Assembly (NCBI RefSeq): GCF_000378405.1
Contig: NZ_KB899636.1
Span: 533,296 to 597,295, forward strand
Direction: 5' to 3'
DNA: 64,000 nucleotides
Source: Succinimonas amylolytica DSM 2873
GTDB taxonomy: Bacteria > Pseudomonadota > Gammaproteobacteria > Enterobacterales > Succinivibrionaceae
Of this stretch, positions 1 through 64,000 are shown piece by piece. The first letter of the stretch is position 1, and each line of letters opens with the position of its first letter. Under the pieces are notes generated by a model, which was given only the letters and a program-made list of their open reading frames with translations, was not told where the DNA came from and ran no database searches. The translations under genes were made by a program, and so were the position numbers.

Positions 1-194
1 TTATGTACCGGACCATGAACTTACAACGGTCTAGTACTTTCTTTCATGGGGTATGTCAGGGATAAAACGGCCATACCCTGGGTGATTTGTATGTTTTATT
101 CTGGACAAGCTATGAAAACGAGAGTTTGCGAACCCTGTAATGTGTGGTAAATACTGATTCTGTGATCATCATATACTGTCTACGCAGATTGTCT
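1..194. other. Non-coding stretch downstream of priA
   Basis: I see no convincing gene here. The only structure is an imperfect hairpin with arms GGGTATG (49-55) and CATACCC (72-78). No T-tract follows it on either strand, so I do not call it a terminator. The piece is cut by the window edge. Confidence 0.5.
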
Positions 195-2516
195 TTAGAA
201 AGTGGTGGAGGGATCTACGTCAATTACGGTTCGGCAGTTATTCGCCCGTCTGATTTCGTTTTTATGGTGTATCAAAGATGTAAGGAATTTTTGAAGCTCT
301 GCACGGGTATCTGACTCTATGACAATATTAAGATAATATCTGTTGCCTTTTCTTTCCATGGATGCTGCCATAGGCGGGTGAATTTTTGTGTGGGGATACT
401 CTGTACAAATCTCCAGCAGATAAAAATAAATCTCATCCATAAGATCGGATAGAGATCTGTGACTTGGCGAACTGCCTCTGATAACGGCGTGACTGGTTAT
501 AGGTGGGAGTTTTAGCCTTTCTCTGCGGGACAGCTCCTCACTTGCGAAAGCGTTGTAACCTTCTTTTATGAGAAGTTCCAGCAAAGGGTGATTAGGCCAG
601 TAGGTCTGAAGAAGTACTCTCCCTTTTTTGGTAGCTCTCCCGGCACGTCCGCTTACCTGAATGATCAGCTGTGCTAGCTTTTCCCGGGAGCGAAAATCTT
701 CACTGATGAGACTGCTGTCAACATTGATTATGCCTACCAGTGTTACTTCAGGAAAATCATGCCCTTTGGCCAACATCTGAGTTCCTATGATTATGCGGTG
801 CTTTTTATCATTAATCTCCTGAAGATATTGTTCCAGTACACCTTTTTTGGTAATGCTGTCCCGATCAATGCGGACAATGCTTTCATTAGGGAAATGATTT
901 TTAAGGCAACTTTCCAGTTGTTCTGTTCCGTTTCCAGTGACTGTAAGATTTCTGCTTTTGCAAAGAGGACATTCCGAAGGGACGGGATATCTGGTTTCAC
1001 AGTGATGACACAGGAGAATATGACGGTCCTGATGATAACAAAGACTGGAATCGCAATTACTGCATAAAAATATATATCCGCAGTCGTGACAGATAATTTT
1101 AGGGGCATAACCGCGGCGGTTAAGCATTATTAAAACCTGATTGTTCTGTTCCAGCTCGGATCGAATTGCAATAAGCATAGAATCTGAAATACCGTGAAAC
1201 TGTCCTTCCCGGCACATATTAATGGGAATAATTTTTGCTGGCTGGGCATTTCCAGCTCTTCTGAGAAGTTTTATCTCATGGAATTTTCCGATCTTGACGT
1301 TGTAAAGACTCTCTAGCGACGGGGTTGCGGATCCGAGAATAATTGGAATATTCTCCATCCGGGCTCTCACAGTTGCGAGATCTCTGGCGTGATAACGGAA
1401 GCCGTCTTCCTGGCGAAAAGAGCTGTCATGTTCTTCATCAATAATAATTATTCCCGGAAATCGCATAGGGGTGAAAACGGCACTTCTGGTTCCAATAAGA
1501 ATGGCGGCATTTCCGCTCGAAAACAGCAGAAATGAATTAAGTCGTTCTTTTGCAGGCATCGCTGAGTTAATGCATACGATTGGGACTGAGAAACGCCGGT
1601 AAAAACGTTTTACAGTCTGTGGTGTTAAGTTTATCTCCGGAACCAGTACCATTGCCTGAAGTCCCTTGCGGATTATTTTTTCGATTATGTTAAGATATAC
1701 CTCAGTTTTTCCGGAACCAGTTACACCGTTTATGAGGAAAACATTGAATCCGCTTTTTGCACTTATTTCAGTGACAGCGCTATTCTGTTCCTCATTCATT
1801 GTAAATTCGTGATTAACGGAAATTTCTCCCTGATACCATGGTTTTTGACGTTCCCTTAGATTAATTCGTTTCAGCAGCCCTTTTTTTTCTAGTCCTTTAA
1901 GGATTGTGCCGGGGATTCCGATGTTTTTAAAATCCGCTGTTGACAGAGATTGTTTTTGAAGGCAGTTCCAGGCTTCTTTGGCTTTACAGCTACGCCCAAG
2001 CAGTTTTTCCGGGGCAGCGGTTTCGGTTTTCTCCCATCCTTCTATCTCTGGCAGTTTTGCAGGGTAACAGCTCTTCAGGAGTGGTGGAAGTGCCGAAAAG
2101 AACACTTCACCCACAGGATAATGGTAATATGACGCTGCCCAGAGCAGTACAGAAATTACGTTATGGTCAAATATCGGCACCTCATCAATGAATCTGAGAA
2201 TCTTCTTTATATTTCCCTGAGTGGCATTGTCCCGTGAAAGTTCATTTTTTGTGTGTTCAGAAACAACTACACCCATAAGCTCCCGGGATCCCACAGTGAC
2301 CAAAACCCGGCACCCTACCATGATTTTCGGGTAACGATCCGGGGCTTTTTCTGCCGTTAAAACGTCGGGATTTTGATTTTTGTAGGAAGTGGATTCCGAA
2401 AATATCAGTCCAAGGGCGTTGTCATCTGGGGAACAGTGATCTTCCGTTGTTTCATCGGGGGTCGCATATTTGAGGGTGTGGTAAATGTGGATATTTACGG
2501 CAACTTGCAGATACAT
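195..2516 (-). CDS. priA: Primosomal protein N' (replication restart helicase PriA)
   Basis: PriA is a 3'-to-5' superfamily 2 helicase that recognises stalled forks and starts PriB/PriC-DnaT-DnaC loading of DnaB. At 773 residues it is slightly longer than the E. coli protein (about 730). An N-terminal DNA-binding region is followed by Walker A (GVTGSGKTE), a DEEH Walker B box, and a zinc-binding insert with eight cysteines in paired C-x2-C motifs (CHDCGY, CSNC, CHHC, CPLC). The C-terminal helicase motif VSGRAGRA is present. The gene is divergent from rpmE, as in E. coli and Vibrio. The start at 2516 is the only reasonable one, although the first 50 residues contain a low-similarity insertion. 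Identification is firm. Confidence 0.97.
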   Translation of the reverse strand: MYLQVAVNIHIYHTLKYATPDETTEDHCSPDDNALGLIFSESTSYKNQNPDVLTAEKAPDRYPKIMVGCRVLVTVGSRELMGVVVSEHTKNELSRDNATQGNIKKILRFIDEVPIFDHNVISVLLWAASYYHYPVGEVFFSALPPLLKSCYPAKLPEIEGWEKTETAAPEKLLGRSCKAKEAWNCLQKQSLSTADFKNIGIPGTILKGLEKKGLLKRINLRERQKPWYQGEISVNHEFTMNEEQNSAVTEISAKSGFNVFLINGVTGSGKTEVYLNIIEKIIRKGLQAMVLVPEINLTPQTVKRFYRRFSVPIVCINSAMPAKERLNSFLLFSSGNAAILIGTRSAVFTPMRFPGIIIIDEEHDSSFRQEDGFRYHARDLATVRARMENIPIILGSATPSLESLYNVKIGKFHEIKLLRRAGNAQPAKIIPINMCREGQFHGISDSMLIAIRSELEQNNQVLIMLNRRGYAPKIICHDCGYIFLCSNCDSSLCYHQDRHILLCHHCETRYPVPSECPLCKSRNLTVTGNGTEQLESCLKNHFPNESIVRIDRDSITKKGVLEQYLQEINDKKHRIIIGTQMLAKGHDFPEVTLVGIINVDSSLISEDFRSREKLAQLIIQVSGRAGRATKKGRVLLQTYWPNHPLLELLIKEGYNAFASEELSRRERLKLPPITSHAVIRGSSPSHRSLSDLMDEIYFYLLEICTEYPHTKIHPPMAASMERKGNRYYLNIVIESDTRAELQKFLTSLIHHKNEIRRANNCRTVIDVDPSTTF

Positions 2517-2652
2517 TATTTTTATTACACCTATTGCACATTCTCTCTCAATAATATATCATGCGACCCGTTTTTTGACTTTTACTTTAACTATGTGTGG
2601 TGTCAGGCGCGAAAGTGGTCTGATGGCGACACAGCCTGAATGAGGTTTTTCC

Positions 2653-2868
2653 ATGAAAAAAGATATTCACCCAGCATATGATTTTATTACCGTTAAATGT
2701 TCTTGCGGTAACACCTTCAAGGTACGTTCAACTCTCGGCAAGGATCTCAGCATTGATGTTTGCTCTTCATGTCATCCTTTCTTTACCGGTAAGCAGAAGA
2801 TAGTTGACAATGCTGGACGTGTTGAGCGTTTCAATAAGCGTTTTGGCATGTTTGGCGCCAAGAAGTAA
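2653..2868 (+). CDS. rpmE: 50S ribosomal protein L31, zinc-binding form
   Basis: This 71-residue protein is L31 of the large ribosomal subunit, which bridges to the 30S head. It is the zinc (C+) form: the cysteines are C16, C18, C37 and C40 in KCSCGNT and [10 protein letters not shown], the latter being the L31 signature. A good ribosome-binding site (tgaggt) precedes the ATG at 2653. It is divergent from priA and ends in its own hairpin terminator. No zinc-independent paralogue lies in the window. Confidence 0.98.
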
Positions 2869-2891
2869 GCTGAATTTCTCTAAGTTCCATG

Positions 2892-2932
2892 AAAATCCCG
2901 TACTGAAACATGTTACGGGATTTTTGTTTTTT
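2892..2932 (+). terminator. Rho-independent terminator of rpmE
   Basis: A stem of AATCCCGTA with TTACGGGATT is closed by a short A-rich loop and followed by TTTTTGTTTTTT. It lies about 25 bases after the rpmE stop codon. Confidence 0.85.
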
Positions 2933-3156
2933 CATTATTATAAAAGTTGTCCCACTGAACAATTTTTGTTTCATTTTCCCAATTTTGTCGCAATATTGTT
3001 TATTCTTTGATCACGGCGGGTATTTTTTTGATGGGGATTATGCGATCCCAGCCCGTTTTTGGAGCAGATAATTCTGTTTTTTCAGGTCGTTTTCGTCTGT
3101 TTCGGACTTTTCAGATACAATAACAGTCACAGTCCTGTTTATTGGAGTTTTTTCTT

Positions 3157-4407
3157 ATGGCTGACAGTAAATTACATGAAGAAGCTTTGGAATATCACGA
3201 ACACCCGACACCGGGGAAGATTTCCATCAGCATTACCAAACCCGCGGAGACCGCTCATGATCTGACATTGGCATATAGCCCGGGAGTGGCTGAGCCGGTG
3301 CGTGAGATAGCGGACAGTCCTGACAATGCCTATAGGTATACCATCAAGGGCAATCTGGTCGCGGTTATTTCCAATGGAACGGCAATTCTTGGTCTTGGTA
3401 ACCTAGGACCTCTGGCATCGAAGCCAGTAATGGAAGGGAAGGCCCTGTTATTTAAGAAATTTGCCAATGTTGATGCCATAGATATTGAGGTTAAACACAA
3501 GGATATTGATGATTTTGTTAATACTGTCGCCAATATAGCTGATACTTTTGGAGGTATCAATCTTGAGGATATAAAGGCTCCTGAATGCTTTGAAATTGAA
3601 AGACGTCTTAAAAAACTTTGTTCCATTCCTGTGTTTCATGATGATCAGCATGGTACTGCCATAGTAACAACAGCTGGCATTCTCAATGCCCTTAAACTAC
3701 AGGGAAAGAATATTGAGGATTGCAAGGTGGTGTGTCTGGGGGCCGGTGCTGCAGGTGTTGCATGTTCGGATCTGCTTCTTGCCAGTGGGGCGAAGAGGGA
3801 ACGTTTCTTCATGGTAGACCGCCATGGAATTATTCGTTCTGATCGTACAGATCTTAATGGAGAGAAGCCTCGTTTTGTAAATGATTCTGGTCCAACTACT
3901 TTGACGGAGGCTCTTAAGGATGCCGATGTTTTCCTGGGTGTTTCTGGTTCAAATCTGGTGAGCGAGGAACAGGTTAAGAGCATGGCACCGAAGGCTGTTA
4001 TTTTTGCGTGTTCGAATCCTAATCCGGAAGTGGCTCCTGAAATTGTTAGGAGAGCTCGTCCGGATATTATTTTTGGTACCGGACGTTCTGATTATCCTAA
4101 CCAGATCAACAATGTTATCTGTTTTCCGTTCCTTTTCAGAGGAGCTCTTGATGTCAGGGCCACAGAAATCAATCTTGAGATGAAGAAGGCGGCTATGAAT
4201 GCTATTCGGCTTCTTGCTCAGGAACCGGTTCCAGAAGAGGTGGTTAAGGCTTCTGGGGCTGACACCTTGGAATTTGGTCCAGAATACATAATGCCGAAGC
4301 CGATGGATCGGCGTCTTGTTAAGCGCGTTGCCAAAGCAGTTGCAGAGGCTGCGGTACGGACTGGTGTTGCTAGGATTCCGATGCCTGAGCATTATATGGA
4401 AGACTGA
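3157..4407 (+). CDS. Malic enzyme, short form without phosphotransacetylase domain
   Basis: Oxidative decarboxylation of malate to pyruvate with reduction of NAD(P). I chose the ATG at 3157 (MADSKLHEEAL, 416 residues) rather than the in-frame ATG at 3142, because a GGAG sits about nine bases upstream of it and the N-terminus then matches the family. Visible motifs are YSPGVAEP near the N-terminus, the catalytic/metal segment DDQHGTAIV, and the dinucleotide-binding GAGAAGVA. The protein ends soon after the NAD(P)-binding domain, so it lacks the roughly 330-residue phosphotransacetylase-like domain of E. coli MaeB and resembles the short bacterial enzymes. Cofactor preference cannot be read safely. 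It is monocistronic with its own terminator and adds a pyruvate-forming route beside the PEP carboxykinase further along. Confidence 0.93.
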   Translation: MADSKLHEEALEYHEHPTPGKISISITKPAETAHDLTLAYSPGVAEPVREIADSPDNAYRYTIKGNLVAVISNGTAILGLGNLGPLASKPVMEGKALLFKKFANVDAIDIEVKHKDIDDFVNTVANIADTFGGINLEDIKAPECFEIERRLKKLCSIPVFHDDQHGTAIVTTAGILNALKLQGKNIEDCKVVCLGAGAAGVACSDLLLASGAKRERFFMVDRHGIIRSDRTDLNGEKPRFVNDSGPTTLTEALKDADVFLGVSGSNLVSEEQVKSMAPKAVIFACSNPNPEVAPEIVRRARPDIIFGTGRSDYPNQINNVICFPFLFRGALDVRATEINLEMKKAAMNAIRLLAQEPVPEEVVKASGADTLEFGPEYIMPKPMDRRLVKRVAKAVAEAAVRTGVARIPMPEHYMED

Positions 4408-4430
4408 TATTTTTTGATTTGCACTAGCCG

Positions 4431-4466
4431 AAGCCATGGTTAACAGAGTCCATGGCTTTTTTATTT
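4431..4466 (+). terminator. Rho-independent terminator of malic enzyme gene
   Basis: Inverted repeat AGCCATGG / CCATGGCT followed by TTTTTTA, starting about 25 bases after the stop codon. Confidence 0.85.
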
Positions 4467-4614
4467 GTCTGTTGTTGTTTTTTGTTATTCACCACTGACA
4501 GTTTCTTTGTCTGAGCAGGCCTCTGTTCTGATATCTCTACCTCAATAGCTCTCGATTTTCACATGGTCGATACTATATTTTCCTGAAATTATCCTTGCTC
4601 GTGATTATAATTCG

Positions 4615-4770
4615 CGGTTGTCCGGAGGTGTTTTGCTTAAAAAGGAATCTGGTGAAAATCCAGAACTGTCGCGCAGCGGTAACTTTGTAGCTGATTCTGA
4701 TAATGACACTGCCTGATGGTGGGAAGTCTCAGAGTTTTAAAGAAGTCCGAATACTTGCCCCGGTGTCTGT
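4615..4770 (+). promoter_or_regulatory. Cobalamin riboswitch upstream of btuB
   Basis: The leader carries the conserved pieces of an adenosylcobalamin riboswitch in order. They are a G/A-rich AAAAAGGAATCTGGTGAAAA segment, CCAGAACTGTCGCGCAGCGGTAAC as the B12-box core (about 4659-4682), GACACTGCCTGATGGTGGGAAG (about 4704-4726), and GAAGTCCGAATACTTGCCC (about 4742-4760). It ends about 35 bases before the btuB start, which fits translational control of the ribosome-binding site when the ligand is bound, as known for E. coli btuB. Confidence 0.93.
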
Positions 4771-4804
4771 TAACTTTTCACGCGTAATGAATAAGGACTT
4801 ATCA

Positions 4805-6655
4805 ATGAAAATTAAATACATGATGCTTGGGATGCTTTTTCCAGCGATGGTTTCTGCTGAGACCTTAAGGACAGAGGATGTTGTAGTTACAGCTTCCAGA
4901 ATAATGGAAAGCGAGTCATCTGTTCTGGCACCTGTTGAAGTAGTAACCAGAGAGCAGATAGAAAAAATGGAGCTTCACACCGTTAAGGAGGTTCTTGAAC
5001 TTCTTCCTGGTATTGATGCTATAAGTTATGGCGGACGTGGCCAGTCCGCAAATTTTTACGTTCGTGGGGGAAAGGCCGAACATGTGCTGGTTCTGCTTGA
5101 TGGCAATCCTTTGAATTCAACGGGCATTGCTGCTGTTAATCCAAATTATCTGCCCGCTGATATAATTGAAAGAATTGAATATATCAGAGGACATCGTGCC
5201 ACTGTTTATGGAGCCAACGCCCTGTCTGGTGTTATCAATATCATTACTCGCCCGGCTTACAAAAACCATCAGGAACTGAGTTATTCCTTTGGAACTCATG
5301 AGGCTCATGATCTTTCTGTTAATAACGCCGTGGCTCTTTCCGATAGCGATGTGATTAAAGTTGCCGGTGGAGTATCTAGTGCAGAAGGTTATAACGTGCA
5401 TCCTCTTCCCGGACTTAATGAAGGCGATAGGCATGGTTATAAGAACAAAAATCTTGAATTGTTATATGCGCATACTACTGGTGCGGGAATTGAAATTTCT
5501 GGAAGCTATAATTACATTTTTAACCGTGGAGATTATGATAATTCATATTATTCTGACTGGGGGAACGTTCATGAAACAGACCGCAATCAGGTGGAAAGAA
5601 ATATCTTTAATGTTGGATCTAACTATACCGGAGAGCTATACCGTTATGATCTGGGACTGATGTTTTCTAAGAGTAATGATTATAACTACCCCAAAGGTCA
5701 GGCTCTCTACGGCCTTTCATCTTCGGTTTTCAAGGTTCAGGCCTTCAACGGTCACTTTGTAAACTACTGGAATCCTTTAGGGGATTTGCTGACAGGTTTT
5801 GGTCTGGATTATGACAATAATGTGTTGGATCGTGATTCCAATACTTACGGAACAAAATTTGGAAATAGGGATATTTCTTTAGTAAACAGAGGATATTCCC
5901 TGCTTGCAAAATACAACGATGAAATGTTTCTCGGAGAAGCATCCGTACGTTTGGATGATAATTCCAGATTTGGAACCAAAACAACCTTTGATGCTGGTTT
6001 GGGTGTGAAAATTATTCCGTTACTGGCGATCTCGGTACGAGGTGGTACGGCTTTCAGAGCTCCGACTCTTTCGGAGCTCTATTATCCGGCAACATTTGGT
6101 CCGGCAGGAAACATTAATTTGAAGCCTGAAAAGTCTTCAAGTGTGGAATTTAATATTAAGGGAGGTGCTGAGAATTTCGGTTATTATTTGAACGGATACC
6201 TTAATAATGTTAGAGATATGATAGCCTGGGTTAACGGTTATGAAAATGTATCAAAAGCCAGAATTCGCGGATTGGAAGCCGGATTGGAGTATTCGTTTGC
6301 CAAATGGCTTTCAGTAAAGGCTATGGCTGATTTGATGGATCCAGAGGATCGTGAGACAGGAAAGGATATTGCTTACAGATCTCGTCAGACTTATAAGGCT
6401 CTCATAAATGGTGAGGCCTGTAATTTTGATTATTTCGGCAATTATCGTTTTGTATCACACAGGAATGTTGGATATGGCCCACGTTTGCCGGGGTATGGAA
6501 CGGTCTCTATCGGGGTAGGATATACCTGGAATGACAGAGTGCGTTTTGGAGTGAAAGCTGATAATCTGTTCGACAGGAAGTATGAAACACAAAGAGGATA
6601 TCCGTCTGAAGGAGCCGTTGTTAGCGGAACCATAACTCTGAAAAATTTCTTTTAA
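4805..6655 (+). CDS. btuB: TonB-dependent vitamin B12 outer-membrane receptor
   Basis: BtuB takes up cobalamin across the outer membrane using TonB energy. I place the start at the ATG at 4805 (617 residues): it has an AAGGAC ribosome-binding site, and the next 19 residues form a signal peptide ending in VSAE. An upstream in-frame ATG at 4703 lies inside the riboswitch and is not credible. Directly after the signal peptide is the TonB box (EDVVVTA), then the plug domain (about residues 35-145) and a beta-barrel ending in aromatic Phe, as usual for barrel insertion. The riboswitch and the MetH gene downstream in the window support cobalamin rather than a siderophore as ligand. The btuB-murI-rrn order is the same as in E. 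coli. Confidence 0.93.
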   Translation: MKIKYMMLGMLFPAMVSAETLRTEDVVVTASRIMESESSVLAPVEVVTREQIEKMELHTVKEVLELLPGIDAISYGGRGQSANFYVRGGKAEHVLVLLDGNPLNSTGIAAVNPNYLPADIIERIEYIRGHRATVYGANALSGVINIITRPAYKNHQELSYSFGTHEAHDLSVNNAVALSDSDVIKVAGGVSSAEGYNVHPLPGLNEGDRHGYKNKNLELLYAHTTGAGIEISGSYNYIFNRGDYDNSYYSDWGNVHETDRNQVERNIFNVGSNYTGELYRYDLGLMFSKSNDYNYPKGQALYGLSSSVFKVQAFNGHFVNYWNPLGDLLTGFGLDYDNNVLDRDSNTYGTKFGNRDISLVNRGYSLLAKYNDEMFLGEASVRLDDNSRFGTKTTFDAGLGVKIIPLLAISVRGGTAFRAPTLSELYYPATFGPAGNINLKPEKSSSVEFNIKGGAENFGYYLNGYLNNVRDMIAWVNGYENVSKARIRGLEAGLEYSFAKWLSVKAMADLMDPEDRETGKDIAYRSRQTYKALINGEACNFDYFGNYRFVSHRNVGYGPRLPGYGTVSIGVGYTWNDRVRFGVKADNLFDRKYETQRGYPSEGAVVSGTITLKNFF

Positions 6656-6668
6656 TGTTTTAAGAGGT

Positions 6669-6710
6669 TCCTGAAATCTACTCTGTATCATTTCAGAGGT
6701 TGTTTTTTTG
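6669..6710 (+). terminator. Rho-independent terminator of btuB
   Basis: Arms CTGAAAT (6671-6677) and ATTTCAG (6690-6696) are followed by AGGTTGTTTTTTTG. It starts 15 bases after the btuB stop. Confidence 0.75.
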
Positions 6711-6884
6711 AAGCCATTTGCGAAAAAACCGCAGATGGTTTTTGCTTTTTATCCATATCTGGGGGATATCGTTGTACGGAGTAGGGGAGGGATCACTTTT
6801 ATAATACTCGTGGAGTGTTTGGCAGAACTTCAGATAATTAGACAATATCATACTCACACCGAGTTTGTTCCTCTTTCTAATCAT
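6693..6884 (-). CDS. Possible small basic protein (unsure)
   Basis: A 63-codon reading frame with a plausible composition (basic, aromatic, ending in RFFRKWLQKNNL). An internal ATG at residue 12 is an alternative start. There is no strong ribosome-binding site, and its 3' end overlaps the btuB terminator hairpin, which argues against it. I do not recognise it. Confidence 0.25.
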   Translation of the reverse strand: MIRKRNKLGVSMILSNYLKFCQTLHEYYKSDPSPTPYNDIPQIWIKSKNHLRFFRKWLQKNNL

Positions 6885-7493
6885 TAATTATCGTTCCATA
6901 AACTGGCAAAAGCGGTAATTGTGCAGTAATTATGATGTTATTAGCTTATACCTAATTTTTTTGAAATTGTGGACAGATCATTGAGGATAATTGACCAACT
7001 CACAGAGTAACGGCATTTTTGACTGTGAAATTGACAGGTTGTTTTATCTTGCACACTCAAGTCCATTATTGGGGATAATTACTACAATGCACAGGTATAC
7101 CACAGGATATTGAGAGATTTGTAAACACTTTATTCTCAATAATTGTGCATTGTACTGGTAAGCAGATGTATTTTTTTTGAAAGTGATAATTGCAGACTAT
7201 ACAGTAACAGTTTTAATAACATGGCAGTAAGCATTGATTTGTTGTGGATATGTGGGTGTTTATATTTGTTTAGGTGGGGACAGGGGGTGTGATTTGTGAG
7301 GTAGTAAAGCGGGTGGCTAAGAGGATATAGTTGTTAACAACATGTGTATTATTTGACGATAAGTGTTAATAAATCCGAAATATTGTGAATAATCAGGGTG
7401 TGAATTGTGTTTAAGAACCAGAAGTTAATGATTATCATATTGATGATTTGTTTAACTGGATTGTCGTAAGGAAATGCTTGTTGAGGTATAGAG
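6885..7493. other. AT-rich gap before murI with inverted repeats and DnaA-box-like 9-mers
   Basis: No credible gene. It holds a nested inverted repeat (7083-7154), a GTTGTTAACAAC palindrome (7330-7341), and several 9-mers at or one base from the DnaA consensus TGTGNATAA: TGAGGATAA 6982, TGGGGATAA 7070, TGTGGATAT 7243, TGTGTATTA 7344, TGTTAATAA 7364 and an exact TGTGAATAA 7384. All are in one orientation. The + strand between 7240 and 7330 is notably G-rich. The murI ribosome-binding site (TTGAGG, 7480-7485) closes it. Confidence 0.55.
7083..7154. repeat. Nested inverted repeat
   Basis: The outer arms are TACAATGCACA (7083-7093) and TGTGCATTGTA (7144-7154), a perfect 11-base match. The inner arms are TATTGAGA (7108-7115) and TCTCAATA (7134-7141), also perfect. 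The 8-base palindrome GGTATACC lies at 7094-7101. No T-tract follows directly, although an 8-base T run occurs 17 bases further on. Confidence 0.8.
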
Positions 7494-8309
7494 ATGTTTA
7501 ATGTACTGTTTTTTGATTCAGGGGTGGGAGGTTTGTCTGTTTACCGGGATGTGATAGCTGAATATAAGGATATTGAACCGTGTTTTTTGTTTGACAATGC
7601 TTATTTTCCGTATGGCGATAAAGCATCTGATTTTATCAGGAACAGAGTTACTGCTTTGATAAGCAGAATAACAGAGATTTATCATTTTGATATGGTGGTG
7701 ATAGCCTGCAATACTGCCAGTACCATAGCACTTCAGTCTGTAAGATCCGTTGTAAATATTCCGGTAGTGGGGGTGGTTCCTGCCATTAAACCGGCGGCGC
7801 GACTTACAAAGAGAAAAATAATTGGGCTTTTGGCTACTCCTGGAACTGTTGCCAGAAGTTACACTCACGATCTAATAAGGAGTTTTGCTGGCGGAGTTCA
7901 GGTACTTAGTATAGGTACTACTGAGCTGGTACGTATTGCCGAGGATATGCTTGCAGGACTCTCATGCAATGTCGAGGAAATTGCAGAAGTGCTAATGCCC
8001 TGGACATCTCTTCCTGCTAACAGCCAGCCAGATGTAATAGTACTTGGGTGTACACACTTTCCTCATATTAAAAACGAGATTCATTGTATTATGCCGGAGG
8101 CACTGCTTGTTGATTCTGGCAGGGCCATTGGAAGAAGGGTTCGATCCTTGCTGAGCGCAATGTCGGAAAAGAGACAGTCCGTAAGCAGGGAATTTGCTGG
8201 AAAAATTGCTTTCTGTACAGATATAAGCATTCTTTCAGAGCAAAACAGGCAGGTATTTAATAAATTCGGTTTTTTGAAGTGTTTGGAATTCAGGCCTTGT
8301 GCTGGCTAA
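7494..8309 (+). CDS. murI: Glutamate racemase
   Basis: MurI interconverts L- and D-glutamate in the cytoplasm to supply D-Glu for peptidoglycan. The 271-residue protein has the N-terminal motif FDSGVGGLSV, with the catalytic Asp/Ser region, and PYGDK. The two catalytic cysteines are in ACNTAS and GCTHFP. The start at 7494 has TTGAGG eight bases upstream. It lies between btuB and the rRNA operon, the E. coli arrangement. The C-terminus is ordinary in length. Confidence 0.96.
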   Translation: MFNVLFFDSGVGGLSVYRDVIAEYKDIEPCFLFDNAYFPYGDKASDFIRNRVTALISRITEIYHFDMVVIACNTASTIALQSVRSVVNIPVVGVVPAIKPAARLTKRKIIGLLATPGTVARSYTHDLIRSFAGGVQVLSIGTTELVRIAEDMLAGLSCNVEEIAEVLMPWTSLPANSQPDVIVLGCTHFPHIKNEIHCIMPEALLVDSGRAIGRRVRSLLSAMSEKRQSVSREFAGKIAFCTDISILSEQNRQVFNKFGFLKCLEFRPCAG

Positions 8310-8374
8310 GAATTCAGGCAAACGACGTTTGTCAGTACGCAGTTATATTACGAGAAAAAACTCCTCCAGGCGCT

Positions 8375-8947
8375 TCAGGTTTTAAGAGAATTGTCCATTT
8401 TGGCTGGCCTGATAACCTTTACCCGATTTTTTTGGCGTATCAATGCGAGTTCGTCGGGGGTTGCTACGGCGGGGTTTATGGAATCAATATCAGTGTTCTG
8501 TGAGGTTCTGGAATATTCTGAACCTCGAATTTTGACGGTAATCCCGGTTTTTTTTGAAGTGTCGTAGCTATTATCACCTTGTCCTGTAATTTTGGCAGGT
8601 ATTTCGGTGTTGCTGTTTTCTGATTTTACGTCTCTAGGTACATTAACGTCAGAATCGGTATCATGTTTCAATACAGAGTAATGTGCGGAAAGTGTTGTCT
8701 GGTTTGCACTTTCTGGCACGGATATATCTGGTCTTGCAGCTTCCTTGTGAGAGGTTGTGTATTTTCCAGACATGAAAAGAGTTAAAGGTGATATAGCACC
8801 TGACATGAATATCAAAAAAGTGCTTAAAACGATAAATGCTCCAGTTTCTTCTGCGATATTGTCAATAAATCTGGTAACAAAGATGACATACAAAAGGGAG
8901 ATAACTAACGCGATAAAGCATGATTTTAGATATTTGGTGGATTTCAT
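8375..8947 (-). CDS. Membrane protein of unknown function
   Basis: I do not recognise this 190-residue protein. It begins with two hydrophobic segments (about residues 8-25 and 37-60, FIALVISLLYVIFV and IVLSTFLIFMSGAI), followed by a hydrophilic, Ser/Thr/Asp-rich tail of about 120 residues. The pattern suggests a small inner-membrane protein with a disordered soluble tail. It is convergent with murI, and its start lies about 300 bases from the rRNA promoter. It could be lineage-specific. Confidence 0.6.
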   Translation of the reverse strand: MKSTKYLKSCFIALVISLLYVIFVTRFIDNIAEETGAFIVLSTFLIFMSGAISPLTLFMSGKYTTSHKEAARPDISVPESANQTTLSAHYSVLKHDTDSDVNVPRDVKSENSNTEIPAKITGQGDNSYDTSKKTGITVKIRGSEYSRTSQNTDIDSINPAVATPDELALIRQKNRVKVIRPAKMDNSLKT

Positions 8948-9246
8948 TGTGTATGTTACCCCGTATAAAACAGCGCATGAGGAACTTTTGTGCGTAATTC
9001 TAGCAAAAACATGAAAACTGTAATGAGCCTAGTCGTTCAATAGAGTGACAATTGTCAGGTGTTGATACAGACGGTAATCGAGTAGAAGTTTGTCTGTATG
9101 TTGCTTGATAAATAACAATAAATGCTGAAAATCGTAAAATAATTGAATTTGATGACCATCACATAATGAAAAGTGGTTTGTTTTTGAGCAATTTGATTAA
9201 AAAATGGTCAAAAACTTGAAAAAAGAGATGAATTTTGAAAAAAGTG

Positions 9247-9281
9247 TTGACGAGGTTCAAAAAATCTCTAAAATACGCACT
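9247..9281 (+). promoter_or_regulatory. rRNA operon promoter
   Basis: The -35 element TTGACG (9247-9252) and -10 element TAAAAT (9269-9274) are 16 bases apart. The short spacing is typical of rrn P1 promoters. The upstream 60 bases are A/T-rich with phased A-tracts, consistent with an UP element. Confidence 0.7.
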
Positions 9282-9305
9282 CGCTGACAGGGTAAAGCTC
9301 AGCGA

Positions 9306-9318
9306 AGTTCTTTAACAA
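9306..9318 (+). promoter_or_regulatory. boxA antitermination site in the rrn leader
   Basis: GTTCTTTAACAAA closely matches the gammaproteobacterial rrn boxA (TGCTCTTTAACAA), the binding site of NusB-NusE. A second copy lies in the 16S-23S spacer. Confidence 0.75.
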
Positions 9319-9451
9319 ACAGTTTAGACAATCTGTGTGGGCACTCGGCAGGAATTATCGGAAGGCTAAAAAAAGAAGTCTCGATAATAGGAACTGCAGA
9401 GTGAACAACAAAACAGTTGAATTCATTATTGAGCAAAAGAAACAAACTTTT

Positions 9452-10990
<1,539 letters not shown>

Positions 10991-11073
10991 ACAGGAAAAG
11001 CGTCTGATAAATTGTTGCTGAATGTTCACACAGATTGTTTAAGCTGAATGAAAGAGACAGTGGAATGAAGTAT

Positions 11074-11149
11074 GTCCCCATCGTCTAGTGGCCTAGGACA
11101 TCGCCCTTTCACGGCGGTAACATGAGTTCGAACCTCATTGGGGACGCCA
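11074..11149 (+). tRNA. gltT: tRNA-Glu (anticodon TTC)
   Basis: A 76-base cloverleaf with encoded CCA. The acceptor GTCCCC pairs with GGGGAC, the anticodon loop is CTTTCAC with TTC at 11108-11110, and the T-loop is GTTCGAA. It lies in the 16S-23S spacer, as in E. coli rrnB. Confidence 0.98.
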
Positions 11150-11225
11150 CACCGGTCTCGGAGAGAGAAACCAGAGTAATTGCGGTTCAAGGGAGCTGAA
11201 ATTACTGCGGTTTTTCACGACTGCA

Positions 11226-11239
11226 AGTTCTTTAAAAAT
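11226..11239 (+). promoter_or_regulatory. boxA in the 16S-23S spacer
   Basis: AGTTCTTTAAAAAT resembles the leader boxA and sits downstream of tRNA-Glu, its usual place ahead of 23S. Confidence 0.55.
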
Positions 11240-11408
11240 TTAATCAAGCTGAAAATCAAAAAGAGTTCAAACAAGCAAGTGTCTTGGAACTTTTTGGCGT
11301 AAACAAATGTTACGAAACTGAGCTGAAAGAAGTTCAGGATCTTTGTTTAAGAATACGGCGAAGGGAAGAAAGGAAGGGGAACCCCTGACAGACTTTCCGG
11401 GGTTGTAT

Positions 11409-14260
<2,852 letters not shown>

Positions 14261-14339
14261 ACAACGCCCGGAAAGTTTGGCGCTTGCGGGTTTGAACGGA
14301 AGAAGTGATTTGAGGCGAGATTAAATTTTTAAACCGGAT

Positions 14340-14457
14340 TGCCTGATGAAGATAACGTTCTGGAACCACCTGTATCCATTCCGAACACAGAAGTGAAACG
14401 GAACAGTGCCGATGGTAGTGTAGCATTCGCTATGTGAGAGTAGGTCATTGTCAGGCA
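14340..14457 (+). rRNA. rrf: 5S ribosomal RNA
   Basis: The terminal stem TGCCTGA / TCAGGCA encloses the conserved core CCGAACACAGAAGTGAAAC and GCCGATGGTAGTG. The length is about 118 bases. Confidence 0.95.
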
Positions 14458-14470
14458 TTTTATTTGAAAG

Positions 14471-14502
14471 AGGGAGTTCCTTTGCGGAGCTCCCTTTTTT
14501 CG
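14471..14502 (+). terminator. rRNA operon terminator
   Basis: GGGAGTTCC / GGAGCTCCC stem followed by CTTTTTTCG, 15 bases after the 5S gene. Confidence 0.88.
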
Positions 14503-15064
14503 TTATTACCCTTTAGTTCTTTACTAGATGCGGTACAGTTTATAGGCCTGAATATATTTAGTACTTACATAGAACTGTTAGAATTTTAATGATCTATGAT
14601 GTTTTGAGGATCTGTTTTATTATTGATAAGCTATGATACCGTTGCTGACTTCATTATAGGTTTAGTAATTTAAGTTTTAATTGCTAATATCACTCAGTGA
14701 TTCGGATTGGTTGTACTGCTTTGATAGTGATTCTCTCTTGAAATTTTTATATTGGTGAATATATTTTATATCACAAAATATTGATGCGATAATGCTAGCG
14801 AATATGATGTAAAATAGTGAGGTATATGGGAAACTGCTTGCCGTGGTTTTGTTCCTTTTCTTAAAAAGTCCGTGCCTGTTTTTCATGAGAAAAGTTAGTA
14901 TGTCGTGTTTTTGAATACACAACATGGTGAATTCTTTTAAAAAACGTTTTCACGTGGTAAAATGTAGAGCCGGGATTTATGAGGGAAATTTTTCCAAAAC
15001 ATTTTATAAGCGTTGGCAGTCCCAGTAGTTGTTTATTTAAATCATTTGATTAGTGACCATAATT
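14503..15064. other. AT-rich gap after the rRNA operon
   Basis: No firm gene. A minus-strand frame at 14677-14925 is listed separately as doubtful. The rest is low-GC sequence without clear repeats and should contain the promoter of the kinase-like gene at 15065. Confidence 0.4.
14677..14925 (-). CDS. Possible small membrane protein (doubtful)
   Basis: An 82-codon frame with one hydrophobic stretch (FYIIFASIIASIF, about residues 38-50) between basic ends. There is no clear ribosome-binding site and no recognised family. The low-GC surroundings make chance frames likely. Confidence 0.2.
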   Translation of the reverse strand: MLCIQKHDILTFLMKNRHGLFKKRNKTTASSFPYTSLFYIIFASIIASIFCDIKYIHQYKNFKRESLSKQYNQSESLSDISN

Positions 15065-15628
15065 ATGAAGAGTTTGATTCTTGTGACATCACCACCGGCC
15101 TGTGGTAAGACATATGTATCTAAGGCAATTGCTAAAAAGTTAGATCATGTTGTATATCTTGATAAGGATACGCTCATTGTTCTTTCTAAACAGATTTTTG
15201 TGGTTGCTAATCAGGAATACAACCGCAGCTCTGATTTTTTCGAAGAGCATATCAGAGACTATGAGTACTACGCCATTCTTGATTTGGCTTTTGAGGCTCT
15301 TGAATACGAAGATAACGTGCTTATAAACGCTCCGTTTACCCGAGAGGTTAGAGATCCTTCGTATATTGCCGATTTGAGAACAAAACTTGCCAAGATTGGG
15401 GCTCGTTTGGTTTTGGTTTGGGTTGATACTTCTCCGGAAACTTGTCACCAGCGCATGATCAAGAGAAATTCTAGCCGTGATACCTGGAAGTTGGAACATT
15501 GGGACGAGTATATTTCCCGTTGTAATTTTACCATGCCCGAAAATGTGGGTGATGTTTTTGTGTTCAAGAACAACAACGGAGCTGAATTTGACGAGTCTCT
15601 AGATCGGATTGCCGAGTTCCTGAACTGA
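15065..15628 (+). CDS. P-loop AAA-type kinase-like protein
   Basis: A soluble protein of 187 residues from the ATG at 15065; an upstream GTG at 15053 is possible. The N-terminal P-loop SPPACGKTYVSK is followed by a YLDKDTL segment, as in zeta-toxin, chloramphenicol phosphotransferase and gluconate-kinase-like folds where an Asp after the second strand acts in phosphotransfer. A lid-like stretch ETCHQRMIKRNSSRD carries arginines typical of small-molecule kinases. It stands alone with a strong terminator, and no antitoxin-like gene is adjacent, so a toxin role is not supported. The substrate is unknown. Confidence 0.7.
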   Translation: MKSLILVTSPPACGKTYVSKAIAKKLDHVVYLDKDTLIVLSKQIFVVANQEYNRSSDFFEEHIRDYEYYAILDLAFEALEYEDNVLINAPFTREVRDPSYIADLRTKLAKIGARLVLVWVDTSPETCHQRMIKRNSSRDTWKLEHWDEYISRCNFTMPENVGDVFVFKNNNGAEFDESLDRIAEFLN

Positions 15629-15650
15629 TAGTCACTGTTCTGTGTTGTCA

Positions 15651-15685
15651 AAAAAAGGAGTCATTACATAATGACTCCTTTTTTA
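15651..15685. terminator. Bidirectional terminator
   Basis: AAAGGAGTCATT / AATGACTCCTTT, a near-perfect 12-base stem flanked by an A-run and a T-run. It ends the kinase-like gene on the + strand. It could also stop minus-strand transcription arriving from 15922. Confidence 0.88.
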
Positions 15686-15816
15686 TTTTTCTGATTTTTC
15701 GGAACAAAGTTCCAGAATCCATTTATGTTTGTCTCCTCGAGGTCTTTAATTATAAAACAAGGGGCGCAGTGACGGATGAGCGAAGGTGTTGACTGTTATA
15801 AGAGCATTCACAAATG

Positions 15817-15853
15817 ACATTGGTCAGTAATTCTAAAAACTATTGACCAATGT
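15817..15853. repeat. Perfect 10-base inverted repeat
   Basis: ACATTGGTCA (15817-15826) and TGACCAATGT (15844-15853) are separated by 17 bases. An outer GACAT/ATGTC pair continues with a one-base bulge. No T-tract follows on either strand. It lies downstream of the minus-strand membrane protein gene. Confidence 0.7.
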
Positions 15854-15921
15854 AATGTCGGTTGAGTGATTATATATTGAGAAAAACAATGATAAACACA
15901 CCAAACGTCTACAGTATTTTA

Positions 15922-17196
15922 TCAGTTAAAGAATGAATCCACTAACAAACTGGCATTCTCATAATAATTGTATTCAGCATTGAAATTTCCTGACTCCACA
16001 GCCCCAAAAAGGCTGATAATAACCAGAATGCCGGTGATTAACGACATTATCAGGAGATGTCTTGATAGTTTTGCTTCTGATAATTTGTCAATAATAAGCA
16101 ATACTGGCAGAAGACTGAAGGCGAATACTACATTTAGTTCGTCGGATGACAGCAGTACTGGCGCTATACCGGCAAAAACTGTGGTTGCCAGTAAGGCGTA
16201 TGTGGAAACAACGGAGAGGTAGCCTGAATTACTCTCCGGTTCATTTCTTGTGAATACGTATCCTTTGGCTTCTATTACTGCCGCCCAGTTTCCCAAAACA
16301 CTCCACAGCATGGTCATAAGTCCTACGATGTAGATCCCTGCCAGCCAGACTATTCGGAAGAACTGTGCAATAATTTCTGAAGCACTGATCCAATTAAAAC
16401 TTGTTTCCAGAACCAGATGATTCTGTCCCAGAGCAGAACTGAATCTAAGCCAGTATAATACCGATTTCAATATTGGATATACGTGGGTAATTCCAAAGCC
16501 TGGATAACCTTCCTGAAAGTCATGGGTGATATACATGCCGGTATTGGTTCTGGCTGCCACAACACCAAGGTATATCAGAAATCCCGAAGCACACGATCCC
16601 AAAATCAATCCCAGAATGTTAATGTGAAGGATTTTTCTAATCATTAGGGCCATGGATATCAGGCAAAGTATGGTTCCCGAATAGTGAAAGTGAAGACACC
16701 AGCCGATGGCTAAAATATGCAGGGAACTCCAAATAAAATAGGACATGAAGCTTTCAGGGCGATTCCTTAGCTTTACAAGTGTAAGGAGGTAAAGTGCTGC
16801 TCCAATTTCCATATATGAAGTGTAGGAGAAATGAGTATTGTAGAGAAACCATGGTGATAAGAGATAGATTATTACGGTCCAGGCAAGAGTTGTCCGTGAC
16901 ACATAGCTATAAAGAGCCCATAATAAAAATCCCAGTGATCCAAGTCTCAGCAGAATCAGCACTAGCAATGGGGATAGTACGCTTTCATAAACCCGAAGCG
17001 GTGCAGATATGACTAAAGTCAGCAGATTATTGTCGCTGAAATTCTTTGCATCCTGAAGGTAATGAACGGCAAATCCGTTTTTCAGAATTTCAGTGGCCTC
17101 GGCATTCATATACTGGTTGTTTCCGTAGATAACCGCCAGTACCAGATAGAAAAAAGCTATGGTACCTGTGATTAAGGCTAGTTGCAGACGGGACAT
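15922..17196 (-). CDS. Polytopic membrane protein, possibly GT-C type glycosyltransferase
   Basis: A 424-residue protein with about ten hydrophobic segments spread along its length. The layout is one N-terminal helix (LALITGTIAFFYLVLAVIYG), an extracytoplasmic loop with NAEATEI and DNNLL, then many helices. This is like the ArnT/PMT (glycosyltransferase 39) fold, where the first periplasmic loop carries an acidic catalytic residue; Glu33 or Asp49/Asp55 are candidates here. I do not see a decisive family signature, so the assignment is a topology-based guess. It is a single-gene unit with no polysaccharide genes nearby. A mechanosensitive or O-antigen-polymerase-like protein is an alternative. 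Confidence 0.6.
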   Translation of the reverse strand: MSRLQLALITGTIAFFYLVLAVIYGNNQYMNAEATEILKNGFAVHYLQDAKNFSDNNLLTLVISAPLRVYESVLSPLLVLILLRLGSLGFLLWALYSYVSRTTLAWTVIIYLLSPWFLYNTHFSYTSYMEIGAALYLLTLVKLRNRPESFMSYFIWSSLHILAIGWCLHFHYSGTILCLISMALMIRKILHINILGLILGSCASGFLIYLGVVAARTNTGMYITHDFQEGYPGFGITHVYPILKSVLYWLRFSSALGQNHLVLETSFNWISASEIIAQFFRIVWLAGIYIVGLMTMLWSVLGNWAAVIEAKGYVFTRNEPESNSGYLSVVSTYALLATTVFAGIAPVLLSSDELNVVFAFSLLPVLLIIDKLSEAKLSRHLLIMSLITGILVIISLFGAVESGNFNAEYNYYENASLLVDSFFN

Positions 17197-17847
17197 TTTA
17201 AGTTCTCCTGTTATTCCTTAACTGAGGAATGCTTATGTAATCCGTTTCTGAGATTTTTTCACGATACACTTCAGGCGGATCATTGTGTGCGGAGTGCCTG
17301 TTCGGCAAATACTCAGGATTCCTCTGAAACTTCAGAGATGTTTTAGCTGAGAAATGCTGATAAAGAGCAGGACGTAGCCCGGCACTGTTTCATTGTAAAA
17401 CTGTTAGCGTAAAATGTATTCTTTTCTTTAATTTTATTCGGAGATTCTGAGCTTGTTAGCCGAATCTTGAGAAATATCATGATTTTCGTCGCAGCCTTCG
17501 GGTCATAACCGGTATTCTTGCAAATTTTCTGGAGGGACTATCCAAGAGTAAAAACGTGTTAGACGGTCATATGTTCAGCACTAACATGAAAATACTGTTC
17601 TTGGCAAGCTGCTGTTTCACGTACTGTGGCAGGCTATGTAACTAGAATCCATTGTTAAAGGTTTTATTCTGACTGCGATTTCTTGGTATCAGCAGACTAG
17701 CAACACCGAATTTTGAGCTTTAGGTTTCCGAAAGCGAGTGGGGAGCAGACTGTTTATAATGCCTTTTCCAAGTTACTGAGCAGGTTTCTAACTAATCCTC
17801 GCTGCCAGTGTATTCAGAACTCTTTCTGTCTGCTCCGAAAACTGGGA

Positions 17848-17876
17848 TTATTCATCATCCGTATTCTGTGTATAAT
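17848..17876 (+). promoter_or_regulatory. Likely metA promoter
   Basis: A perfect -10 TATAAT (17871-17876) has a weak -35 TTATTC (17848-17853) at 17-base spacing. It would give a leader of about 70 bases containing the 17902-17918 palindrome. Confidence 0.45.
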
Positions 17877-17901
17877 GCTTCCATAGTAGTTATTTTTTAC
17901 T

Positions 17902-17918
17902 CTGTGATCATATCACAG
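17902..17918. promoter_or_regulatory. Operator-like palindrome in the metA leader
   Basis: CTGTGAT-CAT-ATCACAG is a perfect 7-base dyad. It resembles a CRP site, but the centre is one base too short (five rather than six bases between TGTGA and TCACA). The regulator is therefore unknown. Confidence 0.45.
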
Positions 17919-17953
17919 TTGACCTATGGCTGAATAAGACCGGGGGACAGAAT

Positions 17954-18874
17954 ATGCCGATTAAAATTCCGGATGCTTTGCCTGCTGCATCCATCCTTAC
18001 TGCTGAAAACGTGTTTGTCATGACTGAGACTAGGGCGGTACACCAGGATATTCGCCCCCTCCATGTGCTGATTCTGAACCTGATGCCAAAAAAAATTGAA
18101 ACGGAAACACAGTTTATGCGGAAGCTGTCGAATTCGCCATTGCAGGTGGTTGTTGATTTGCTGCGTATTGACAATCATATTTCAAAAAATACTCCCAGAG
18201 CTCATCTTGACACGTATTATCAGAATTTTGATTCCGTTAAGGACAGATATTATGACGGCATGATTGTCACCGGCGCGCCATTGGAACACGTTCCCTTTTC
18301 GGAGGTAAGTTACTGGAATACCCTTACTGAAATTATGGAATGGTCCCGGGAACATGTTACCTGTACCAGTTTTCATTGCTGGGGGGTACAGGCTGCATTA
18401 AAGGTGTTTTACGGATTGGAACCCCAGCTGAGGAAGGTAAAATTGTCTGGTGTTTTTCGGCATAGTACCGCTAAAATTCCGGATCCTTTGATCCGGGGGT
18501 TTGATGATTATTTTCTGGCTCCTCATTCCCGGTTCATGGATTTTAAAACCAGGTTTATCGAAGAAAATACTGATCTGGAGGTGCTTGCTGATTCAGATGT
18601 TACCGGGGTGTATTTGGCTGTATCTCCGGACAGAAGACAGGTATATGTGACGGGACATCCGGAGTATGACGCCAATACCCTAGATAATGAATACCGACGT
18701 GATATCAATGCTGGGCTAGATCCGATTATTCCTGAGAATTATTATCCCAATAATGATCCCTCGGCAACGCCTCTCTGCACCTGGAGGAGTCATGGATTTT
18801 TGTTGTTTTCAAACTGGCTGAACTACTATGTTTATCAGGCAACACCGTTTGATATAAGTGCTAAGCGTGACTGA
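17954..18874 (+). CDS. metA: Homoserine O-acyltransferase (MetA family), predicted acetyl-CoA type
   Basis: Acylates homoserine, the first committed step of methionine synthesis, in the cytoplasm. The 306-residue length is typical. The catalytic triad is at the family positions: Cys142 in [12 protein letters not shown], His235 and Glu237 in TGHPEYD. Residue 111, in [11 protein letters not shown], is Glu. In biochemical work on this family Glu111 goes with acetyl-CoA and Gly111 (as in E. coli) with succinyl-CoA, so O-acetylhomoserine is the predicted product. It is followed after 50 bases by metH, forming a methionine unit. The start at 17954 has GGGGGA upstream. Confidence 0.95.
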
Positions 18875-18924
18875 CCTATTTTAATTGATGGCTGCTGTTG
18901 GTAAACAAACGTGGGGAATATACT

Positions 18925-21900
18925 GTGAATGCATTGCGAGATACTATTATCCGGGAACTTAATAAGCGCATCCTGATTATAGATGGTGCTATGGGGACAA
19001 TGATTCAGGGGTTCGGGCTTACGGAAAATGATTATAGAGGAACCCTTTTTAAAGACAGTCCGGTTGATCTTAAGGGCTGTAATGATGTTCTCTGCCTTAC
19101 ACGTCCCGATATTATAAAAAGCATTCATATGTCATATCTGGATTCCGGAGCGGATATTATTGAGACTGACAGTTTTAATGCTACCCCGGTTCCGTTAGCT
19201 GATTACCGTCTTTCAGAGCTGGCGTATGAGATTAATCGCAGAGCTGCGGAAATTGCGGGAGAGGCTCGGGATTTTTTTAATAAAAAGACTCCAGAAAAAC
19301 CACGTTTTGTGGCAGGCGTACTCGGGCCCACAAACCGTACATGTTCCATATCGCCGGATGTCAATGATCCTGGAGCAAGAAACATCACTTTTGATGAACT
19401 GGAATCTGGCTACGCTGAAGCTGTCAGAGGTCTTATTGATGGCGGAGCTGATCTGATTATTATAGAGACTATTTTTGACACGCTTAATGCCAAGGCGGCC
19501 GTATATGCTGCAGAAGCTGTTTTTGAGGAAAAGAAAACAGTACTGCCGATAATGATTTCCGGAACCATTACCGACGCTTCTGGAAGAACTCTTTCCGGTC
19601 AGACTCCGGAAGCTTTTTACAACAGTTTGAGACATGCCAGTCCGCTTACATTTGGATTTAACTGTGCTTTGGGTCCCGAGGAGTTGACCGGTCATGTGGA
19701 GGAGCTTAATCGTTATTCGGAAACCTATGTGGCGATTTACCCAAATGCAGGGCTGCCAAATGCCTTCGGGGGGTACGATCTGTCACCGGAAGATATGGCA
19801 GCATCTATCAGATGCTGGGCTGAACAGGGACTTGTTAATGTTGTTGGTGGCTGTTGTGGAACCACGCCTGATCATATCAGAGCTATTGCCAATGCCGTTA
19901 ATGGGCTGTCTCCGCGTCCTTTGCCGGCTACACCTGTTCATTCGTGCCGGCTGTCAGGTCTTGAGCCTCTTACAATTGACGAGAACTCGCTTTTTATTAA
20001 CGTCGGTGAGCGTACAAATGTTACTGGAAGTGCCAAGTTTAGACGTCTTATAAAATCCGGAGAATTTGAAGAGGCTGTGGATATTGCACGAATTCAGGTT
20101 GAGAACGGAGCACAGATTATTGATATCAATATGGACGAAGGAATGATTGATGCGGTATCGTCCATGAGAACGTTTCTTAATTTGATAGCGTCTGAACCTG
20201 CCATTGCCAGAGTACCCGTGATGATTGATTCTTCAAAATGGGAGGTTGTTCAGGCCGGATTACGATGTGTTCAGGGGAAGCCGATAGTAAATTCTATTTC
20301 CATGAAAGAAGGAGTGTCTAAATTTCTGGAACATGCCAGGGAAATTCTCCGATTTGGCGCTGCTGCTGTTGTTATGGCCTTTGATGAAAAGGGGCAGGCA
20401 GATACCTATGAGAGAAAGATAGAGATCTGTACCAGAGCTTATCGTTTATTGACTGAAGAAGTAGGATTTCCGCCGGAAGACATAATTTTTGACCCGAATA
20501 TTTTTGCAGTGGCCACTGGCATTCCGGAGCATGACAATTATGCCCGAGATTTTATTGAGGCTGTTAAAACCATAAAGGAAACTCTGCCGTATGCCAAAAT
20601 TTCAGGAGGTGTTTCCAATGTATCATTTTCATTCCGCGGCAATGAGCCTCTGAGACAGGCCATACATACAGTTTTTCTTTACTATGCCATAAGAAACGGT
20701 ATGGACATGGGGATTGTCAATGCCGGTCAGCTGGCTGTATATGATGATATTCCCGAAGAACTCAGAACATTGGTGGAGGCGGTAATTCTTAACACATCTC
20801 CGGACGCTACGGATCATTTGCTTGCTGTGGCTGAAAAATATAAGAACGGCGGTAAATTGAATAATCCCAATGCTCAGGATGAGGATCTTTCCTGGAGAGA
20901 TGATATTCCTGAAAAAAGAATAGAATTCTCGCTGGTAAAGGGAATAGACAAGTTTATCGAAGAAGATACCGAGGAACTAAGACAAAAGTTGCCCCGTCCG
21001 ATTGATGTGATTGAAGGTCCTTTGATGAATGGCATGAACCTGGTAGGTGATCTGTTCGGAGCCGGTAAGATGTTTTTGCCCCAGGTTGTTAAATCTGCCC
21101 GGGTCATGAAAAAGGCTGTGGCATGTTTGGAACCATTTATTCGGTCAGAACAGAAGTCGGTGCGTTCCAACGGAAAGATTGTCATGGCTACTGTAAAAGG
21201 TGATGTTCATGATATCGGCAAGAATATTGTGTCAGTTGTTTTGCAGTGCAATAACTATGAAATTATAGATTTAGGTGTGATGGTTCCGTGTCAGGACATC
21301 ATTAATGTTGCTATAAGAGAGAAAGCAGATATTATTGGGCTTTCTGGGCTTATTACTCCTTCCCTGGATGAAATGGTTCATGTGGTTAGGGAATTGGAAA
21401 AGCAGGGGCTTCATATTCCGGTGATGATTGGCGGAGCTACTACTTCAAAAGCTCATACAGCAGTGAAACTGGAGCATGAATATTCTTCTCCTGTGGTTTA
21501 TGTTGCAAATGCCAGCAGGGCGGTTACTGTAGCTCAGTCCCTATTATCCGCGGATCTCAGACCGGCCTATCTTAAGAAACTTAGGGAAGAGTATGCCTTT
21601 GAAAGACATCTTCATGAGCTGAAATATGCCAGGATGGAGACGGTGTCTTTTGAAGAAGCTGAGCACAGGGCTTTTTGTCCGGATTTTTCCAGATCTAAGC
21701 CGGCGTTTCCTTTGTTTACAGGTATTAAAATTCTGGAACTGAAGTTGAGTGCTATAAGACCGTTAATATGGTGGCAGGGATTTTTTAATCTTTGGGAATA
21801 TCGTAAGGATTATCGTGAGCTTTTGTCTCATCCGGAACAGAATCCTTCTGCAGTAAAGCTTTATGAAGAAGCCAATGCTCTTCTGGACGAACTGGAAAAT

Positions 21901-22611
21901 CAGCAGGATTTTCGGATAAAGGCTGTATTCGGTATATTCCCGGCCGAGCGTTCTGGTAGAAACACGGTAACTGTTCATACGGAAGACGGAGATCGGATAT
22001 TTAACTTTTTGCGTTCCCAGACAGTTGGAAAAGGAGAAAAGCTGCAGAACCCGTGCCTTGCCGATTTTATTGATACTGTTGATGATGCCATGGGTATTTT
22101 TGCCGTGAATGCAGGTGCAGAGGATCTACTGAATAAGTATCGGGCGGAGAATGATATTTATACCGGATTGCTGTTGCAATCGCTTACTGACAGATTGGCT
22201 GAGGCAGGAGCCTCTTACCTGCATTATCTGATACAGTCAAAATACTGGGGCTATTCCCAGGAATCATCAGATCCGGAAGATATTTTTCTGGAGAAGTCTC
22301 CGGGAATCCGTCCGGCTCCGGGATATCCATCTTGTCCGGATCATCATGAAAAACAGCTTATCTGGGATATTCTGCATCCTGATACTGCAATCGGGCTAAA
22401 ACTTACCGAAAGCTTTATGACACTTCCGGTAAGTTCGGTAACTGCTTATGTTTTTGGAAACAGCGAAGCTGAATATATAACTGTGAGCGGAGTAGGCAGA
22501 GATCAGCTGGAAGATTACAGCAGACGTACTGGCAGAAATGTTGCGATCTTGGAAAAAAACCTTGCTTCCTGTTTGGGATATATCCCCGACAGCCTGAAGA
22601 TATCTGACTGA
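18925..22611 (+). CDS. metH: Cobalamin-dependent methionine synthase
   Basis: Transfers the methyl group of 5-methyltetrahydrofolate through methylcobalamin to homocysteine. I use the GTG at 18925 (GGGG about eight bases upstream; 1228 residues) rather than the TTG at 18898. With this start the zinc cysteines fall at 247, 310 and 311 ([15 protein letters not shown]), the E. coli numbers. Modules follow in order: homocysteine/zinc domain (to about 330), pterin-binding domain ([14 protein letters not shown] onward), cobalamin cap and Rossmann domain with the cobalt-ligand motif DVHDIGKN (about 755-765), and the AdoMet reactivation domain with [14 protein letters not shown]. All modules are complete. 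Its cofactor supply links it to btuB at 4.8 kb. Confidence 0.97.
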
Positions 22612-22706
22612 AAAAGTAAGAACAGCCAAGGCAGGCAGAGGGCTACTACTACACCAGAGTTTGCGTCGGACGTTGGACAAATATGCTACTTATCAAGCAC
22701 CTCTGT

Positions 22707-23294
22707 TCAGCAGCCGTCGGTAATAACGCGGATCTGCAATCCTTTCAGGTTGCCGTCAAATTTATAGTATGTCGGATCCTGAAAGCATGGTGTATTGTAG
22801 AAAATATAGCACATGTTTTTATATGTCCACTCATCCTCGGATTGGAAGGCATCCGGTATGGGCAATCCCTTCTGGGTTACTAGTATCTGCGTGGCGTCTT
22901 TGTTCCATTCTTTATATACATACAGCCATTTGGTATTTGGCTCGGGTTTGTCATCTTCCTTTAACCCGATATTGAAATCAAGAGCCCTGATAATCCCGTC
23001 AGGTGTGGCATCTGGAAAACCGCATCTCATTTTGATTTTTTCATCATCAGTACACGATTGGCCTTCTCCTTTGGGGCAGAAATAGCCATCGGGATCGATG
23101 TGTCCTTTTACAGCAGCTTTGGCATTAACAAGATCCGCAGTGTATCTCATGGTTCGAACCATAGATTTCAGAATATCGATACGAGCCGCGGTATGGCTAC
23201 CGGCAACAGCTTCTGGGTGCAGAATAAAAACAGAAGACAGAACCGTGAGTGCTGCGATATTTTTCAGCGAAAAAAACTTGTTGCATAACCCCAT
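22707..23294 (-). CDS. Secreted MSHA-pilin-like protein with Sec signal peptide
   Basis: A 195-residue protein from the ATG at 23294 (AGGAA nine bases upstream; a TTG at 23318 is less likely). Residues 1-32 form a signal peptide (basic start, NIAALTVLSSVFIL, then AVAG-S). The mature part opens with an amphipathic helix (IDILKSMVRTMRYTADLVNAKAAVKG) that, from memory, closely resembles the segment after the N-terminal helix of MshA-type pilins. A CGFPDATPDGI segment resembles the pilin GYPxATxxGI region. At least six cysteines follow, including CYIFYNTPC and a C-terminal GC. No prepilin peptidase motif (G-FTLxE) is present. It is transcribed alone, 5 kb from the MSHA cluster. The role is unknown. 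Confidence 0.65.
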   Translation of the reverse strand: MGLCNKFFSLKNIAALTVLSSVFILHPEAVAGSHTAARIDILKSMVRTMRYTADLVNAKAAVKGHIDPDGYFCPKGEGQSCTDDEKIKMRCGFPDATPDGIIRALDFNIGLKEDDKPEPNTKWLYVYKEWNKDATQILVTQKGLPIPDAFQSEDEWTYKNMCYIFYNTPCFQDPTYYKFDGNLKGLQIRVITDGC

Positions 23295-23469
23295 AGCCAG
23301 GCATTCCTTTTGAAACAATAAAACAGTTCCGATTCATGTTTAATACTGAAATCCTCTTGTCAAAATTTTATTTTTTTGCAGGAATCATATCCATGTTTTA
23401 GTATCTGAATTATGACTAAGGCACCGTTTTTATCGTGATGATATTTGTTTTGCAAATACTTTCTGATTA

Positions 23470-23500
23470 TAAAAAAAACCGCCGGTGCATTGACGGCGGT
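23470..23500 (-). terminator. Terminator of the DUF2750 gene
   Basis: On the minus strand the stem ACCGCC / GGCGGT is followed by eight T residues (an A-run at 23471-23478 on the + strand). It lies directly after the stop codon of the gene at 23524. Confidence 0.85.
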
Positions 23501-23523
23501 GTAATATTTTCAGGGATATGAAA

Positions 23524-23931
23524 TTATTTTGCGGAATCGTAATCGAAATCTTTTTGAAGATCGGCATCGGTTACTATGTTGCAATCATTTTCTCCAACCG
23601 GGAATACTGCGTATTCGATGCCGGAAGCGCGGAGCTGGGGTAGCCAGGTTTCAAGAAATACTGCCAGACTTATTGGCTGCGGATGATAGCCGCTGGCGAT
23701 TTCATTGTGTTCAGCATAGTTGAGAGCGTAACGTTCATGACTCCAGACAGGCAGCACGCTGATAGTTTCCTCATTTTCATCGGTTTCCAAAAAGAGGATA
23801 TCGTCTTCCTCTTTTTTTAGCACAAAAATTTCCAGTCCCTTTTTGGCACTTTCCACAAAATAATGATATCGGTACTCGGCATTAAGCTTTAATGCAGCAT
23901 TGTACTGAATGTCGTCCAGTTTGAAAGACAT
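23524..23931 (-). CDS. DUF2750 domain protein
   Basis: A 135-residue acidic cytoplasmic protein. It has the DUF2750 layout: an N-terminal helix (YNAALKLNAEYRYHYFVESAKK), a strand pair (EIFVLKKEEDDILFLE), VLPVWSHERYAL, and a C-terminal ISLAVFLETWLPQLRASGIEYAVFPV segment. The family has no established function. The ATG at 23931 has GAGG upstream. It has its own terminator downstream and is separated from uvrA by only 36 bases, so some read-through from uvrA is possible. Confidence 0.8.
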   Translation of the reverse strand: MSFKLDDIQYNAALKLNAEYRYHYFVESAKKGLEIFVLKKEEDDILFLETDENEETISVLPVWSHERYALNYAEHNEIASGYHPQPISLAVFLETWLPQLRASGIEYAVFPVGENDCNIVTDADLQKDFDYDSAK

Positions 23932-23967
23932 AGCGTATCCTCTGTAATTATTGAAACCTTCAAGGCG

Positions 23968-26811
23968 CTATTTTAAGTAGTTTTTGAGAAATTGTCCCGT
24001 GTATGATCCGTTTTTATGGCAGTTTGCTACAATTTCTTCGGGAGTTCCTTCTGCGATAATCATTCCGCCTCGGTCTCCGCCTTCTGGTCCCAGATCAACT
24101 ATATGGTCGGCACTTTTAATCACATCCATGTTGTGTTCGATAACAACAATGGTATTTCCCAAATCCCGCAACCGGAAAAGTACGGAAAGCAACATTTTTA
24201 CGTCATGGAAATGAAGTCCGGTGGTAGGTTCATCCAAAATATAAAGTGTTGATCCGGTTTGAGGTCTGGAAAGTTCTTTAGCTAGTTTGATTCTCTGAGC
24301 CTCTCCTCCAGAGAAGGTGGTGGCGCTCTGCCCCAGAGAGATGTACGAAAGACCTACATCACAAAGAGTTTGCAGCTTTCGTTTCAGCAATGGAAAAGCG
24401 CTGAAAAAATCTAGGGCTTCTTCAGCTGTCATGTTAAGAATCTCATTGATATTCTTTCCCTTAAATTCGATATCAAGAGTTTCGGGATTATATCTCTTAC
24501 CGCGGCATTCTTCGCATTCAACATATACATCAGGGAGAAAGTTCATTTCTACTTTGATGAGTCCGGCTCCCTGACAGGCTTCGCACCGACCGCCCTTTAC
24601 GTTGAACGAAAATCTTCCTGGTTGGTAGCCTCTGGCCCGGGCTTCCTTGGTATCGGCAAAAATGCTTCTGATGGGGCCGAAGAGGTCAATATATGTTGCA
24701 GGATTGGAACGTGGTGTTCTGCCAATGGGAGACTGATCAATGCTGATTACCTTGTCAAATAGATTCAGTCCGGAAATTGATTCGTAAGGAGCAGGGTGTG
24801 CGAGAACTGCTCCGTTGAGCTCTTTTTCGGCGGCCAAAAAAAGAGTGTCGTTTATCAGAGTTGATTTGCCAGACCCTGAAACACCGGTAATACAGGTGAA
24901 AAGTCCGGCTGGAATTTTCAAGGTTACGTTTTTAAGATTATTGCCAGAAGCTTTTCTAATAACCAGATAATCCTTGCCGTTTTTCCTTCTTGACGGGATA
25001 GGAATGCTCAGTTTCCCGGAGAGATACTGTCCAGTGAGAGATGATTCGTTTTTAACTATTTCCGCAATTGTTCCTTCAGCGACCACATTTCCTCCGTGAA
25101 TTCCGGCCATAGGTCCCATATCGATAATGTGATCGGCTTTTTTGATAGTGTTTTCATCGTGTTCCACCACAATTACAGTGTTCCCCAGATCCCGGAGGTG
25201 GAACAGAGAGTTCAGAAGTCTTTCATTGTCTCTTTCGTGCAGGCCGATGCTGGGCTCATCCAGCACGTACATTACACCTGTAAGACCGGAGCCTATTTGG
25301 CTAGCCAGTCTTATCCGCTGGCTTTCTCCGCCGGAAAGAGTTTCGCTAGAACGATTGAGAGTGAGGTAATCAAGACCGACATTTACCAAAAAATTTAGCC
25401 GATTTGATATTTCTTTTAGAAGTCGTTGTGCAATTTTTTGGTTCTGTGATGAAAGCTCCAGTGTTTTAAAGAATTCAAGGTTTTCTCTGACAGTCTGATT
25501 TCCCAGTTCTGAAAGCGAAAATTCTCTGCCGGAGACATCTCTCAGAAAAACATGACGATATCCTTTTTTAAGGCGGGCTCCATTGCATGATGCACAGGGG
25601 AGCGCAGTGAGATATTTGGCAAAATCTTCTTTCTGTCGGTCAGGAGCTTCCTTGTATTTTCTGGTGAAATTTGGAATTATTCCTTCAAAAACGGTAGTTT
25701 TGCGGTATTCTCCTTCTCCGAAGCTGAATGCTATTTTTATTTCGTCAGTACCGGAACCGTAAAAAATTTTGTGAATGACATCCAGTGGTAAATCTTGTAA
25801 CGGCACATCAAGGCTGAACCTGTATTTTTCAGAAAGAGCTCTTATAAAGGAAAAATTATAGCTTGAAGAGGGACTCCAGTATTTTATTGCTCCGTCGTTG
25901 AGAGATTTTCCTTTATCAAGAATAAAGCTCTCCGGAATAAATACTTCCTTTACACCCAAACCGTCGCATTCCGGGCAGGCCCCGTTGGGGTTGTTGAAGG
26001 AAAAATTTCGAGGTTCGAGTTCCGGCAGGGTGTAATTGCATATCGGGCAGGCATATTTGTCAGAAAAATCGAGAGCCGGAAAACAGTCATCCATGGATAC
26101 AGCCCGGGCACGACCTTCGGCCATTTTGAGAGACAATTCCAGCGCATCTGCTATGCGTTGTCTGATTTCTGCTGATGATCTGACTTTAAGACGGTCGATA
26201 ATTATCTCAATGGTATGTTTTTTGTGAAGTTCCAGTTCTGGAGGATCGGATAGCTCGCAGTTCTCTCCGTCGATCCGTGCTCTTATGTATCCTTGTCGCG
26301 ACAGATCGCTGAGAAGCTGCCGGTATTCCCCTTTGCGGTTTCTTACTACCGGAGCCAAAATCATGATTTTTGAATCCTGTGGCAGGGACATGATGGCATC
26401 AGTCATCTGTTTCACTGTTTGGGCCTTTAGTTCACACCGATGTTCAGGACAGCGGGCAATGCCGGCTCGGGCATACAGAAGCCGGAGATAATCGTAAATT
26501 TCGGTTATGGTTCCTACGGTTGATCGGGGGTTGTGAGAGACCGCCTTCTGTTCAATGGATATTGCTGGAGACAGTCCGGTTATGCTGTCCACATCGGGCT
26601 TGTCCATCAGATCCAGAAACTGCCTGGCATAAGCGGACAGAGATTCTACGTATTTTCGCTGACCTTCTGCATAAAGAGTGTCAAAAGCCAGTGATGATTT
26701 TCCGGACCCGGACAGTCCGGTAATTACGCAAAAATTGTTTTTAGGAATTTTTACACTTATGTTTCGGAGATTGTGGGTGCGGGCTCCGGTAACAGCAATT
26801 TCCGCTGGCAT
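23968..26811 (-). CDS. uvrA: Excinuclease ABC subunit A
   Basis: UvrA is the DNA damage-recognition ATPase of nucleotide excision repair. I start at the ATG at 26811 (AGGAG six bases upstream; 947 residues) rather than 26829. It has two ABC modules: Walker [15 protein letters not shown] near residue 35 and [13 protein letters not shown] near 645, and two signature motifs ([24 protein letters not shown]). The zinc-finger cysteines are [19 protein letters not shown] plus the preceding pair, and CEACQGAG / CEECRGKRY in the second half. All are intact. No LexA box is recognised upstream. Confidence 0.98.
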
Positions 26812-26854
26812 AGGTACTCCTGGAAGCAATGAAGTATAAGATGGGAGGCTACTG

Positions 26855-26886
26855 AAAAAAACGGAGCCAGAGCTCCGTTTTTGAAC
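26855..26886. terminator. Bidirectional terminator between ssb and uvrA
   Basis: AAACGGAGC / GCTCCGTTT stem with a four-base loop, flanked by A-run and T-run. On the minus strand it ends ssb and separates it from uvrA. Confidence 0.8.
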
Positions 26887-26910
26887 TTACGCAATTAAAG
26901 CTGAGGCAAC

Positions 26911-27705
26911 TCAGAATGGCAGATCGTCATCCTTGAAAGGACGATTGTCGCCATCATCGGACAAGGCAGGTTCTCCGGAAGGAGCTCCGGCAGAGTTACC
27001 AGCATTCTCCGGTATCTGAAAACTGCTGGGATTCGGCATTGCCTGGGATGGCTGGGGCATCACCGGTTTTTCCGGAAGTTCCTGAGACGGAGGGGGCAGG
27101 GGAACAGCCCCTGCTGGTGTGGCGTTTCGGAAATTTCCGGCTCCTGAATTGTTCATTTGGGAGCCAAAGCCACCTCTCTGGGGGTATCCAGAATTGTTTC
27201 TGTAGCCTCCCTGGTTTGACATTCCTCCCGATTGTTGCGGATAATCACCCTGCTGCTGGTATCCGCCCGGAGCCTGCTGAAAACCTCCGTTCTGCGGATA
27301 GCCGTTCATGTTCTGGTAAGCACCAGGCTGTGGGAATCCGGCATTTGGATACCCGCCGTTCCCCTGTTGCTTAGAAGAAAGAAGGTGAAGCTCGGTAACA
27401 TGAATTTCCGTTGTGTATCTCTTGATTCCTTGCTGATCCTCGTAGGAACGGGTTTTGATTTTGCCCTCAACATAAATTTGGCTACCCTTTCTCATGTAGT
27501 CCCGGGCGATTTCGGCAGTACGTCCCCAGAAAACCAGCCGATGCCACTCGGTCTGCTCAGTTATATTTCCGTTCTGATCACGATAGCTTTCGTTGGTGGC
27601 AAGACCAACAGTGGCGATGCTGGTGGAACCGTTGGACAAAACTCGGAAATCCGGTTCTGCCGCGGTATTTCCCAAAAGGATAACCTTATTAACTCCGCGT
27701 ACCAT
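26911..27705 (-). CDS. ssb: Single-stranded DNA-binding protein with long Gly/Gln-rich linker
   Basis: SSB coats single-stranded DNA and recruits repair and restart proteins such as PriA. I start at the ATG at 27705 (AGGAG, seven-base spacing; 264 residues; MVRGVNKVILLG). The OB fold occupies about residues 1-110 (NESYRDQNG, TEWHRLVFWGRTAEI, GSQIYVEGKIKTRSYED). The tail ends in the conserved acidic tip DDDLPF. The linker between them is about 150 residues of NGGYP/QQGG/PQ-type low-complexity sequence, roughly three times the linker of E. coli SSB (178 residues in total). It is upstream of, and transcribed toward, uvrA but insulated by a terminator. Confidence 0.97.
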   Translation of the reverse strand: MVRGVNKVILLGNTAAEPDFRVLSNGSTSIATVGLATNESYRDQNGNITEQTEWHRLVFWGRTAEIARDYMRKGSQIYVEGKIKTRSYEDQQGIKRYTTEIHVTELHLLSSKQQGNGGYPNAGFPQPGAYQNMNGYPQNGGFQQAPGGYQQQGDYPQQSGGMSNQGGYRNNSGYPQRGGFGSQMNNSGAGNFRNATPAGAVPLPPPSQELPEKPVMPQPSQAMPNPSSFQIPENAGNSAGAPSGEPALSDDGDNRPFKDDDLPF

Positions 27706-28139
27706 AAATAATCTCCTATAACGTCCTGCTGACGGCAATTACGTGCGGAAACCGTCAGCCATTGCCCGAAAGAAGCACCTGAAACAGGCAGTTCGTTCGG
27801 TATGTCTCCTGTATTATAACTATTTTTACAAAAAATAAAAGTATTCACAGAATATAATGTCCGGATGATGAATTCCGGATTGGAAACGGTGATCATTCTT
27901 ATTGTTTTATGAGGAAATATCAAGATTTTCATCAAGTTTTCTGCAGGAAATCGTTTCAGCAGTCATTTTTCTTAGGCATGAAACTCCGGTTTGCGTTTAT
28001 ATGTGGCGGTTAGGCGTAGTAAGTATTGAAAAATGGAAAATCATAAAGGCAGATCTAAAAATGACACTTTATGATATAGCAATAATAGTTCCGACGTGCT
28101 AAAGTTCAATTGCTTGTAACGGAGAGATAGGGTTATTTT
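27706..28139. other. Divergent promoter region between ssb and the MSHA cluster
   Basis: No credible gene. Vibrio has mshH (csrD) in this neighbourhood, and it is absent here. The ssb promoter probably lies near 27805-27840, where a TATAAT occurs on the minus strand. The mshI ribosome-binding site (GGAGAGATAGGG) is at 28121-28132. I could not define the MSHA operon promoter. Confidence 0.45.
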
Positions 28140-29135
28140 ATGTCAAGGAAAAATCAGCCGAATGTGGCTGTCGCCCTGAGAGCGGACGGTGTGTGGTTTC
28201 TTTCCCTGAATCGTGACAAGAAAAAAGCGGATTTTAAGGCCTGCAATTCAACACAGGACTGGATCGTTGCGATAAAGGATCTTTTTGGAAAAAACGGAGT
28301 GCATGCGAAAGATCGGGTTTGTGCTGTACTGGATGTTTCTCTTACCAGTTCAATTCAGCTACCACAGAATGAAACTCTTACTGACGAAGAGCTTCATGGT
28401 ATCGCCATGTACAAGGATCTTGAAGGAGCGGTTGCCGGTAAAATCGGAGATTATACATGGGATTTCTATCAAGCATTTACCAGCAAAACCTCGCACCCTA
28501 TGCTGAATTTTGTGCTTGCCGAGAAGAGACTTATTGCTCTTATATCGGATGTGATTAACAGTATTGCGATACTGGATTCCATTTCTATAAGCACTTTGGC
28601 AATGGCCGATTTTATTTCTTTTTATCAGTATGAAACCGTTAAAAAAAAGGATGCGTCCATTCCTTTACAGTATGTGGAGCAGCTGGCTTTGCTTCTTTAT
28701 ATGGAAAAGGGCAAGGATCTTACGGTGTACGGTGTTTATAACGGTGAACTCTGCTATACACGTGTTATGCGTAATTATCGTGGACTTGAGGGCAATGTTC
28801 TTTTAGGAAACGAGACCGGGCTTCTTGAGCAGCTGGATATGGATCTGCTACGGCTGTGCGATGATTTCTTTACCGCAAGACTCGGGCTTCCGCCGGTAAC
28901 AAAAATGATTATTCTGATGGATACAGATCAGGTGGAGACTATTTCTCAGACACTTGCTGAAAACAGACGTTATGTCGAGGTGATTCCGAGTTCCAAGCAT
29001 CTTTTTAAAAATTCTAAGCCGTCATTTGCAGTGTGCGATGACAAAACTGTTTGTGAGCTATGCGACATCGGGGTGCAATATCTTCCCCTTTACGGAGTTC
29101 TTAAGGGAGGAAGTTTGAAAAGTGCGCAGGAGTAG
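28140..29135 (+). CDS. mshI: MSHA biogenesis protein MshI (PilM-like)
   Basis: First gene of the MSHA (mannose-sensitive haemagglutinin) type IV pilus cluster. The 331-residue protein has the PilM/actin-like layout without a membrane segment, and should sit on the cytoplasmic face with the PilN-like partner encoded next. Conserved-looking strands include VAVALRADGVWFLSL at the start and DLTVYGVYNGELCYTRVMRNY in the middle. Its end overlaps the next gene by 14 bases, indicating translational coupling. The assignment rests on position as much as sequence. Confidence 0.88.
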   Translation: MSRKNQPNVAVALRADGVWFLSLNRDKKKADFKACNSTQDWIVAIKDLFGKNGVHAKDRVCAVLDVSLTSSIQLPQNETLTDEELHGIAMYKDLEGAVAGKIGDYTWDFYQAFTSKTSHPMLNFVLAEKRLIALISDVINSIAILDSISISTLAMADFISFYQYETVKKKDASIPLQYVEQLALLLYMEKGKDLTVYGVYNGELCYTRVMRNYRGLEGNVLLGNETGLLEQLDMDLLRLCDDFFTARLGLPPVTKMIILMDTDQVETISQTLAENRRYVEVIPSSKHLFKNSKPSFAVCDDKTVCELCDIGVQYLPLYGVLKGGSLKSAQE

Positions 29136-29754
29136 ACTTGATTTATACCGTCCGGAATTCCGTCCCAAGAAGGTAATACTGAGTATTGAGCACATGATCA
29201 TTGTCTGGCTTTGTGTGGCCGGTATTATAGCTCTTCTGATTATGAACGCCAGTGAGGAGAACAGGCGTATCAAAAAACAGGAGCAGGAACTTAATGAACA
29301 GCTAAGCGATACTCAGGCGCAGTTGGCGGAGGTTCAGGCCAGAGTGGCGGTACAGCAGCTTGACAAGGTTCTTCAGAAGGAAGTTCAGGATCTGAAGGTT
29401 CTCGTTGACAGCAAGCGAAAGATGTATGAGCTTATCAGTTCCAGTGATAAGCTGAAAAGTCATGGCTATGCCGGTTTTATGTACGGTCTTGCTGAGGTTA
29501 GTTCATCTGATATCAGTGTTACTTCTTTCAGACTTTCAGGGCTTAATGCCAATATATCTGGTATTGCCAGCAGATCAGATTCAGTGCCGCAACTGGTTTC
29601 GCGTTTTGGAGTTAATGAGAATATGAAAGATGTGACCTTTGGTGCTCTCAGGATTTACACCGACAGCGAAACCGGGATACTGCACTTCAGTTTGTCCGAT
29701 GCTGAAGCTGTAGGCGGAAAGGAATCCGAAGATAACGGAGAATCCGAAAAATGA
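29122..29754 (+). CDS. MSHA biogenesis protein, PilN-like (MshI2)
   Basis: A 210-residue bitopic inner-membrane protein: a short cytoplasmic start (RRSRLDLYRPEFRPKK), one membrane helix (MIIVWLCVAGIIALLIM, about residues 25-42), a coiled coil (about 43-100, rich in EQ/KQ), then a periplasmic domain. This is PilN organisation. The YRPEFRPKK motif is likely the MshI/PilM contact, by analogy with the PilN cytoplasmic peptide. The GTG start at 29122 has GGGAGG about 11 bases upstream. It overlaps mshI and mshJ. Confidence 0.82.
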   Translation: MRRSRLDLYRPEFRPKKVILSIEHMIIVWLCVAGIIALLIMNASEENRRIKKQEQELNEQLSDTQAQLAEVQARVAVQQLDKVLQKEVQDLKVLVDSKRKMYELISSSDKLKSHGYAGFMYGLAEVSSSDISVTSFRLSGLNANISGIASRSDSVPQLVSRFGVNENMKDVTFGALRIYTDSETGILHFSLSDAEAVGGKESEDNGESEK

Positions 29755-30383
29755 GCTACAGAGATCTACAGAAAAAGGTAGCTTCCCTTTCAATGCGAGA
29801 GCGGATACTGGTGTGTCTTGTGGGAGTTGCTCTGTTTGTCTTTCCGGGATATCTCTCTTTTGTGGACAGGTATAAAACGGATACCAGAAGAACCCAGGAC
29901 AGCATGGGAGCCAGGGGCGCCGAACTGGCTGAAGTTCAGGAGGAGCTTGCCAAGTGGCAGGGGATGCTTACTCAGAATCCTAATGATGTTCTTCGCAGTG
30001 AAAAAGAGGAGTATCAGAAGATTCTTGCCGAGTTGGATGAAAGTCTCGACAGGGAAACGATGAATCTGATAAGTGCTTCTCAAATGGCGGGAATTCTGAC
30101 AGGGGTGCTGTCCGGGAATTCCTCGGTGAAAATTACAAAAACGGAATCGGTTCCTCCACGGCTTTTGTTTCATAAGGATGATGTGAAGCTGTACCAGCAT
30201 GGAGTGATTATTACTCTGAACGGCAGATACATGGATATCATGAGATATCTTGAAGGTTTAGAAGCCATGAAAACCAGCTTTTTCTGGAAATCGTTCGATT
30301 ACAGGGTAACAAAATATCCGGAAGCGGAAGCGGTTCTGGAAATATACACGCTCAGTATAAATAGGGACTTTATTCGTGGTTAA
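29751..30383 (+). CDS. mshJ: MSHA biogenesis protein MshJ (PilO-like)
   Basis: A 210-residue bitopic membrane protein with an N-terminal cytoplasmic stretch, one helix (ILVCLVGVALFVFPGYLSF, about 20-38), a coiled coil, and a periplasmic ferredoxin-like domain as in PilO. It overlaps the preceding gene by ATGA and the following gene by eight bases. It is predicted to pair with the PilN-like protein in the inner-membrane alignment complex. Confidence 0.86.
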   Translation: MSYRDLQKKVASLSMRERILVCLVGVALFVFPGYLSFVDRYKTDTRRTQDSMGARGAELAEVQEELAKWQGMLTQNPNDVLRSEKEEYQKILAELDESLDRETMNLISASQMAGILTGVLSGNSSVKITKTESVPPRLLFHKDDVKLYQHGVIITLNGRYMDIMRYLEGLEAMKTSFFWKSFDYRVTKYPEAEAVLEIYTLSINRDFIRG

Positions 30384-30723
30384 ATTATCATTGGTATTAA
30401 CAGTGACTGCGTATCTCTGCTTCGGAGCAGCCGAAGCAGGAGTGCTGAGAGATCCAACGACACCTTTGTACGGAACAGTGCAGACTGCGGCCAGTAATAC
30501 AGGAAAGGGCAGTCTGAAGCTACAGGCCATAATGCGGGGAAATGGCAGGGCTCGTGCTGTTATAAGCGGACAGACCTGTTATTTGGGGCAAAAGTGTCAG
30601 GGGTATGTTCTGATATCCTTAACCAAAAGCAGTGCTATCATGATAGCGCCGCAGGGAGATGAAAGACTTGAGTTATCGCTTTATACCTCCGGAAGACGTG
30701 AGACTAAAAATGAAGATAAATAA
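30376..30723 (+). CDS. mshK: MSHA biogenesis protein MshK (PilP-like)
   Basis: A 115-residue secreted protein with a signal peptide (LSLVLTVTAYLCFGAAEAG), followed by the LRDPTTPLYG motif that marks MshK/PilP-type proteins contacting the secretin. The start is GTG at 30376, inside the end of mshJ. No lipobox is seen, so it is probably periplasmic rather than a lipoprotein. It overlaps mshL by 14 bases. Confidence 0.84.
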   Translation: MVKLSLVLTVTAYLCFGAAEAGVLRDPTTPLYGTVQTAASNTGKGSLKLQAIMRGNGRARAVISGQTCYLGQKCQGYVLISLTKSSAIMIAPQGDERLELSLYTSGRRETKNEDK

Positions 30724-32392
30724 ATTCTCGGTTCTGGCGCTGTCCGTGGCGCTGGCTCTAACATCTGGCTGTACCTACAGGCATCCGGCTCCGACTGAAA
30801 TTAAGGAGGAACTGATAAATGCTACCAGGGCTCCCGCAAAGCTTGCGGTGCCGGAAGAGGTTCTCAATGAACTTAATCCTGATCTGCCAGTTCAGAATGA
30901 ATCTTTTGCCGAAGATTCCAAGAGGATAAGCGTGGCGGCAAATGAAGTTCCGGCAGCGGAATTTTTTGCAAGGCTTATGGATAATTCAGGCGCTTCCGTG
31001 GTGGTACATCCGGATGTTTCTGGCACCATTACTGTGAATCTTGACAATGTCACTGTTGATCAGGTTTTTGATGCAGTATACAGAATGTACGGATATCGTG
31101 CTGAAAAGCAGGGTAAAATTTATTTTGTCTACCCTGCCGGAGTTCATACCGAAACCATTCCGGTGGATTATATGCTCCTAACCAGGGAATCCACCACTTC
31201 CGTATCTATCAGCAATAATTCCCTCAGAGACGGAGATTCCAGTTCAGATTCCTCCTCCTCATCAGATTCTTCCTCATCCAACAGTTCTTCTGACAGTGAC
31301 AGTTCCGACAGCTCCAGCGGGGTTTCTTTAAGCACCAATTCCAAGAGCGATTTCTGGACGGAACTGGAAAAGACTCTTGGTAAGATCCTTGGCAGCGGGG
31401 AGGGGCGGGTGGTCAGTGTGAATCCGCAGGCTGCCACGGTGACTGTCAGAGGCATGCCCTCTGAAATTCAAAATGTCCGTGATTACCTTAATCAGACTAA
31501 AAACGCACTCAGAAGACAGGTGGTAATTGAGGCCAAAATACTGGAAGTTCATCTTAATGAAGATTATGCTCAGGGAATTGACTGGAGTCTGATACTGGGT
31601 AATCCGAATTCTCAGTACGTGAAGGGCCTGGGAAACAGCGCTGCCAGCACCAGTCATATAGAAGGGAGCGTGTTTTCTCTTCTGGGAGGTGGCTTTCAGT
31701 TCAGCATGTCAGACAAGCGCTATTCCGTGCTCATTAATCTGCTTCAGACTCAGGGGGATGTTACCACTTTGTCCAGTCCGAGAATAACAGCACTTAATAA
31801 TCAGCGCTCTGTGATGAAGATTGGCAAGGATTCCTACTATCTCACCGATATAAGTACGGATTCCAGTACCTCCAATTCAGATAATAACATTGTTTCCTCG
31901 TCTTTTGATTTTTCGCCTTTCTTCAGTGGTGTGTCATTGGATGTACTGCCTCAGATAAGTGATGACGGCCGGATTTTGATGCATGTTCATCCAGCAGTAA
32001 TCAGTGTTCAGGATGATAATAAGACTATTAATCTTGGAGAAGGCAAGCATATGGAACTGCCTCTGGCTACTTCGGATGTCCGGGAGACCGATACTGTGGT
32101 TGAAGCTCAGTCCGGCGATGTAATTCTGATTGGCGGTCTGATGAGACATGAAAAGGGAACTCAGGAATCAAAGGTCCCAGTGCTTGGAGATATTCCTCTG
32201 GTGGGAGAGCTGTTTAAGAACCGCTCTATCTATGACAACAAGTCGGAACTGGTAATTCTTCTTCGTCCGGTAGTTGTAGGCGGAGATACCTGGAGACAGG
32301 AAATTAAGAGAAGTACTGATCTTCTGGAAAAATGGTATCCAGATAATGCGGAGGATAAGCCGCGGGGCTTTGTAATGCAAGGTACAGACTGA
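30710..32392 (+). CDS. mshL: MSHA outer-membrane secretin MshL
   Basis: Forms the outer-membrane channel for the pilus. I use the ATG at 30710 (560 residues), because it puts a lipoprotein signal with lipobox LTSGC at the N-terminus; the frame opens at 30659 inside mshK. An N0/STN domain (VAANEVPAAEFFARLMDNSGASVVVHPDV) and an N1-like domain are followed by a Ser/Asp tract (about residues 173-205, codons about 31229-31325). Then comes the secretin core (RRQVVIEAKILEVHLN, VLPQISDDGRILMHVHPAV, VPVLGDIPLVGELFK), complete to the C-terminus. The Ser/Asp tract lies in a loop region and may be lineage-specific. Confidence 0.95.
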   Translation: MKINKFSVLALSVALALTSGCTYRHPAPTEIKEELINATRAPAKLAVPEEVLNELNPDLPVQNESFAEDSKRISVAANEVPAAEFFARLMDNSGASVVVHPDVSGTITVNLDNVTVDQVFDAVYRMYGYRAEKQGKIYFVYPAGVHTETIPVDYMLLTRESTTSVSISNNSLRDGDSSSDSSSSSDSSSSNSSSDSDSSDSSSGVSLSTNSKSDFWTELEKTLGKILGSGEGRVVSVNPQAATVTVRGMPSEIQNVRDYLNQTKNALRRQVVIEAKILEVHLNEDYAQGIDWSLILGNPNSQYVKGLGNSAASTSHIEGSVFSLLGGGFQFSMSDKRYSVLINLLQTQGDVTTLSSPRITALNNQRSVMKIGKDSYYLTDISTDSSTSNSDNNIVSSSFDFSPFFSGVSLDVLPQISDDGRILMHVHPAVISVQDDNKTINLGEGKHMELPLATSDVRETDTVVEAQSGDVILIGGLMRHEKGTQESKVPVLGDIPLVGELFKNRSIYDNKSELVILLRPVVVGGDTWRQEIKRSTDLLEKWYPDNAEDKPRGFVMQGTD

Positions 32393-32396
32393 TTTT

Positions 32397-33302
32397 ATGT
32401 ATGAAAAGTTTTTTGGCCTGGAACAGAAGCCCTTTGGACTGACCCCAAATACCAGTCTTTACTTCGGACTTCCTCCTCATGAAGAGGCGGTGCAGGTTCT
32501 TGAAGAGGCTCTTCGCGAAGGAGAGGGGTTTATAAAGATTACCGGTGAAGTGGGAACCGGTAAAACTATGGTTCTGCGGCTTTTTCTTTCTAGGCTGGCC
32601 GACGAGTTTGAACTGGTATATATTCCAAATCCGGTATTGAGTCCTGACGAATTCAAGATTTCCATTGCCAGAGAACTGGATATCAATACGGCGAACTGCA
32701 CTACCCTTTCGCTTAATGACGATATCAACAGAAAGCTTCTTGAAATTCACGCTGCGGGACGGAGGACGGTTCTGGTTATAGATGAGGTTCAGTCTGTGGC
32801 AGAAGATACCCTGGAAGCTATCAGGCTTCTCGGAAATCTTGAAACCGAGCATGACAAGATTATTCAGATAGTTCTTTTTGGTCAACCGGAGTTGGATGAG
32901 ATGCTTGACAAGCAGAATCTCAGACAGCTTCGGCAGAGAATCGCCTTTTCATATCATTTGCGTCCTCTGACTGAAGATGAAACGGAGGCTTATCTTAATT
33001 ATCGCATGCAGAAGTCGGGATATTCCGGAAAGCCGGTGTTCGGCCATCGTTCGTCCAGAGACATATTCAGGTTCAGCGGGGGGATTCCCCGGCTTATAAA
33101 CATTATTGCCAATAAAAGTCTGATGCTGGCATACGGTTATGGGGTGCATGACATTTCGAGTGCCATGGTGCGGGAAGCGGCTCTTGATACTGTAGATGTA
33201 AGGAATAATAAGTCTGTTATGCTGCTGTACATATCGTTAGGAGCTTTCTTACTGCTGGCTGTAATTGGCGGGGTGATACTTTCCAGTGGAGGGTTTGAAT
33301 GA
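32397..33302 (+). CDS. mshM: MSHA biogenesis ATPase MshM (ExeA/GspA-like)
   Basis: A 301-residue AAA ATPase with MYEKFFGLEQKPFGLTP at the N-terminus, as in the ExeA family. It has Walker A GEVGTGKTMVLR, Walker B VLVIDEVQ, and a C-terminal membrane helix (VMLLYISLGAFLLLAVIGGVIL). ExeA-type proteins help place the secretin in the cell wall in Aeromonas, but this one has no peptidoglycan-binding domain after the helix. It overlaps mshN by four bases. Confidence 0.92.
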   Translation: MYEKFFGLEQKPFGLTPNTSLYFGLPPHEEAVQVLEEALREGEGFIKITGEVGTGKTMVLRLFLSRLADEFELVYIPNPVLSPDEFKISIARELDINTANCTTLSLNDDINRKLLEIHAAGRRTVLVIDEVQSVAEDTLEAIRLLGNLETEHDKIIQIVLFGQPELDEMLDKQNLRQLRQRIAFSYHLRPLTEDETEAYLNYRMQKSGYSGKPVFGHRSSRDIFRFSGGIPRLINIIANKSLMLAYGYGVHDISSAMVREAALDTVDVRNNKSVMLLYISLGAFLLLAVIGGVILSSGGFE

Positions 33303-34594
33303 GTGTTATAAATAAAGCCCTTTCCGAGTTGGATAAAAGGGAAAGGGGGGCACAGTACGGGAAGTATGTACCGCCGAAAGAGAAATCTTCTTTTTTCCCG
33401 GCTTTGGCAGGTGCTGGAATTATGGCAGTGGTGGCTTTGACAGGAGTTGCCGGCTATTTTTATTACACCTTCGGAAAGCAGCAAGTTCCTGCTACTGGCA
33501 GCACTGAGGCGGGGCAGACCGCTATTGGTCTTTCAGACGGTACTTCGGTAAGTGTTTCTCCGGGAAGTAATATCTCCAAAGGAGGAGCCGACCAGACTGC
33601 GCAGTCTTCTGAGACTGTAAACGAAGACAGGGGAGCTCCGGCACAAAGCAGCGACAGTGTGGAACTGATGCTTTTGGCTGAAGGCGCAGTTAATCAGGAA
33701 ACCGGCGGAGTTGTTCCGGTTTCTGCTCCTGGAGCTCAGCCCGCTAGAGAAGTCAGTGGAAAGCCGTTGGATTCTTCATTGGCAAAAGATGTGCGTTATC
33801 CCGGAAATGCCTCTGAAAAACGAATTTCTGCTCATTCCGGTGCAGTCCGGACTTCAAAAGTAATTCCGGATGTTTCTGACGGTGTACAGATTGCCGATAT
33901 TGCTTCTCCGGAAATTATAATCGATGACAATGCTCCGGAGAATTTTGTGATTGTTGAGGAACCGCGGGTACAGGCAAGAAATTCTCCTTCTATGAGGGTG
34001 AAGCAGAAAAAACTAACACCAAAGGAAGAGGCGGATCTTCTCAGAAAGGAGGCAGAAAACTCTCTTCTTCGAGGGGACAATACCGGAGCAATCAAGTCCT
34101 ACGAGGTGCTTCTTAAAAAGAATCCCGGAGATAGCAGGACCCGAGAAAAGCTGGCCAGCCTTTATTATGGAAAAGGGAGATCTCTTGATGCCATTAAGAC
34201 TCTGGATCGGGGTATTATTCTGGATCCTGCCCATTATGACTACCGTCTTTATCTGGCACGTATTTATTCAGCTCAGGGGCAGGATTCTCAGGCTATTAAG
34301 GTACTGAGACAGGGAAATCCTCCGGCTCGCGGTAACATGGATTATTATGCGACTTTAGCCGGGCTGGCTCGGAAGAATAACGATTATCCTGAAGCGATAA
34401 GAGCTTATCAGAAGCTGGCCAGTGCCGAAAAACAGGATGGTAAATGGTACCTGGGACTGGCTATTTCGCTGGAGGAAACCGGAAAGGTCCGAGAAGCTCT
34501 TGATGCATACCGTAAGGCATCGGCTCTTTATCTTAGTGCCCAGTCCCGTAGCTTTGCGGAGCAGAGAATTGGTGTGCTGGGAGGAAAAAAATGA
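33299..34594 (+). CDS. mshN: MSHA biogenesis protein MshN (TPR protein)
   Basis: 431 residues: a short cytoplasmic start beginning MSVINKALSELDKRE, a typical MshN/GspB-like opening, one membrane helix (ALAGAGIMAVVALTGVAGYFYY, about 38-58), a long low-complexity periplasmic spacer to about residue 235, and tetratricopeptide repeats to the end (AENSLLRGDNTGAIKSYEVLL and following). A periplasmic scaffold role beside MshM and MshL is inferred from the family. Confidence 0.9.
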   Translation: MSVINKALSELDKRERGAQYGKYVPPKEKSSFFPALAGAGIMAVVALTGVAGYFYYTFGKQQVPATGSTEAGQTAIGLSDGTSVSVSPGSNISKGGADQTAQSSETVNEDRGAPAQSSDSVELMLLAEGAVNQETGGVVPVSAPGAQPAREVSGKPLDSSLAKDVRYPGNASEKRISAHSGAVRTSKVIPDVSDGVQIADIASPEIIIDDNAPENFVIVEEPRVQARNSPSMRVKQKKLTPKEEADLLRKEAENSLLRGDNTGAIKSYEVLLKKNPGDSRTREKLASLYYGKGRSLDAIKTLDRGIILDPAHYDYRLYLARIYSAQGQDSQAIKVLRQGNPPARGNMDYYATLAGLARKNNDYPEAIRAYQKLASAEKQDGKWYLGLAISLEETGKVREALDAYRKASALYLSAQSRSFAEQRIGVLGGKK

Positions 34595-36351
34595 CAGAAA
34601 GCAAACCTCAGCAGAAACGACTTAGAATCGGAGATGTGCTGGTACAGTCCGGAGTTATCACCGATGAGGATGTGACCAAGGCTCTGGCCTACTCCCGTGC
34701 CCACAGCATGAAACTGGGACAGGCCGTGGTGGCAATGAAACTGGCTTCCGAGAGCGATATCTGCAAGGCTTTGGGGCAACAGCTGCATATGACAGTGTTT
34801 GACGACCTGTCCAAGATTAATATCGATGCCAGTACAGTACAGCTCTTGCCGGAAGCCATGGCCAGAACTCTCCATGCTTTGGCCATTTCCCGCAACACCA
34901 ATCCAATTTCAGGAAGTGATGTTATTACGGTGGCGCTTTCGGATCCCCTGGACTACCCGGCACGTGACAAAATATCTGATCGTCTTAATCAGTACGATGT
35001 TGATTTTGTCATTTCTCCGGAGGCTGAGGTCATCCGCTGTATTTCCATGTTTTACAGGAATACGGATGCCATAGCCAAGTTTGCGGATCAGCTGCAGACA
35101 CAGGTTACTAAGAACCCTTTTGAAATAAATACCATTGAAACCCTCGGAGAGGAGGGCGGTTCAGATGCTGCGGTGGTTAATCTTTTGCGTTCGGTGTTTG
35201 AGGACGCCATTAATTCCGGAGCTTCGGATATTCATATAGAGCCTGATGCGAATGTTCTGCGTATTCGACAAAGAATTGACGGAAGCCTTCGGGAACAGGT
35301 TCTCAATAATGTAGAAATTGCCCCGGCGATATCCCTTCGTCTTAAGCTTATGTCAGGCCTGGACATTTCTGAAAAGCGTCTGCCTCAGGATGGGCGTTTT
35401 CCGGTGGTTATTTCTGGCAAGAATATTGACGTGCGTTTGTCCACATTGCCGACACAGTATGGCGAATCAATGGTAATGCGACTTCTGAATCAGTCAAACG
35501 GCCTTTTGTCATTGGATAAAACCGGAATGCCGGTAGACATTCTAAATCGTTTTCGCATTCAGTTGCATCGTCCTCATGGAATGGTTCTGGTTACGGGCCC
35601 TACAGGATCCGGTAAAACCACCACTCTTTACGGCTCTCTCAATGAACTTAACGATCCCTCGGTGAAAATTATTACTGCTGAGGATCCTGTGGAATATCGT
35701 CTTCCCAGGATCACTCAGGTTCAGGTAAATGAAAAAATTCATTTGGATTTCAATACAGTGCTTCGTTCTTGTCTTAGACAGGATCCGGATGTAATTCTGG
35801 TCGGGGAAATGAGAGATCAGGAAACCTGCGAGATTGGCCTTCGCGGGGCAATGACTGGTCATCTGGTGCTGTCAACACTGCATACTAACGATGCTATTTC
35901 CAGTACGTTACGCCTTATGGATATGGGGGCTCCGGGATATCTTGTGGCCGGATCCCTGAGAGCTGTTTTGGCGCAGAGACTGGTGCGTAGAATTTGTCCC
36001 AAATGCAGTGCGGAGTGTCCGCCAGATCCGGTACAGATGAACTTTATTCAGGATGCTTTGGGAATTCCGGTGGAGCAGCAGAAACAAGAGCATTTCCGGA
36101 TGGGAAATCAGGGGCGGGGCTGTCAGTACTGCAATTTTACAGGATATAAAGGACGTGTAGGTGTTTTTGAACTTCTGGTGCTTGATCAGAATATGATGGA
36201 TGCTCTGAGACGCAATGATAATGAAGGTTTTGCCATTGCTGCCAGAGAATCGGAGAATTATAAGCCTCTGGCAATGATGGCCTATGAATTTGCACAGCAG
36301 GGACTTACTTCCATTGAAGAGGTTATGAAGCTTGCGGAGATCAATAAATAA
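34591..36351 (+). CDS. mshE: MSHA extension ATPase MshE
   Basis: Hexameric GspE/PilB-type ATPase powering pilus extension; 586 residues. The N-terminal MshEN domain (about 1-150) carries RIGDVLVQSGVI and LGQAVVAM, the c-di-GMP-binding motif shape known from Vibrio MshE (RLGxxL in Vibrio, RIG here). Walker A is GPTGSGKTTTLYG, the Asp box TAEDPVEYRL, and Walker B DVILVGEMRD. The zinc tetracysteine region is CPKCSAEC with CQYC. It is complete and directly followed by mshG. Confidence 0.96.
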   Translation: MTESKPQQKRLRIGDVLVQSGVITDEDVTKALAYSRAHSMKLGQAVVAMKLASESDICKALGQQLHMTVFDDLSKINIDASTVQLLPEAMARTLHALAISRNTNPISGSDVITVALSDPLDYPARDKISDRLNQYDVDFVISPEAEVIRCISMFYRNTDAIAKFADQLQTQVTKNPFEINTIETLGEEGGSDAAVVNLLRSVFEDAINSGASDIHIEPDANVLRIRQRIDGSLREQVLNNVEIAPAISLRLKLMSGLDISEKRLPQDGRFPVVISGKNIDVRLSTLPTQYGESMVMRLLNQSNGLLSLDKTGMPVDILNRFRIQLHRPHGMVLVTGPTGSGKTTTLYGSLNELNDPSVKIITAEDPVEYRLPRITQVQVNEKIHLDFNTVLRSCLRQDPDVILVGEMRDQETCEIGLRGAMTGHLVLSTLHTNDAISSTLRLMDMGAPGYLVAGSLRAVLAQRLVRRICPKCSAECPPDPVQMNFIQDALGIPVEQQKQEHFRMGNQGRGCQYCNFTGYKGRVGVFELLVLDQNMMDALRRNDNEGFAIAARESENYKPLAMMAYEFAQQGLTSIEEVMKLAEINK

Positions 36352-37580
36352 TGCCGTTGTACAGTTATAAGGCCAAGGATGCTGGTGGTGGCTACAAGCT
36401 CGGCAAGGTGGAGGCTCAGACAGAGGCGGATGCCATAGACGAGGTATCACGCATGGGGCTGATGCCTATTTCCATCGAGGAGTCCCGGGGGTTTGTCGGT
36501 GCTAGCTTCAGCCTTGATTTAAAGGAACTTCTTCGCGGGAGAGTCGGACTGTCGGAGCTGGTGATGCTGTGCCGTCAGATGTATTCTCTGTCAAAGGCCG
36601 GAGTTCCTATAATCAGGGCGATCGGAGGATTGGCAGATTCGACTGATCATTACGGCCTTAAAAAGTCTTTGACAGCTCTGAACCGGGATCTGATAGGAGG
36701 CCGTTCTCTGACTCAGGCGATGAGCGATCAGCCAAAAATCTACAATTCTCTTTTTGTTTCCATGATTAATGTAGGTGAAAACACCGGACGTCTTGAGGAC
36801 GTTTTCTACCAACTGGCGGAATATTTCAGTCTGGAGCAGGAAACACGAAAGCGCATTTCCAGTGCCATGCGTTATCCCTTTATGGTTATTATCTTTATAG
36901 GAGTGGCCATCACCATCCTGAATATTTGGGTGATTCCGGTTTTTAGCACCATGTTTGCAAAATTCGGTGTAGAACTGCCGCTGACTACTAGGATTCTTAT
37001 AGGCACTTCGGCTTTTTTTGTCAGTTACTGGCCTTATATGCTTGGAATTGTAGTGGCGCTTCCGTTTGTGATCCGTCGGGCGCTACGGGTGAAAAGCGTG
37101 CGTTATCAGTGGGATCGTCTGAAGCTCCGAATTCCGGTTATCGGTTCTATTCTGCGCCGGGCTCTTCTGGGCCGTTTTTGCCGTAGCTTTTCACTGATGC
37201 TGCGAGCAGGTGTGCAGCTTAATATGGCTCTCACGCTGGTGGCCAGTGCTATTGATAACAGATTCCTGGAAGAGCGGGTAAATGTCATGCGACGGGAAAT
37301 CGAGCACGGAAACTCACTTGCTACAGTTGCTGTGCAGAGCAACATGTTTACTCCCCTGGTGCTTCAGATGTTTGCGGTAGGGGATGAAACCGGCCGCGTA
37401 GACGAGCTTCTTCTGGAGGCGGCAACCCATTACGAAAGGGAGGTTGATTATGATCTGAAGGCTCTGACTTCCAAGATTGAACCCCTTCTGCTGGTTTTTG
37501 TGGCCTTGCTAGTGGGGGTTTTGGCATTGGGTATCTTTACACCTATGTGGGATATGTATGGAGCCATGCAGGGTAAATAG
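36351..37580 (+). CDS. mshG: MSHA inner-membrane platform protein MshG
   Basis: PilC/GspF-type platform, 409 residues, with two T2SF cytoplasmic domains and three membrane helices (MVIIFIGVAITILNIWVIPVF near 183-203, SAFFVSYWPYMLGIVVALPFV near 222, LLLVFVALLVGVLALGIFTPMW near 383-405). The ATG starts at the stop codon of mshE. The opening MPLYSYKAKDAGG is typical. Confidence 0.95.
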   Translation: MPLYSYKAKDAGGGYKLGKVEAQTEADAIDEVSRMGLMPISIEESRGFVGASFSLDLKELLRGRVGLSELVMLCRQMYSLSKAGVPIIRAIGGLADSTDHYGLKKSLTALNRDLIGGRSLTQAMSDQPKIYNSLFVSMINVGENTGRLEDVFYQLAEYFSLEQETRKRISSAMRYPFMVIIFIGVAITILNIWVIPVFSTMFAKFGVELPLTTRILIGTSAFFVSYWPYMLGIVVALPFVIRRALRVKSVRYQWDRLKLRIPVIGSILRRALLGRFCRSFSLMLRAGVQLNMALTLVASAIDNRFLEERVNVMRREIEHGNSLATVAVQSNMFTPLVLQMFAVGDETGRVDELLLEAATHYEREVDYDLKALTSKIEPLLLVFVALLVGVLALGIFTPMWDMYGAMQGK

Positions 37581-37582
37581 TT

Positions 37583-38116
37583 ATGAACAGGGAGGATAAC
37601 AGTAACGAAAAACTGTTGAAAATCTGGCAGTTTCTCTGGGTCTGTTCGGTTATTGTTCTGGTTGTCTGTATTTTTGTGAGCAATTTTATCCTCCCGCAGT
37701 CGGATCGGACATTGGAAACCTCCATGGATACTGTGGCTCATAATTTCGGAGAACGTCTGGCGCTTCTTCACAGCCTGTGGCTCCAGGACGGAAAAAGAAA
37801 GAACATGAAGGTTCCTTCATGGGTAAATCTCTATGCTGGGGCCGATGAAAGCCGATTGGGCTTTAATCCCGACAGAGTGGTGTATGTCATGAGTCCGCAA
37901 GGCTGGCCGATGGATGTCAGGGGTATTTCCCGAGATGGGCAGGAACCCTGCAAGCTGATTTGGCTTGGCCTGTTGGGACGTGATGAGTCTCTTTTTATCG
38001 CTAAGGTTATGGTGAGGTCAAACCCTGACAAAAATGAGTGTGTGTTCACTACAAACGTATCCGGATTCGTTTATAATTATTCTGACGGTTCTGTAAATAA
38101 ATTCTTAGCCGAATAA
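37583..38116 (+). CDS. mshF: MSHA biogenesis protein MshF
   Basis: A 177-residue bitopic protein with one N-terminal helix (LWVCSVIVLVVCIFVSNFIL, about 17-37) and a periplasmic domain (ETSMDTVAHNFGERLALLHSLWLQDGK, VYVMSPQGWPMDV). Position between mshG and the pilin gene, size and topology match MshF. Its biochemical role is unknown. Confidence 0.82.
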   Translation: MNREDNSNEKLLKIWQFLWVCSVIVLVVCIFVSNFILPQSDRTLETSMDTVAHNFGERLALLHSLWLQDGKRKNMKVPSWVNLYAGADESRLGFNPDRVVYVMSPQGWPMDVRGISRDGQEPCKLIWLGLLGRDESLFIAKVMVRSNPDKNECVFTTNVSGFVYNYSDGSVNKFLAE

Positions 38117-38134
38117 GCTTGGTAGGGTATTGTT

Positions 38135-38833
38135 ATGATTGGAAATCGAACCAGAGGTTTTACTTTAATTGAACTGATTATTGTAATTGTTATTCTCGGT
38201 ATTCTGGCTGCTACGGCTCTGCCGCGTTTTCTTGATGTGACTGAAGAGGCCAAAAAAGCTAGCGTCGAGGGGATTGCCGGCAATTTTGCCACCGGTATCC
38301 TTTTGGTTCGCGCCCAGTGGGAAGCCAAAGGTCGGCAGAAGGTAAACAATATCAACAGCACCCTTTATGACGGAACCAGATTCTATCTGACCACTCCTAC
38401 AAACACTAAAATCAATGACGGTACCATGAGTCCGGGATATCCGATTATGGCGACCACCGCAGGAGCAACCAAGCCTTCCACTATTACTGATGAAAGTGCC
38501 AGTGGCTTTGCTGTTCCCAATAATCTGGCAAACTGCATTAATATCTGGGAGAAGATGCTTCAGAATCCGCCCCGTATTACCGGAGATATCAATGCTCTTA
38601 ACAGTGATGACATTGACTATAAGTATTTTGTAACCTACAGTACCGGTGCAGTGGACGGATCTACGGTATCTGGGTACGGGATCTGTCGTTATTATCTGGT
38701 GCTTTCCCTGGAGAAGGGGGACACTGGTTCCTACAAGGCTCCGGACGCTGATAACCATGATCGCTACATGAGCTTCAGCTATATTCCCTCTCTTGGGCTG
38801 GTGCAGCCTCATATAAACAGCAGTGCCAATTAG
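38135..38833 (+). CDS. mshA: MSHA pilin (MshA/MshB-type prepilin)
   Basis: A class IV prepilin with a short basic leader (MIGNRTRG), cleavage site G-FTLIEL with Glu5, and the hydrophobic N-terminal helix IIVIVILGILAATALPRFLD, then ASVEGIAGNFATGILLVRAQWEAKG as in MSHA pilins. 232 residues is long for MshA (about 180). Cysteines near NCINIW and YGICRYY could form the C-terminal disulfide loop. Vibrio and Shewanella have two genes (mshB, mshA) here; only one exists in this locus, so it must be the major pilin or a fused role. Symbol chosen by function; it could equally be called mshB. Confidence 0.88.
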   Translation: MIGNRTRGFTLIELIIVIVILGILAATALPRFLDVTEEAKKASVEGIAGNFATGILLVRAQWEAKGRQKVNNINSTLYDGTRFYLTTPTNTKINDGTMSPGYPIMATTAGATKPSTITDESASGFAVPNNLANCINIWEKMLQNPPRITGDINALNSDDIDYKYFVTYSTGAVDGSTVSGYGICRYYLVLSLEKGDTGSYKAPDADNHDRYMSFSYIPSLGLVQPHINSSAN

Positions 38834-38841
38834 AGGAATCT

Positions 38842-39309
38842 ATGAGGCGGAGTTCCGGTTTTACTCTGGTTGAACTGGTGACAGTGCTGGTTCTTATCGG
38901 AATCCTGGCAGTGGCAGCCACCGCGAAGCTGACAGCTGCCAACGGTCAGGAGTACGTTTCATGCCGGGAAGCCGCAACCCGTCTGGCTACAGTTCAGTCC
39001 ATCAATATGAATCAGGGCAGCAGTCCTGATGTGAGGTTTTTTATCAACAGAGATGGTGTCTTTGGATACTGCATCGGGCTGGACTGCTCCAACACCCCGG
39101 CTACGTGGCATGGTATCGGAGGGGGGGATCGGGTCGTGGCAGATACCGATGGCTATATTGGTTTTGACTATCTCGGAAAAGTTCATCAGGGCAATACAAC
39201 CCTGGGGCTGAAGGAGGCTGGATACTATCAGTTTTCTTTCAGACCGTCTCAGGGGGCGGGCAGCTGTGCGGTTCGTGTATATCCGGAGGGAGGGATCGCA
39301 TGGAAGTAG
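38842..39309 (+). CDS. mshC: MSHA minor pilin MshC
   Basis: 155-residue prepilin with leader MRRSSG, then FTLVELVTVLVLIGILAVAATAKL. Cysteines in VSCREA, YCIGLDC and GSCAVRV may form disulfides. It sits directly after the pilin gene, the place of mshC. Overlaps mshD by ten bases. Confidence 0.88.
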   Translation: MRRSSGFTLVELVTVLVLIGILAVAATAKLTAANGQEYVSCREAATRLATVQSINMNQGSSPDVRFFINRDGVFGYCIGLDCSNTPATWHGIGGGDRVVADTDGYIGFDYLGKVHQGNTTLGLKEAGYYQFSFRPSQGAGSCAVRVYPEGGIAWK

Positions 39310-39971
39310 CAGCCAAGGGCTTTACTCTCGTTGAACTGGTTATCGGCATTGTGGTTATGGGAATTGCTGTGGCCGGTATTACCAGTATTCTCTTTTCATT
39401 TGCCGTGTCATCGGCCAATCCTGTATTTGAGGTGAAATCCTCGCTTCTTGCGGAAAGGGTTTTTCGGGAAATTCTAGCGCAGGAGTACGATCAGAATTCT
39501 GACCATCATGGAGGCGTATGCCGTTGTGGAGAGACTGTTGTTTCCGGAGGGGAACGGCTTTGTGATATTGGATCCTGTACCGCCGAGAGTGGCTACGGTC
39601 CTGATACCCCTGAGGAAAGAGCAGCGCAGTATTCATCTGTTTTTAATGATATTGATGATTATGATACTTCTAGGTTATGTGCCGTTAAAACAGGTAGCGT
39701 TGCTTGTCAGATGTATGCTAGTCCTGACTTCTGCAACGGGCTTGATTCCTGCAGTGGGGTACCGGCAGATTTTTTCCTGGGAAAAAACTACAGTGAGTGG
39801 AAGGCATCAGTTCAGAAGGATTTGCCCGATGCCGGATATGCCGGATATTACGTAACAGTTCGGGTTTCTCAGGTCGCTGTAGGAGGTTTTGCCTTTAAAG
39901 AGATTCGGGCCAGTGTCTTGGATCCCCGGGGCGGGGTATATCGCCTGTCGGCATTGCGGGGGAATTACTGA
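39300..39971 (+). CDS. mshD: MSHA minor pilin MshD
   Basis: 223-residue prepilin: leader MEVAAKG, then FTLVELVIGIVVMGIAVAGITSILFSF. The globular part is cysteine-rich (CRCGETV, RLCDIGSCT, RLCAV, ACQMY, DFCNGLDSCSG). The start is inside the end of mshC, and the stop TGA overlaps the ATG of mshO. Confidence 0.87.
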   Translation: MEVAAKGFTLVELVIGIVVMGIAVAGITSILFSFAVSSANPVFEVKSSLLAERVFREILAQEYDQNSDHHGGVCRCGETVVSGGERLCDIGSCTAESGYGPDTPEERAAQYSSVFNDIDDYDTSRLCAVKTGSVACQMYASPDFCNGLDSCSGVPADFFLGKNYSEWKASVQKDLPDAGYAGYYVTVRVSQVAVGGFAFKEIRASVLDPRGGVYRLSALRGNY

Positions 39972-40750
39972 TGCGCGGTAAATCGGGCTTCACTCTTATA
40001 GAAATTGTAATTGTCATGGTGATAATGGGTATTACCGTGGTCAGTGTGGCGGGATTTGTATCCCAGGGGGCACTGCTGATGGCAGAGTCCTCTGCACGGG
40101 TTGCGCTGGCACAGTTTACCAGAAATGTCACAGAAAGAATTTCGCGGGAAGTCCAGGGAAGCATTCCTTATCAGGTTTCCATATCCAAAGACGAACATGA
40201 TAACGGAGTTTTAAGCTTCAGGGTTCCTCTTTATGTTTTAAGGGTGTATCGAGTTTCGGAGGATTCGGCTTCCGCTCTGAAATATGCCTATGTTTTTCCC
40301 TCGAAAGGGACCGGTTTTACATGCGAGAGTATCGCTTCTTCCCACCAGGACCGGGTGAGTATTCTCGGGATACTGAAAAGTGACGGTTCTCTTTCTGAGA
40401 AAAAGATTTCCGGGGGAGACTGTGCCGCATCAGGAAATTTTATCAGGTTCGATATTTCCGGTCTGGATGTGGATTCCGGGCTGAATAGGCTTTACCTGAT
40501 GAATGACTGGAGTCAGGTGTCTTATTCTATTGGTTCTGAAGGATATCTTTTGTATCATCGGGGTGCCTCTGTTGCCACTATCAATGCAGATGGAAGGAAC
40601 AAGGTTAAGAAGCTTCTTTTTGAGGTTCCAGGCAGTTCCGGACAGCAGAATGCTTCGCATCTTAACAGTGTTTTTATGGCTCTTTTCAGTGAAACTGACA
40701 GCGAAACAATGAGCGTGGAGCAGCTTCTGGAGGCGGAAAATGTACTATAA
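39971..40750 (+). CDS. mshO: MSHA minor pilin MshO
   Basis: 259-residue prepilin (GspJ/PilW-like position): leader MRGKSG, then FTLIEIVIVMVIMGITVVSVAGFV, with Glu at position 5 of the mature protein. It is predicted to be part of the pilus-tip priming complex with MshC, MshD and MshP. Overlaps mshP by 11 bases. Confidence 0.87.
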   Translation: MRGKSGFTLIEIVIVMVIMGITVVSVAGFVSQGALLMAESSARVALAQFTRNVTERISREVQGSIPYQVSISKDEHDNGVLSFRVPLYVLRVYRVSEDSASALKYAYVFPSKGTGFTCESIASSHQDRVSILGILKSDGSLSEKKISGGDCAASGNFIRFDISGLDVDSGLNRLYLMNDWSQVSYSIGSEGYLLYHRGASVATINADGRNKVKKLLFEVPGSSGQQNASHLNSVFMALFSETDSETMSVEQLLEAENVL

Positions 40751-41366
40751 GTCCTGTTCTTTTTCCCGCGGTTCTATGCTGATAACTGCAGTTTTTGTCC
40801 TAGTGGTGTTTTCCGGGATCGCCGCTGTTCTCGGACAGATTTTGATTCAGGATCGTCAGGTTCAGCTTAATGCCGTTCTGGGAAGTCAGGCGAAGCTTAT
40901 GGCTGAGAGCGGTTTGGAATACGGTATGTCCTCCCTGTTTTCGCTAGGACGGGAAAAATCGTATTCTGAAAACACCGAGGGCTACAGTAGAGTATGGCAG
41001 GCCATCAGGAACGATATTAAAACCTCCGGACACGCTTCATACGATTTTATTGAAAAGGAGAGCGGAGTTTTCGGAAACTGCAATGCAGCTGCCGCAGGTT
41101 CCAATACATATTTCTGCAAGGATCTTTATTCTCAGTGCTGGCTTTCCAGACTTACTGTGGAGGCCGTGGATCTGGCTTATCTCAGTCCTGGAGACAGCAC
41201 GGTTTCTCTTGATTCTCGTATAGAGTACACCGTAACGTCCGAAGCTTCCTGTCAGATTCCCATTCTTGATGATGACAACGGCCGGTCCGATGACGTGTAT
41301 ACCATTATCAGAAAGGCTGAGATTACGGCTACCGATTTGCGCTACTCCGGTAGCCGGATAAACTGA
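40740..41366 (+). CDS. mshP: MSHA biogenesis protein MshP
   Basis: 208 residues. One N-terminal helix (GSMLITAVFVLVVFSGIAAVLGQILI) follows MYYKSCSFSR, then a PilX-like LMAESGLEYGMSSLF. The canonical G-FTLxE cleavage motif is replaced by SRGSMLIT, as is normal for MshP/PilX-type proteins. It is the last MSHA gene: the large mshQ normally following it is missing, and mreB comes next. Confidence 0.85.
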   Translation: MYYKSCSFSRGSMLITAVFVLVVFSGIAAVLGQILIQDRQVQLNAVLGSQAKLMAESGLEYGMSSLFSLGREKSYSENTEGYSRVWQAIRNDIKTSGHASYDFIEKESGVFGNCNAAAAGSNTYFCKDLYSQCWLSRLTVEAVDLAYLSPGDSTVSLDSRIEYTVTSEASCQIPILDDDNGRSDDVYTIIRKAEITATDLRYSGSRIN

Positions 41367-41388
41367 ATCTTTTCCAGTAACAGTCTTC

Positions 41389-41465
41389 TTGCCTCCGCCT
41401 GTTGCCGGGGGCGCTTTAAGTTCGTTCGAAGCCATGCCAATACATTGCTTTTTCGGCGGGGGCAA
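41389..41465 (+). repeat. Long imperfect inverted repeat between mshP and mreB
   Basis: Arms TTGCCTCCGCC (41389-41399) and GGCGGGGGCAA (41455-41465) pair over 11 positions, with one G-U pair in RNA. The 55-base loop contains further GC-rich bits. No T-tract follows. It lies just upstream of the presumed mreB promoter. Confidence 0.6.
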
Positions 41466-41469
41466 ATAA

Positions 41470-41498
41470 TTAAAATCACCGGTTATATATGCTATAAT
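41470..41498 (+). promoter_or_regulatory. Likely mreB promoter
   Basis: A perfect -10 TATAAT (41493-41498) has -35 TTAAAA (41470-41475) at 17-base spacing. It would allow mreB transcription independent of the MSHA operon. Confidence 0.5.
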
Positions 41499-41565
41499 CC
41501 GCACCTGTTATTATGAAGAAGGTTCCTTATTGGAATCCTTAAAGATTTATTTCCGGAATTTTAAT

Positions 41566-42630
41566 ATGTTTAAGAAACTCAGAGGTCTTTTTGCAAATGA
41601 CCTGTCTATAGATCTGGGTACTGCCAATACGCTTATATATGTCAAATCAAAGGGTATTGTACTGAATGAACCGTCAGTGGTTGCCGTCAGTGATGAAAGA
41701 CGTGGCGGTTCGATGACATCCGTAGCTGTCGGACGGGAAGCCAAGCAAATGCTGGGAAAAGCTCCTGAGAATATCAAAGTGGTTCGTCCGATGCGCGACG
41801 GCGTTATTACGGACTGCAAATATACGCAGAAGATGCTGGAAGAGTTTATGCGTATAATTCAGCATAAAACCAACAGATTTATGGGGATAATCAAGGGATC
41901 TCCGCGGGTACTGGTATGTGTGCCTTACGGATCTACCCCAGTGGAAAGAGCTGCTATCAAGGCGGCAGTAAAACGTTCTGGCGCCAATGAGGTATTTCTG
42001 ATAACCGAACCCATGGCAGCAGCGGTGGGGGCAGAGCTTCCGGTAACTGAGGCCAAAGGATCTATGGTTATTGATATCGGCGGCGGTACTACGGAAGTGG
42101 CTATTATCTCGCTGGGTGGGGTGGTTTATGCAGCTTCTGTCAGAACTGGCGGGGACAAGCTGGATGAGGCTATTATTTCCTATGTCAGAGACAAGCACAG
42201 AATTGAAATTGGCGAAGTCACCGCCGAGAATCTGAAGATCCAGATTGGCTGTGCCAGCGAGAATGATGAGGATGAGAAGCTTTCTATGGAAATCCGAGGC
42301 CAGAGCATCATTAATCAGGTGCCCATGTCGGTAACCATCACCTCCGAAGAAGTGATGGAGGCTATTCAGGATCCTCTGAAGAATATTCTCGGAGCGGTTC
42401 AGGATGCCCTCAGCAATGTTCGTCCGGAGCTGTCTGCCGATATTTCCGATCAGGGGATGGTTCTGACTGGAGGCGGGGCTCTTTTGCGTAATCTGCATCG
42501 TTTGATTTCGGAAAAAACGAATGTAAACGTCCGGGTTGCCAAAGATCCGCTCACCTGTGTTGCCAGAGGCGGTGGTGCAGCACTGGAGCTCTATGATTCT
42601 ACCGGATATTCGCTGTTTGAACGCGGGTAA
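41566..42630 (+). CDS. mreB: Rod shape-determining protein MreB
   Basis: Bacterial actin that directs lateral cell-wall synthesis under the inner membrane. The start at 41566 (MFKKLRGLF, 354 residues) matches the family. An in-frame ATG at 41530 would add twelve unusual residues. The amphipathic membrane-binding N-terminus, phosphate-1 loop [22 protein letters not shown] and the C-terminal GGGALLRNL are all seen. A terminator directly downstream makes expression higher than mreCD, as in E. coli. Confidence 0.97.
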
Positions 42631-42641
42631 CCGAACCGGTA

Positions 42642-42670
42642 TAGCCCCTTATGATGGGGCTTTTTTGTTT
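42642..42670 (+). terminator. Terminator between mreB and mreC
   Basis: AGCCCC / GGGGCT stem with TTTTTTGTTTTG, ending 16 bases before the mreC start. It is probably partial, so mreC and mreD receive reduced read-through. Confidence 0.8.
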
Positions 42671-42685
42671 TGAGGTCCGTGGGTA

Positions 42686-43606
42686 ATGGTTGATAAGCTG
42701 AGTTATTTTGGAATTTCTTCAACTGCCAGGTTCATTATCTGCGGTATTTTTTCGCTCATACTCATAGTGTGTGATTCCCATTTTAATTACTTCAGGGATC
42801 TCCGTTATACTCTCGAAAGCTGGCTTACTCCAGTCTATTATGTTGCCAATATGCCTGTGGTATTCGGAAGAGGAATTTCCGAAAGTCGCTATTCTTATCA
42901 GGAGCTTTTGCGGGAAAACAATTTTTTGAAACGGGAGATTTCTGATATCAGGGTTGACCTGCTGCGCTATGACAGTCTGGTGGAGGATAACGAGCGTTTA
43001 AGACGGCTCAGCAATTCCCCTATACAGGATGATTTTCGCAAAATCGGGGCTGAGGTTATCATGGTTGATACCAACCCTTTTTCTCTTACAGTGATGATTA
43101 ACCGGGGAACGGATGACGATGTTTATGAAGGTCAGCCGGTGGTTAACGAGGAAGGAATTGTCGGTCTGGTAATCAGTGTTTCTAAATCCACCAGTAGGGT
43201 GCTCCTGATATCGGATCAGAATCATGCTGTGCCAGTTGTAGTTCTGAGAAACGGTATTCGGGCCATTGCATCGGGAACTGGAGTGGTTAATGAGCTTAGT
43301 ATTATTAACATGCCCAGAAATGTGGATATCAGGGAAGGTGATCTTCTGGTAACCTCTGGACTGGGTGGAAAGTTTCCCCGAGGATATCCGGTAGCTAGGG
43401 TCTCAACATTTGACCGTCGGGAAGGGGTGCAGTTTGCTGAAATCAAGGCACAGCCCACGGTTTTTCTGGATCGCCTGAGACACATGTTTCTGATATGGGT
43501 GCCGGAATCCCAGAGGGATCAGTTTTATTCCGGAGTTGCTGATGTCGGGGATCGGAATAAAACTGATTCGCAGAATGGTGAAAACAATAAATCCGGAGGT
43601 AATTAA
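42686..43606 (+). CDS. mreC: Rod shape-determining protein MreC
   Basis: 306-residue bitopic protein of the elongasome: one N-terminal helix (FIICGIFSLILIVCDSHF), a coiled coil (about 70-110), and the periplasmic double beta-barrel (GTDDDVYEGQPVVNEEGIVGLV, GDLLVTSGLGGKFPRGYPVARV). The last about 25 residues are hydrophilic. Stop and mreD start share a base. Confidence 0.96.
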   Translation: MVDKLSYFGISSTARFIICGIFSLILIVCDSHFNYFRDLRYTLESWLTPVYYVANMPVVFGRGISESRYSYQELLRENNFLKREISDIRVDLLRYDSLVEDNERLRRLSNSPIQDDFRKIGAEVIMVDTNPFSLTVMINRGTDDDVYEGQPVVNEEGIVGLVISVSKSTSRVLLISDQNHAVPVVVLRNGIRAIASGTGVVNELSIINMPRNVDIREGDLLVTSGLGGKFPRGYPVARVSTFDRREGVQFAEIKAQPTVFLDRLRHMFLIWVPESQRDQFYSGVADVGDRNKTDSQNGENNKSGGN

Positions 43607-44118
43607 TGAATATCAGACACGCCGGTGTTTTTGTTGTTATATGGGGTTCGTTATTTATCGGTCTTCTGTTATCCCTGGTAAAGCTTCCGGCAGAGGCTGA
43701 TATTTTTTCACCGAATTATGTGGTATGCGTGCTTCTGTATTGGGTTATTGTAGTTCCCGAAAAAGTAAATGTCGGAATTGGCTGGCTTACCGGACTTTTT
43801 TTCGATTTCCTTCTGGGGGCGACTTTGGGCATCCATGCTGCAGCTTTTGCTTTTATGTCATGGATTGTTGCCTGTCAGTTTAAAAATATTCGTTACTATT
43901 CGTTGATTCAGAAGACCATCGTTGTTGGGGCGGTTAACTGTCTGGGACAGTTTCTCCTTTTCTGGGTGGAGCATATCTTTGGGGTGGTAACAGTGGATTA
44001 TCAGGTATTCTGGTCATGTCTTTCCACAGTGTTACTTTGGCCGTTGGTGTATCTTGTTTTAACTTTGATTTACGAAGCGGTATCTCCGAAAAGTGCTCTT
44101 GAACTGTATGACTACTGA
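43606..44118 (+). CDS. mreD: Rod shape-determining protein MreD
   Basis: 170-residue integral membrane protein with five to six helices, including GWLTGLFFDFLLGATLGIHA, the conserved MreD segment. Partner of MreC in the elongasome. Overlaps maf. Confidence 0.94.
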   Translation: MNIRHAGVFVVIWGSLFIGLLLSLVKLPAEADIFSPNYVVCVLLYWVIVVPEKVNVGIGWLTGLFFDFLLGATLGIHAAAFAFMSWIVACQFKNIRYYSLIQKTIVVGAVNCLGQFLLFWVEHIFGVVTVDYQVFWSCLSTVLLWPLVYLVLTLIYEAVSPKSALELYDY

Positions 44119-44701
44119 ACTGATATTGGCTTCCGGCTCTCCTCGGAGACGTGAGATTCTTGAAAAGCTGGGATTTGTTTTTCGTGTACTTAGACCCGAA
44201 ATCGATGAATCTCGCCATGATGGGGAATCCCCTGAGGCGTATGTGAGACGTCTCTCATATGAAAAGGCCCGGGCAGTTCAGAAATTCCCCGGTGTATCTC
44301 CTTTTACTGTTATTCTGGCAGCTGATACCACTATTGACTTGGATGGTGATGTTATCGGAAAACCGGCCTCAAAATCTGATTTTTTTGAAATAATGACACG
44401 GCTGGCCGGAAATACTCACCAGGTTATTACCGGATTTACGGTACTCTGTGGCAGGGATACTCATATTGAGACAGTGGTGAGTCAGGTTAGCTTTTGCCGG
44501 CTTACTCCATTTGAGATTGAATGGTATTGGAATACCGGTGAGCCATGCGACAAGGCTGGCGGATATGCGATTCAGGGAATTGGCCGTAAATTTGTCAGTG
44601 ATTTTCATGGCAGTTTCAGCAATATTATCGGTCTGCCAGAAGATGAGGTTCTTCGGGGACTCTCCGGATTTGGTGTTTTTCCTTCTGGGGGGCATGGATG
44701 A
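44108..44701 (+). CDS. Maf nucleoside triphosphate pyrophosphatase (YhdE type)
   Basis: Hydrolyses non-canonical or dTTP/UTP nucleotides to monophosphates. The start at 44108 (MTTELILASGSPRRREILEKLGF) lies inside the end of mreD, giving 197 residues. Family motifs are ASGSPRR, DTTIDLDG and the GYAIQGIG region. The context mreD-maf-rng is conserved in gammaproteobacteria and indicates the YhdE (dTTP/UTP) rather than the YceF subgroup. Confidence 0.94.
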   Translation: MTTELILASGSPRRREILEKLGFVFRVLRPEIDESRHDGESPEAYVRRLSYEKARAVQKFPGVSPFTVILAADTTIDLDGDVIGKPASKSDFFEIMTRLAGNTHQVITGFTVLCGRDTHIETVVSQVSFCRLTPFEIEWYWNTGEPCDKAGGYAIQGIGRKFVSDFHGSFSNIIGLPEDEVLRGLSGFGVFPSGGHG

Positions 44702-46170
44702 GAGTTTTGTTCATTGAGGATATTCCGGGATCCTTCAGGGCAGGAATAGCTGACGACGGAATCCTTACGGATTTCGTGATAGCTTCTGGAGAGTGTTCGA
44801 AATCAGTGTATCCCCGCAGGGGGGCTGTATATTGCGGCAGGGTAACGAGAGTTATCCCCGGTATGGCTGCTTTTGTGGATATTGGCGATTCCCGGGCAGC
44901 GTATCTGGAGCCGGGAAAAAATGGTTTTTCTCAGGAAGTTATTCCTGGTGGCCATGTTCTTGTTATGGTGGAAAGAGAGCGTGTAGGTTCTAAAGGGTGC
45001 CGGCTTTCATTGGAACCGGTGATTACCGGAAGGTATCTGGTGCTTGAGTCTGGGGCAGGCCAAAATCGTATATCACGGAAAATTCCATCTCCCAAAAGAG
45101 ATTTAATCACAGAAATTGCTGACCGAATGGTGGATAACCATGTTTATAAGTATCCAGGACATTTTGTGATTCGGACAGCGGTTGCCGAAATCCCGGATCA
45201 GGATATTTTTGATGTTCTAAAGACTGAGGCCAATTATCTTTATGAGGTTCTCGGCAATCTTAAAAGCACGGCCTGTGCTTCCGGCCGGGTCGGTCTTCTT
45301 TACGATAGTCCGGATGCAGCTGAATGTCTGGTAAGAGACAATTCTTTAGATGCCATAGTTGTAAGTTCAAAGGAGTCTTTCCGCAGATTTTCTGCAGTTA
45401 CTGAGAAATATTTTCACGATTATCCATGGGGGCCTGAACTCAGGATTTTTGAAAGAAGTGAGCAGGAACTGCTATTTGATAACTGCGGACTGGATATTCA
45501 GATTCAGAATTCTTTTCGGAGAACATGCAGTCTTTCCTCCGGCGGAGAAGTTGTTTTTGATGAGGCAGAAGCTCTTACGGCTGTGGATGTTAATTCAGGA
45601 AGCGCAATTTCAGGATCTTCTGATGAAGAAAAAGCTTTTATGGTCAATAAGGAAGCGGCTATGGTCATTCCGTCCCAGATCAGGGTACGGGGAATAGGCG
45701 GTATCATAGCGGTTGATTTTCTTAACATGCGTAATAATATGCACAGATCCGAAATTTTGCGCATTTTAAAAACTCTGCTTAAGAAGGATTCGCTGGTTTC
45801 CCGGGTTTCCGATTTCTCCGAGCTGGGGATTGTGGAGATTTCCCGTATGAGAGTTCACGACAGCAATCTTGTGCACCATTCTGAAGTGTGTCCGCTGTGC
45901 CATGGCTCTGGGAGACTTCCGGATGTGGATATGGTTCTTGGGGCTATTTCCCGGGAATTGTTCAGGAGAAGTGTAGCGTATCATGATTATGAACAGATTC
46001 TGATTCTGAAAGACGGACTTCTGAGTTTTTTTCGGTCCAAAAATGGTCGTTCATTTTTAGGGAGGCTTTCTTCTGAATTGGGGATAACTGTTGTTATTAG
46101 GGAAATGACAGGGGATTCCCGGGACTCATGGGCAATTATTTCCGGTAACAAAAATCAGAGTGTGCAGTAA
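44698..46170 (+). CDS. rng: Ribonuclease G
   Basis: 490-residue endoribonuclease that processes the 16S rRNA 5' end and mRNAs. It has an N-terminal S1 domain (YCGRVTRVIPGMAAFVDIG, about 43-62), the RNase E/G core with catalytic VDVNSG (about 298), DFLNM, and the zinc-link CPLCHGSG (about 398-405). It has no long C-terminal scaffold, which separates it from RNase E. ATGA overlap with maf. Confidence 0.96.
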   Translation: MRVLFIEDIPGSFRAGIADDGILTDFVIASGECSKSVYPRRGAVYCGRVTRVIPGMAAFVDIGDSRAAYLEPGKNGFSQEVIPGGHVLVMVERERVGSKGCRLSLEPVITGRYLVLESGAGQNRISRKIPSPKRDLITEIADRMVDNHVYKYPGHFVIRTAVAEIPDQDIFDVLKTEANYLYEVLGNLKSTACASGRVGLLYDSPDAAECLVRDNSLDAIVVSSKESFRRFSAVTEKYFHDYPWGPELRIFERSEQELLFDNCGLDIQIQNSFRRTCSLSSGGEVVFDEAEALTAVDVNSGSAISGSSDEEKAFMVNKEAAMVIPSQIRVRGIGGIIAVDFLNMRNNMHRSEILRILKTLLKKDSLVSRVSDFSELGIVEISRMRVHDSNLVHHSEVCPLCHGSGRLPDVDMVLGAISRELFRRSVAYHDYEQILILKDGLLSFFRSKNGRSFLGRLSSELGITVVIREMTGDSRDSWAIISGNKNQSVQ

Positions 46171-46399
46171 TTTGCAATCAGCAAAGTCCGCAATTTCAGT
46201 CCGGGGCAGACAGTACCCGTTTGGTTTAAAATGTTTTTTGGAATGCTGTTTCCCGGGAACTCTCAATCAATGGGGGAATCAGCGTTTTGGCAATTAATCG
46301 GCACTGTTTTGCAAAACTAAGGTAAAACGTTTGCGCTGTCGCTTTTTTACGGATATTCTGACAGCCCGAAAATGCAGTAAACAGGAGTACCACCGCAAT

Positions 46400-47926
46400 A
46401 TGTCCTTTGATTCCTCACAGGCACTGATTTCCTATGTTGAAGATCATTTGCTTAAAGCAAATAATCTTGATATTTCCTATATTGAAAAAATGCTGGGACG
46501 TCTTAACAGCACAAAAATTGATTTCGGTGATATATATTTTCAAAAAAAGATTAGCGAGTCATGGTCGATAGATGACCAGGCTGTTAAAAACGGCAGTTTC
46601 TCAATAGATCAGGGCTTTGGCGTCAGATCGGTTCTGGGTGAAAAAACAGCCCTTGCCTACTCTGATGAAATTAATGAAAGAGCCTTGCATCAGACGGTAC
46701 GTGCCGCCAGAAGCGTATCCAAGCAGGCAGGTTCTGGAGAGGCTAAGATTGATTTTTCCAAAGGATATCGGGTACGCATAAAGGATCAGTTTGATCCCAT
46801 AGGCTCCATGTCGCGGGATCTGAAAGTTTTTATCCTGCGGGAAATGGATTCTTTCGCCAGATCTCTTGATCCCCGGGTGGTTCAGGTGATGGCTTCACTA
46901 ACTTCATCGGACAAAGAATTTCTGGTGGCTAATACTGACGGAACACTGGCGGCTGATGTAATTCCCGGGGTTAGTCTGTCGTGCTCTGTCATAGTTGAGG
47001 AGAACGGAGTTCGCGAGAATGGCTCCAGTGCTTCTGGTAAAGCTTCGGATTTGAATTTTTTCCAGGAGGACGTTCCGGTGATTTCCATGGATTTTATCAG
47101 GGGGATTTCTCCTGACGCGGTATCCGGAGCGACGGAAAAACGTTATCTTGCCATCGCCAGGGATGCGGTCAGGAACGCACTTGTAAATCTCAGAGCACGT
47201 CCAGTTGAGGCTGGGGAGCTTACTGTAATTCTGGCCAGCGGCTGGCCAGCGGTTCTTTTTCATGAAGCTGTAGGACATGGTCTTGAGGCTGACGCGGTCA
47301 GAAAAAGTACTTCAGTGTTTGGCGGAAAAATCGGGGAACAGGTGGCATCGCCACTGTGTACGGTTATTGATTCCGGTATTATCAGCAATGGTTCAGGTTC
47401 CTTTAATGTTGACAGCGAGGGAACCCCGGCTCAGGAGAACGTTCTTATCGAAAACGGCATTCTTAAAGGATATATGTATGACCGGAGCAATGCCATGCTG
47501 ATGGGGGCAAAATCAACTGGTAACGGGCGTCGCATGGATTACGACTGCTGTCCGATTCCCAGAATGACCAACACCTTCCTTGCTCCCGGTACAACACCAA
47601 GAGAGGACGTCATTGCCAGTGCGGATCACGGTATATATGCCGTGAATTTCCAGGGCGGTCAGGTTGATCCCTCAACTGGAAAATTTACCTTTTCCATGAG
47701 CGAGGCTTATGTTATCGAAAAGGGGCAGGTTCTTTATCCAGTAAAAGGAGCCACTCTCATTGGAAACTGTATTGATGCCCTGAAACAGGTGTCGCTGGTG
47801 GGTAACAATCTTTCATTTGACAGGGGGAGCGGAGCCTGCGGCAAGGAAGGACAGTCCGTAAGAGTAGGGATCGGGATGCCTACCATAAGACTCGACAGTA
47901 TAACTGTGGGTGGTACTAAAGGCTGA
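46400..47926 (+). CDS. tldD: Metalloprotease TldD
   Basis: TldD forms a heterodimeric metallopeptidase with PmbA (TldE) that cleaves unfolded peptides and matures microcin B17 in E. coli. It also supports CcdA turnover. 508 residues from the ATG at 46400 (MSFDSSQALISYV). AGGAG lies about 12 bases upstream. The zinc motif HEAVGHGLEAD (about residue 288) is intact. The C-terminal glycine-rich VSLVGNNLSFDRGSGACGKEGQSVRVGIGMPTIRLDSITVGGT is as in the family. yhdP, normally between rng and tldD, is not here. pmbA follows 1.2 kb later. Confidence 0.95.
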   Translation: MSFDSSQALISYVEDHLLKANNLDISYIEKMLGRLNSTKIDFGDIYFQKKISESWSIDDQAVKNGSFSIDQGFGVRSVLGEKTALAYSDEINERALHQTVRAARSVSKQAGSGEAKIDFSKGYRVRIKDQFDPIGSMSRDLKVFILREMDSFARSLDPRVVQVMASLTSSDKEFLVANTDGTLAADVIPGVSLSCSVIVEENGVRENGSSASGKASDLNFFQEDVPVISMDFIRGISPDAVSGATEKRYLAIARDAVRNALVNLRARPVEAGELTVILASGWPAVLFHEAVGHGLEADAVRKSTSVFGGKIGEQVASPLCTVIDSGIISNGSGSFNVDSEGTPAQENVLIENGILKGYMYDRSNAMLMGAKSTGNGRRMDYDCCPIPRMTNTFLAPGTTPREDVIASADHGIYAVNFQGGQVDPSTGKFTFSMSEAYVIEKGQVLYPVKGATLIGNCIDALKQVSLVGNNLSFDRGSGACGKEGQSVRVGIGMPTIRLDSITVGGTKG

Positions 47927-48035
47927 CAAGCAGCCTTGCTTCCTGTCCCGCGAACTTCTCATTATTCATAGTTCAGGACGCTTTGGGTGATGTGTGTCCA
48001 GTCCCCTTTTGGGACACCGGAGCTCCTGATTACTT

Positions 48036-48353
48036 CTACTTGCGGGAGTTGATGTACTTTTCGGCATCCGGAACGCCGCCCAGGTTTTCAACTTTTGAAT
48101 AACCTGCCTCATTGAGAGCTGCCTTGGCGATTCCCGCTCTTTTGCCGCTTCTGCAAAATACGTAAATATTGTCATCCTTGGAAATGTTCTGCTTCTGAAC
48201 TCCTGCCACAATATCGGTATGGACGATGTTTACACTTCCGTCAATATGATATTCCTGATATTCCTGGGGGCTTCTGACGTCGATGTAAATGTCTGCCGCG
48301 AATGCGGGACACAGTGTCAGGATGCTGGCGATAAACGCTATTTTTTTAATCAT
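48036..48353 (-). CDS. Periplasmic rhodanese-like protein (PspE/GlpE type)
   Basis: 105 residues from the ATG at 48353 (GAGGAA eight bases upstream). A signal peptide (MIKKIAFIASILTLCPAFA) is followed by a single rhodanese domain (YIDVRSPQEYQEYHIDGSVNI) with an intact active-site loop CRSGKR. It would transfer sulfane sulfur in the periplasm; the true acceptor is unknown. It resembles PspE in size and export, but no psp genes are present. Confidence 0.85.
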   Translation of the reverse strand: MIKKIAFIASILTLCPAFAADIYIDVRSPQEYQEYHIDGSVNIVHTDIVAGVQKQNISKDDNIYVFCRSGKRAGIAKAALNEAGYSKVENLGGVPDAEKYINSRK

Positions 48354-48467
48354 GCTGATATTCCTCACCTTGATAAACAAAAGTTAAATTGTCTGCCGTT
48401 TGCCACGAGAACTTTTTTCTGAAGAACGGCATTGTCATGTCAAATCACATTATAGGGAAACTGGATC

Positions 48468-49031
48468 CTATTCCCCGTTTCCGGACGGATTATCGGAACC
48501 GTCTCTGAGATATTTAAATAGTTCCCGGTAAAAACGTTTTTCCCCAGCAGGGTTTTCCATTTCCATGCGGGCTCGTGTTGTCAGATTCCGCAACTTCTGC
48601 CGATCGTATTCCGGATGCTCGCCAATAAGCCTGTTTATGGCTGTCATGCCTTCGTTTATCAGACTGTCCCGCAGTTCTTCAAGTCTGTGAAATGCTGCAT
48701 TTCCGGCTACGCATTTGCTTTGAATGGCCTCCAGAGCGGTATTTATGGCGTCGACTTCAGATTCATCCAGAGAGCGCATCAGGGATTCAATGTGCAGAAA
48801 TTCCCGGCGGAGCTCCTCCGATCTTGGCTTCAGCTTTTTGGCATGAAGACAAGCTTCTCTGAAGCTGTCATGATCGCCGAACGGAATTCTGTTAAACTCT
48901 GATTCGGAAAGAGAGACAAGCTTTTTTCCGATATCCCGGAGCTGGTGAGAATGTCTTTTACGGGAGCTTCGGGACACCCATCCATCGTCAGTGTCTGTCT
49001 CGTGGTAAAAATTATTATGATCTTGTTGCAT
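48468..49031 (-). CDS. darP: Dual-action ribosomal maturation protein DarP (YjgA)
   Basis: 187-residue basic/acidic helical protein of the DUF615/YjgA family, which associates with late 50S precursors. Characteristic stretches are DDGWVSRSSRKRHSHQLRDIGKKLV, LSESEFNRIPF, and the C-terminal HPEYDRQKLRNLTTRARMEMENPAGEKRFYRELFKYLR. It is divergent from pmbA, a conserved pairing. Confidence 0.95.
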   Translation of the reverse strand: MQQDHNNFYHETDTDDGWVSRSSRKRHSHQLRDIGKKLVSLSESEFNRIPFGDHDSFREACLHAKKLKPRSEELRREFLHIESLMRSLDESEVDAINTALEAIQSKCVAGNAAFHRLEELRDSLINEGMTAINRLIGEHPEYDRQKLRNLTTRARMEMENPAGEKRFYRELFKYLRDGSDNPSGNGE

Positions 49032-49100
49032 TGGTTCAATATCCTGACTTGATTTTAGTGTATTCTATCAGACACTTCAGAGACACAGGAATTTTTTACA

Positions 49101-50453
49101 ATGAAAGAACGGATTTTGGCAGAAAAAAAAGATCTTGAACTTATTGCGGAGATGGCAGTCGATTTTGCTCGCTGTGAGGGGGCTGATGAGGTGGTGGTCA
49201 AGATGAATAAGAGTACCGGTCTTGACGTATCCTGCCGGCATGGAGAGCTGGAAAACATCGATTTTAATAAAAGTCGCAGTCTTTCTGTCAGTGTGCTTAG
49301 AAATCATCAGAAAGGATATGCTAGGACTGCGGATTTTAGTGATGGAGCAATCAGGGAAACAGTACGGGCGGCTCTTTCAATCGCAAGAACCACTATGCCG
49401 GATCCTTTTGCAGGACTTCCGGAAAGGGATGAGTTTGCCTGGGAGCCTGAAGATTTTGATATTCTTCATCCGGAAGAGCCAGATCCGGACGATTGTCTCA
49501 GGACGGCGGTCAGACTGGAGGAGCTTGCCATGTCCCGGGATCCTCGCATTACTGATTCGAGAGGAGCCGGGGTTTCCAATCACTATGGAATGAATATCAT
49601 GGTGAATTCTGCAGGTTTTATGTGCAGTGAGGCCAATTCCTATTTTTCCAAATCGGTATGTGTTATGGCTGATGACAGTACCGGAAGACAGACAGGGGCC
49701 TCCTACACCAATGCTGTTGACAGCCGTCTTCTTCTTTCTGATGATTTTCTGGCTCGGGAATCGGTAAGGGAGGCCATTGAATGTATTAATCCCCAAAAAA
49801 TTCCTACCTGTACCTGTCCGGTGATTTTTCGGTTCGACTGTGCTCCGGAGATTATATCACCGGCAGTAGGTGCGATTTTCGGGATGAATCAGTACTATAA
49901 GTGCTCTTTTTTGCAGGATTGCCGTGGAAAGCAGGTTTTTCCGGAATGGTTTACCATGAGTTCGGATCCCAGGGTTCGGGGTCATATTTCAGCTCTGTAC
50001 TGTGACAGTGAGGGGGTGGCCACCCGCAGGTGTGATCTTTTCAAAAAGGGGGTGGCTGTTGATTATCTTCATTCCTGTGTCAGTGCCCGGAAGCTTGGTG
50101 AAAAAACGAACGGTCATGCCGGAGGTGCACTGGGAATTGTTACTTTGTCAGATGAAAGGGGCCCAAAACAGAGTTATAAAGATCTTTTGCACAGCATGGA
50201 CAAGGGGCTTGTGGTAATCAGTACCATGGGACAGGGTATTAATACCATGAATGGAGATCTGTCAGTCGGGGTTACCGGCTTCTGGGTTGAAAACGGTGAA
50301 ATTCAGTATCCGGTGTCCGGGATAACCATCGCAGGTAATCTGAAAAATATGTATCAGGGAATCCGCGGCATTGCTGATGATGCAGATGAGAGGCAGCGTT
50401 TCAGGACGGGCTCTGTTATGATAGACAGAATGACCGTTGCTGGCGGAGAATGA
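49101..50453 (+). CDS. pmbA: Metalloprotease PmbA (TldE)
   Basis: 450-residue partner of TldD. It lacks the HExxxH motif, as expected for this subunit. Conserved segments are TDSRGAGVSNHYG, the CDSEGVATRRCDLFKKGVAVDYLHS region, and MGQGINTMNGDLSVGVTGFWVENGEIQYPVSGITIAGNL near the end. Start ATG at 49101. Confidence 0.95.
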   Translation: MKERILAEKKDLELIAEMAVDFARCEGADEVVVKMNKSTGLDVSCRHGELENIDFNKSRSLSVSVLRNHQKGYARTADFSDGAIRETVRAALSIARTTMPDPFAGLPERDEFAWEPEDFDILHPEEPDPDDCLRTAVRLEELAMSRDPRITDSRGAGVSNHYGMNIMVNSAGFMCSEANSYFSKSVCVMADDSTGRQTGASYTNAVDSRLLLSDDFLARESVREAIECINPQKIPTCTCPVIFRFDCAPEIISPAVGAIFGMNQYYKCSFLQDCRGKQVFPEWFTMSSDPRVRGHISALYCDSEGVATRRCDLFKKGVAVDYLHSCVSARKLGEKTNGHAGGALGIVTLSDERGPKQSYKDLLHSMDKGLVVISTMGQGINTMNGDLSVGVTGFWVENGEIQYPVSGITIAGNLKNMYQGIRGIADDADERQRFRTGSVMIDRMTVAGGE

Positions 50454-50605
50454 TGTTTTCACGTTCTTGTTTTCTGCTTTCGGAGTTGAATTGTACCTTA
50501 AAGTCTAAAAGCTGGTACATACAGATTTTTTTTTGCAAAAACAGCTGTCTCAAATTAAAATCTGAAATGGTTCGTTTGGGGTTTTTGTGATATTCAGGAA
50601 TTGTT

Positions 50606-51640
50606 ATGAAACGTGAAATGTCCTTGGAGTTTTGCCGTGTTACCGAGGCGGCTGCTTTGGCTAGTTATCACTGGCTGGGCAGAGGAGACAAGAATGCTGC
50701 CGATGATGCTGCGGTGCATGCCATGCGCTATATGCTTAACGGAATAAAGATGAGCGGTGAAATAGTGATTGGCGAAGGCGAGATCGATGAAGCTCCCATG
50801 CTCTATATCGGAGAGGCAGTAGGTGAAGGAGGAGATGGTGTTGATATTGCTGTGGATCCGATAGACGGTACCAGAATGACTGCTTTGGGACAGGCTAACG
50901 CAGTAGCAGTCCTAGCGGCGTGCGACAAGGGCGGTTTTTTGAAAGCCCCGGATATGTATATGGAGAAGCTGATTGTCGGGGCGGGGGCGAAAGGCGCGAT
51001 TGATCTGAATCTGCCACTTAAGGAGAATATCGAAAATATTTCCCGGGCTATGGGAAAGCCGTGCAGCGAGCTTACCTGTGTAACTCTTGCAAAACCCCGT
51101 CATGAAAGTGTCATTAAAATGATGCATGAGATGGGGCTTAAGGTTTATGCCTTTCCTGACGGGGATGTTGCTGCATCAATACTTACCTGTATGCCCGACA
51201 ACGATATCGATTTTCTTTATTGTATAGGCGGAGCCCCGGAGGGTGTTATCAGTGCAGCAGCAGTTAGGGCTCTTGACGGCGATATGAATGCGCGTCTTCT
51301 GCCACGGGATGTGGCCAAAGGAGCTACACCTGAGAATATTGAAAAGGGCAGGGAAGAATCCAGGCGCTGCCAGGAGATGGGAATTAATCCGGGGACTGTT
51401 CTGCATATCGAGGAAATGGTTCGCAATGACAGTTCCATTATTTCTATCACCGGAATTACTGACGGCGATCTGGTGTCGGGAGTAACTCTTAACGGTTCTC
51501 TGGCACGCACTGAAACTCTTCTGATTCGCAGTTCATCCAGAACCATACGCAGAATCAATTCTCTGCATCAGCTTAACAGAAAGTCCAGCACTCTGTATGA
51601 ATTGGTGTTCGGAAAGGAAAAAGATCAGACTTCGTTATAG
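50606..51640 (+). CDS. glpX: Fructose-1,6-bisphosphatase class II
   Basis: Dephosphorylates fructose 1,6-bisphosphate in gluconeogenesis; lithium-sensitive fold, manganese-dependent. Family motifs: IVIGEGEIDEAPMLYIGE, DIAVDPIDGTRM, and GGAPEGVISAAA. 344 residues, normal. It stands alone here, not in a glpFK operon, which suggests a housekeeping gluconeogenic role together with pckA at 61 kb. Confidence 0.95.
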   Translation: MKREMSLEFCRVTEAAALASYHWLGRGDKNAADDAAVHAMRYMLNGIKMSGEIVIGEGEIDEAPMLYIGEAVGEGGDGVDIAVDPIDGTRMTALGQANAVAVLAACDKGGFLKAPDMYMEKLIVGAGAKGAIDLNLPLKENIENISRAMGKPCSELTCVTLAKPRHESVIKMMHEMGLKVYAFPDGDVAASILTCMPDNDIDFLYCIGGAPEGVISAAAVRALDGDMNARLLPRDVAKGATPENIEKGREESRRCQEMGINPGTVLHIEEMVRNDSSIISITGITDGDLVSGVTLNGSLARTETLLIRSSSRTIRRINSLHQLNRKSSTLYELVFGKEKDQTSL

Positions 51641-51667
51641 GGGATAGGATAACCCCACTGTACCGAC

Positions 51668-51706
51668 AGGGGATGCATGACGAAAGGAATCGGCATCCCC
51701 TTTAAA
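51668..51706 (+). terminator. Probable terminator of glpX
   Basis: GGGGATGC (51669-51676) / GCATCCCC (51693-51700) stem followed by TTTAAATTTG, a weak T-tract. Confidence 0.55.
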
Positions 51707-51745
51707 TTTGTCACGTAACAGTCAGGAAAATTCTTCGACAGCAGA

Positions 51746-52165
51746 TTAATCGCAGTCTTCTTCGTCATCATCAAAATCCTCCCGGTATATAAATACCAGA
51801 GGATCATCCGGAGATTGTACAAACCCTTGCATGCCCAGAAAATAAATCAGGCCATCCTGCTCATTTACTGGCACGGTTTTAATGTCGAAGGATACCGTAT
51901 TGAACCCGCTCTCAATAATGTAAGCGCAGGTTTCTTCTATCAGATATTTGCCGACGCCTCTTCTTCTGGTAATGTCCCGAACCTTGAGGTAGACGATGCT
52001 GTCGTTTTTTGATACGGAAATGCCTACAACACCGTCATTGAACACGGCCGTGTGGACATCTCCCATTTTTTTGAGTTCAGAATAAGCAAGCGGAGTAATG
52101 AGCTTGCCAAGACTTTTTTCCCATAACGCATCCGGAGTATGGTTATGGAAAACTGTTAATCGCAT
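51746..52165 (-). CDS. panM: PanM/PanZ-type GNAT protein (PanD maturation activator)
   Basis: 139 residues with a GNAT acetyl-CoA-binding core. The segment VRDITRRRGVGKYLIEE matches the strongly conserved VREVTRRRGVGQYLLEE of E. coli PanZ. PanZ triggers self-cleavage of pro-aspartate decarboxylase PanD and senses CoA. The C-terminal acidic tail (DFDDDEEDCD) is a local addition. panD is not in the window. It is separated from gpmI by a terminator. Confidence 0.85.
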   Translation of the reverse strand: MRLTVFHNHTPDALWEKSLGKLITPLAYSELKKMGDVHTAVFNDGVVGISVSKNDSIVYLKVRDITRRRGVGKYLIEETCAYIIESGFNTVSFDIKTVPVNEQDGLIYFLGMQGFVQSPDDPLVFIYREDFDDDEEDCD

Positions 52166-52311
52166 ATTCCTGTTTTCCTAAAGATATAAAAAGGTTCGCC
52201 CGTAATATTTTATTAAAGACACGAACCGCCGGTTAGAATATAAACCATATTTCAGGGCAGATCCATATTCACAGTGAAAATGACACTGTTTTTGTGTGGT
52301 GGACACAGATA

Positions 52312-52343
52312 AAAAAGCGCCTCCCGGTTGTGAAGAGGCGCTC
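52312..52343 (-). terminator. Terminator of gpmI
   Basis: Stem AGCGCCTC (52317-52324) / GAGGCGCT (52336-52343). On the minus strand it is followed by a six-T run. Confidence 0.85.
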
Positions 52344-52389
52344 ATGTTTTGTTATATGTCAGTTGCCTGGCTGGGGCAAAAAAAACAAA

Positions 52390-53922
52390 TTACTCGTTTA
52401 CCAGCTTAAACAGAGGTTTTCCGGTCATTTCGGGCGGAATTTCCATTCCGGTGAGAGAGAGAATGGTAGGGGCTAAATCCGAAAGCCGCCCCCCTGATAC
52501 TGCCTCGGCCTTTCTGCCAAAGTATATTAAAGGTACCGGAAGGTTGGTATGAGCAGTATATGCAACCCCGGTTTCGAGATCCTTCATGCGTTCAGCATTG
52601 CCATGGTCAGCAGTAATAAGACACTCTCCGCCTACCTTTTTCAGAGATTCGACTACACGACCGATACAGTGATCTACGGCTTCACAGGCTTTCACGGCGG
52701 CTTCATATACTCCGGTGTGTCCTACCATGTCGCCATTAGGATAATTGCAGATAATAACATCATACTTGGCACTTTCAATTGCAGCGCAAAGCTTGTCGGT
52801 GAGTTCTTCGGAGCTCATTTCGGGCTGGAGGTCGTAGGTGGCTACCTTGGGACTCTGTACCAGAATTCTGTCCTCTCCCGGGAATACGGTTTCCACACCG
52901 CCGTTGAAAAAGAAGGTGACGTGAGCATATTTCTCGGTTTCGGAAATTCTGAGCTGGGTTTTTCCATGTTTGGACAGCCATTCACCAAGAGTGTTTACCA
53001 GATCTTCGGGAGGATAGGCACAGGCTGCATGAATATCTGTGGCATATTCGGTCAGCATTACGAAGTTAATGGCCGGGCGAGCCTTGCGAGAAAAACCGCT
53101 GAAGTCGTCATTGGCAAAGGCACGGGAGATCTGGCGGGCACGGTCAGCACGGAAGTTCATGAAGAGCAGGGTATCACCGTCGTTCATCTTTACCGGATCG
53201 CCGATAACGGAAGCCTTGATGAACTCGTCGTTTTCATCACGGCCATAAGCAGCGTTGAGAGCGTCAGTGGCAGTGGCGAAAGGTTTAAATCCGGAGATGG
53301 CCTGGGTGAGCAGATCGTAGGCCTGCTCCACGCGATCCCAGCGGTTGTCACGATCCATGGCGTAATAGCGGCCTACCATGGAGGCGAAACGTCCGGTACC
53401 GATTTCCTTGAAAAGAGCCTCGAAACCGTCAATGGAACTCTGGGCACTTCTGGGCGGAACGTCACGGCCGTCAGTGAAGGCATGGAAATATACCTTCTTG
53501 GCTCCCTTCTGAGCCAGCAGTCGGAATACGGCCTTGATCTGATCTTCGTGGCTGTGCACTCCTCCCGGAGACATCAGTCCCATTACATGAACAGCACCGT
53601 CTTTTGCCAGAGTGGCATCAATTGCCTCGTTGAAAGCCTTGTTTGTAAAGAAATCGCCGTCGCTGATGGATTTGGCAATCTTGGTAAGATCCTGGTAAAC
53701 GATACGGCCGGCACCGATGTTGGTGTGCCCGACCTCGGAATTACCCATCTGTCCGTCAGGAAGACCTACATCAATACCCGATGCCTGAATATCAGTACTG
53801 GCGTAGTTCTTTGCCAGCGCGTCAAGATTCGGGGTGTTTGCATTTGCCACGGCATTAAATTCCCTGACCGGATTGTCGCCCCAGCCATCCATGATTATAA
53901 GTGCAAAAGGTTTCTTTGCCAT
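52390..53922 (-). CDS. gpmI: 2,3-bisphosphoglycerate-independent phosphoglycerate mutase
   Basis: Interconverts 3- and 2-phosphoglycerate using manganese and a phosphoserine intermediate. 510 residues. N-terminal metal motif [10 protein letters not shown]; catalytic serine in [16 protein letters not shown] (about Ser63); [14 protein letters not shown]; and the C-terminal metal ligands in TADHGNAE. Start ATG at 53922 with AGGAAGGAAT upstream. A 492-codon frame lies opposite on the + strand and is a coding shadow. Confidence 0.97.
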
Positions 53923-54283
53923 TTTTATTCCTTCCTGATAGTAACGGTGTACACCACCTTTTTCAACCCGAACATTTTACACCAAAACATGAGATTTCGG
54001 AGAGATGGGAGAGGAGAGGCTCTTTAACCCGGCTGGTGCTTTTTAATCCGGATTTGGTGATGACTGCTGTTGCGGTGTTATACGGAATAAGCTACGGGAC
54101 CTTTTAAGTATTTTTTTGCAATACCATTTTCTTTTTGTTTGAGGGATGTCATTAAAAATCATTGTTCATTAAAGTATCATTACTCCCATGATGCTGTGTA
54201 TGCATTTCGGATATCAGCATATGAATTCAATGCGTTTCGTTTGCGGGATGCATGTTTAAAACCATAAAAAAGGACTATTGAAT
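53923..54283. other. Divergent promoter region between gpmI and the pullulanase gene
   Basis: No gene. Mixed composition with A/T-rich tracts near 54105-54180. I find no clear -35/-10 pair and no CRP or MalT box that I would defend. The pullulanase ribosome-binding site AAAGGAC is at about 54269. Confidence 0.4.
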
Positions 54284-57200
54284 ATGACCTTGAAGAAGAA
54301 AAAACTGGGGCTTGCTATCAGTGCTGCCGTCTTTTCATGTACCCTTGCCGCCTGCGGCAGTTCCAGCAGCGGCGGCGGTGGCGGTGGTGATGGGTTTAAC
54401 CCGGAGAATCCCAGCTACGTGCCTGCAGCCGGCGGGGAAGCAGTATCCCCGGGCGGACTTCATGCCCCGGGCAGCGAGCTTGATTCTGTGCCGAACAAGC
54501 TGGTGGTGCAGGTTCTGGATGAGGAGCTGGGAACTAATGGAACCAAGGCGAATGAGGCTTTGAATTATACCGTTCATCGCTGGGTTCATGAAGAGTGTGC
54601 TTCAAATATAGGAGCTAGCCAGGGTTGGGATGATATCAGTGATGTTCCTGTTGATCAGAATGAGTACGGTATAGTATTTGAATTTGATCTCAGCGACAGT
54701 ACTCAGGACGGCTGTGCCGGATTTATTTTAAGAGACCCGGACAAGAATAAATTCATTGAAGAAAATCAGCGGCTTGCATGGACTGCTGCAGATCATGAAA
54801 TCACCATTACCAAAAAGCGTGTGGAATCATATGGTACCCGTGATGAAGCCTTCAACGATCTCTATGCTCCGGTAGCAGGACTGGATGCTGAGGATGCTTC
54901 TGCACACTGGGTAAGCAGCAATCTTCTGGTGTGGAAGAACAATAAGGATCAGAATGGCAAGGAGCTTCATGTTCGTCTTCAGTACAATACCGATGCTGTT
55001 ATTGAAGCGGACGGAGAGGGACTTCTTAATGGCGATTATGTGAATCTTGAAAAAACACAGCTTCCTGAGGAGATTATTCAGAAGAATCACAATCTCAAGG
55101 ACTTCCAGGCCTACAAGATTCCTGACGGCACCAATCTCGATCTTAAGAAAATTCTTCGTGGCGAGGCTCTCCTTCTGGGACTTGGCGATAAAAATCTGGT
55201 GAAGAAGGCTGCTCGCATTCAGACTGCCATGCTCATCGACGAGCTCTATGCTGAAAATGCGGTCAGAGTTCAGGACCTTGGTGCGACAGCCAGTGCTGAC
55301 GGCGTAACCTTTAAGGTCTGGGCTCCGACTGCCAGGTCCCTTACCATTCATATCTGGCCCGATGCTGTTAATGATAAATGGCAAGACGCAGGCGGTGAAA
55401 TGGCGTTTGACGAGGAAACCGGAGTCTGGTCGTATACCACCGACAAAGCCGATACCGAAGGTACGGCAGCCTATAAATACCAGATTCAGGTATATCATCC
55501 GGCGACCAGGAAGTTTGAAGAAATGTGGGTAACCGACCCGTATTCCCTCAGTATCTTTTCCGGAAATTCCGCATTAATCGATCTTGATAATGCCAAAGCA
55601 AAGCCGGATGGCTGGGACAGTGTAAAGGCTCCCCATTCTCAGGCTACGAGTGCCGATATCGCTTCAATGGTGATTACCGAATCTCACCTGAGAGATCTTA
55701 CAGTAGGAACCGACAAGGGCGTCACCGCAGCTCATCAGGGTAAATATCTGGGTCTTACAGAACTTGATTCGGCAGTGGGCAAGCATCTTAAGAAATTAAG
55801 CGATGCCGGTGTTACCCACATTGAGCTTCTTCCGATGTATGACATTGCCTCTATCAATGAGGAGGACGTATTCAGCGGCAAGACTGCGGATGTTACCATT
55901 ACCGGCCAGGAGTTCTGTGCCCGTATTGAGGCAGAGACGACTGAGCCTATCAATGTTTGTGGTGATAATCGTCTGGTTTATGATATTCTCGCCGAAGAAT
56001 CAGCAAACGACAATGAGGATGATGCGAAGGTTTCTACCTTCCTGGGCAATTATGTGAAGGAAAAGGACTCCTATAACTGGGGCTATGATCCGTGGCACTA
56101 TCAGGTTCCTGAGGGATCCTATGCTACCTCCATTGCCGATCCTTATGCCAGAGTCAAGGAAATCCGTGAAATGATTTCCTCTCTCAAGAACGATTACGGC
56201 ATGAATGTTATTCTTGACGTGGTATACAATCATACTGACGGAGCCGGAGTTGAAAAGGATTCCTCAGTACTGGACAAACTGGTTCCCTGGTACTACAACC
56301 GTCTCGATCCTGAAACGGGTAATGTTCTGTCAGACACCTGCTGCTCCGACTCTGCTTCGGAACATAAGATGTTCGCCAAGCTGATGGAGGATACTCTGGT
56401 AACATGGGCTAAGGACTACAAGATCGATGCCTTCCGTTTTGACCTTATGGGCTATATTCCCAAGCAGGTTATGGTAGACACTCTGGCCAACGTTAAGGAA
56501 AGAGCCTCCAACAAGGAGATGTATTTCTTCGGTGAAGGCTGGGATGCCGGTTCCGCAGCTAATGTGGTTGGCGGTGAAAATAATGCTACTCAGATTAATA
56601 TGCATGATACCCTTATCGGTACCTTTAATGACCGTATCCGTGACGGTGTCAGAGGCTCCGGTCCGTTTGACCACGGCGATGCTCTGATTAAGCTTCAGGG
56701 GTTTGCTACCGGCCGCTGTTCTGAAATGAATGACAAGAGACTTGACCCGGATCAGGATCCGGATTATTCCTGTGCTGTTGATGCAGTAAATGAATCGGAT
56801 TATGGCATGCATCCTCTTAACTGGCAGGACGTTATAAGAATTAGTATGGCTGGTAATCTGAGAGACTATCCTCTCAAGACCTATACCGATGAGGTCAAGA
56901 CCGGCAAGGATATCTCTTACTGGGGAGCCATTGCAGGCTACGGCGATTCACCGATCAATACCATCAACTATGTGTCCAAACATGATAATCAGGCGGTATT
57001 TGATCTGATTATGTACAAGGCCAAGAAGACCAATACCATGGAAACCAAGGCCAAGATGCAGGGCATTGCCGTGGCTACCGTAATGTTTGGTCAGTCTCCG
57101 GTATTTGATCAGCAGGGTACGGATCTTTTAAGAACCAAGTACTTCCAGAATGATAGCTTCAACACCGGCGATTTCTCCAACAAGGTGAATTATGCCGCTG

Positions 57201-57670
57201 ATCAGGGTAACGAGTTTATTCCGGGAGCTCTGGTGAACAAGGAAAAGGACCTGGCAGACTGGGGTGCTATTACCGAGGTATCCGAATACAACTCTGATGT
57301 TGGTGCTGAGCTTAAGTCCAAGATGTCAGATACCTATAACGCCATGCTGACCATCAGAAAAGAGCACGATCTGTTCTATCTTGGCGATGCCGAGCTGATT
57401 AAGCAGAATGTGTCATTCCTTAACGTTGGCAAGAACCAGGAGCCGGGGCTTATCGTGATGAAGGTTACTAATCCTGGGGATACCGGAGTCGTTGGTAACA
57501 ACATGGCCGTGGTGATGCTTAATGCCAAGCCGGAAGCCACCAGCTTCACTGTTGCCGATGTTGAAGAAGCCAAGCCTTTGGATACGGGCCCTCTCTACAA
57601 GGATGGCTGTTCCATCAGCGGCAAAAAAATTACAGCACAGCCGTGGACCGTGTGCGTGTTTGCCAAGTAA
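54284..57670 (+). CDS. pulA: Pullulanase-type debranching enzyme, lipoprotein
   Basis: Cleaves alpha-1,6 bonds of pullulan and starch-derived branched dextrins. 1128 residues from the ATG at 54284. A lipoprotein signal ends in LAAC-G, followed by a Ser/Gly linker, so it is anchored in a membrane. An N-terminal CBM41-like domain (about 75-180) is followed by a pullulanase-specific helical region, a CBM48/E-set domain (about 335-440: GVTFKVWAPTARSLTIHIWPD), and GH13 catalytic motifs: YNWGYDPWHYQVPEGSYAT, NVILDVVYNHT, IDAFRFDLMGY (nucleophile Asp720), FFGEGWD (acid/base Glu751), and NYVSKHDNQ. It resembles Klebsiella PulA, which is moved to the cell surface by a type II system; no such operon is adjacent. 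Surface location is inference. The symbol is by homology. Confidence 0.93.
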   Translation: MTLKKKKLGLAISAAVFSCTLAACGSSSSGGGGGGDGFNPENPSYVPAAGGEAVSPGGLHAPGSELDSVPNKLVVQVLDEELGTNGTKANEALNYTVHRWVHEECASNIGASQGWDDISDVPVDQNEYGIVFEFDLSDSTQDGCAGFILRDPDKNKFIEENQRLAWTAADHEITITKKRVESYGTRDEAFNDLYAPVAGLDAEDASAHWVSSNLLVWKNNKDQNGKELHVRLQYNTDAVIEADGEGLLNGDYVNLEKTQLPEEIIQKNHNLKDFQAYKIPDGTNLDLKKILRGEALLLGLGDKNLVKKAARIQTAMLIDELYAENAVRVQDLGATASADGVTFKVWAPTARSLTIHIWPDAVNDKWQDAGGEMAFDEETGVWSYTTDKADTEGTAAYKYQIQVYHPATRKFEEMWVTDPYSLSIFSGNSALIDLDNAKAKPDGWDSVKAPHSQATSADIASMVITESHLRDLTVGTDKGVTAAHQGKYLGLTELDSAVGKHLKKLSDAGVTHIELLPMYDIASINEEDVFSGKTADVTITGQEFCARIEAETTEPINVCGDNRLVYDILAEESANDNEDDAKVSTFLGNYVKEKDSYNWGYDPWHYQVPEGSYATSIADPYARVKEIREMISSLKNDYGMNVILDVVYNHTDGAGVEKDSSVLDKLVPWYYNRLDPETGNVLSDTCCSDSASEHKMFAKLMEDTLVTWAKDYKIDAFRFDLMGYIPKQVMVDTLANVKERASNKEMYFFGEGWDAGSAANVVGGENNATQINMHDTLIGTFNDRIRDGVRGSGPFDHGDALIKLQGFATGRCSEMNDKRLDPDQDPDYSCAVDAVNESDYGMHPLNWQDVIRISMAGNLRDYPLKTYTDEVKTGKDISYWGAIAGYGDSPINTINYVSKHDNQAVFDLIMYKAKKTNTMETKAKMQGIAVATVMFGQSPVFDQQGTDLLRTKYFQNDSFNTGDFSNKVNYAADQGNEFIPGALVNKEKDLADWGAITEVSEYNSDVGAELKSKMSDTYNAMLTIRKEHDLFYLGDAELIKQNVSFLNVGKNQEPGLIVMKVTNPGDTGVVGNNMAVVMLNAKPEATSFTVADVEEAKPLDTGPLYKDGCSISGKKITAQPWTVCVFAK

Positions 57671-57701
57671 TCCGCTAAGCTAGCTTAGGTAGGTCTTATA
57701 G

Positions 57702-57737
57702 AGGCCGGGATCATTCAGGTGGTTCCGGCCTTTCTTA
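57702..57737 (+). terminator. Terminator of the pullulanase gene
   Basis: AGGCCGGGA / TTCCGGCCT stem with TTCTT after it. A separate 14-base palindrome CTAAGCTAGCTTAG lies at 57675-57688, directly behind the stop codon. Confidence 0.65.
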
Positions 57738-57827
57738 TGACGGGAATATGCCAGGAGATATCATTTTTTGAATAGTGTTCTGCGGTGTGTTATCATTCAC
57801 GGGGATTTTCAGGCAGGAAACAGAAAT

Positions 57828-58295
57828 ATGAACGAATCAGTTGATGCGCTCTCGTTCGGAGCGGAGCTCGTTACCTTTGCTACCAATCATTTCATTATGA
57901 CCATGATTTGGATACTGGGGTTCGGATATCTTATATGGCTTCAGATTAACATTATGATTGACGGAATCAAGTCTGTGGATCACAATAAAATGGCATACCT
58001 GATGAACAGCCAGGGGGTGGGGATCGTTGATATTAGAAGCGGTGAGGAATACCGCAAGGGTCATATCCCCGGTTCGGTATCTGTGGAAGTGTCTGAAATT
58101 CAGAAGCAGAATTTTTCGCTTATCGAAAAATATCGGAATTCCGGGGTGGTGATTGTCGGCAAAACCTATGGTGATTCCGAGGCCTATAATTGTGCGAAGG
58201 TTCTTAAAAAGAACGGTTTTAAAAATACTTTTCTGCTGGACGGTGGTATCCTTGACTGGAATGGCAGTGGACTGCCCACCGCAACTGGCAAATAA
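57828..58295 (+). CDS. yibN: Membrane-anchored rhodanese-like protein YibN, active-site cysteine absent
   Basis: 155 residues from the ATG at 57828 (CAGGAAAC upstream). One N-terminal helix (HFIMTMIWILGFGYLIWLQIN) anchors a rhodanese domain (IVDIRSGEEYRKGHIPGSVSV, FLLDGGILDWNGSGLPTA). Where the active-site loop should be (VIVGKTYGDSEA) there is no cysteine, so sulfurtransferase activity is not expected. It lies upstream of secB as in other gammaproteobacteria, but the glutaredoxin gene grxC normally between them is missing. Confidence 0.85.
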   Translation: MNESVDALSFGAELVTFATNHFIMTMIWILGFGYLIWLQINIMIDGIKSVDHNKMAYLMNSQGVGIVDIRSGEEYRKGHIPGSVSVEVSEIQKQNFSLIEKYRNSGVVIVGKTYGDSEAYNCAKVLKKNGFKNTFLLDGGILDWNGSGLPTATGK

Positions 58296-58341
58296 GTTTT
58301 GTTCTCTAAAATAGTATATTATTGATATTTAGGAAAATATA

Positions 58342-58836
58342 ATGGCTGAAAACAGCAATGAAAATGCAGCCGGTACCCAGAATCCGGCTTTTGATATCAT
58401 CAGACTTTATGTAAAGGATCTTTCTTTGGAAACTCCTAATACTCCGAACGTATTTCAGAAGGAGTGGAAGCCTGAGACCAAGCTTGATCTTGATGTTAAG
58501 CATAACGTTATAGATGAAGCTCATCATGTCTACGAGGTGGTGCTGCGCATCACTGCAACTGTATCCATTAGCGGTGAAACAGCATTTCTGGCAGAAGTAA
58601 ATCAGGCTGGCATTTTTCATATCGAGAATTTCCCCGAGCAGCAGGTTGATCATATGCTGAACGCCTTTATTCCGAACATCCTGTTCCCCTACGCCCGTGA
58701 ACTTGTATCTGACCTCAGCAACAGAGCAAGCTTCCCTCCCCTTAATCTTGCGCCGATCAATTTTGAGGCCGTTTACGCTCAGAGGATGCAGCAACAGGCC
58801 CAGGCTGCCGCTCAGCCTCAGTCAGAAAACAAGTAA
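58342..58836 (+). CDS. secB: Protein-export chaperone SecB
   Basis: Tetrameric cytosolic chaperone that keeps preproteins unfolded and hands them to SecA. 164 residues with the typical [40 protein letters not shown] and [20 protein letters not shown] segments. A Gln-rich C-terminal tail. Ten bases before gpsA, so one transcript is likely. Confidence 0.97.
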
Positions 58837-58844
58837 CTTCTGAG

Positions 58845-59843
58845 ATGAAGTATTCAGCGTCAATAATAGGGGCGGGATCTTACGGAACCGCCCTTGCTGT
58901 TTCCCTAACGAGAAATGGTAAAAAAGTGCTTCTCTGGGCCAGGGAGGAGGAGTGCGTTCTTGAAATGCAGAAATCCCGCTCCAACAGCACTTTTTTACCA
59001 GGGATCTCTTTTCCGGAGACGCTTGATATTACTGGTGATCTGAAAGAGGCAATGTCCGGTTCGGATATTATTTTGCTCGCGGTTCCCAGCAAGGCTTTCG
59101 GAGAAGTCCTGAGAAGCATCAGGCCTTACATGACATCTCGTCATAAAATTGTCTGGGCAACAAAGGGACTGGAAAGCGGTACCGGAAGACTACTCAGCGA
59201 GGTAGCCGAGGAAATTCTGGGAAATAATATTCCCTTTGCTGTGATTTCGGGGCCGACTTTTGCAAGAGAGCTGGCAACAGGGCTTCCTACGGCTATTGCG
59301 GTGTCCGGGAATAATGATGCCTTTATCAGAGAATTTTCTGAGATTATTCATTCCAGTAAAAATTTCAGAGTTTATCCCAATCCCGATTTCATTGGAGTTC
59401 AGATTGGCGGGACCGTTAAAAATGTTATTGCCATAGGTACCGGTCTCTCTGACGGTCTTGGTTTTGGTGCCAATGCCAGAACTGCTCTTATAACCCGGGG
59501 ACTGGTGGAAATGCAGCGACTGGGGGTGGCAATGGGGGCAAAACCGGTAACCTTTATGGGGATGGCAGGGTTAGGGGATCTGGTGCTGACATGTACCGAT
59601 AATCAGTCTCGAAACCGAAGATTCGGTCTGGCTCTCGGACAGGGGGCAACGCCAGAGGAGGCGATGAAGTCTATCGGGCAGGCGGTAGAAGGGTGGTATA
59701 ACACTAAGGAAGTTCATGCTCTGTCAGAAAAGCTGAAGGTCGACATGCCTATCTGTGAGGAAATTTATCAGGTTCTTTTCAATGGCAAGTCTGCCAAGGC
59801 GGCCACGGCGACTCTGCTATCCAGACGCATGAAAGATGAATAG
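58845..59843 (+). CDS. gpsA: Glycerol-3-phosphate dehydrogenase [NAD(P)+]
   Basis: Makes sn-glycerol 3-phosphate from dihydroxyacetone phosphate for phospholipids. 332 residues; N-terminal Rossmann motif [26 protein letters not shown], the catalytic Lys region [32 protein letters not shown], and [11 protein letters not shown]. All complete. Confidence 0.97.
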
Positions 59844-59870
59844 GGTTTGTCCTTGTCGTTTCCTTTTCTT

Positions 59871-59898
59871 AAAAAAGTCCCGGTTTCGGGACTTTTTT
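59871..59898. terminator. Bidirectional terminator between gpsA and nfuA
   Basis: AAAAAAGTCCCG / CGGGACTTTTTT perfect 12-base stem with a four-base loop, flanked by the T-run that serves gpsA and the A-run that serves minus-strand nfuA. Confidence 0.92.
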
Positions 59899-59943
59899 GA
59901 TTAGGAAATAATCGGCACAGGGCGGAAGCAGTTGTGTTTGATA

Positions 59944-60534
59944 CTACTTAGCCAATGTGTAGGTTCTTTCGGTTACTTCATGAACGGTGGCATCCACAAC
60001 TTCCTTAATCATCCCAGGAAATGCCTGTTTCAGATTGGCCTCGATGCCGTCCTTAAGAGTCATGTTTACCATGGAGCATCCCTTGCAGCCGCCGGAGAAT
60101 TCAATTTTGACAATGCCATCGGAGGTTACCTCCGTAATTTTGGCAAATCCTCCATGTTCGGCCAGTGAAGGGTTAATGGTACGAAGCATGTAGCTTTCCA
60201 GCTGGTCTCGCAATGGGGCATCGGCGGGAATGTCGCGTTTTTTCAGTTCCGGTGCTTTGAATGTCAGGGTTCCGTGTCTGTTTCCAGAATCTTCATAATC
60301 TATAACTGCATTTTCTAGGTAGGGCTGACTCATGCGGTCAATAATAACATTAAAGCCTTCGTGCCTGAAAACATCATCCTGAAATGAAATGGAATTTTTG
60401 GGACAGTATAGTATGCCGCATTCTACTCCCGGAGTTCCGGGATTGGATACAAAAACCCGAATGCCGGTTTCAGGAGCCTGTTTGCTGAGCAGTGTGCGGA
60501 AATATTCTTCCGCCTTTTCGGTTATGGTAATCAT
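59944..60534 (-). CDS. nfuA: Fe-S biogenesis protein NfuA
   Basis: Fe-S carrier with an N-terminal degenerate A-type domain and a C-terminal NifU domain holding the cluster through CxxC (SGGCKGCSMVNMTL). 196 residues from the ATG at 60534; the frame also opens at a TTG two codons earlier. HGGFAKITEV is typical. It is convergent with gpsA. Confidence 0.96.
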   Translation of the reverse strand: MITITEKAEEYFRTLLSKQAPETGIRVFVSNPGTPGVECGILYCPKNSISFQDDVFRHEGFNVIIDRMSQPYLENAVIDYEDSGNRHGTLTFKAPELKKRDIPADAPLRDQLESYMLRTINPSLAEHGGFAKITEVTSDGIVKIEFSGGCKGCSMVNMTLKDGIEANLKQAFPGMIKEVVDATVHEVTERTYTLAK

Positions 60535-60624
60535 TTTCAAAAATAAGATTCCGGAAAAGAGAACATGCTGAAAAGAATAAAGGAGCAGAAAATCCGCCCC
60601 TTTGATAAGATAAAACTCAGGATC

Positions 60625-60819
60625 TTATACGCCGTGAGGCTCATCTTCGCCATTAAGACCGTTATCATTGAGATGCGGCTTTAACTGATAGGAAATATTG
60701 CCGTCTTCATCCTTTTTCATGGTGATGTCGCCGCCGGTCATAAGCATTGACTTTACTGCTGCCATTTCGGTTTTGATTTCTTTGAGAAGTGCAAGGATCT
60801 CGTCGTTTTTGTCTGCCAT
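60625..60819 (-). CDS. Small predicted coiled-coil protein
   Basis: 64 residues with an N-terminal heptad-like helix (DEILALLKEIKTEMAAVKSMLM) and a short acidic C-terminal part. AGAGGT precedes the ATG at 60819 at longer spacing. It is 85 bases upstream of nfuA on the same strand, so co-transcription is possible. I do not recognise the family; composition suggests a real gene. Confidence 0.6.
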   Translation of the reverse strand: MADKNDEILALLKEIKTEMAAVKSMLMTGGDITMKKDEDGNISYQLKPHLNDNGLNGEDEPHGV

Positions 60820-61173
60820 GGAATGGATACCTCTGTGTAAAACTGTTCGTGATACCTTTAGTAACTGTTTTAAAAACTGTTTTCCGGTATCGGATTTATG
60901 GATTGCCGGGTGCAGATTCTGCCATAACAGAGCAGTGTAATAAAGAAGATATACCGGGAATTTTTTTCAAAACAGGGCATATATCATCTTTCGCGTCAGA
61001 GCTATGGAGTTTAGAGGCCTGTTTTCAGGATCAGTTTCACGAACCAGTGCCGGACTTCACCTTTTTTTAGGTAAACCTGAAATATATAAATAGACTAAAG
61101 CATGATGATCACTTACAATCATTCATGGTCTTTTTTTAATTTTTTGCTGTTATAGATTGGAGATAATTCATCC
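60820..61173. other. Intergenic region upstream of pckA
   Basis: No gene. The pckA ribosome-binding site (TTGGAGA) is near 61156. No CRP-like site stands out, although pckA is often catabolite-controlled. Confidence 0.4.
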
Positions 61174-62784
61174 ATGGCATTTGATAAGAAGGTACTTGAA
61201 AAGTACGGTATCACCGGCGCAACCGAAGTTCTTTACAATCCCTCCTACGAGGTTCTTTTTAACGAGGAAACCAAGGAAGGTCTTACCGGTTTTGATGTTG
61301 GTCAGGAAACCGAGCTCGGTGCAATCAATGTAATGACCGGTGTTTATACCGGCCGTTCACCGAAGGACAAGTTCATTGTTGATGACGAAAATTCCCATGA
61401 TACCGTATGGTGGACCAGTGAAGAATATCCGAACGACAATCACCGTGCTACCAAGGAAGCCTGGGATGCTGTGAAGGATCTTGCCAAGAAGGAACTTTCT
61501 AACAAGAAACTCTATGTGGTTGATGGTTTCTGCGGTGCCAACAAGGATACCCGCATGAAGGTTCGCTTCATTGTTGAAGTAGCCTGGCAGGCTCATTTTG
61601 TAACCAATATGTTCATTCGTCCTCAGACCGAGGCTGATTTTGAGCAGGAGCCGGATTTTATTGTTTACAACGCATCCAAGGCCAAGGTTGAGAACTTCAA
61701 GGAGCTGGGGCTTAATTCTGAAACTGCAGTTGTATTCAATGTAACCACCAAGGAACAGGTCATTCTCAATACTTGGTATGGCGGTGAGATGAAGAAGGGA
61801 ATGTTCTCAATGATGAACTATTACCTTCCTCTGAAGGGCATTGCTTCCATGCACTGTTCTGCAAACTGCGATATGAACGGCGAAAATACCGCTATTTTCT
61901 TTGGTCTGTCCGGTACCGGCAAGACTACTCTTTCCACTGACCCGAAGCGCAAGCTGATCGGTGATGATGAGCATGGCTGGGATGATAACGGCGTGTTCAA
62001 TTTTGAAGGCGGCTGCTATGCTAAGGTTATCAACCTGGATAAGGATTCCGAGCCGGACATTTACAATGCAATTCATCGTGATGCTCTTCTCGAGAATGTT
62101 ACCGTTGATGCTAACGGCAAGATTGATTTTGCTGATAAGAAGGTAACCGAAAACACCCGTGTTTCCTATCCTATTTATCACATCAAGAACATTGTTCGTC
62201 CGATTTCTTCCGCTCCGGCTGCCAAGCAGGTTATTTTCCTCTCTGCTGATGCTTTCGGCGTTCTGCCTCCGGTATCTATTCTTGACAAGGGTCAGACTCA
62301 GTACTACTTCCTTTCTGGCTTTACCGCCAAGCTGGCTGGTACCGAAAGAGGAATTACTCAGCCTACCCCTACCTTCTCTGCTTGCTTCGGTCAGGCATTC
62401 CTGGAACTTCATCCTACCAAGTACGGTGAAGAGCTGGTTAAGCACATGGATAAGAGCGGAGCCAAGGCTTATCTTGTAAATACCGGCTGGAACGGCACCG
62501 GCAAGCGTATTTCCATCAAGGATACTCGCGGCATTATCGATGCAATTCTTAATCACAGTATCGATCAGGCAGAAACCAAGGTTATCCCGATCTTCAATTT
62601 TGTAGTTCCTACCAAGCTTGAAGGCGTTGATACCAACATTCTCGATCCTCGCAACACCTATGATGATCCTGCAAAGTGGGAAGAGAATGCTAAGGATCTT
62701 GCAGCTCGTTTCATTAAGAACTTCAAGAAGTATGAAGGCAATGATGCAGGCAAGGCTCTTGTAGCTTCCGGTCCGAAGCTCTAA
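61174..62784 (+). CDS. pckA: Phosphoenolpyruvate carboxykinase (ATP)
   Basis: Interconverts oxaloacetate and PEP with ATP/ADP. 536 residues. Motifs: [53 protein letters not shown] (P-loop), [24 protein letters not shown]. Its codon choice is restricted relative to its neighbours (many AAG, GTT and ATT repeats, for example), consistent with high expression. In succinate-forming anaerobes the enzyme runs in the carboxylating direction; whether that applies here is inference. Confidence 0.97.
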
Positions 62785-62815
62785 TCTGCCTTAGCGCTGT
62801 CTTTAATATTAGGGA

Positions 62816-62846
62816 GAGGCCACCGTCTTGGTGGCTTCTTTATTTT
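62816..62846 (+). terminator. Terminator of pckA
   Basis: GGCCACC / GGTGGC stem with a TTCTTTATTTTA tail. Confidence 0.7.
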
Positions 62847-62898
62847 AGGGATTTTATAATAAATATTTTGGTTCGTTGTTGTTTTTTTGGAGGGGAAT

Positions 62899-63525
62899 AT
62901 GGGCATTTATGTTACCCGGGAAGGGCTTATGCTTATAAAGCAGGAATTCAATGACATCTGGACAAACATTCGTCCGGAGGTAACTAAAAAACTGGCATGG
63001 GCTGCTTCCCTGGGAGATCGCAGTGAAAACGCCGATTATCAATATAACAAGAGGCTGTTACGGGAAATTGATATCTATGTTAAAAGACTTTCTGATATTA
63101 TTCGCGATGCAGAGGTGCTGGATCGCAGTGCGGAAGGAAACCGTAGCAGGAAGGTTTTTTTTGGGGCGTATGTTGAAATTGAAAACGATGACGGGGATAT
63201 TAAGCATTTTCGAATAGTTGGGGCCCCTGAGGTGTATGGCCGTCGTGGCTATATCTCCCTTCAGAGTCCAATGGCTAAAGGTCTTCTCAATCACGAAGTG
63301 GATGATGAGGCGGTTATTATGACTCCCCGGGGCAAGGTATCGTGGTATATAAACCGTATATCCTATCAGCACGAGGATTGGTTTGGGGAAGAGGATAAAC
63401 CGGTATTTCAGTTTTCTAGTTCCAATGAATACAAAGAGCCGGAAATCATGAGTGACGAAGAAATCCAAAAGGCCAGAGATGAATACCTGAAACTCCTTGC
63501 CAGGCAGAGTGACAGCCGAAGCTAG
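62899..63525 (+). CDS. greB: Transcription elongation factor GreB with C-terminal extension
   Basis: GreB rescues backtracked RNA polymerase by stimulating transcript cleavage. The start at 62899 (MGIYVTREGL) has GGAGGGG directly upstream; 208 residues. The N-terminal coiled coil carries the tip acidic residues in SLGDRSENADYQYNK. The core KVFFGAYVEIENDDGD, RIVGAPEVYGRRGYISLQSPMAKGLL and KVSWYINRISY ends at about residue 158, as in E. coli GreB (158 residues). The last 50 residues (acidic, then a charged helix SDEEIQKARDEYLKLLARQSD) are extra. Confidence 0.94.
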   Translation: MGIYVTREGLMLIKQEFNDIWTNIRPEVTKKLAWAASLGDRSENADYQYNKRLLREIDIYVKRLSDIIRDAEVLDRSAEGNRSRKVFFGAYVEIENDDGDIKHFRIVGAPEVYGRRGYISLQSPMAKGLLNHEVDDEAVIMTPRGKVSWYINRISYQHEDWFGEEDKPVFQFSSSNEYKEPEIMSDEEIQKARDEYLKLLARQSDSRS

Positions 63526-63558
63526 GGCTTCTGATAAAAACTGACACTTTTTGGTTTA

Positions 63559-64000
63559 TCAGGCAACGGCTTGGAATCCCGCTCCCTGAGGAGCGTTATC
63601 CGGGGAATAAGCCCTTTTAAGTAGCTTGGCGAATCCTCGGTGGGATGAGGATAAATCCTTCACTGCCTCGTTTACGTTTTTTTCGGGATTTTCATCTTCC
63701 CCTTCTTCGGTATTTGCGATTTTGGAAGGTTGAGCTTCGTTTGTAGCATCCTTAGACTTTTTGACGTTCTCTTCAGCAAGTTCCCTTCGTGCTTCAGCTT
63801 CCTTCATTGCGGCTTCGGCAGCTACTTTGCGATCCTGCCCCGAAGGTTCCTGAGGTGCCAAAGCAGCTCTCTGTACCTGTTGCATTTTAGCAATGGTCTT
63901 ATCAGGCGAATCCTCAACGCTTACGGATATTTGCACCTCGCCGTCGGTGATATATTTTTTGCCGTCAGGACCGGTTTCATATGTATATGACGGACTGGAA
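63559..64000 (-). CDS. SprA-related metalloprotease-like protein, C-terminal part (5' end outside the window)
   Basis: The frame runs in from the window edge. Reading past the apparent GTG start at 63936, the upstream codons give SYTYETGPDGKKYITDGEVQI, so that GTG is internal. With VSVEDSPDKTIAKMQQVQRAALAPQEPSGQDRKVAAEA this matches the conserved C-terminal block of the SprA-related family (often called putative metalloprotease CJM1_0395 family). Then follow a charged Ala/Glu-rich coiled segment and a tail. The family's catalytic motif would lie outside the window. Function is unknown. It is convergent with greB. Confidence 0.8.
   Translation of the reverse strand, partial: SSPSYTYETGPDGKKYITDGEVQISVSVEDSPDKTIAKMQQVQRAALAPQEPSGQDRKVAAEAAMKEAEARRELAEENVKKSKDATNEAQPSKIANTEEGEDENPEKNVNEAVKDLSSSHRGFAKLLKRAYSPDNAPQGAGFQAVA

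Follow-up and report, generated by a model that had tools for sequence, protein, structure and literature searches.

A conserved MshA-type pilin head with a predicted Sec-type leader in place of the prepilin leader

Type IV pilins are defined by an N-terminal helix and a prepilin leader, and laboratories truncate them near residue ~26 to obtain soluble protein. In Geobacter, GSU1497/PilA-C (Spc) is a separately exported pilin head (PMC5174107) that forms a pilus together with PilA-N (PMC12954529); a chaperone role has been argued as well (PMC8844916). In Neisseria, the soluble head known as S-pilin arises by proteolysis, and a role of its own has not been conclusively established (PMC4877100). 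No paper describing a Sec-exported pilin-head family was found in open-licence full text.

The gene described here lies in a 64,000-nucleotide stretch of the genome of the rumen bacterium Succinimonas amylolytica DSM 2873, hereafter the window. A first-pass annotation had read its product as the globular domain of a pilin that leaves the cytoplasm through a Sec signal, and this central reading was supported by the fold search, the homologues, and the co-occurrence with MSHA-type MshE. The frame, start, and stop that it gave were confirmed on the sequence. Alignment A2, used below, comprises 23 rows: 17 pilins and six Sec-form members. The parts of the gene are as follows.

22707..23294, minus strand: CDS of the MshA-type pilin head, predicted to be Sec-exported; 195 aa plus stop, ATG at 23294, stop at 22707-22709
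23202..23294, minus strand: signal peptide predicted to be of the Sec/SPase I type, residues 1-31, MGLCNKFFSLKNIAALTVLSSVFILHPEAVA, cut before GS; 6/6 orthologues show the charge, the hydrophobic core, and small residues at positions -3 and -1; aligns over pilin leader and alpha1-N
23109..23201, minus strand: amphipathic helix at the N terminus of the mature protein, residues 32-62, counterpart of pilin alpha1-C (alignment A2; AlphaFold)
22710..23108, minus strand: globular alpha/beta pilin head, residues 63-195 (alignment, model, fold match)
23304..23309, minus strand: Shine-Dalgarno-like AAGGAA, 9 nt ahead of the ATG, read from the sequence

Searching the organism's own genome with the window protein returned three further loci, matching residues 37-195 or part of them (E 5e-14, 1e-4, and 4e-4); each of them encodes an ordinary MshA-like pilin whose leader reads GFTLIEL. 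The protein was not recognised by Pfam or NCBIfam, and a single-sequence search of the PDB yielded nothing useful either. Homologue searches pointed to no other named family, in keeping with the initial remark that no described family was known for it. A profile of the six Sec-type proteins, the orthologues being 89, 74, and 50-52% identical to the window protein, recovered MshA-type pilins across many families of the order, and every locus read among the matches outside the Sec family contained a prepilin motif. As these matches mostly began in the hydrophobic N terminus and were possibly inflated, the search was redone with the mature part alone. The same pilins were recovered, including MshA-type prepilins of other families. 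Head-to-head hhalign scored 99.9% against the family's pilins; for MshA heads from other families it gave 98.9% (E 1e-17), and for the reversed control 0.3%.

Using 23 homologues, AlphaFold produced a long helix leading into a head rich in beta structure, with a mean pLDDT of 84 and values mostly >90 in the head. The helix spans residues 27-62, with pLDDT >90 at residues 41-60, and aligns with alpha1-C in A2; the suggestion that the mature amphipathic helix is the part of a pilin that follows its hydrophobic half thus held. Similarly, the GFPDATPDGI segment, flagged as pilin-like at first reading, aligns with the pilin segment GYPxATxxGI. A fold search of the PDB with the model, a check that the first-pass annotation had proposed, returned a single match below 0.001, the Shewanella MshA pilus 9lab (E 1.7e-5). 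With the six Sec-type sequences only, the alignment was too shallow for a usable model (pLDDT 36), and the fold match therefore supports the sequence homology without being independent evidence; a Sec-form-only profile reached 9lab in the PDB at E 0.18 only. The six cysteines (73, 81, 91, 162, 170, and 195) are invariant among the six orthologues. Two of these, C162 and C195, are the C-terminal cysteine pair of MshA-type pilins and are invariant over 23/23 rows of A2. Sequence, tree, model, and fold all identify the homologous alpha1-C and alpha/beta head of an MshA-type pilin.

The leader of the window protein has the classic make-up of a Sec/SPase I signal, with 2-4 positive charges, a hydrophobic core, and an AVA|GS cut after residue 31, which places the mature start at residue 32 and not, as first annotated, at residue 33. 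The cleavage site was assessed by composition and conservation. The layout is common to 6/6 orthologues (30-32 residues, positive charges, hydrophobic core), and the residues preceding the mature start are AVA, AVA, ASA, VSA, ASA, and ALA. A G-FTLxE site, noted early on as missing from the window protein, was sought in all six Sec-form members and found in none. Prepilin/N_methyl models matched 17/23 proteins of A2, which is its number of true pilins; the window protein was not matched, and by count the other five Sec members cannot have been matched either. The paralogous pilins hardly vary in their leader and alpha1-N, G|FTLIELVVVIVILGILAATAAPKFM. The mature start of the Sec form aligns with pilin residue ~26, and the mature protein does not contain the hydrophobic alpha1-N (residues 1 to ~25), a predicted cleavable signal peptide being there instead. 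The sequences are compatible with alpha1-N having been remodelled by point changes or replaced, and either may have occurred. Genes of the signal peptidase I family are present in the genome, and we infer that the protein is cleaved by the genome's own signal peptidase I, is soluble, and contains disulfides.

Relative to MshA-type type IVa pilins (Shewanella oneidensis MshA, 9lab; paralogues L002, L003, and L004; and the sister pilin L010), the Sec form is homologous in head and alpha1-C, by sequence and fold, and its six cysteines recur in L010. However, it is without the class III leader, G-FTLxE, and alpha1-N, and has a predicted Sec/SPase I leader instead. Like Geobacter GSU1497/PilA-C, it is a separately encoded pilin head with a removable signal peptide, predicted in this case. 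GSU1497, however, is an all-beta head encoded beside the head-less PilA-N, both being in the pilus, whereas the Sec form keeps alpha1-C, has no short pilin in its genome, and arose within the MshA-type pilins. Like Neisseria S-pilin, it would be a soluble pilin head without the N-terminal hydrophobic half. S-pilin results from PilE proteolysis after residue 39; by contrast, the Sec form is the product of a dedicated, stand-alone gene with its own signal peptide, and not of proteolysis of a major pilin, and its mature start is equivalent to residue ~26. The Sec family resembles both PilA-C and S-pilin and belongs to neither. These two nearest precedents do not appear in the first-pass annotation.

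The family was surveyed in 57 genomes, 16 with and 41 without MSHA-type MshE. The Sec form was found in six species of two genera (3/3 in the window genus and 3/5 in a second genus of the family), and a further 368 genomes of the class gave no match at E 1e-6. It had been asked at first reading whether genomes with the gene also hold the MSHA locus; indeed, the MSHA-type MshE ATPase is present in every carrier. The Sec form thus occurs in 6/16 MshE genomes and 0/41 without MshE, figures that come from two genera and are not phylogenetically independent; MshE-bearing genomes mostly hold other GspE/PilB-type ATPases as well. Viral contigs and plasmids contained no relatives, and an origin in a mobile element was therefore rejected.

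In a tree of 56 heads, from which leader columns were left out, the six Sec forms are one clade (100/99) nested among pilins. Its sister (100/97) is L010, a normal six-cysteine pilin with GFTLVEL, so the data are explained by a single switch in which a pilin became a Sec-exported protein. The Sec form is no isolated oddity; it represents a conserved family that arose one time from a normal pilin paralogue. The mature parts are under strong purifying selection, with a dN/dS of about 0.03-0.1 in within-genus pairs where estimable (dS is high and the figures are rough). The signal peptides change faster, with dN above that of the mature part; this reverses the pattern of pilins, in which the N terminus is the most conserved part. 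In matched species pairs, with the pilin pairs taken as orthologues from the tree, Sec heads are more similar than paralogous pilin heads (92% vs 71% and 81% vs 61%). This slower evolution suggests that the head has a conserved partner and is not a diversifying surface.

The surroundings of the gene contain the following features; the names of neighbouring genes were read from their sequences, except for the Pfam-tested ones.

18898-22611, plus strand: metH, one flank of the pilin-head gene
23365..23393, minus strand: sigma-70-like promoter TGGATA-17-TAAAAT, a consensus match only, the number of such matches in the region being not above chance
23389..23417, minus strand: conserved upstream element AGTCATAANTCAGANANNAAAACNTGGAT, 29 nt, conserved in three species
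23478..23497, minus strand: intrinsic terminator behind the upstream DUF2750 gene, with a stem conserved in the alignment of upstream regions
23524-23931, minus strand: DUF2750 gene, the other flank, between uvrA and the pilin-head gene
28140-41366, plus strand: MSHA operon in mshI to mshP order, followed by mreB; MshE has an MshEN domain, and MshL is the secretin

Past DUF2750 lie uvrA, ssb, and then the MSHA operon from 28140. The order metH, gene, uvrA, ssb, MSHA is syntenic in the window genus, all three species of which have ~5 kb between the gene and the MSHA operon. Members of the second genus carry the gene elsewhere, where it does not adjoin MSHA. A DUF2750 gene is also present at locus L030, in the same position as in the window. 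The MSHA operon of the window contains just one MshA/MshB-like pilin (38135-38833), other MshA-like pilins being scattered over other contigs. Approximately 5 kb past the right end of the window, a T2SS gene cluster in GspC to GspK order begins (L101, C1:597000-612000).

The two congeneric orthologues have comparable promoter hexamers, identically spaced. Lying between the terminator behind DUF2750 and its own coding start, the promoter-like sequence makes it probable that the pilin-head gene is monocistronic. The 29-nt element is a candidate activator site: it has a single copy in each genome, located before the pilin-head gene. A regulatory element common to this gene and the MSHA/pilin genes was sought and none was found.

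Taken as a whole, the explanation we favour, and consider probable, is that an MshA-type pilin paralogue has become a Sec-exported soluble head, perhaps an accessory of the cell's own pili. The pilin-derived fold, the lost prepilin site, the Sec-type leader, and the conserved coding are strongly supported; the steps of export, cleavage, and non-polymerisation are proposed from sequence, phylogeny, and the model. The paralogue would have lost its class III prepilin leader and hydrophobic alpha1-N half and either gained a cleavable Sec signal peptide or remodelled one from the leader and alpha1-N. Sec would translocate the protein and signal peptidase I would cut after AVA, releasing a soluble pilin head that keeps alpha1-C and is probably disulfide-bonded. 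Having no Gly-1, Glu5, or alpha1-N, this product would be neither a substrate of prepilin peptidase nor a polymerised subunit; without alpha1-N, filament assembly is expected to fail. As to function, we tentatively place first a periplasmic accessory or regulator whose head contacts pilins, complexes of minor pilins, or the secretin within the cell's own pilus machinery. That it acts on these pili from inside the periplasm is only weakly inferred, from the co-occurrence with MshE and, in the window genus, the nearby MSHA operon. Somewhat more speculatively, the dedicated soluble head could regulate pilus assembly, the former pilin serving, through contacts between heads, as a periplasmic inhibitor, chaperone, or tip factor for MSHA or other type IV pili.

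The head might instead leave the cell, which we rank next and consider a little less likely than the periplasmic role: after Sec transport to the periplasm, the T2SS or a pilus secretin would release it as an adhesin, receptor-binding protein, or pilus-phage decoy. The T2SS exports folded Sec substrates, and the T2SS cluster lies near the window. Neisseria, moreover, releases soluble S-pilin (PMC4877100). However, the head of the Sec form changes at a slower rate than the MshA-like pilins in the same genomes, which would not be expected of a decoy tracking pilins. Much less probable is an uncleaved N terminus anchoring the protein in the inner membrane, as alpha1-N does, with a possible function as a minor pilin. 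The hydrophobic core aligns with alpha1-N, and in the model a helix at 7-25 continues into 27-62, with low confidence before residue 30; but no member has a G-FTLxE-type site, small residues occupy -3 and -1 in 6/6, and the N terminus of the Sec form drifts whereas pilin alpha1-N is nearly invariant.

A split pilin as in Geobacter, in which a separately exported head pairs with a short head-less pilin as the pilus subunit, has its precedent in GSU1497/PilA-C, whose signal peptide is removable and which makes up T4P jointly with PilA-N (PMC5174107, PMC12954529). For the present gene this arrangement is very improbable and was rejected: all 23 N_methyl matches in the genome, which is ~97% complete, are in open frames no shorter than 128 aa (the shortest is 128 aa), leaving no head-less pilin; no pilin gene adjoins the pilin-head gene; and alpha1-C is kept, unlike in the beta-only GSU1497 family. 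The notion of a silent donor cassette or a decaying pilin copy, prompted by the pilin relatives with different heads in the genome, is scarcely credible and was likewise rejected. The mature part has the low within-genus dN/dS given above, the frame is intact in six species, and the gene has its own conserved upstream region. Further, its longest DNA match to the genome's own pilins is 10-11 bp, equal to that of shuffles, whereas two true pilins share 53 bp.

In the explanation that we favour, a soluble accessory derived from a pilin, evolution would have retained the pilin head and exchanged its export route, and selection held the product in two genera. The Sec form would be a natural counterpart of the pilins that laboratories truncate to make them soluble. 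It would also offer a simple setting in which to ask whether pili are regulated by free pilin heads, a question that S-pilin and PilA-C raise as well. Such pilin-derived proteins escape searches keyed on the N_methyl motif.

The surveyed pilins provided two further observations. In the window's own genome, the scattered MshA-like pilins at L003:1384-2025 and L004:1387-2013 carry their identical 53-bp stretch across the alpha1-N region, which suggests that they were duplicated recently or have undergone gene conversion. In the second genus, MshA-like pilins occur near bamB/der-like and hisS-like genes at L034:5495-6097, L035:5662-6276, and L036:58-651. The L034 head resembles the Sec family, whereas those of L035 and L036 do not, and heads may therefore have been exchanged at this bamB/der-like, hisS-like site.
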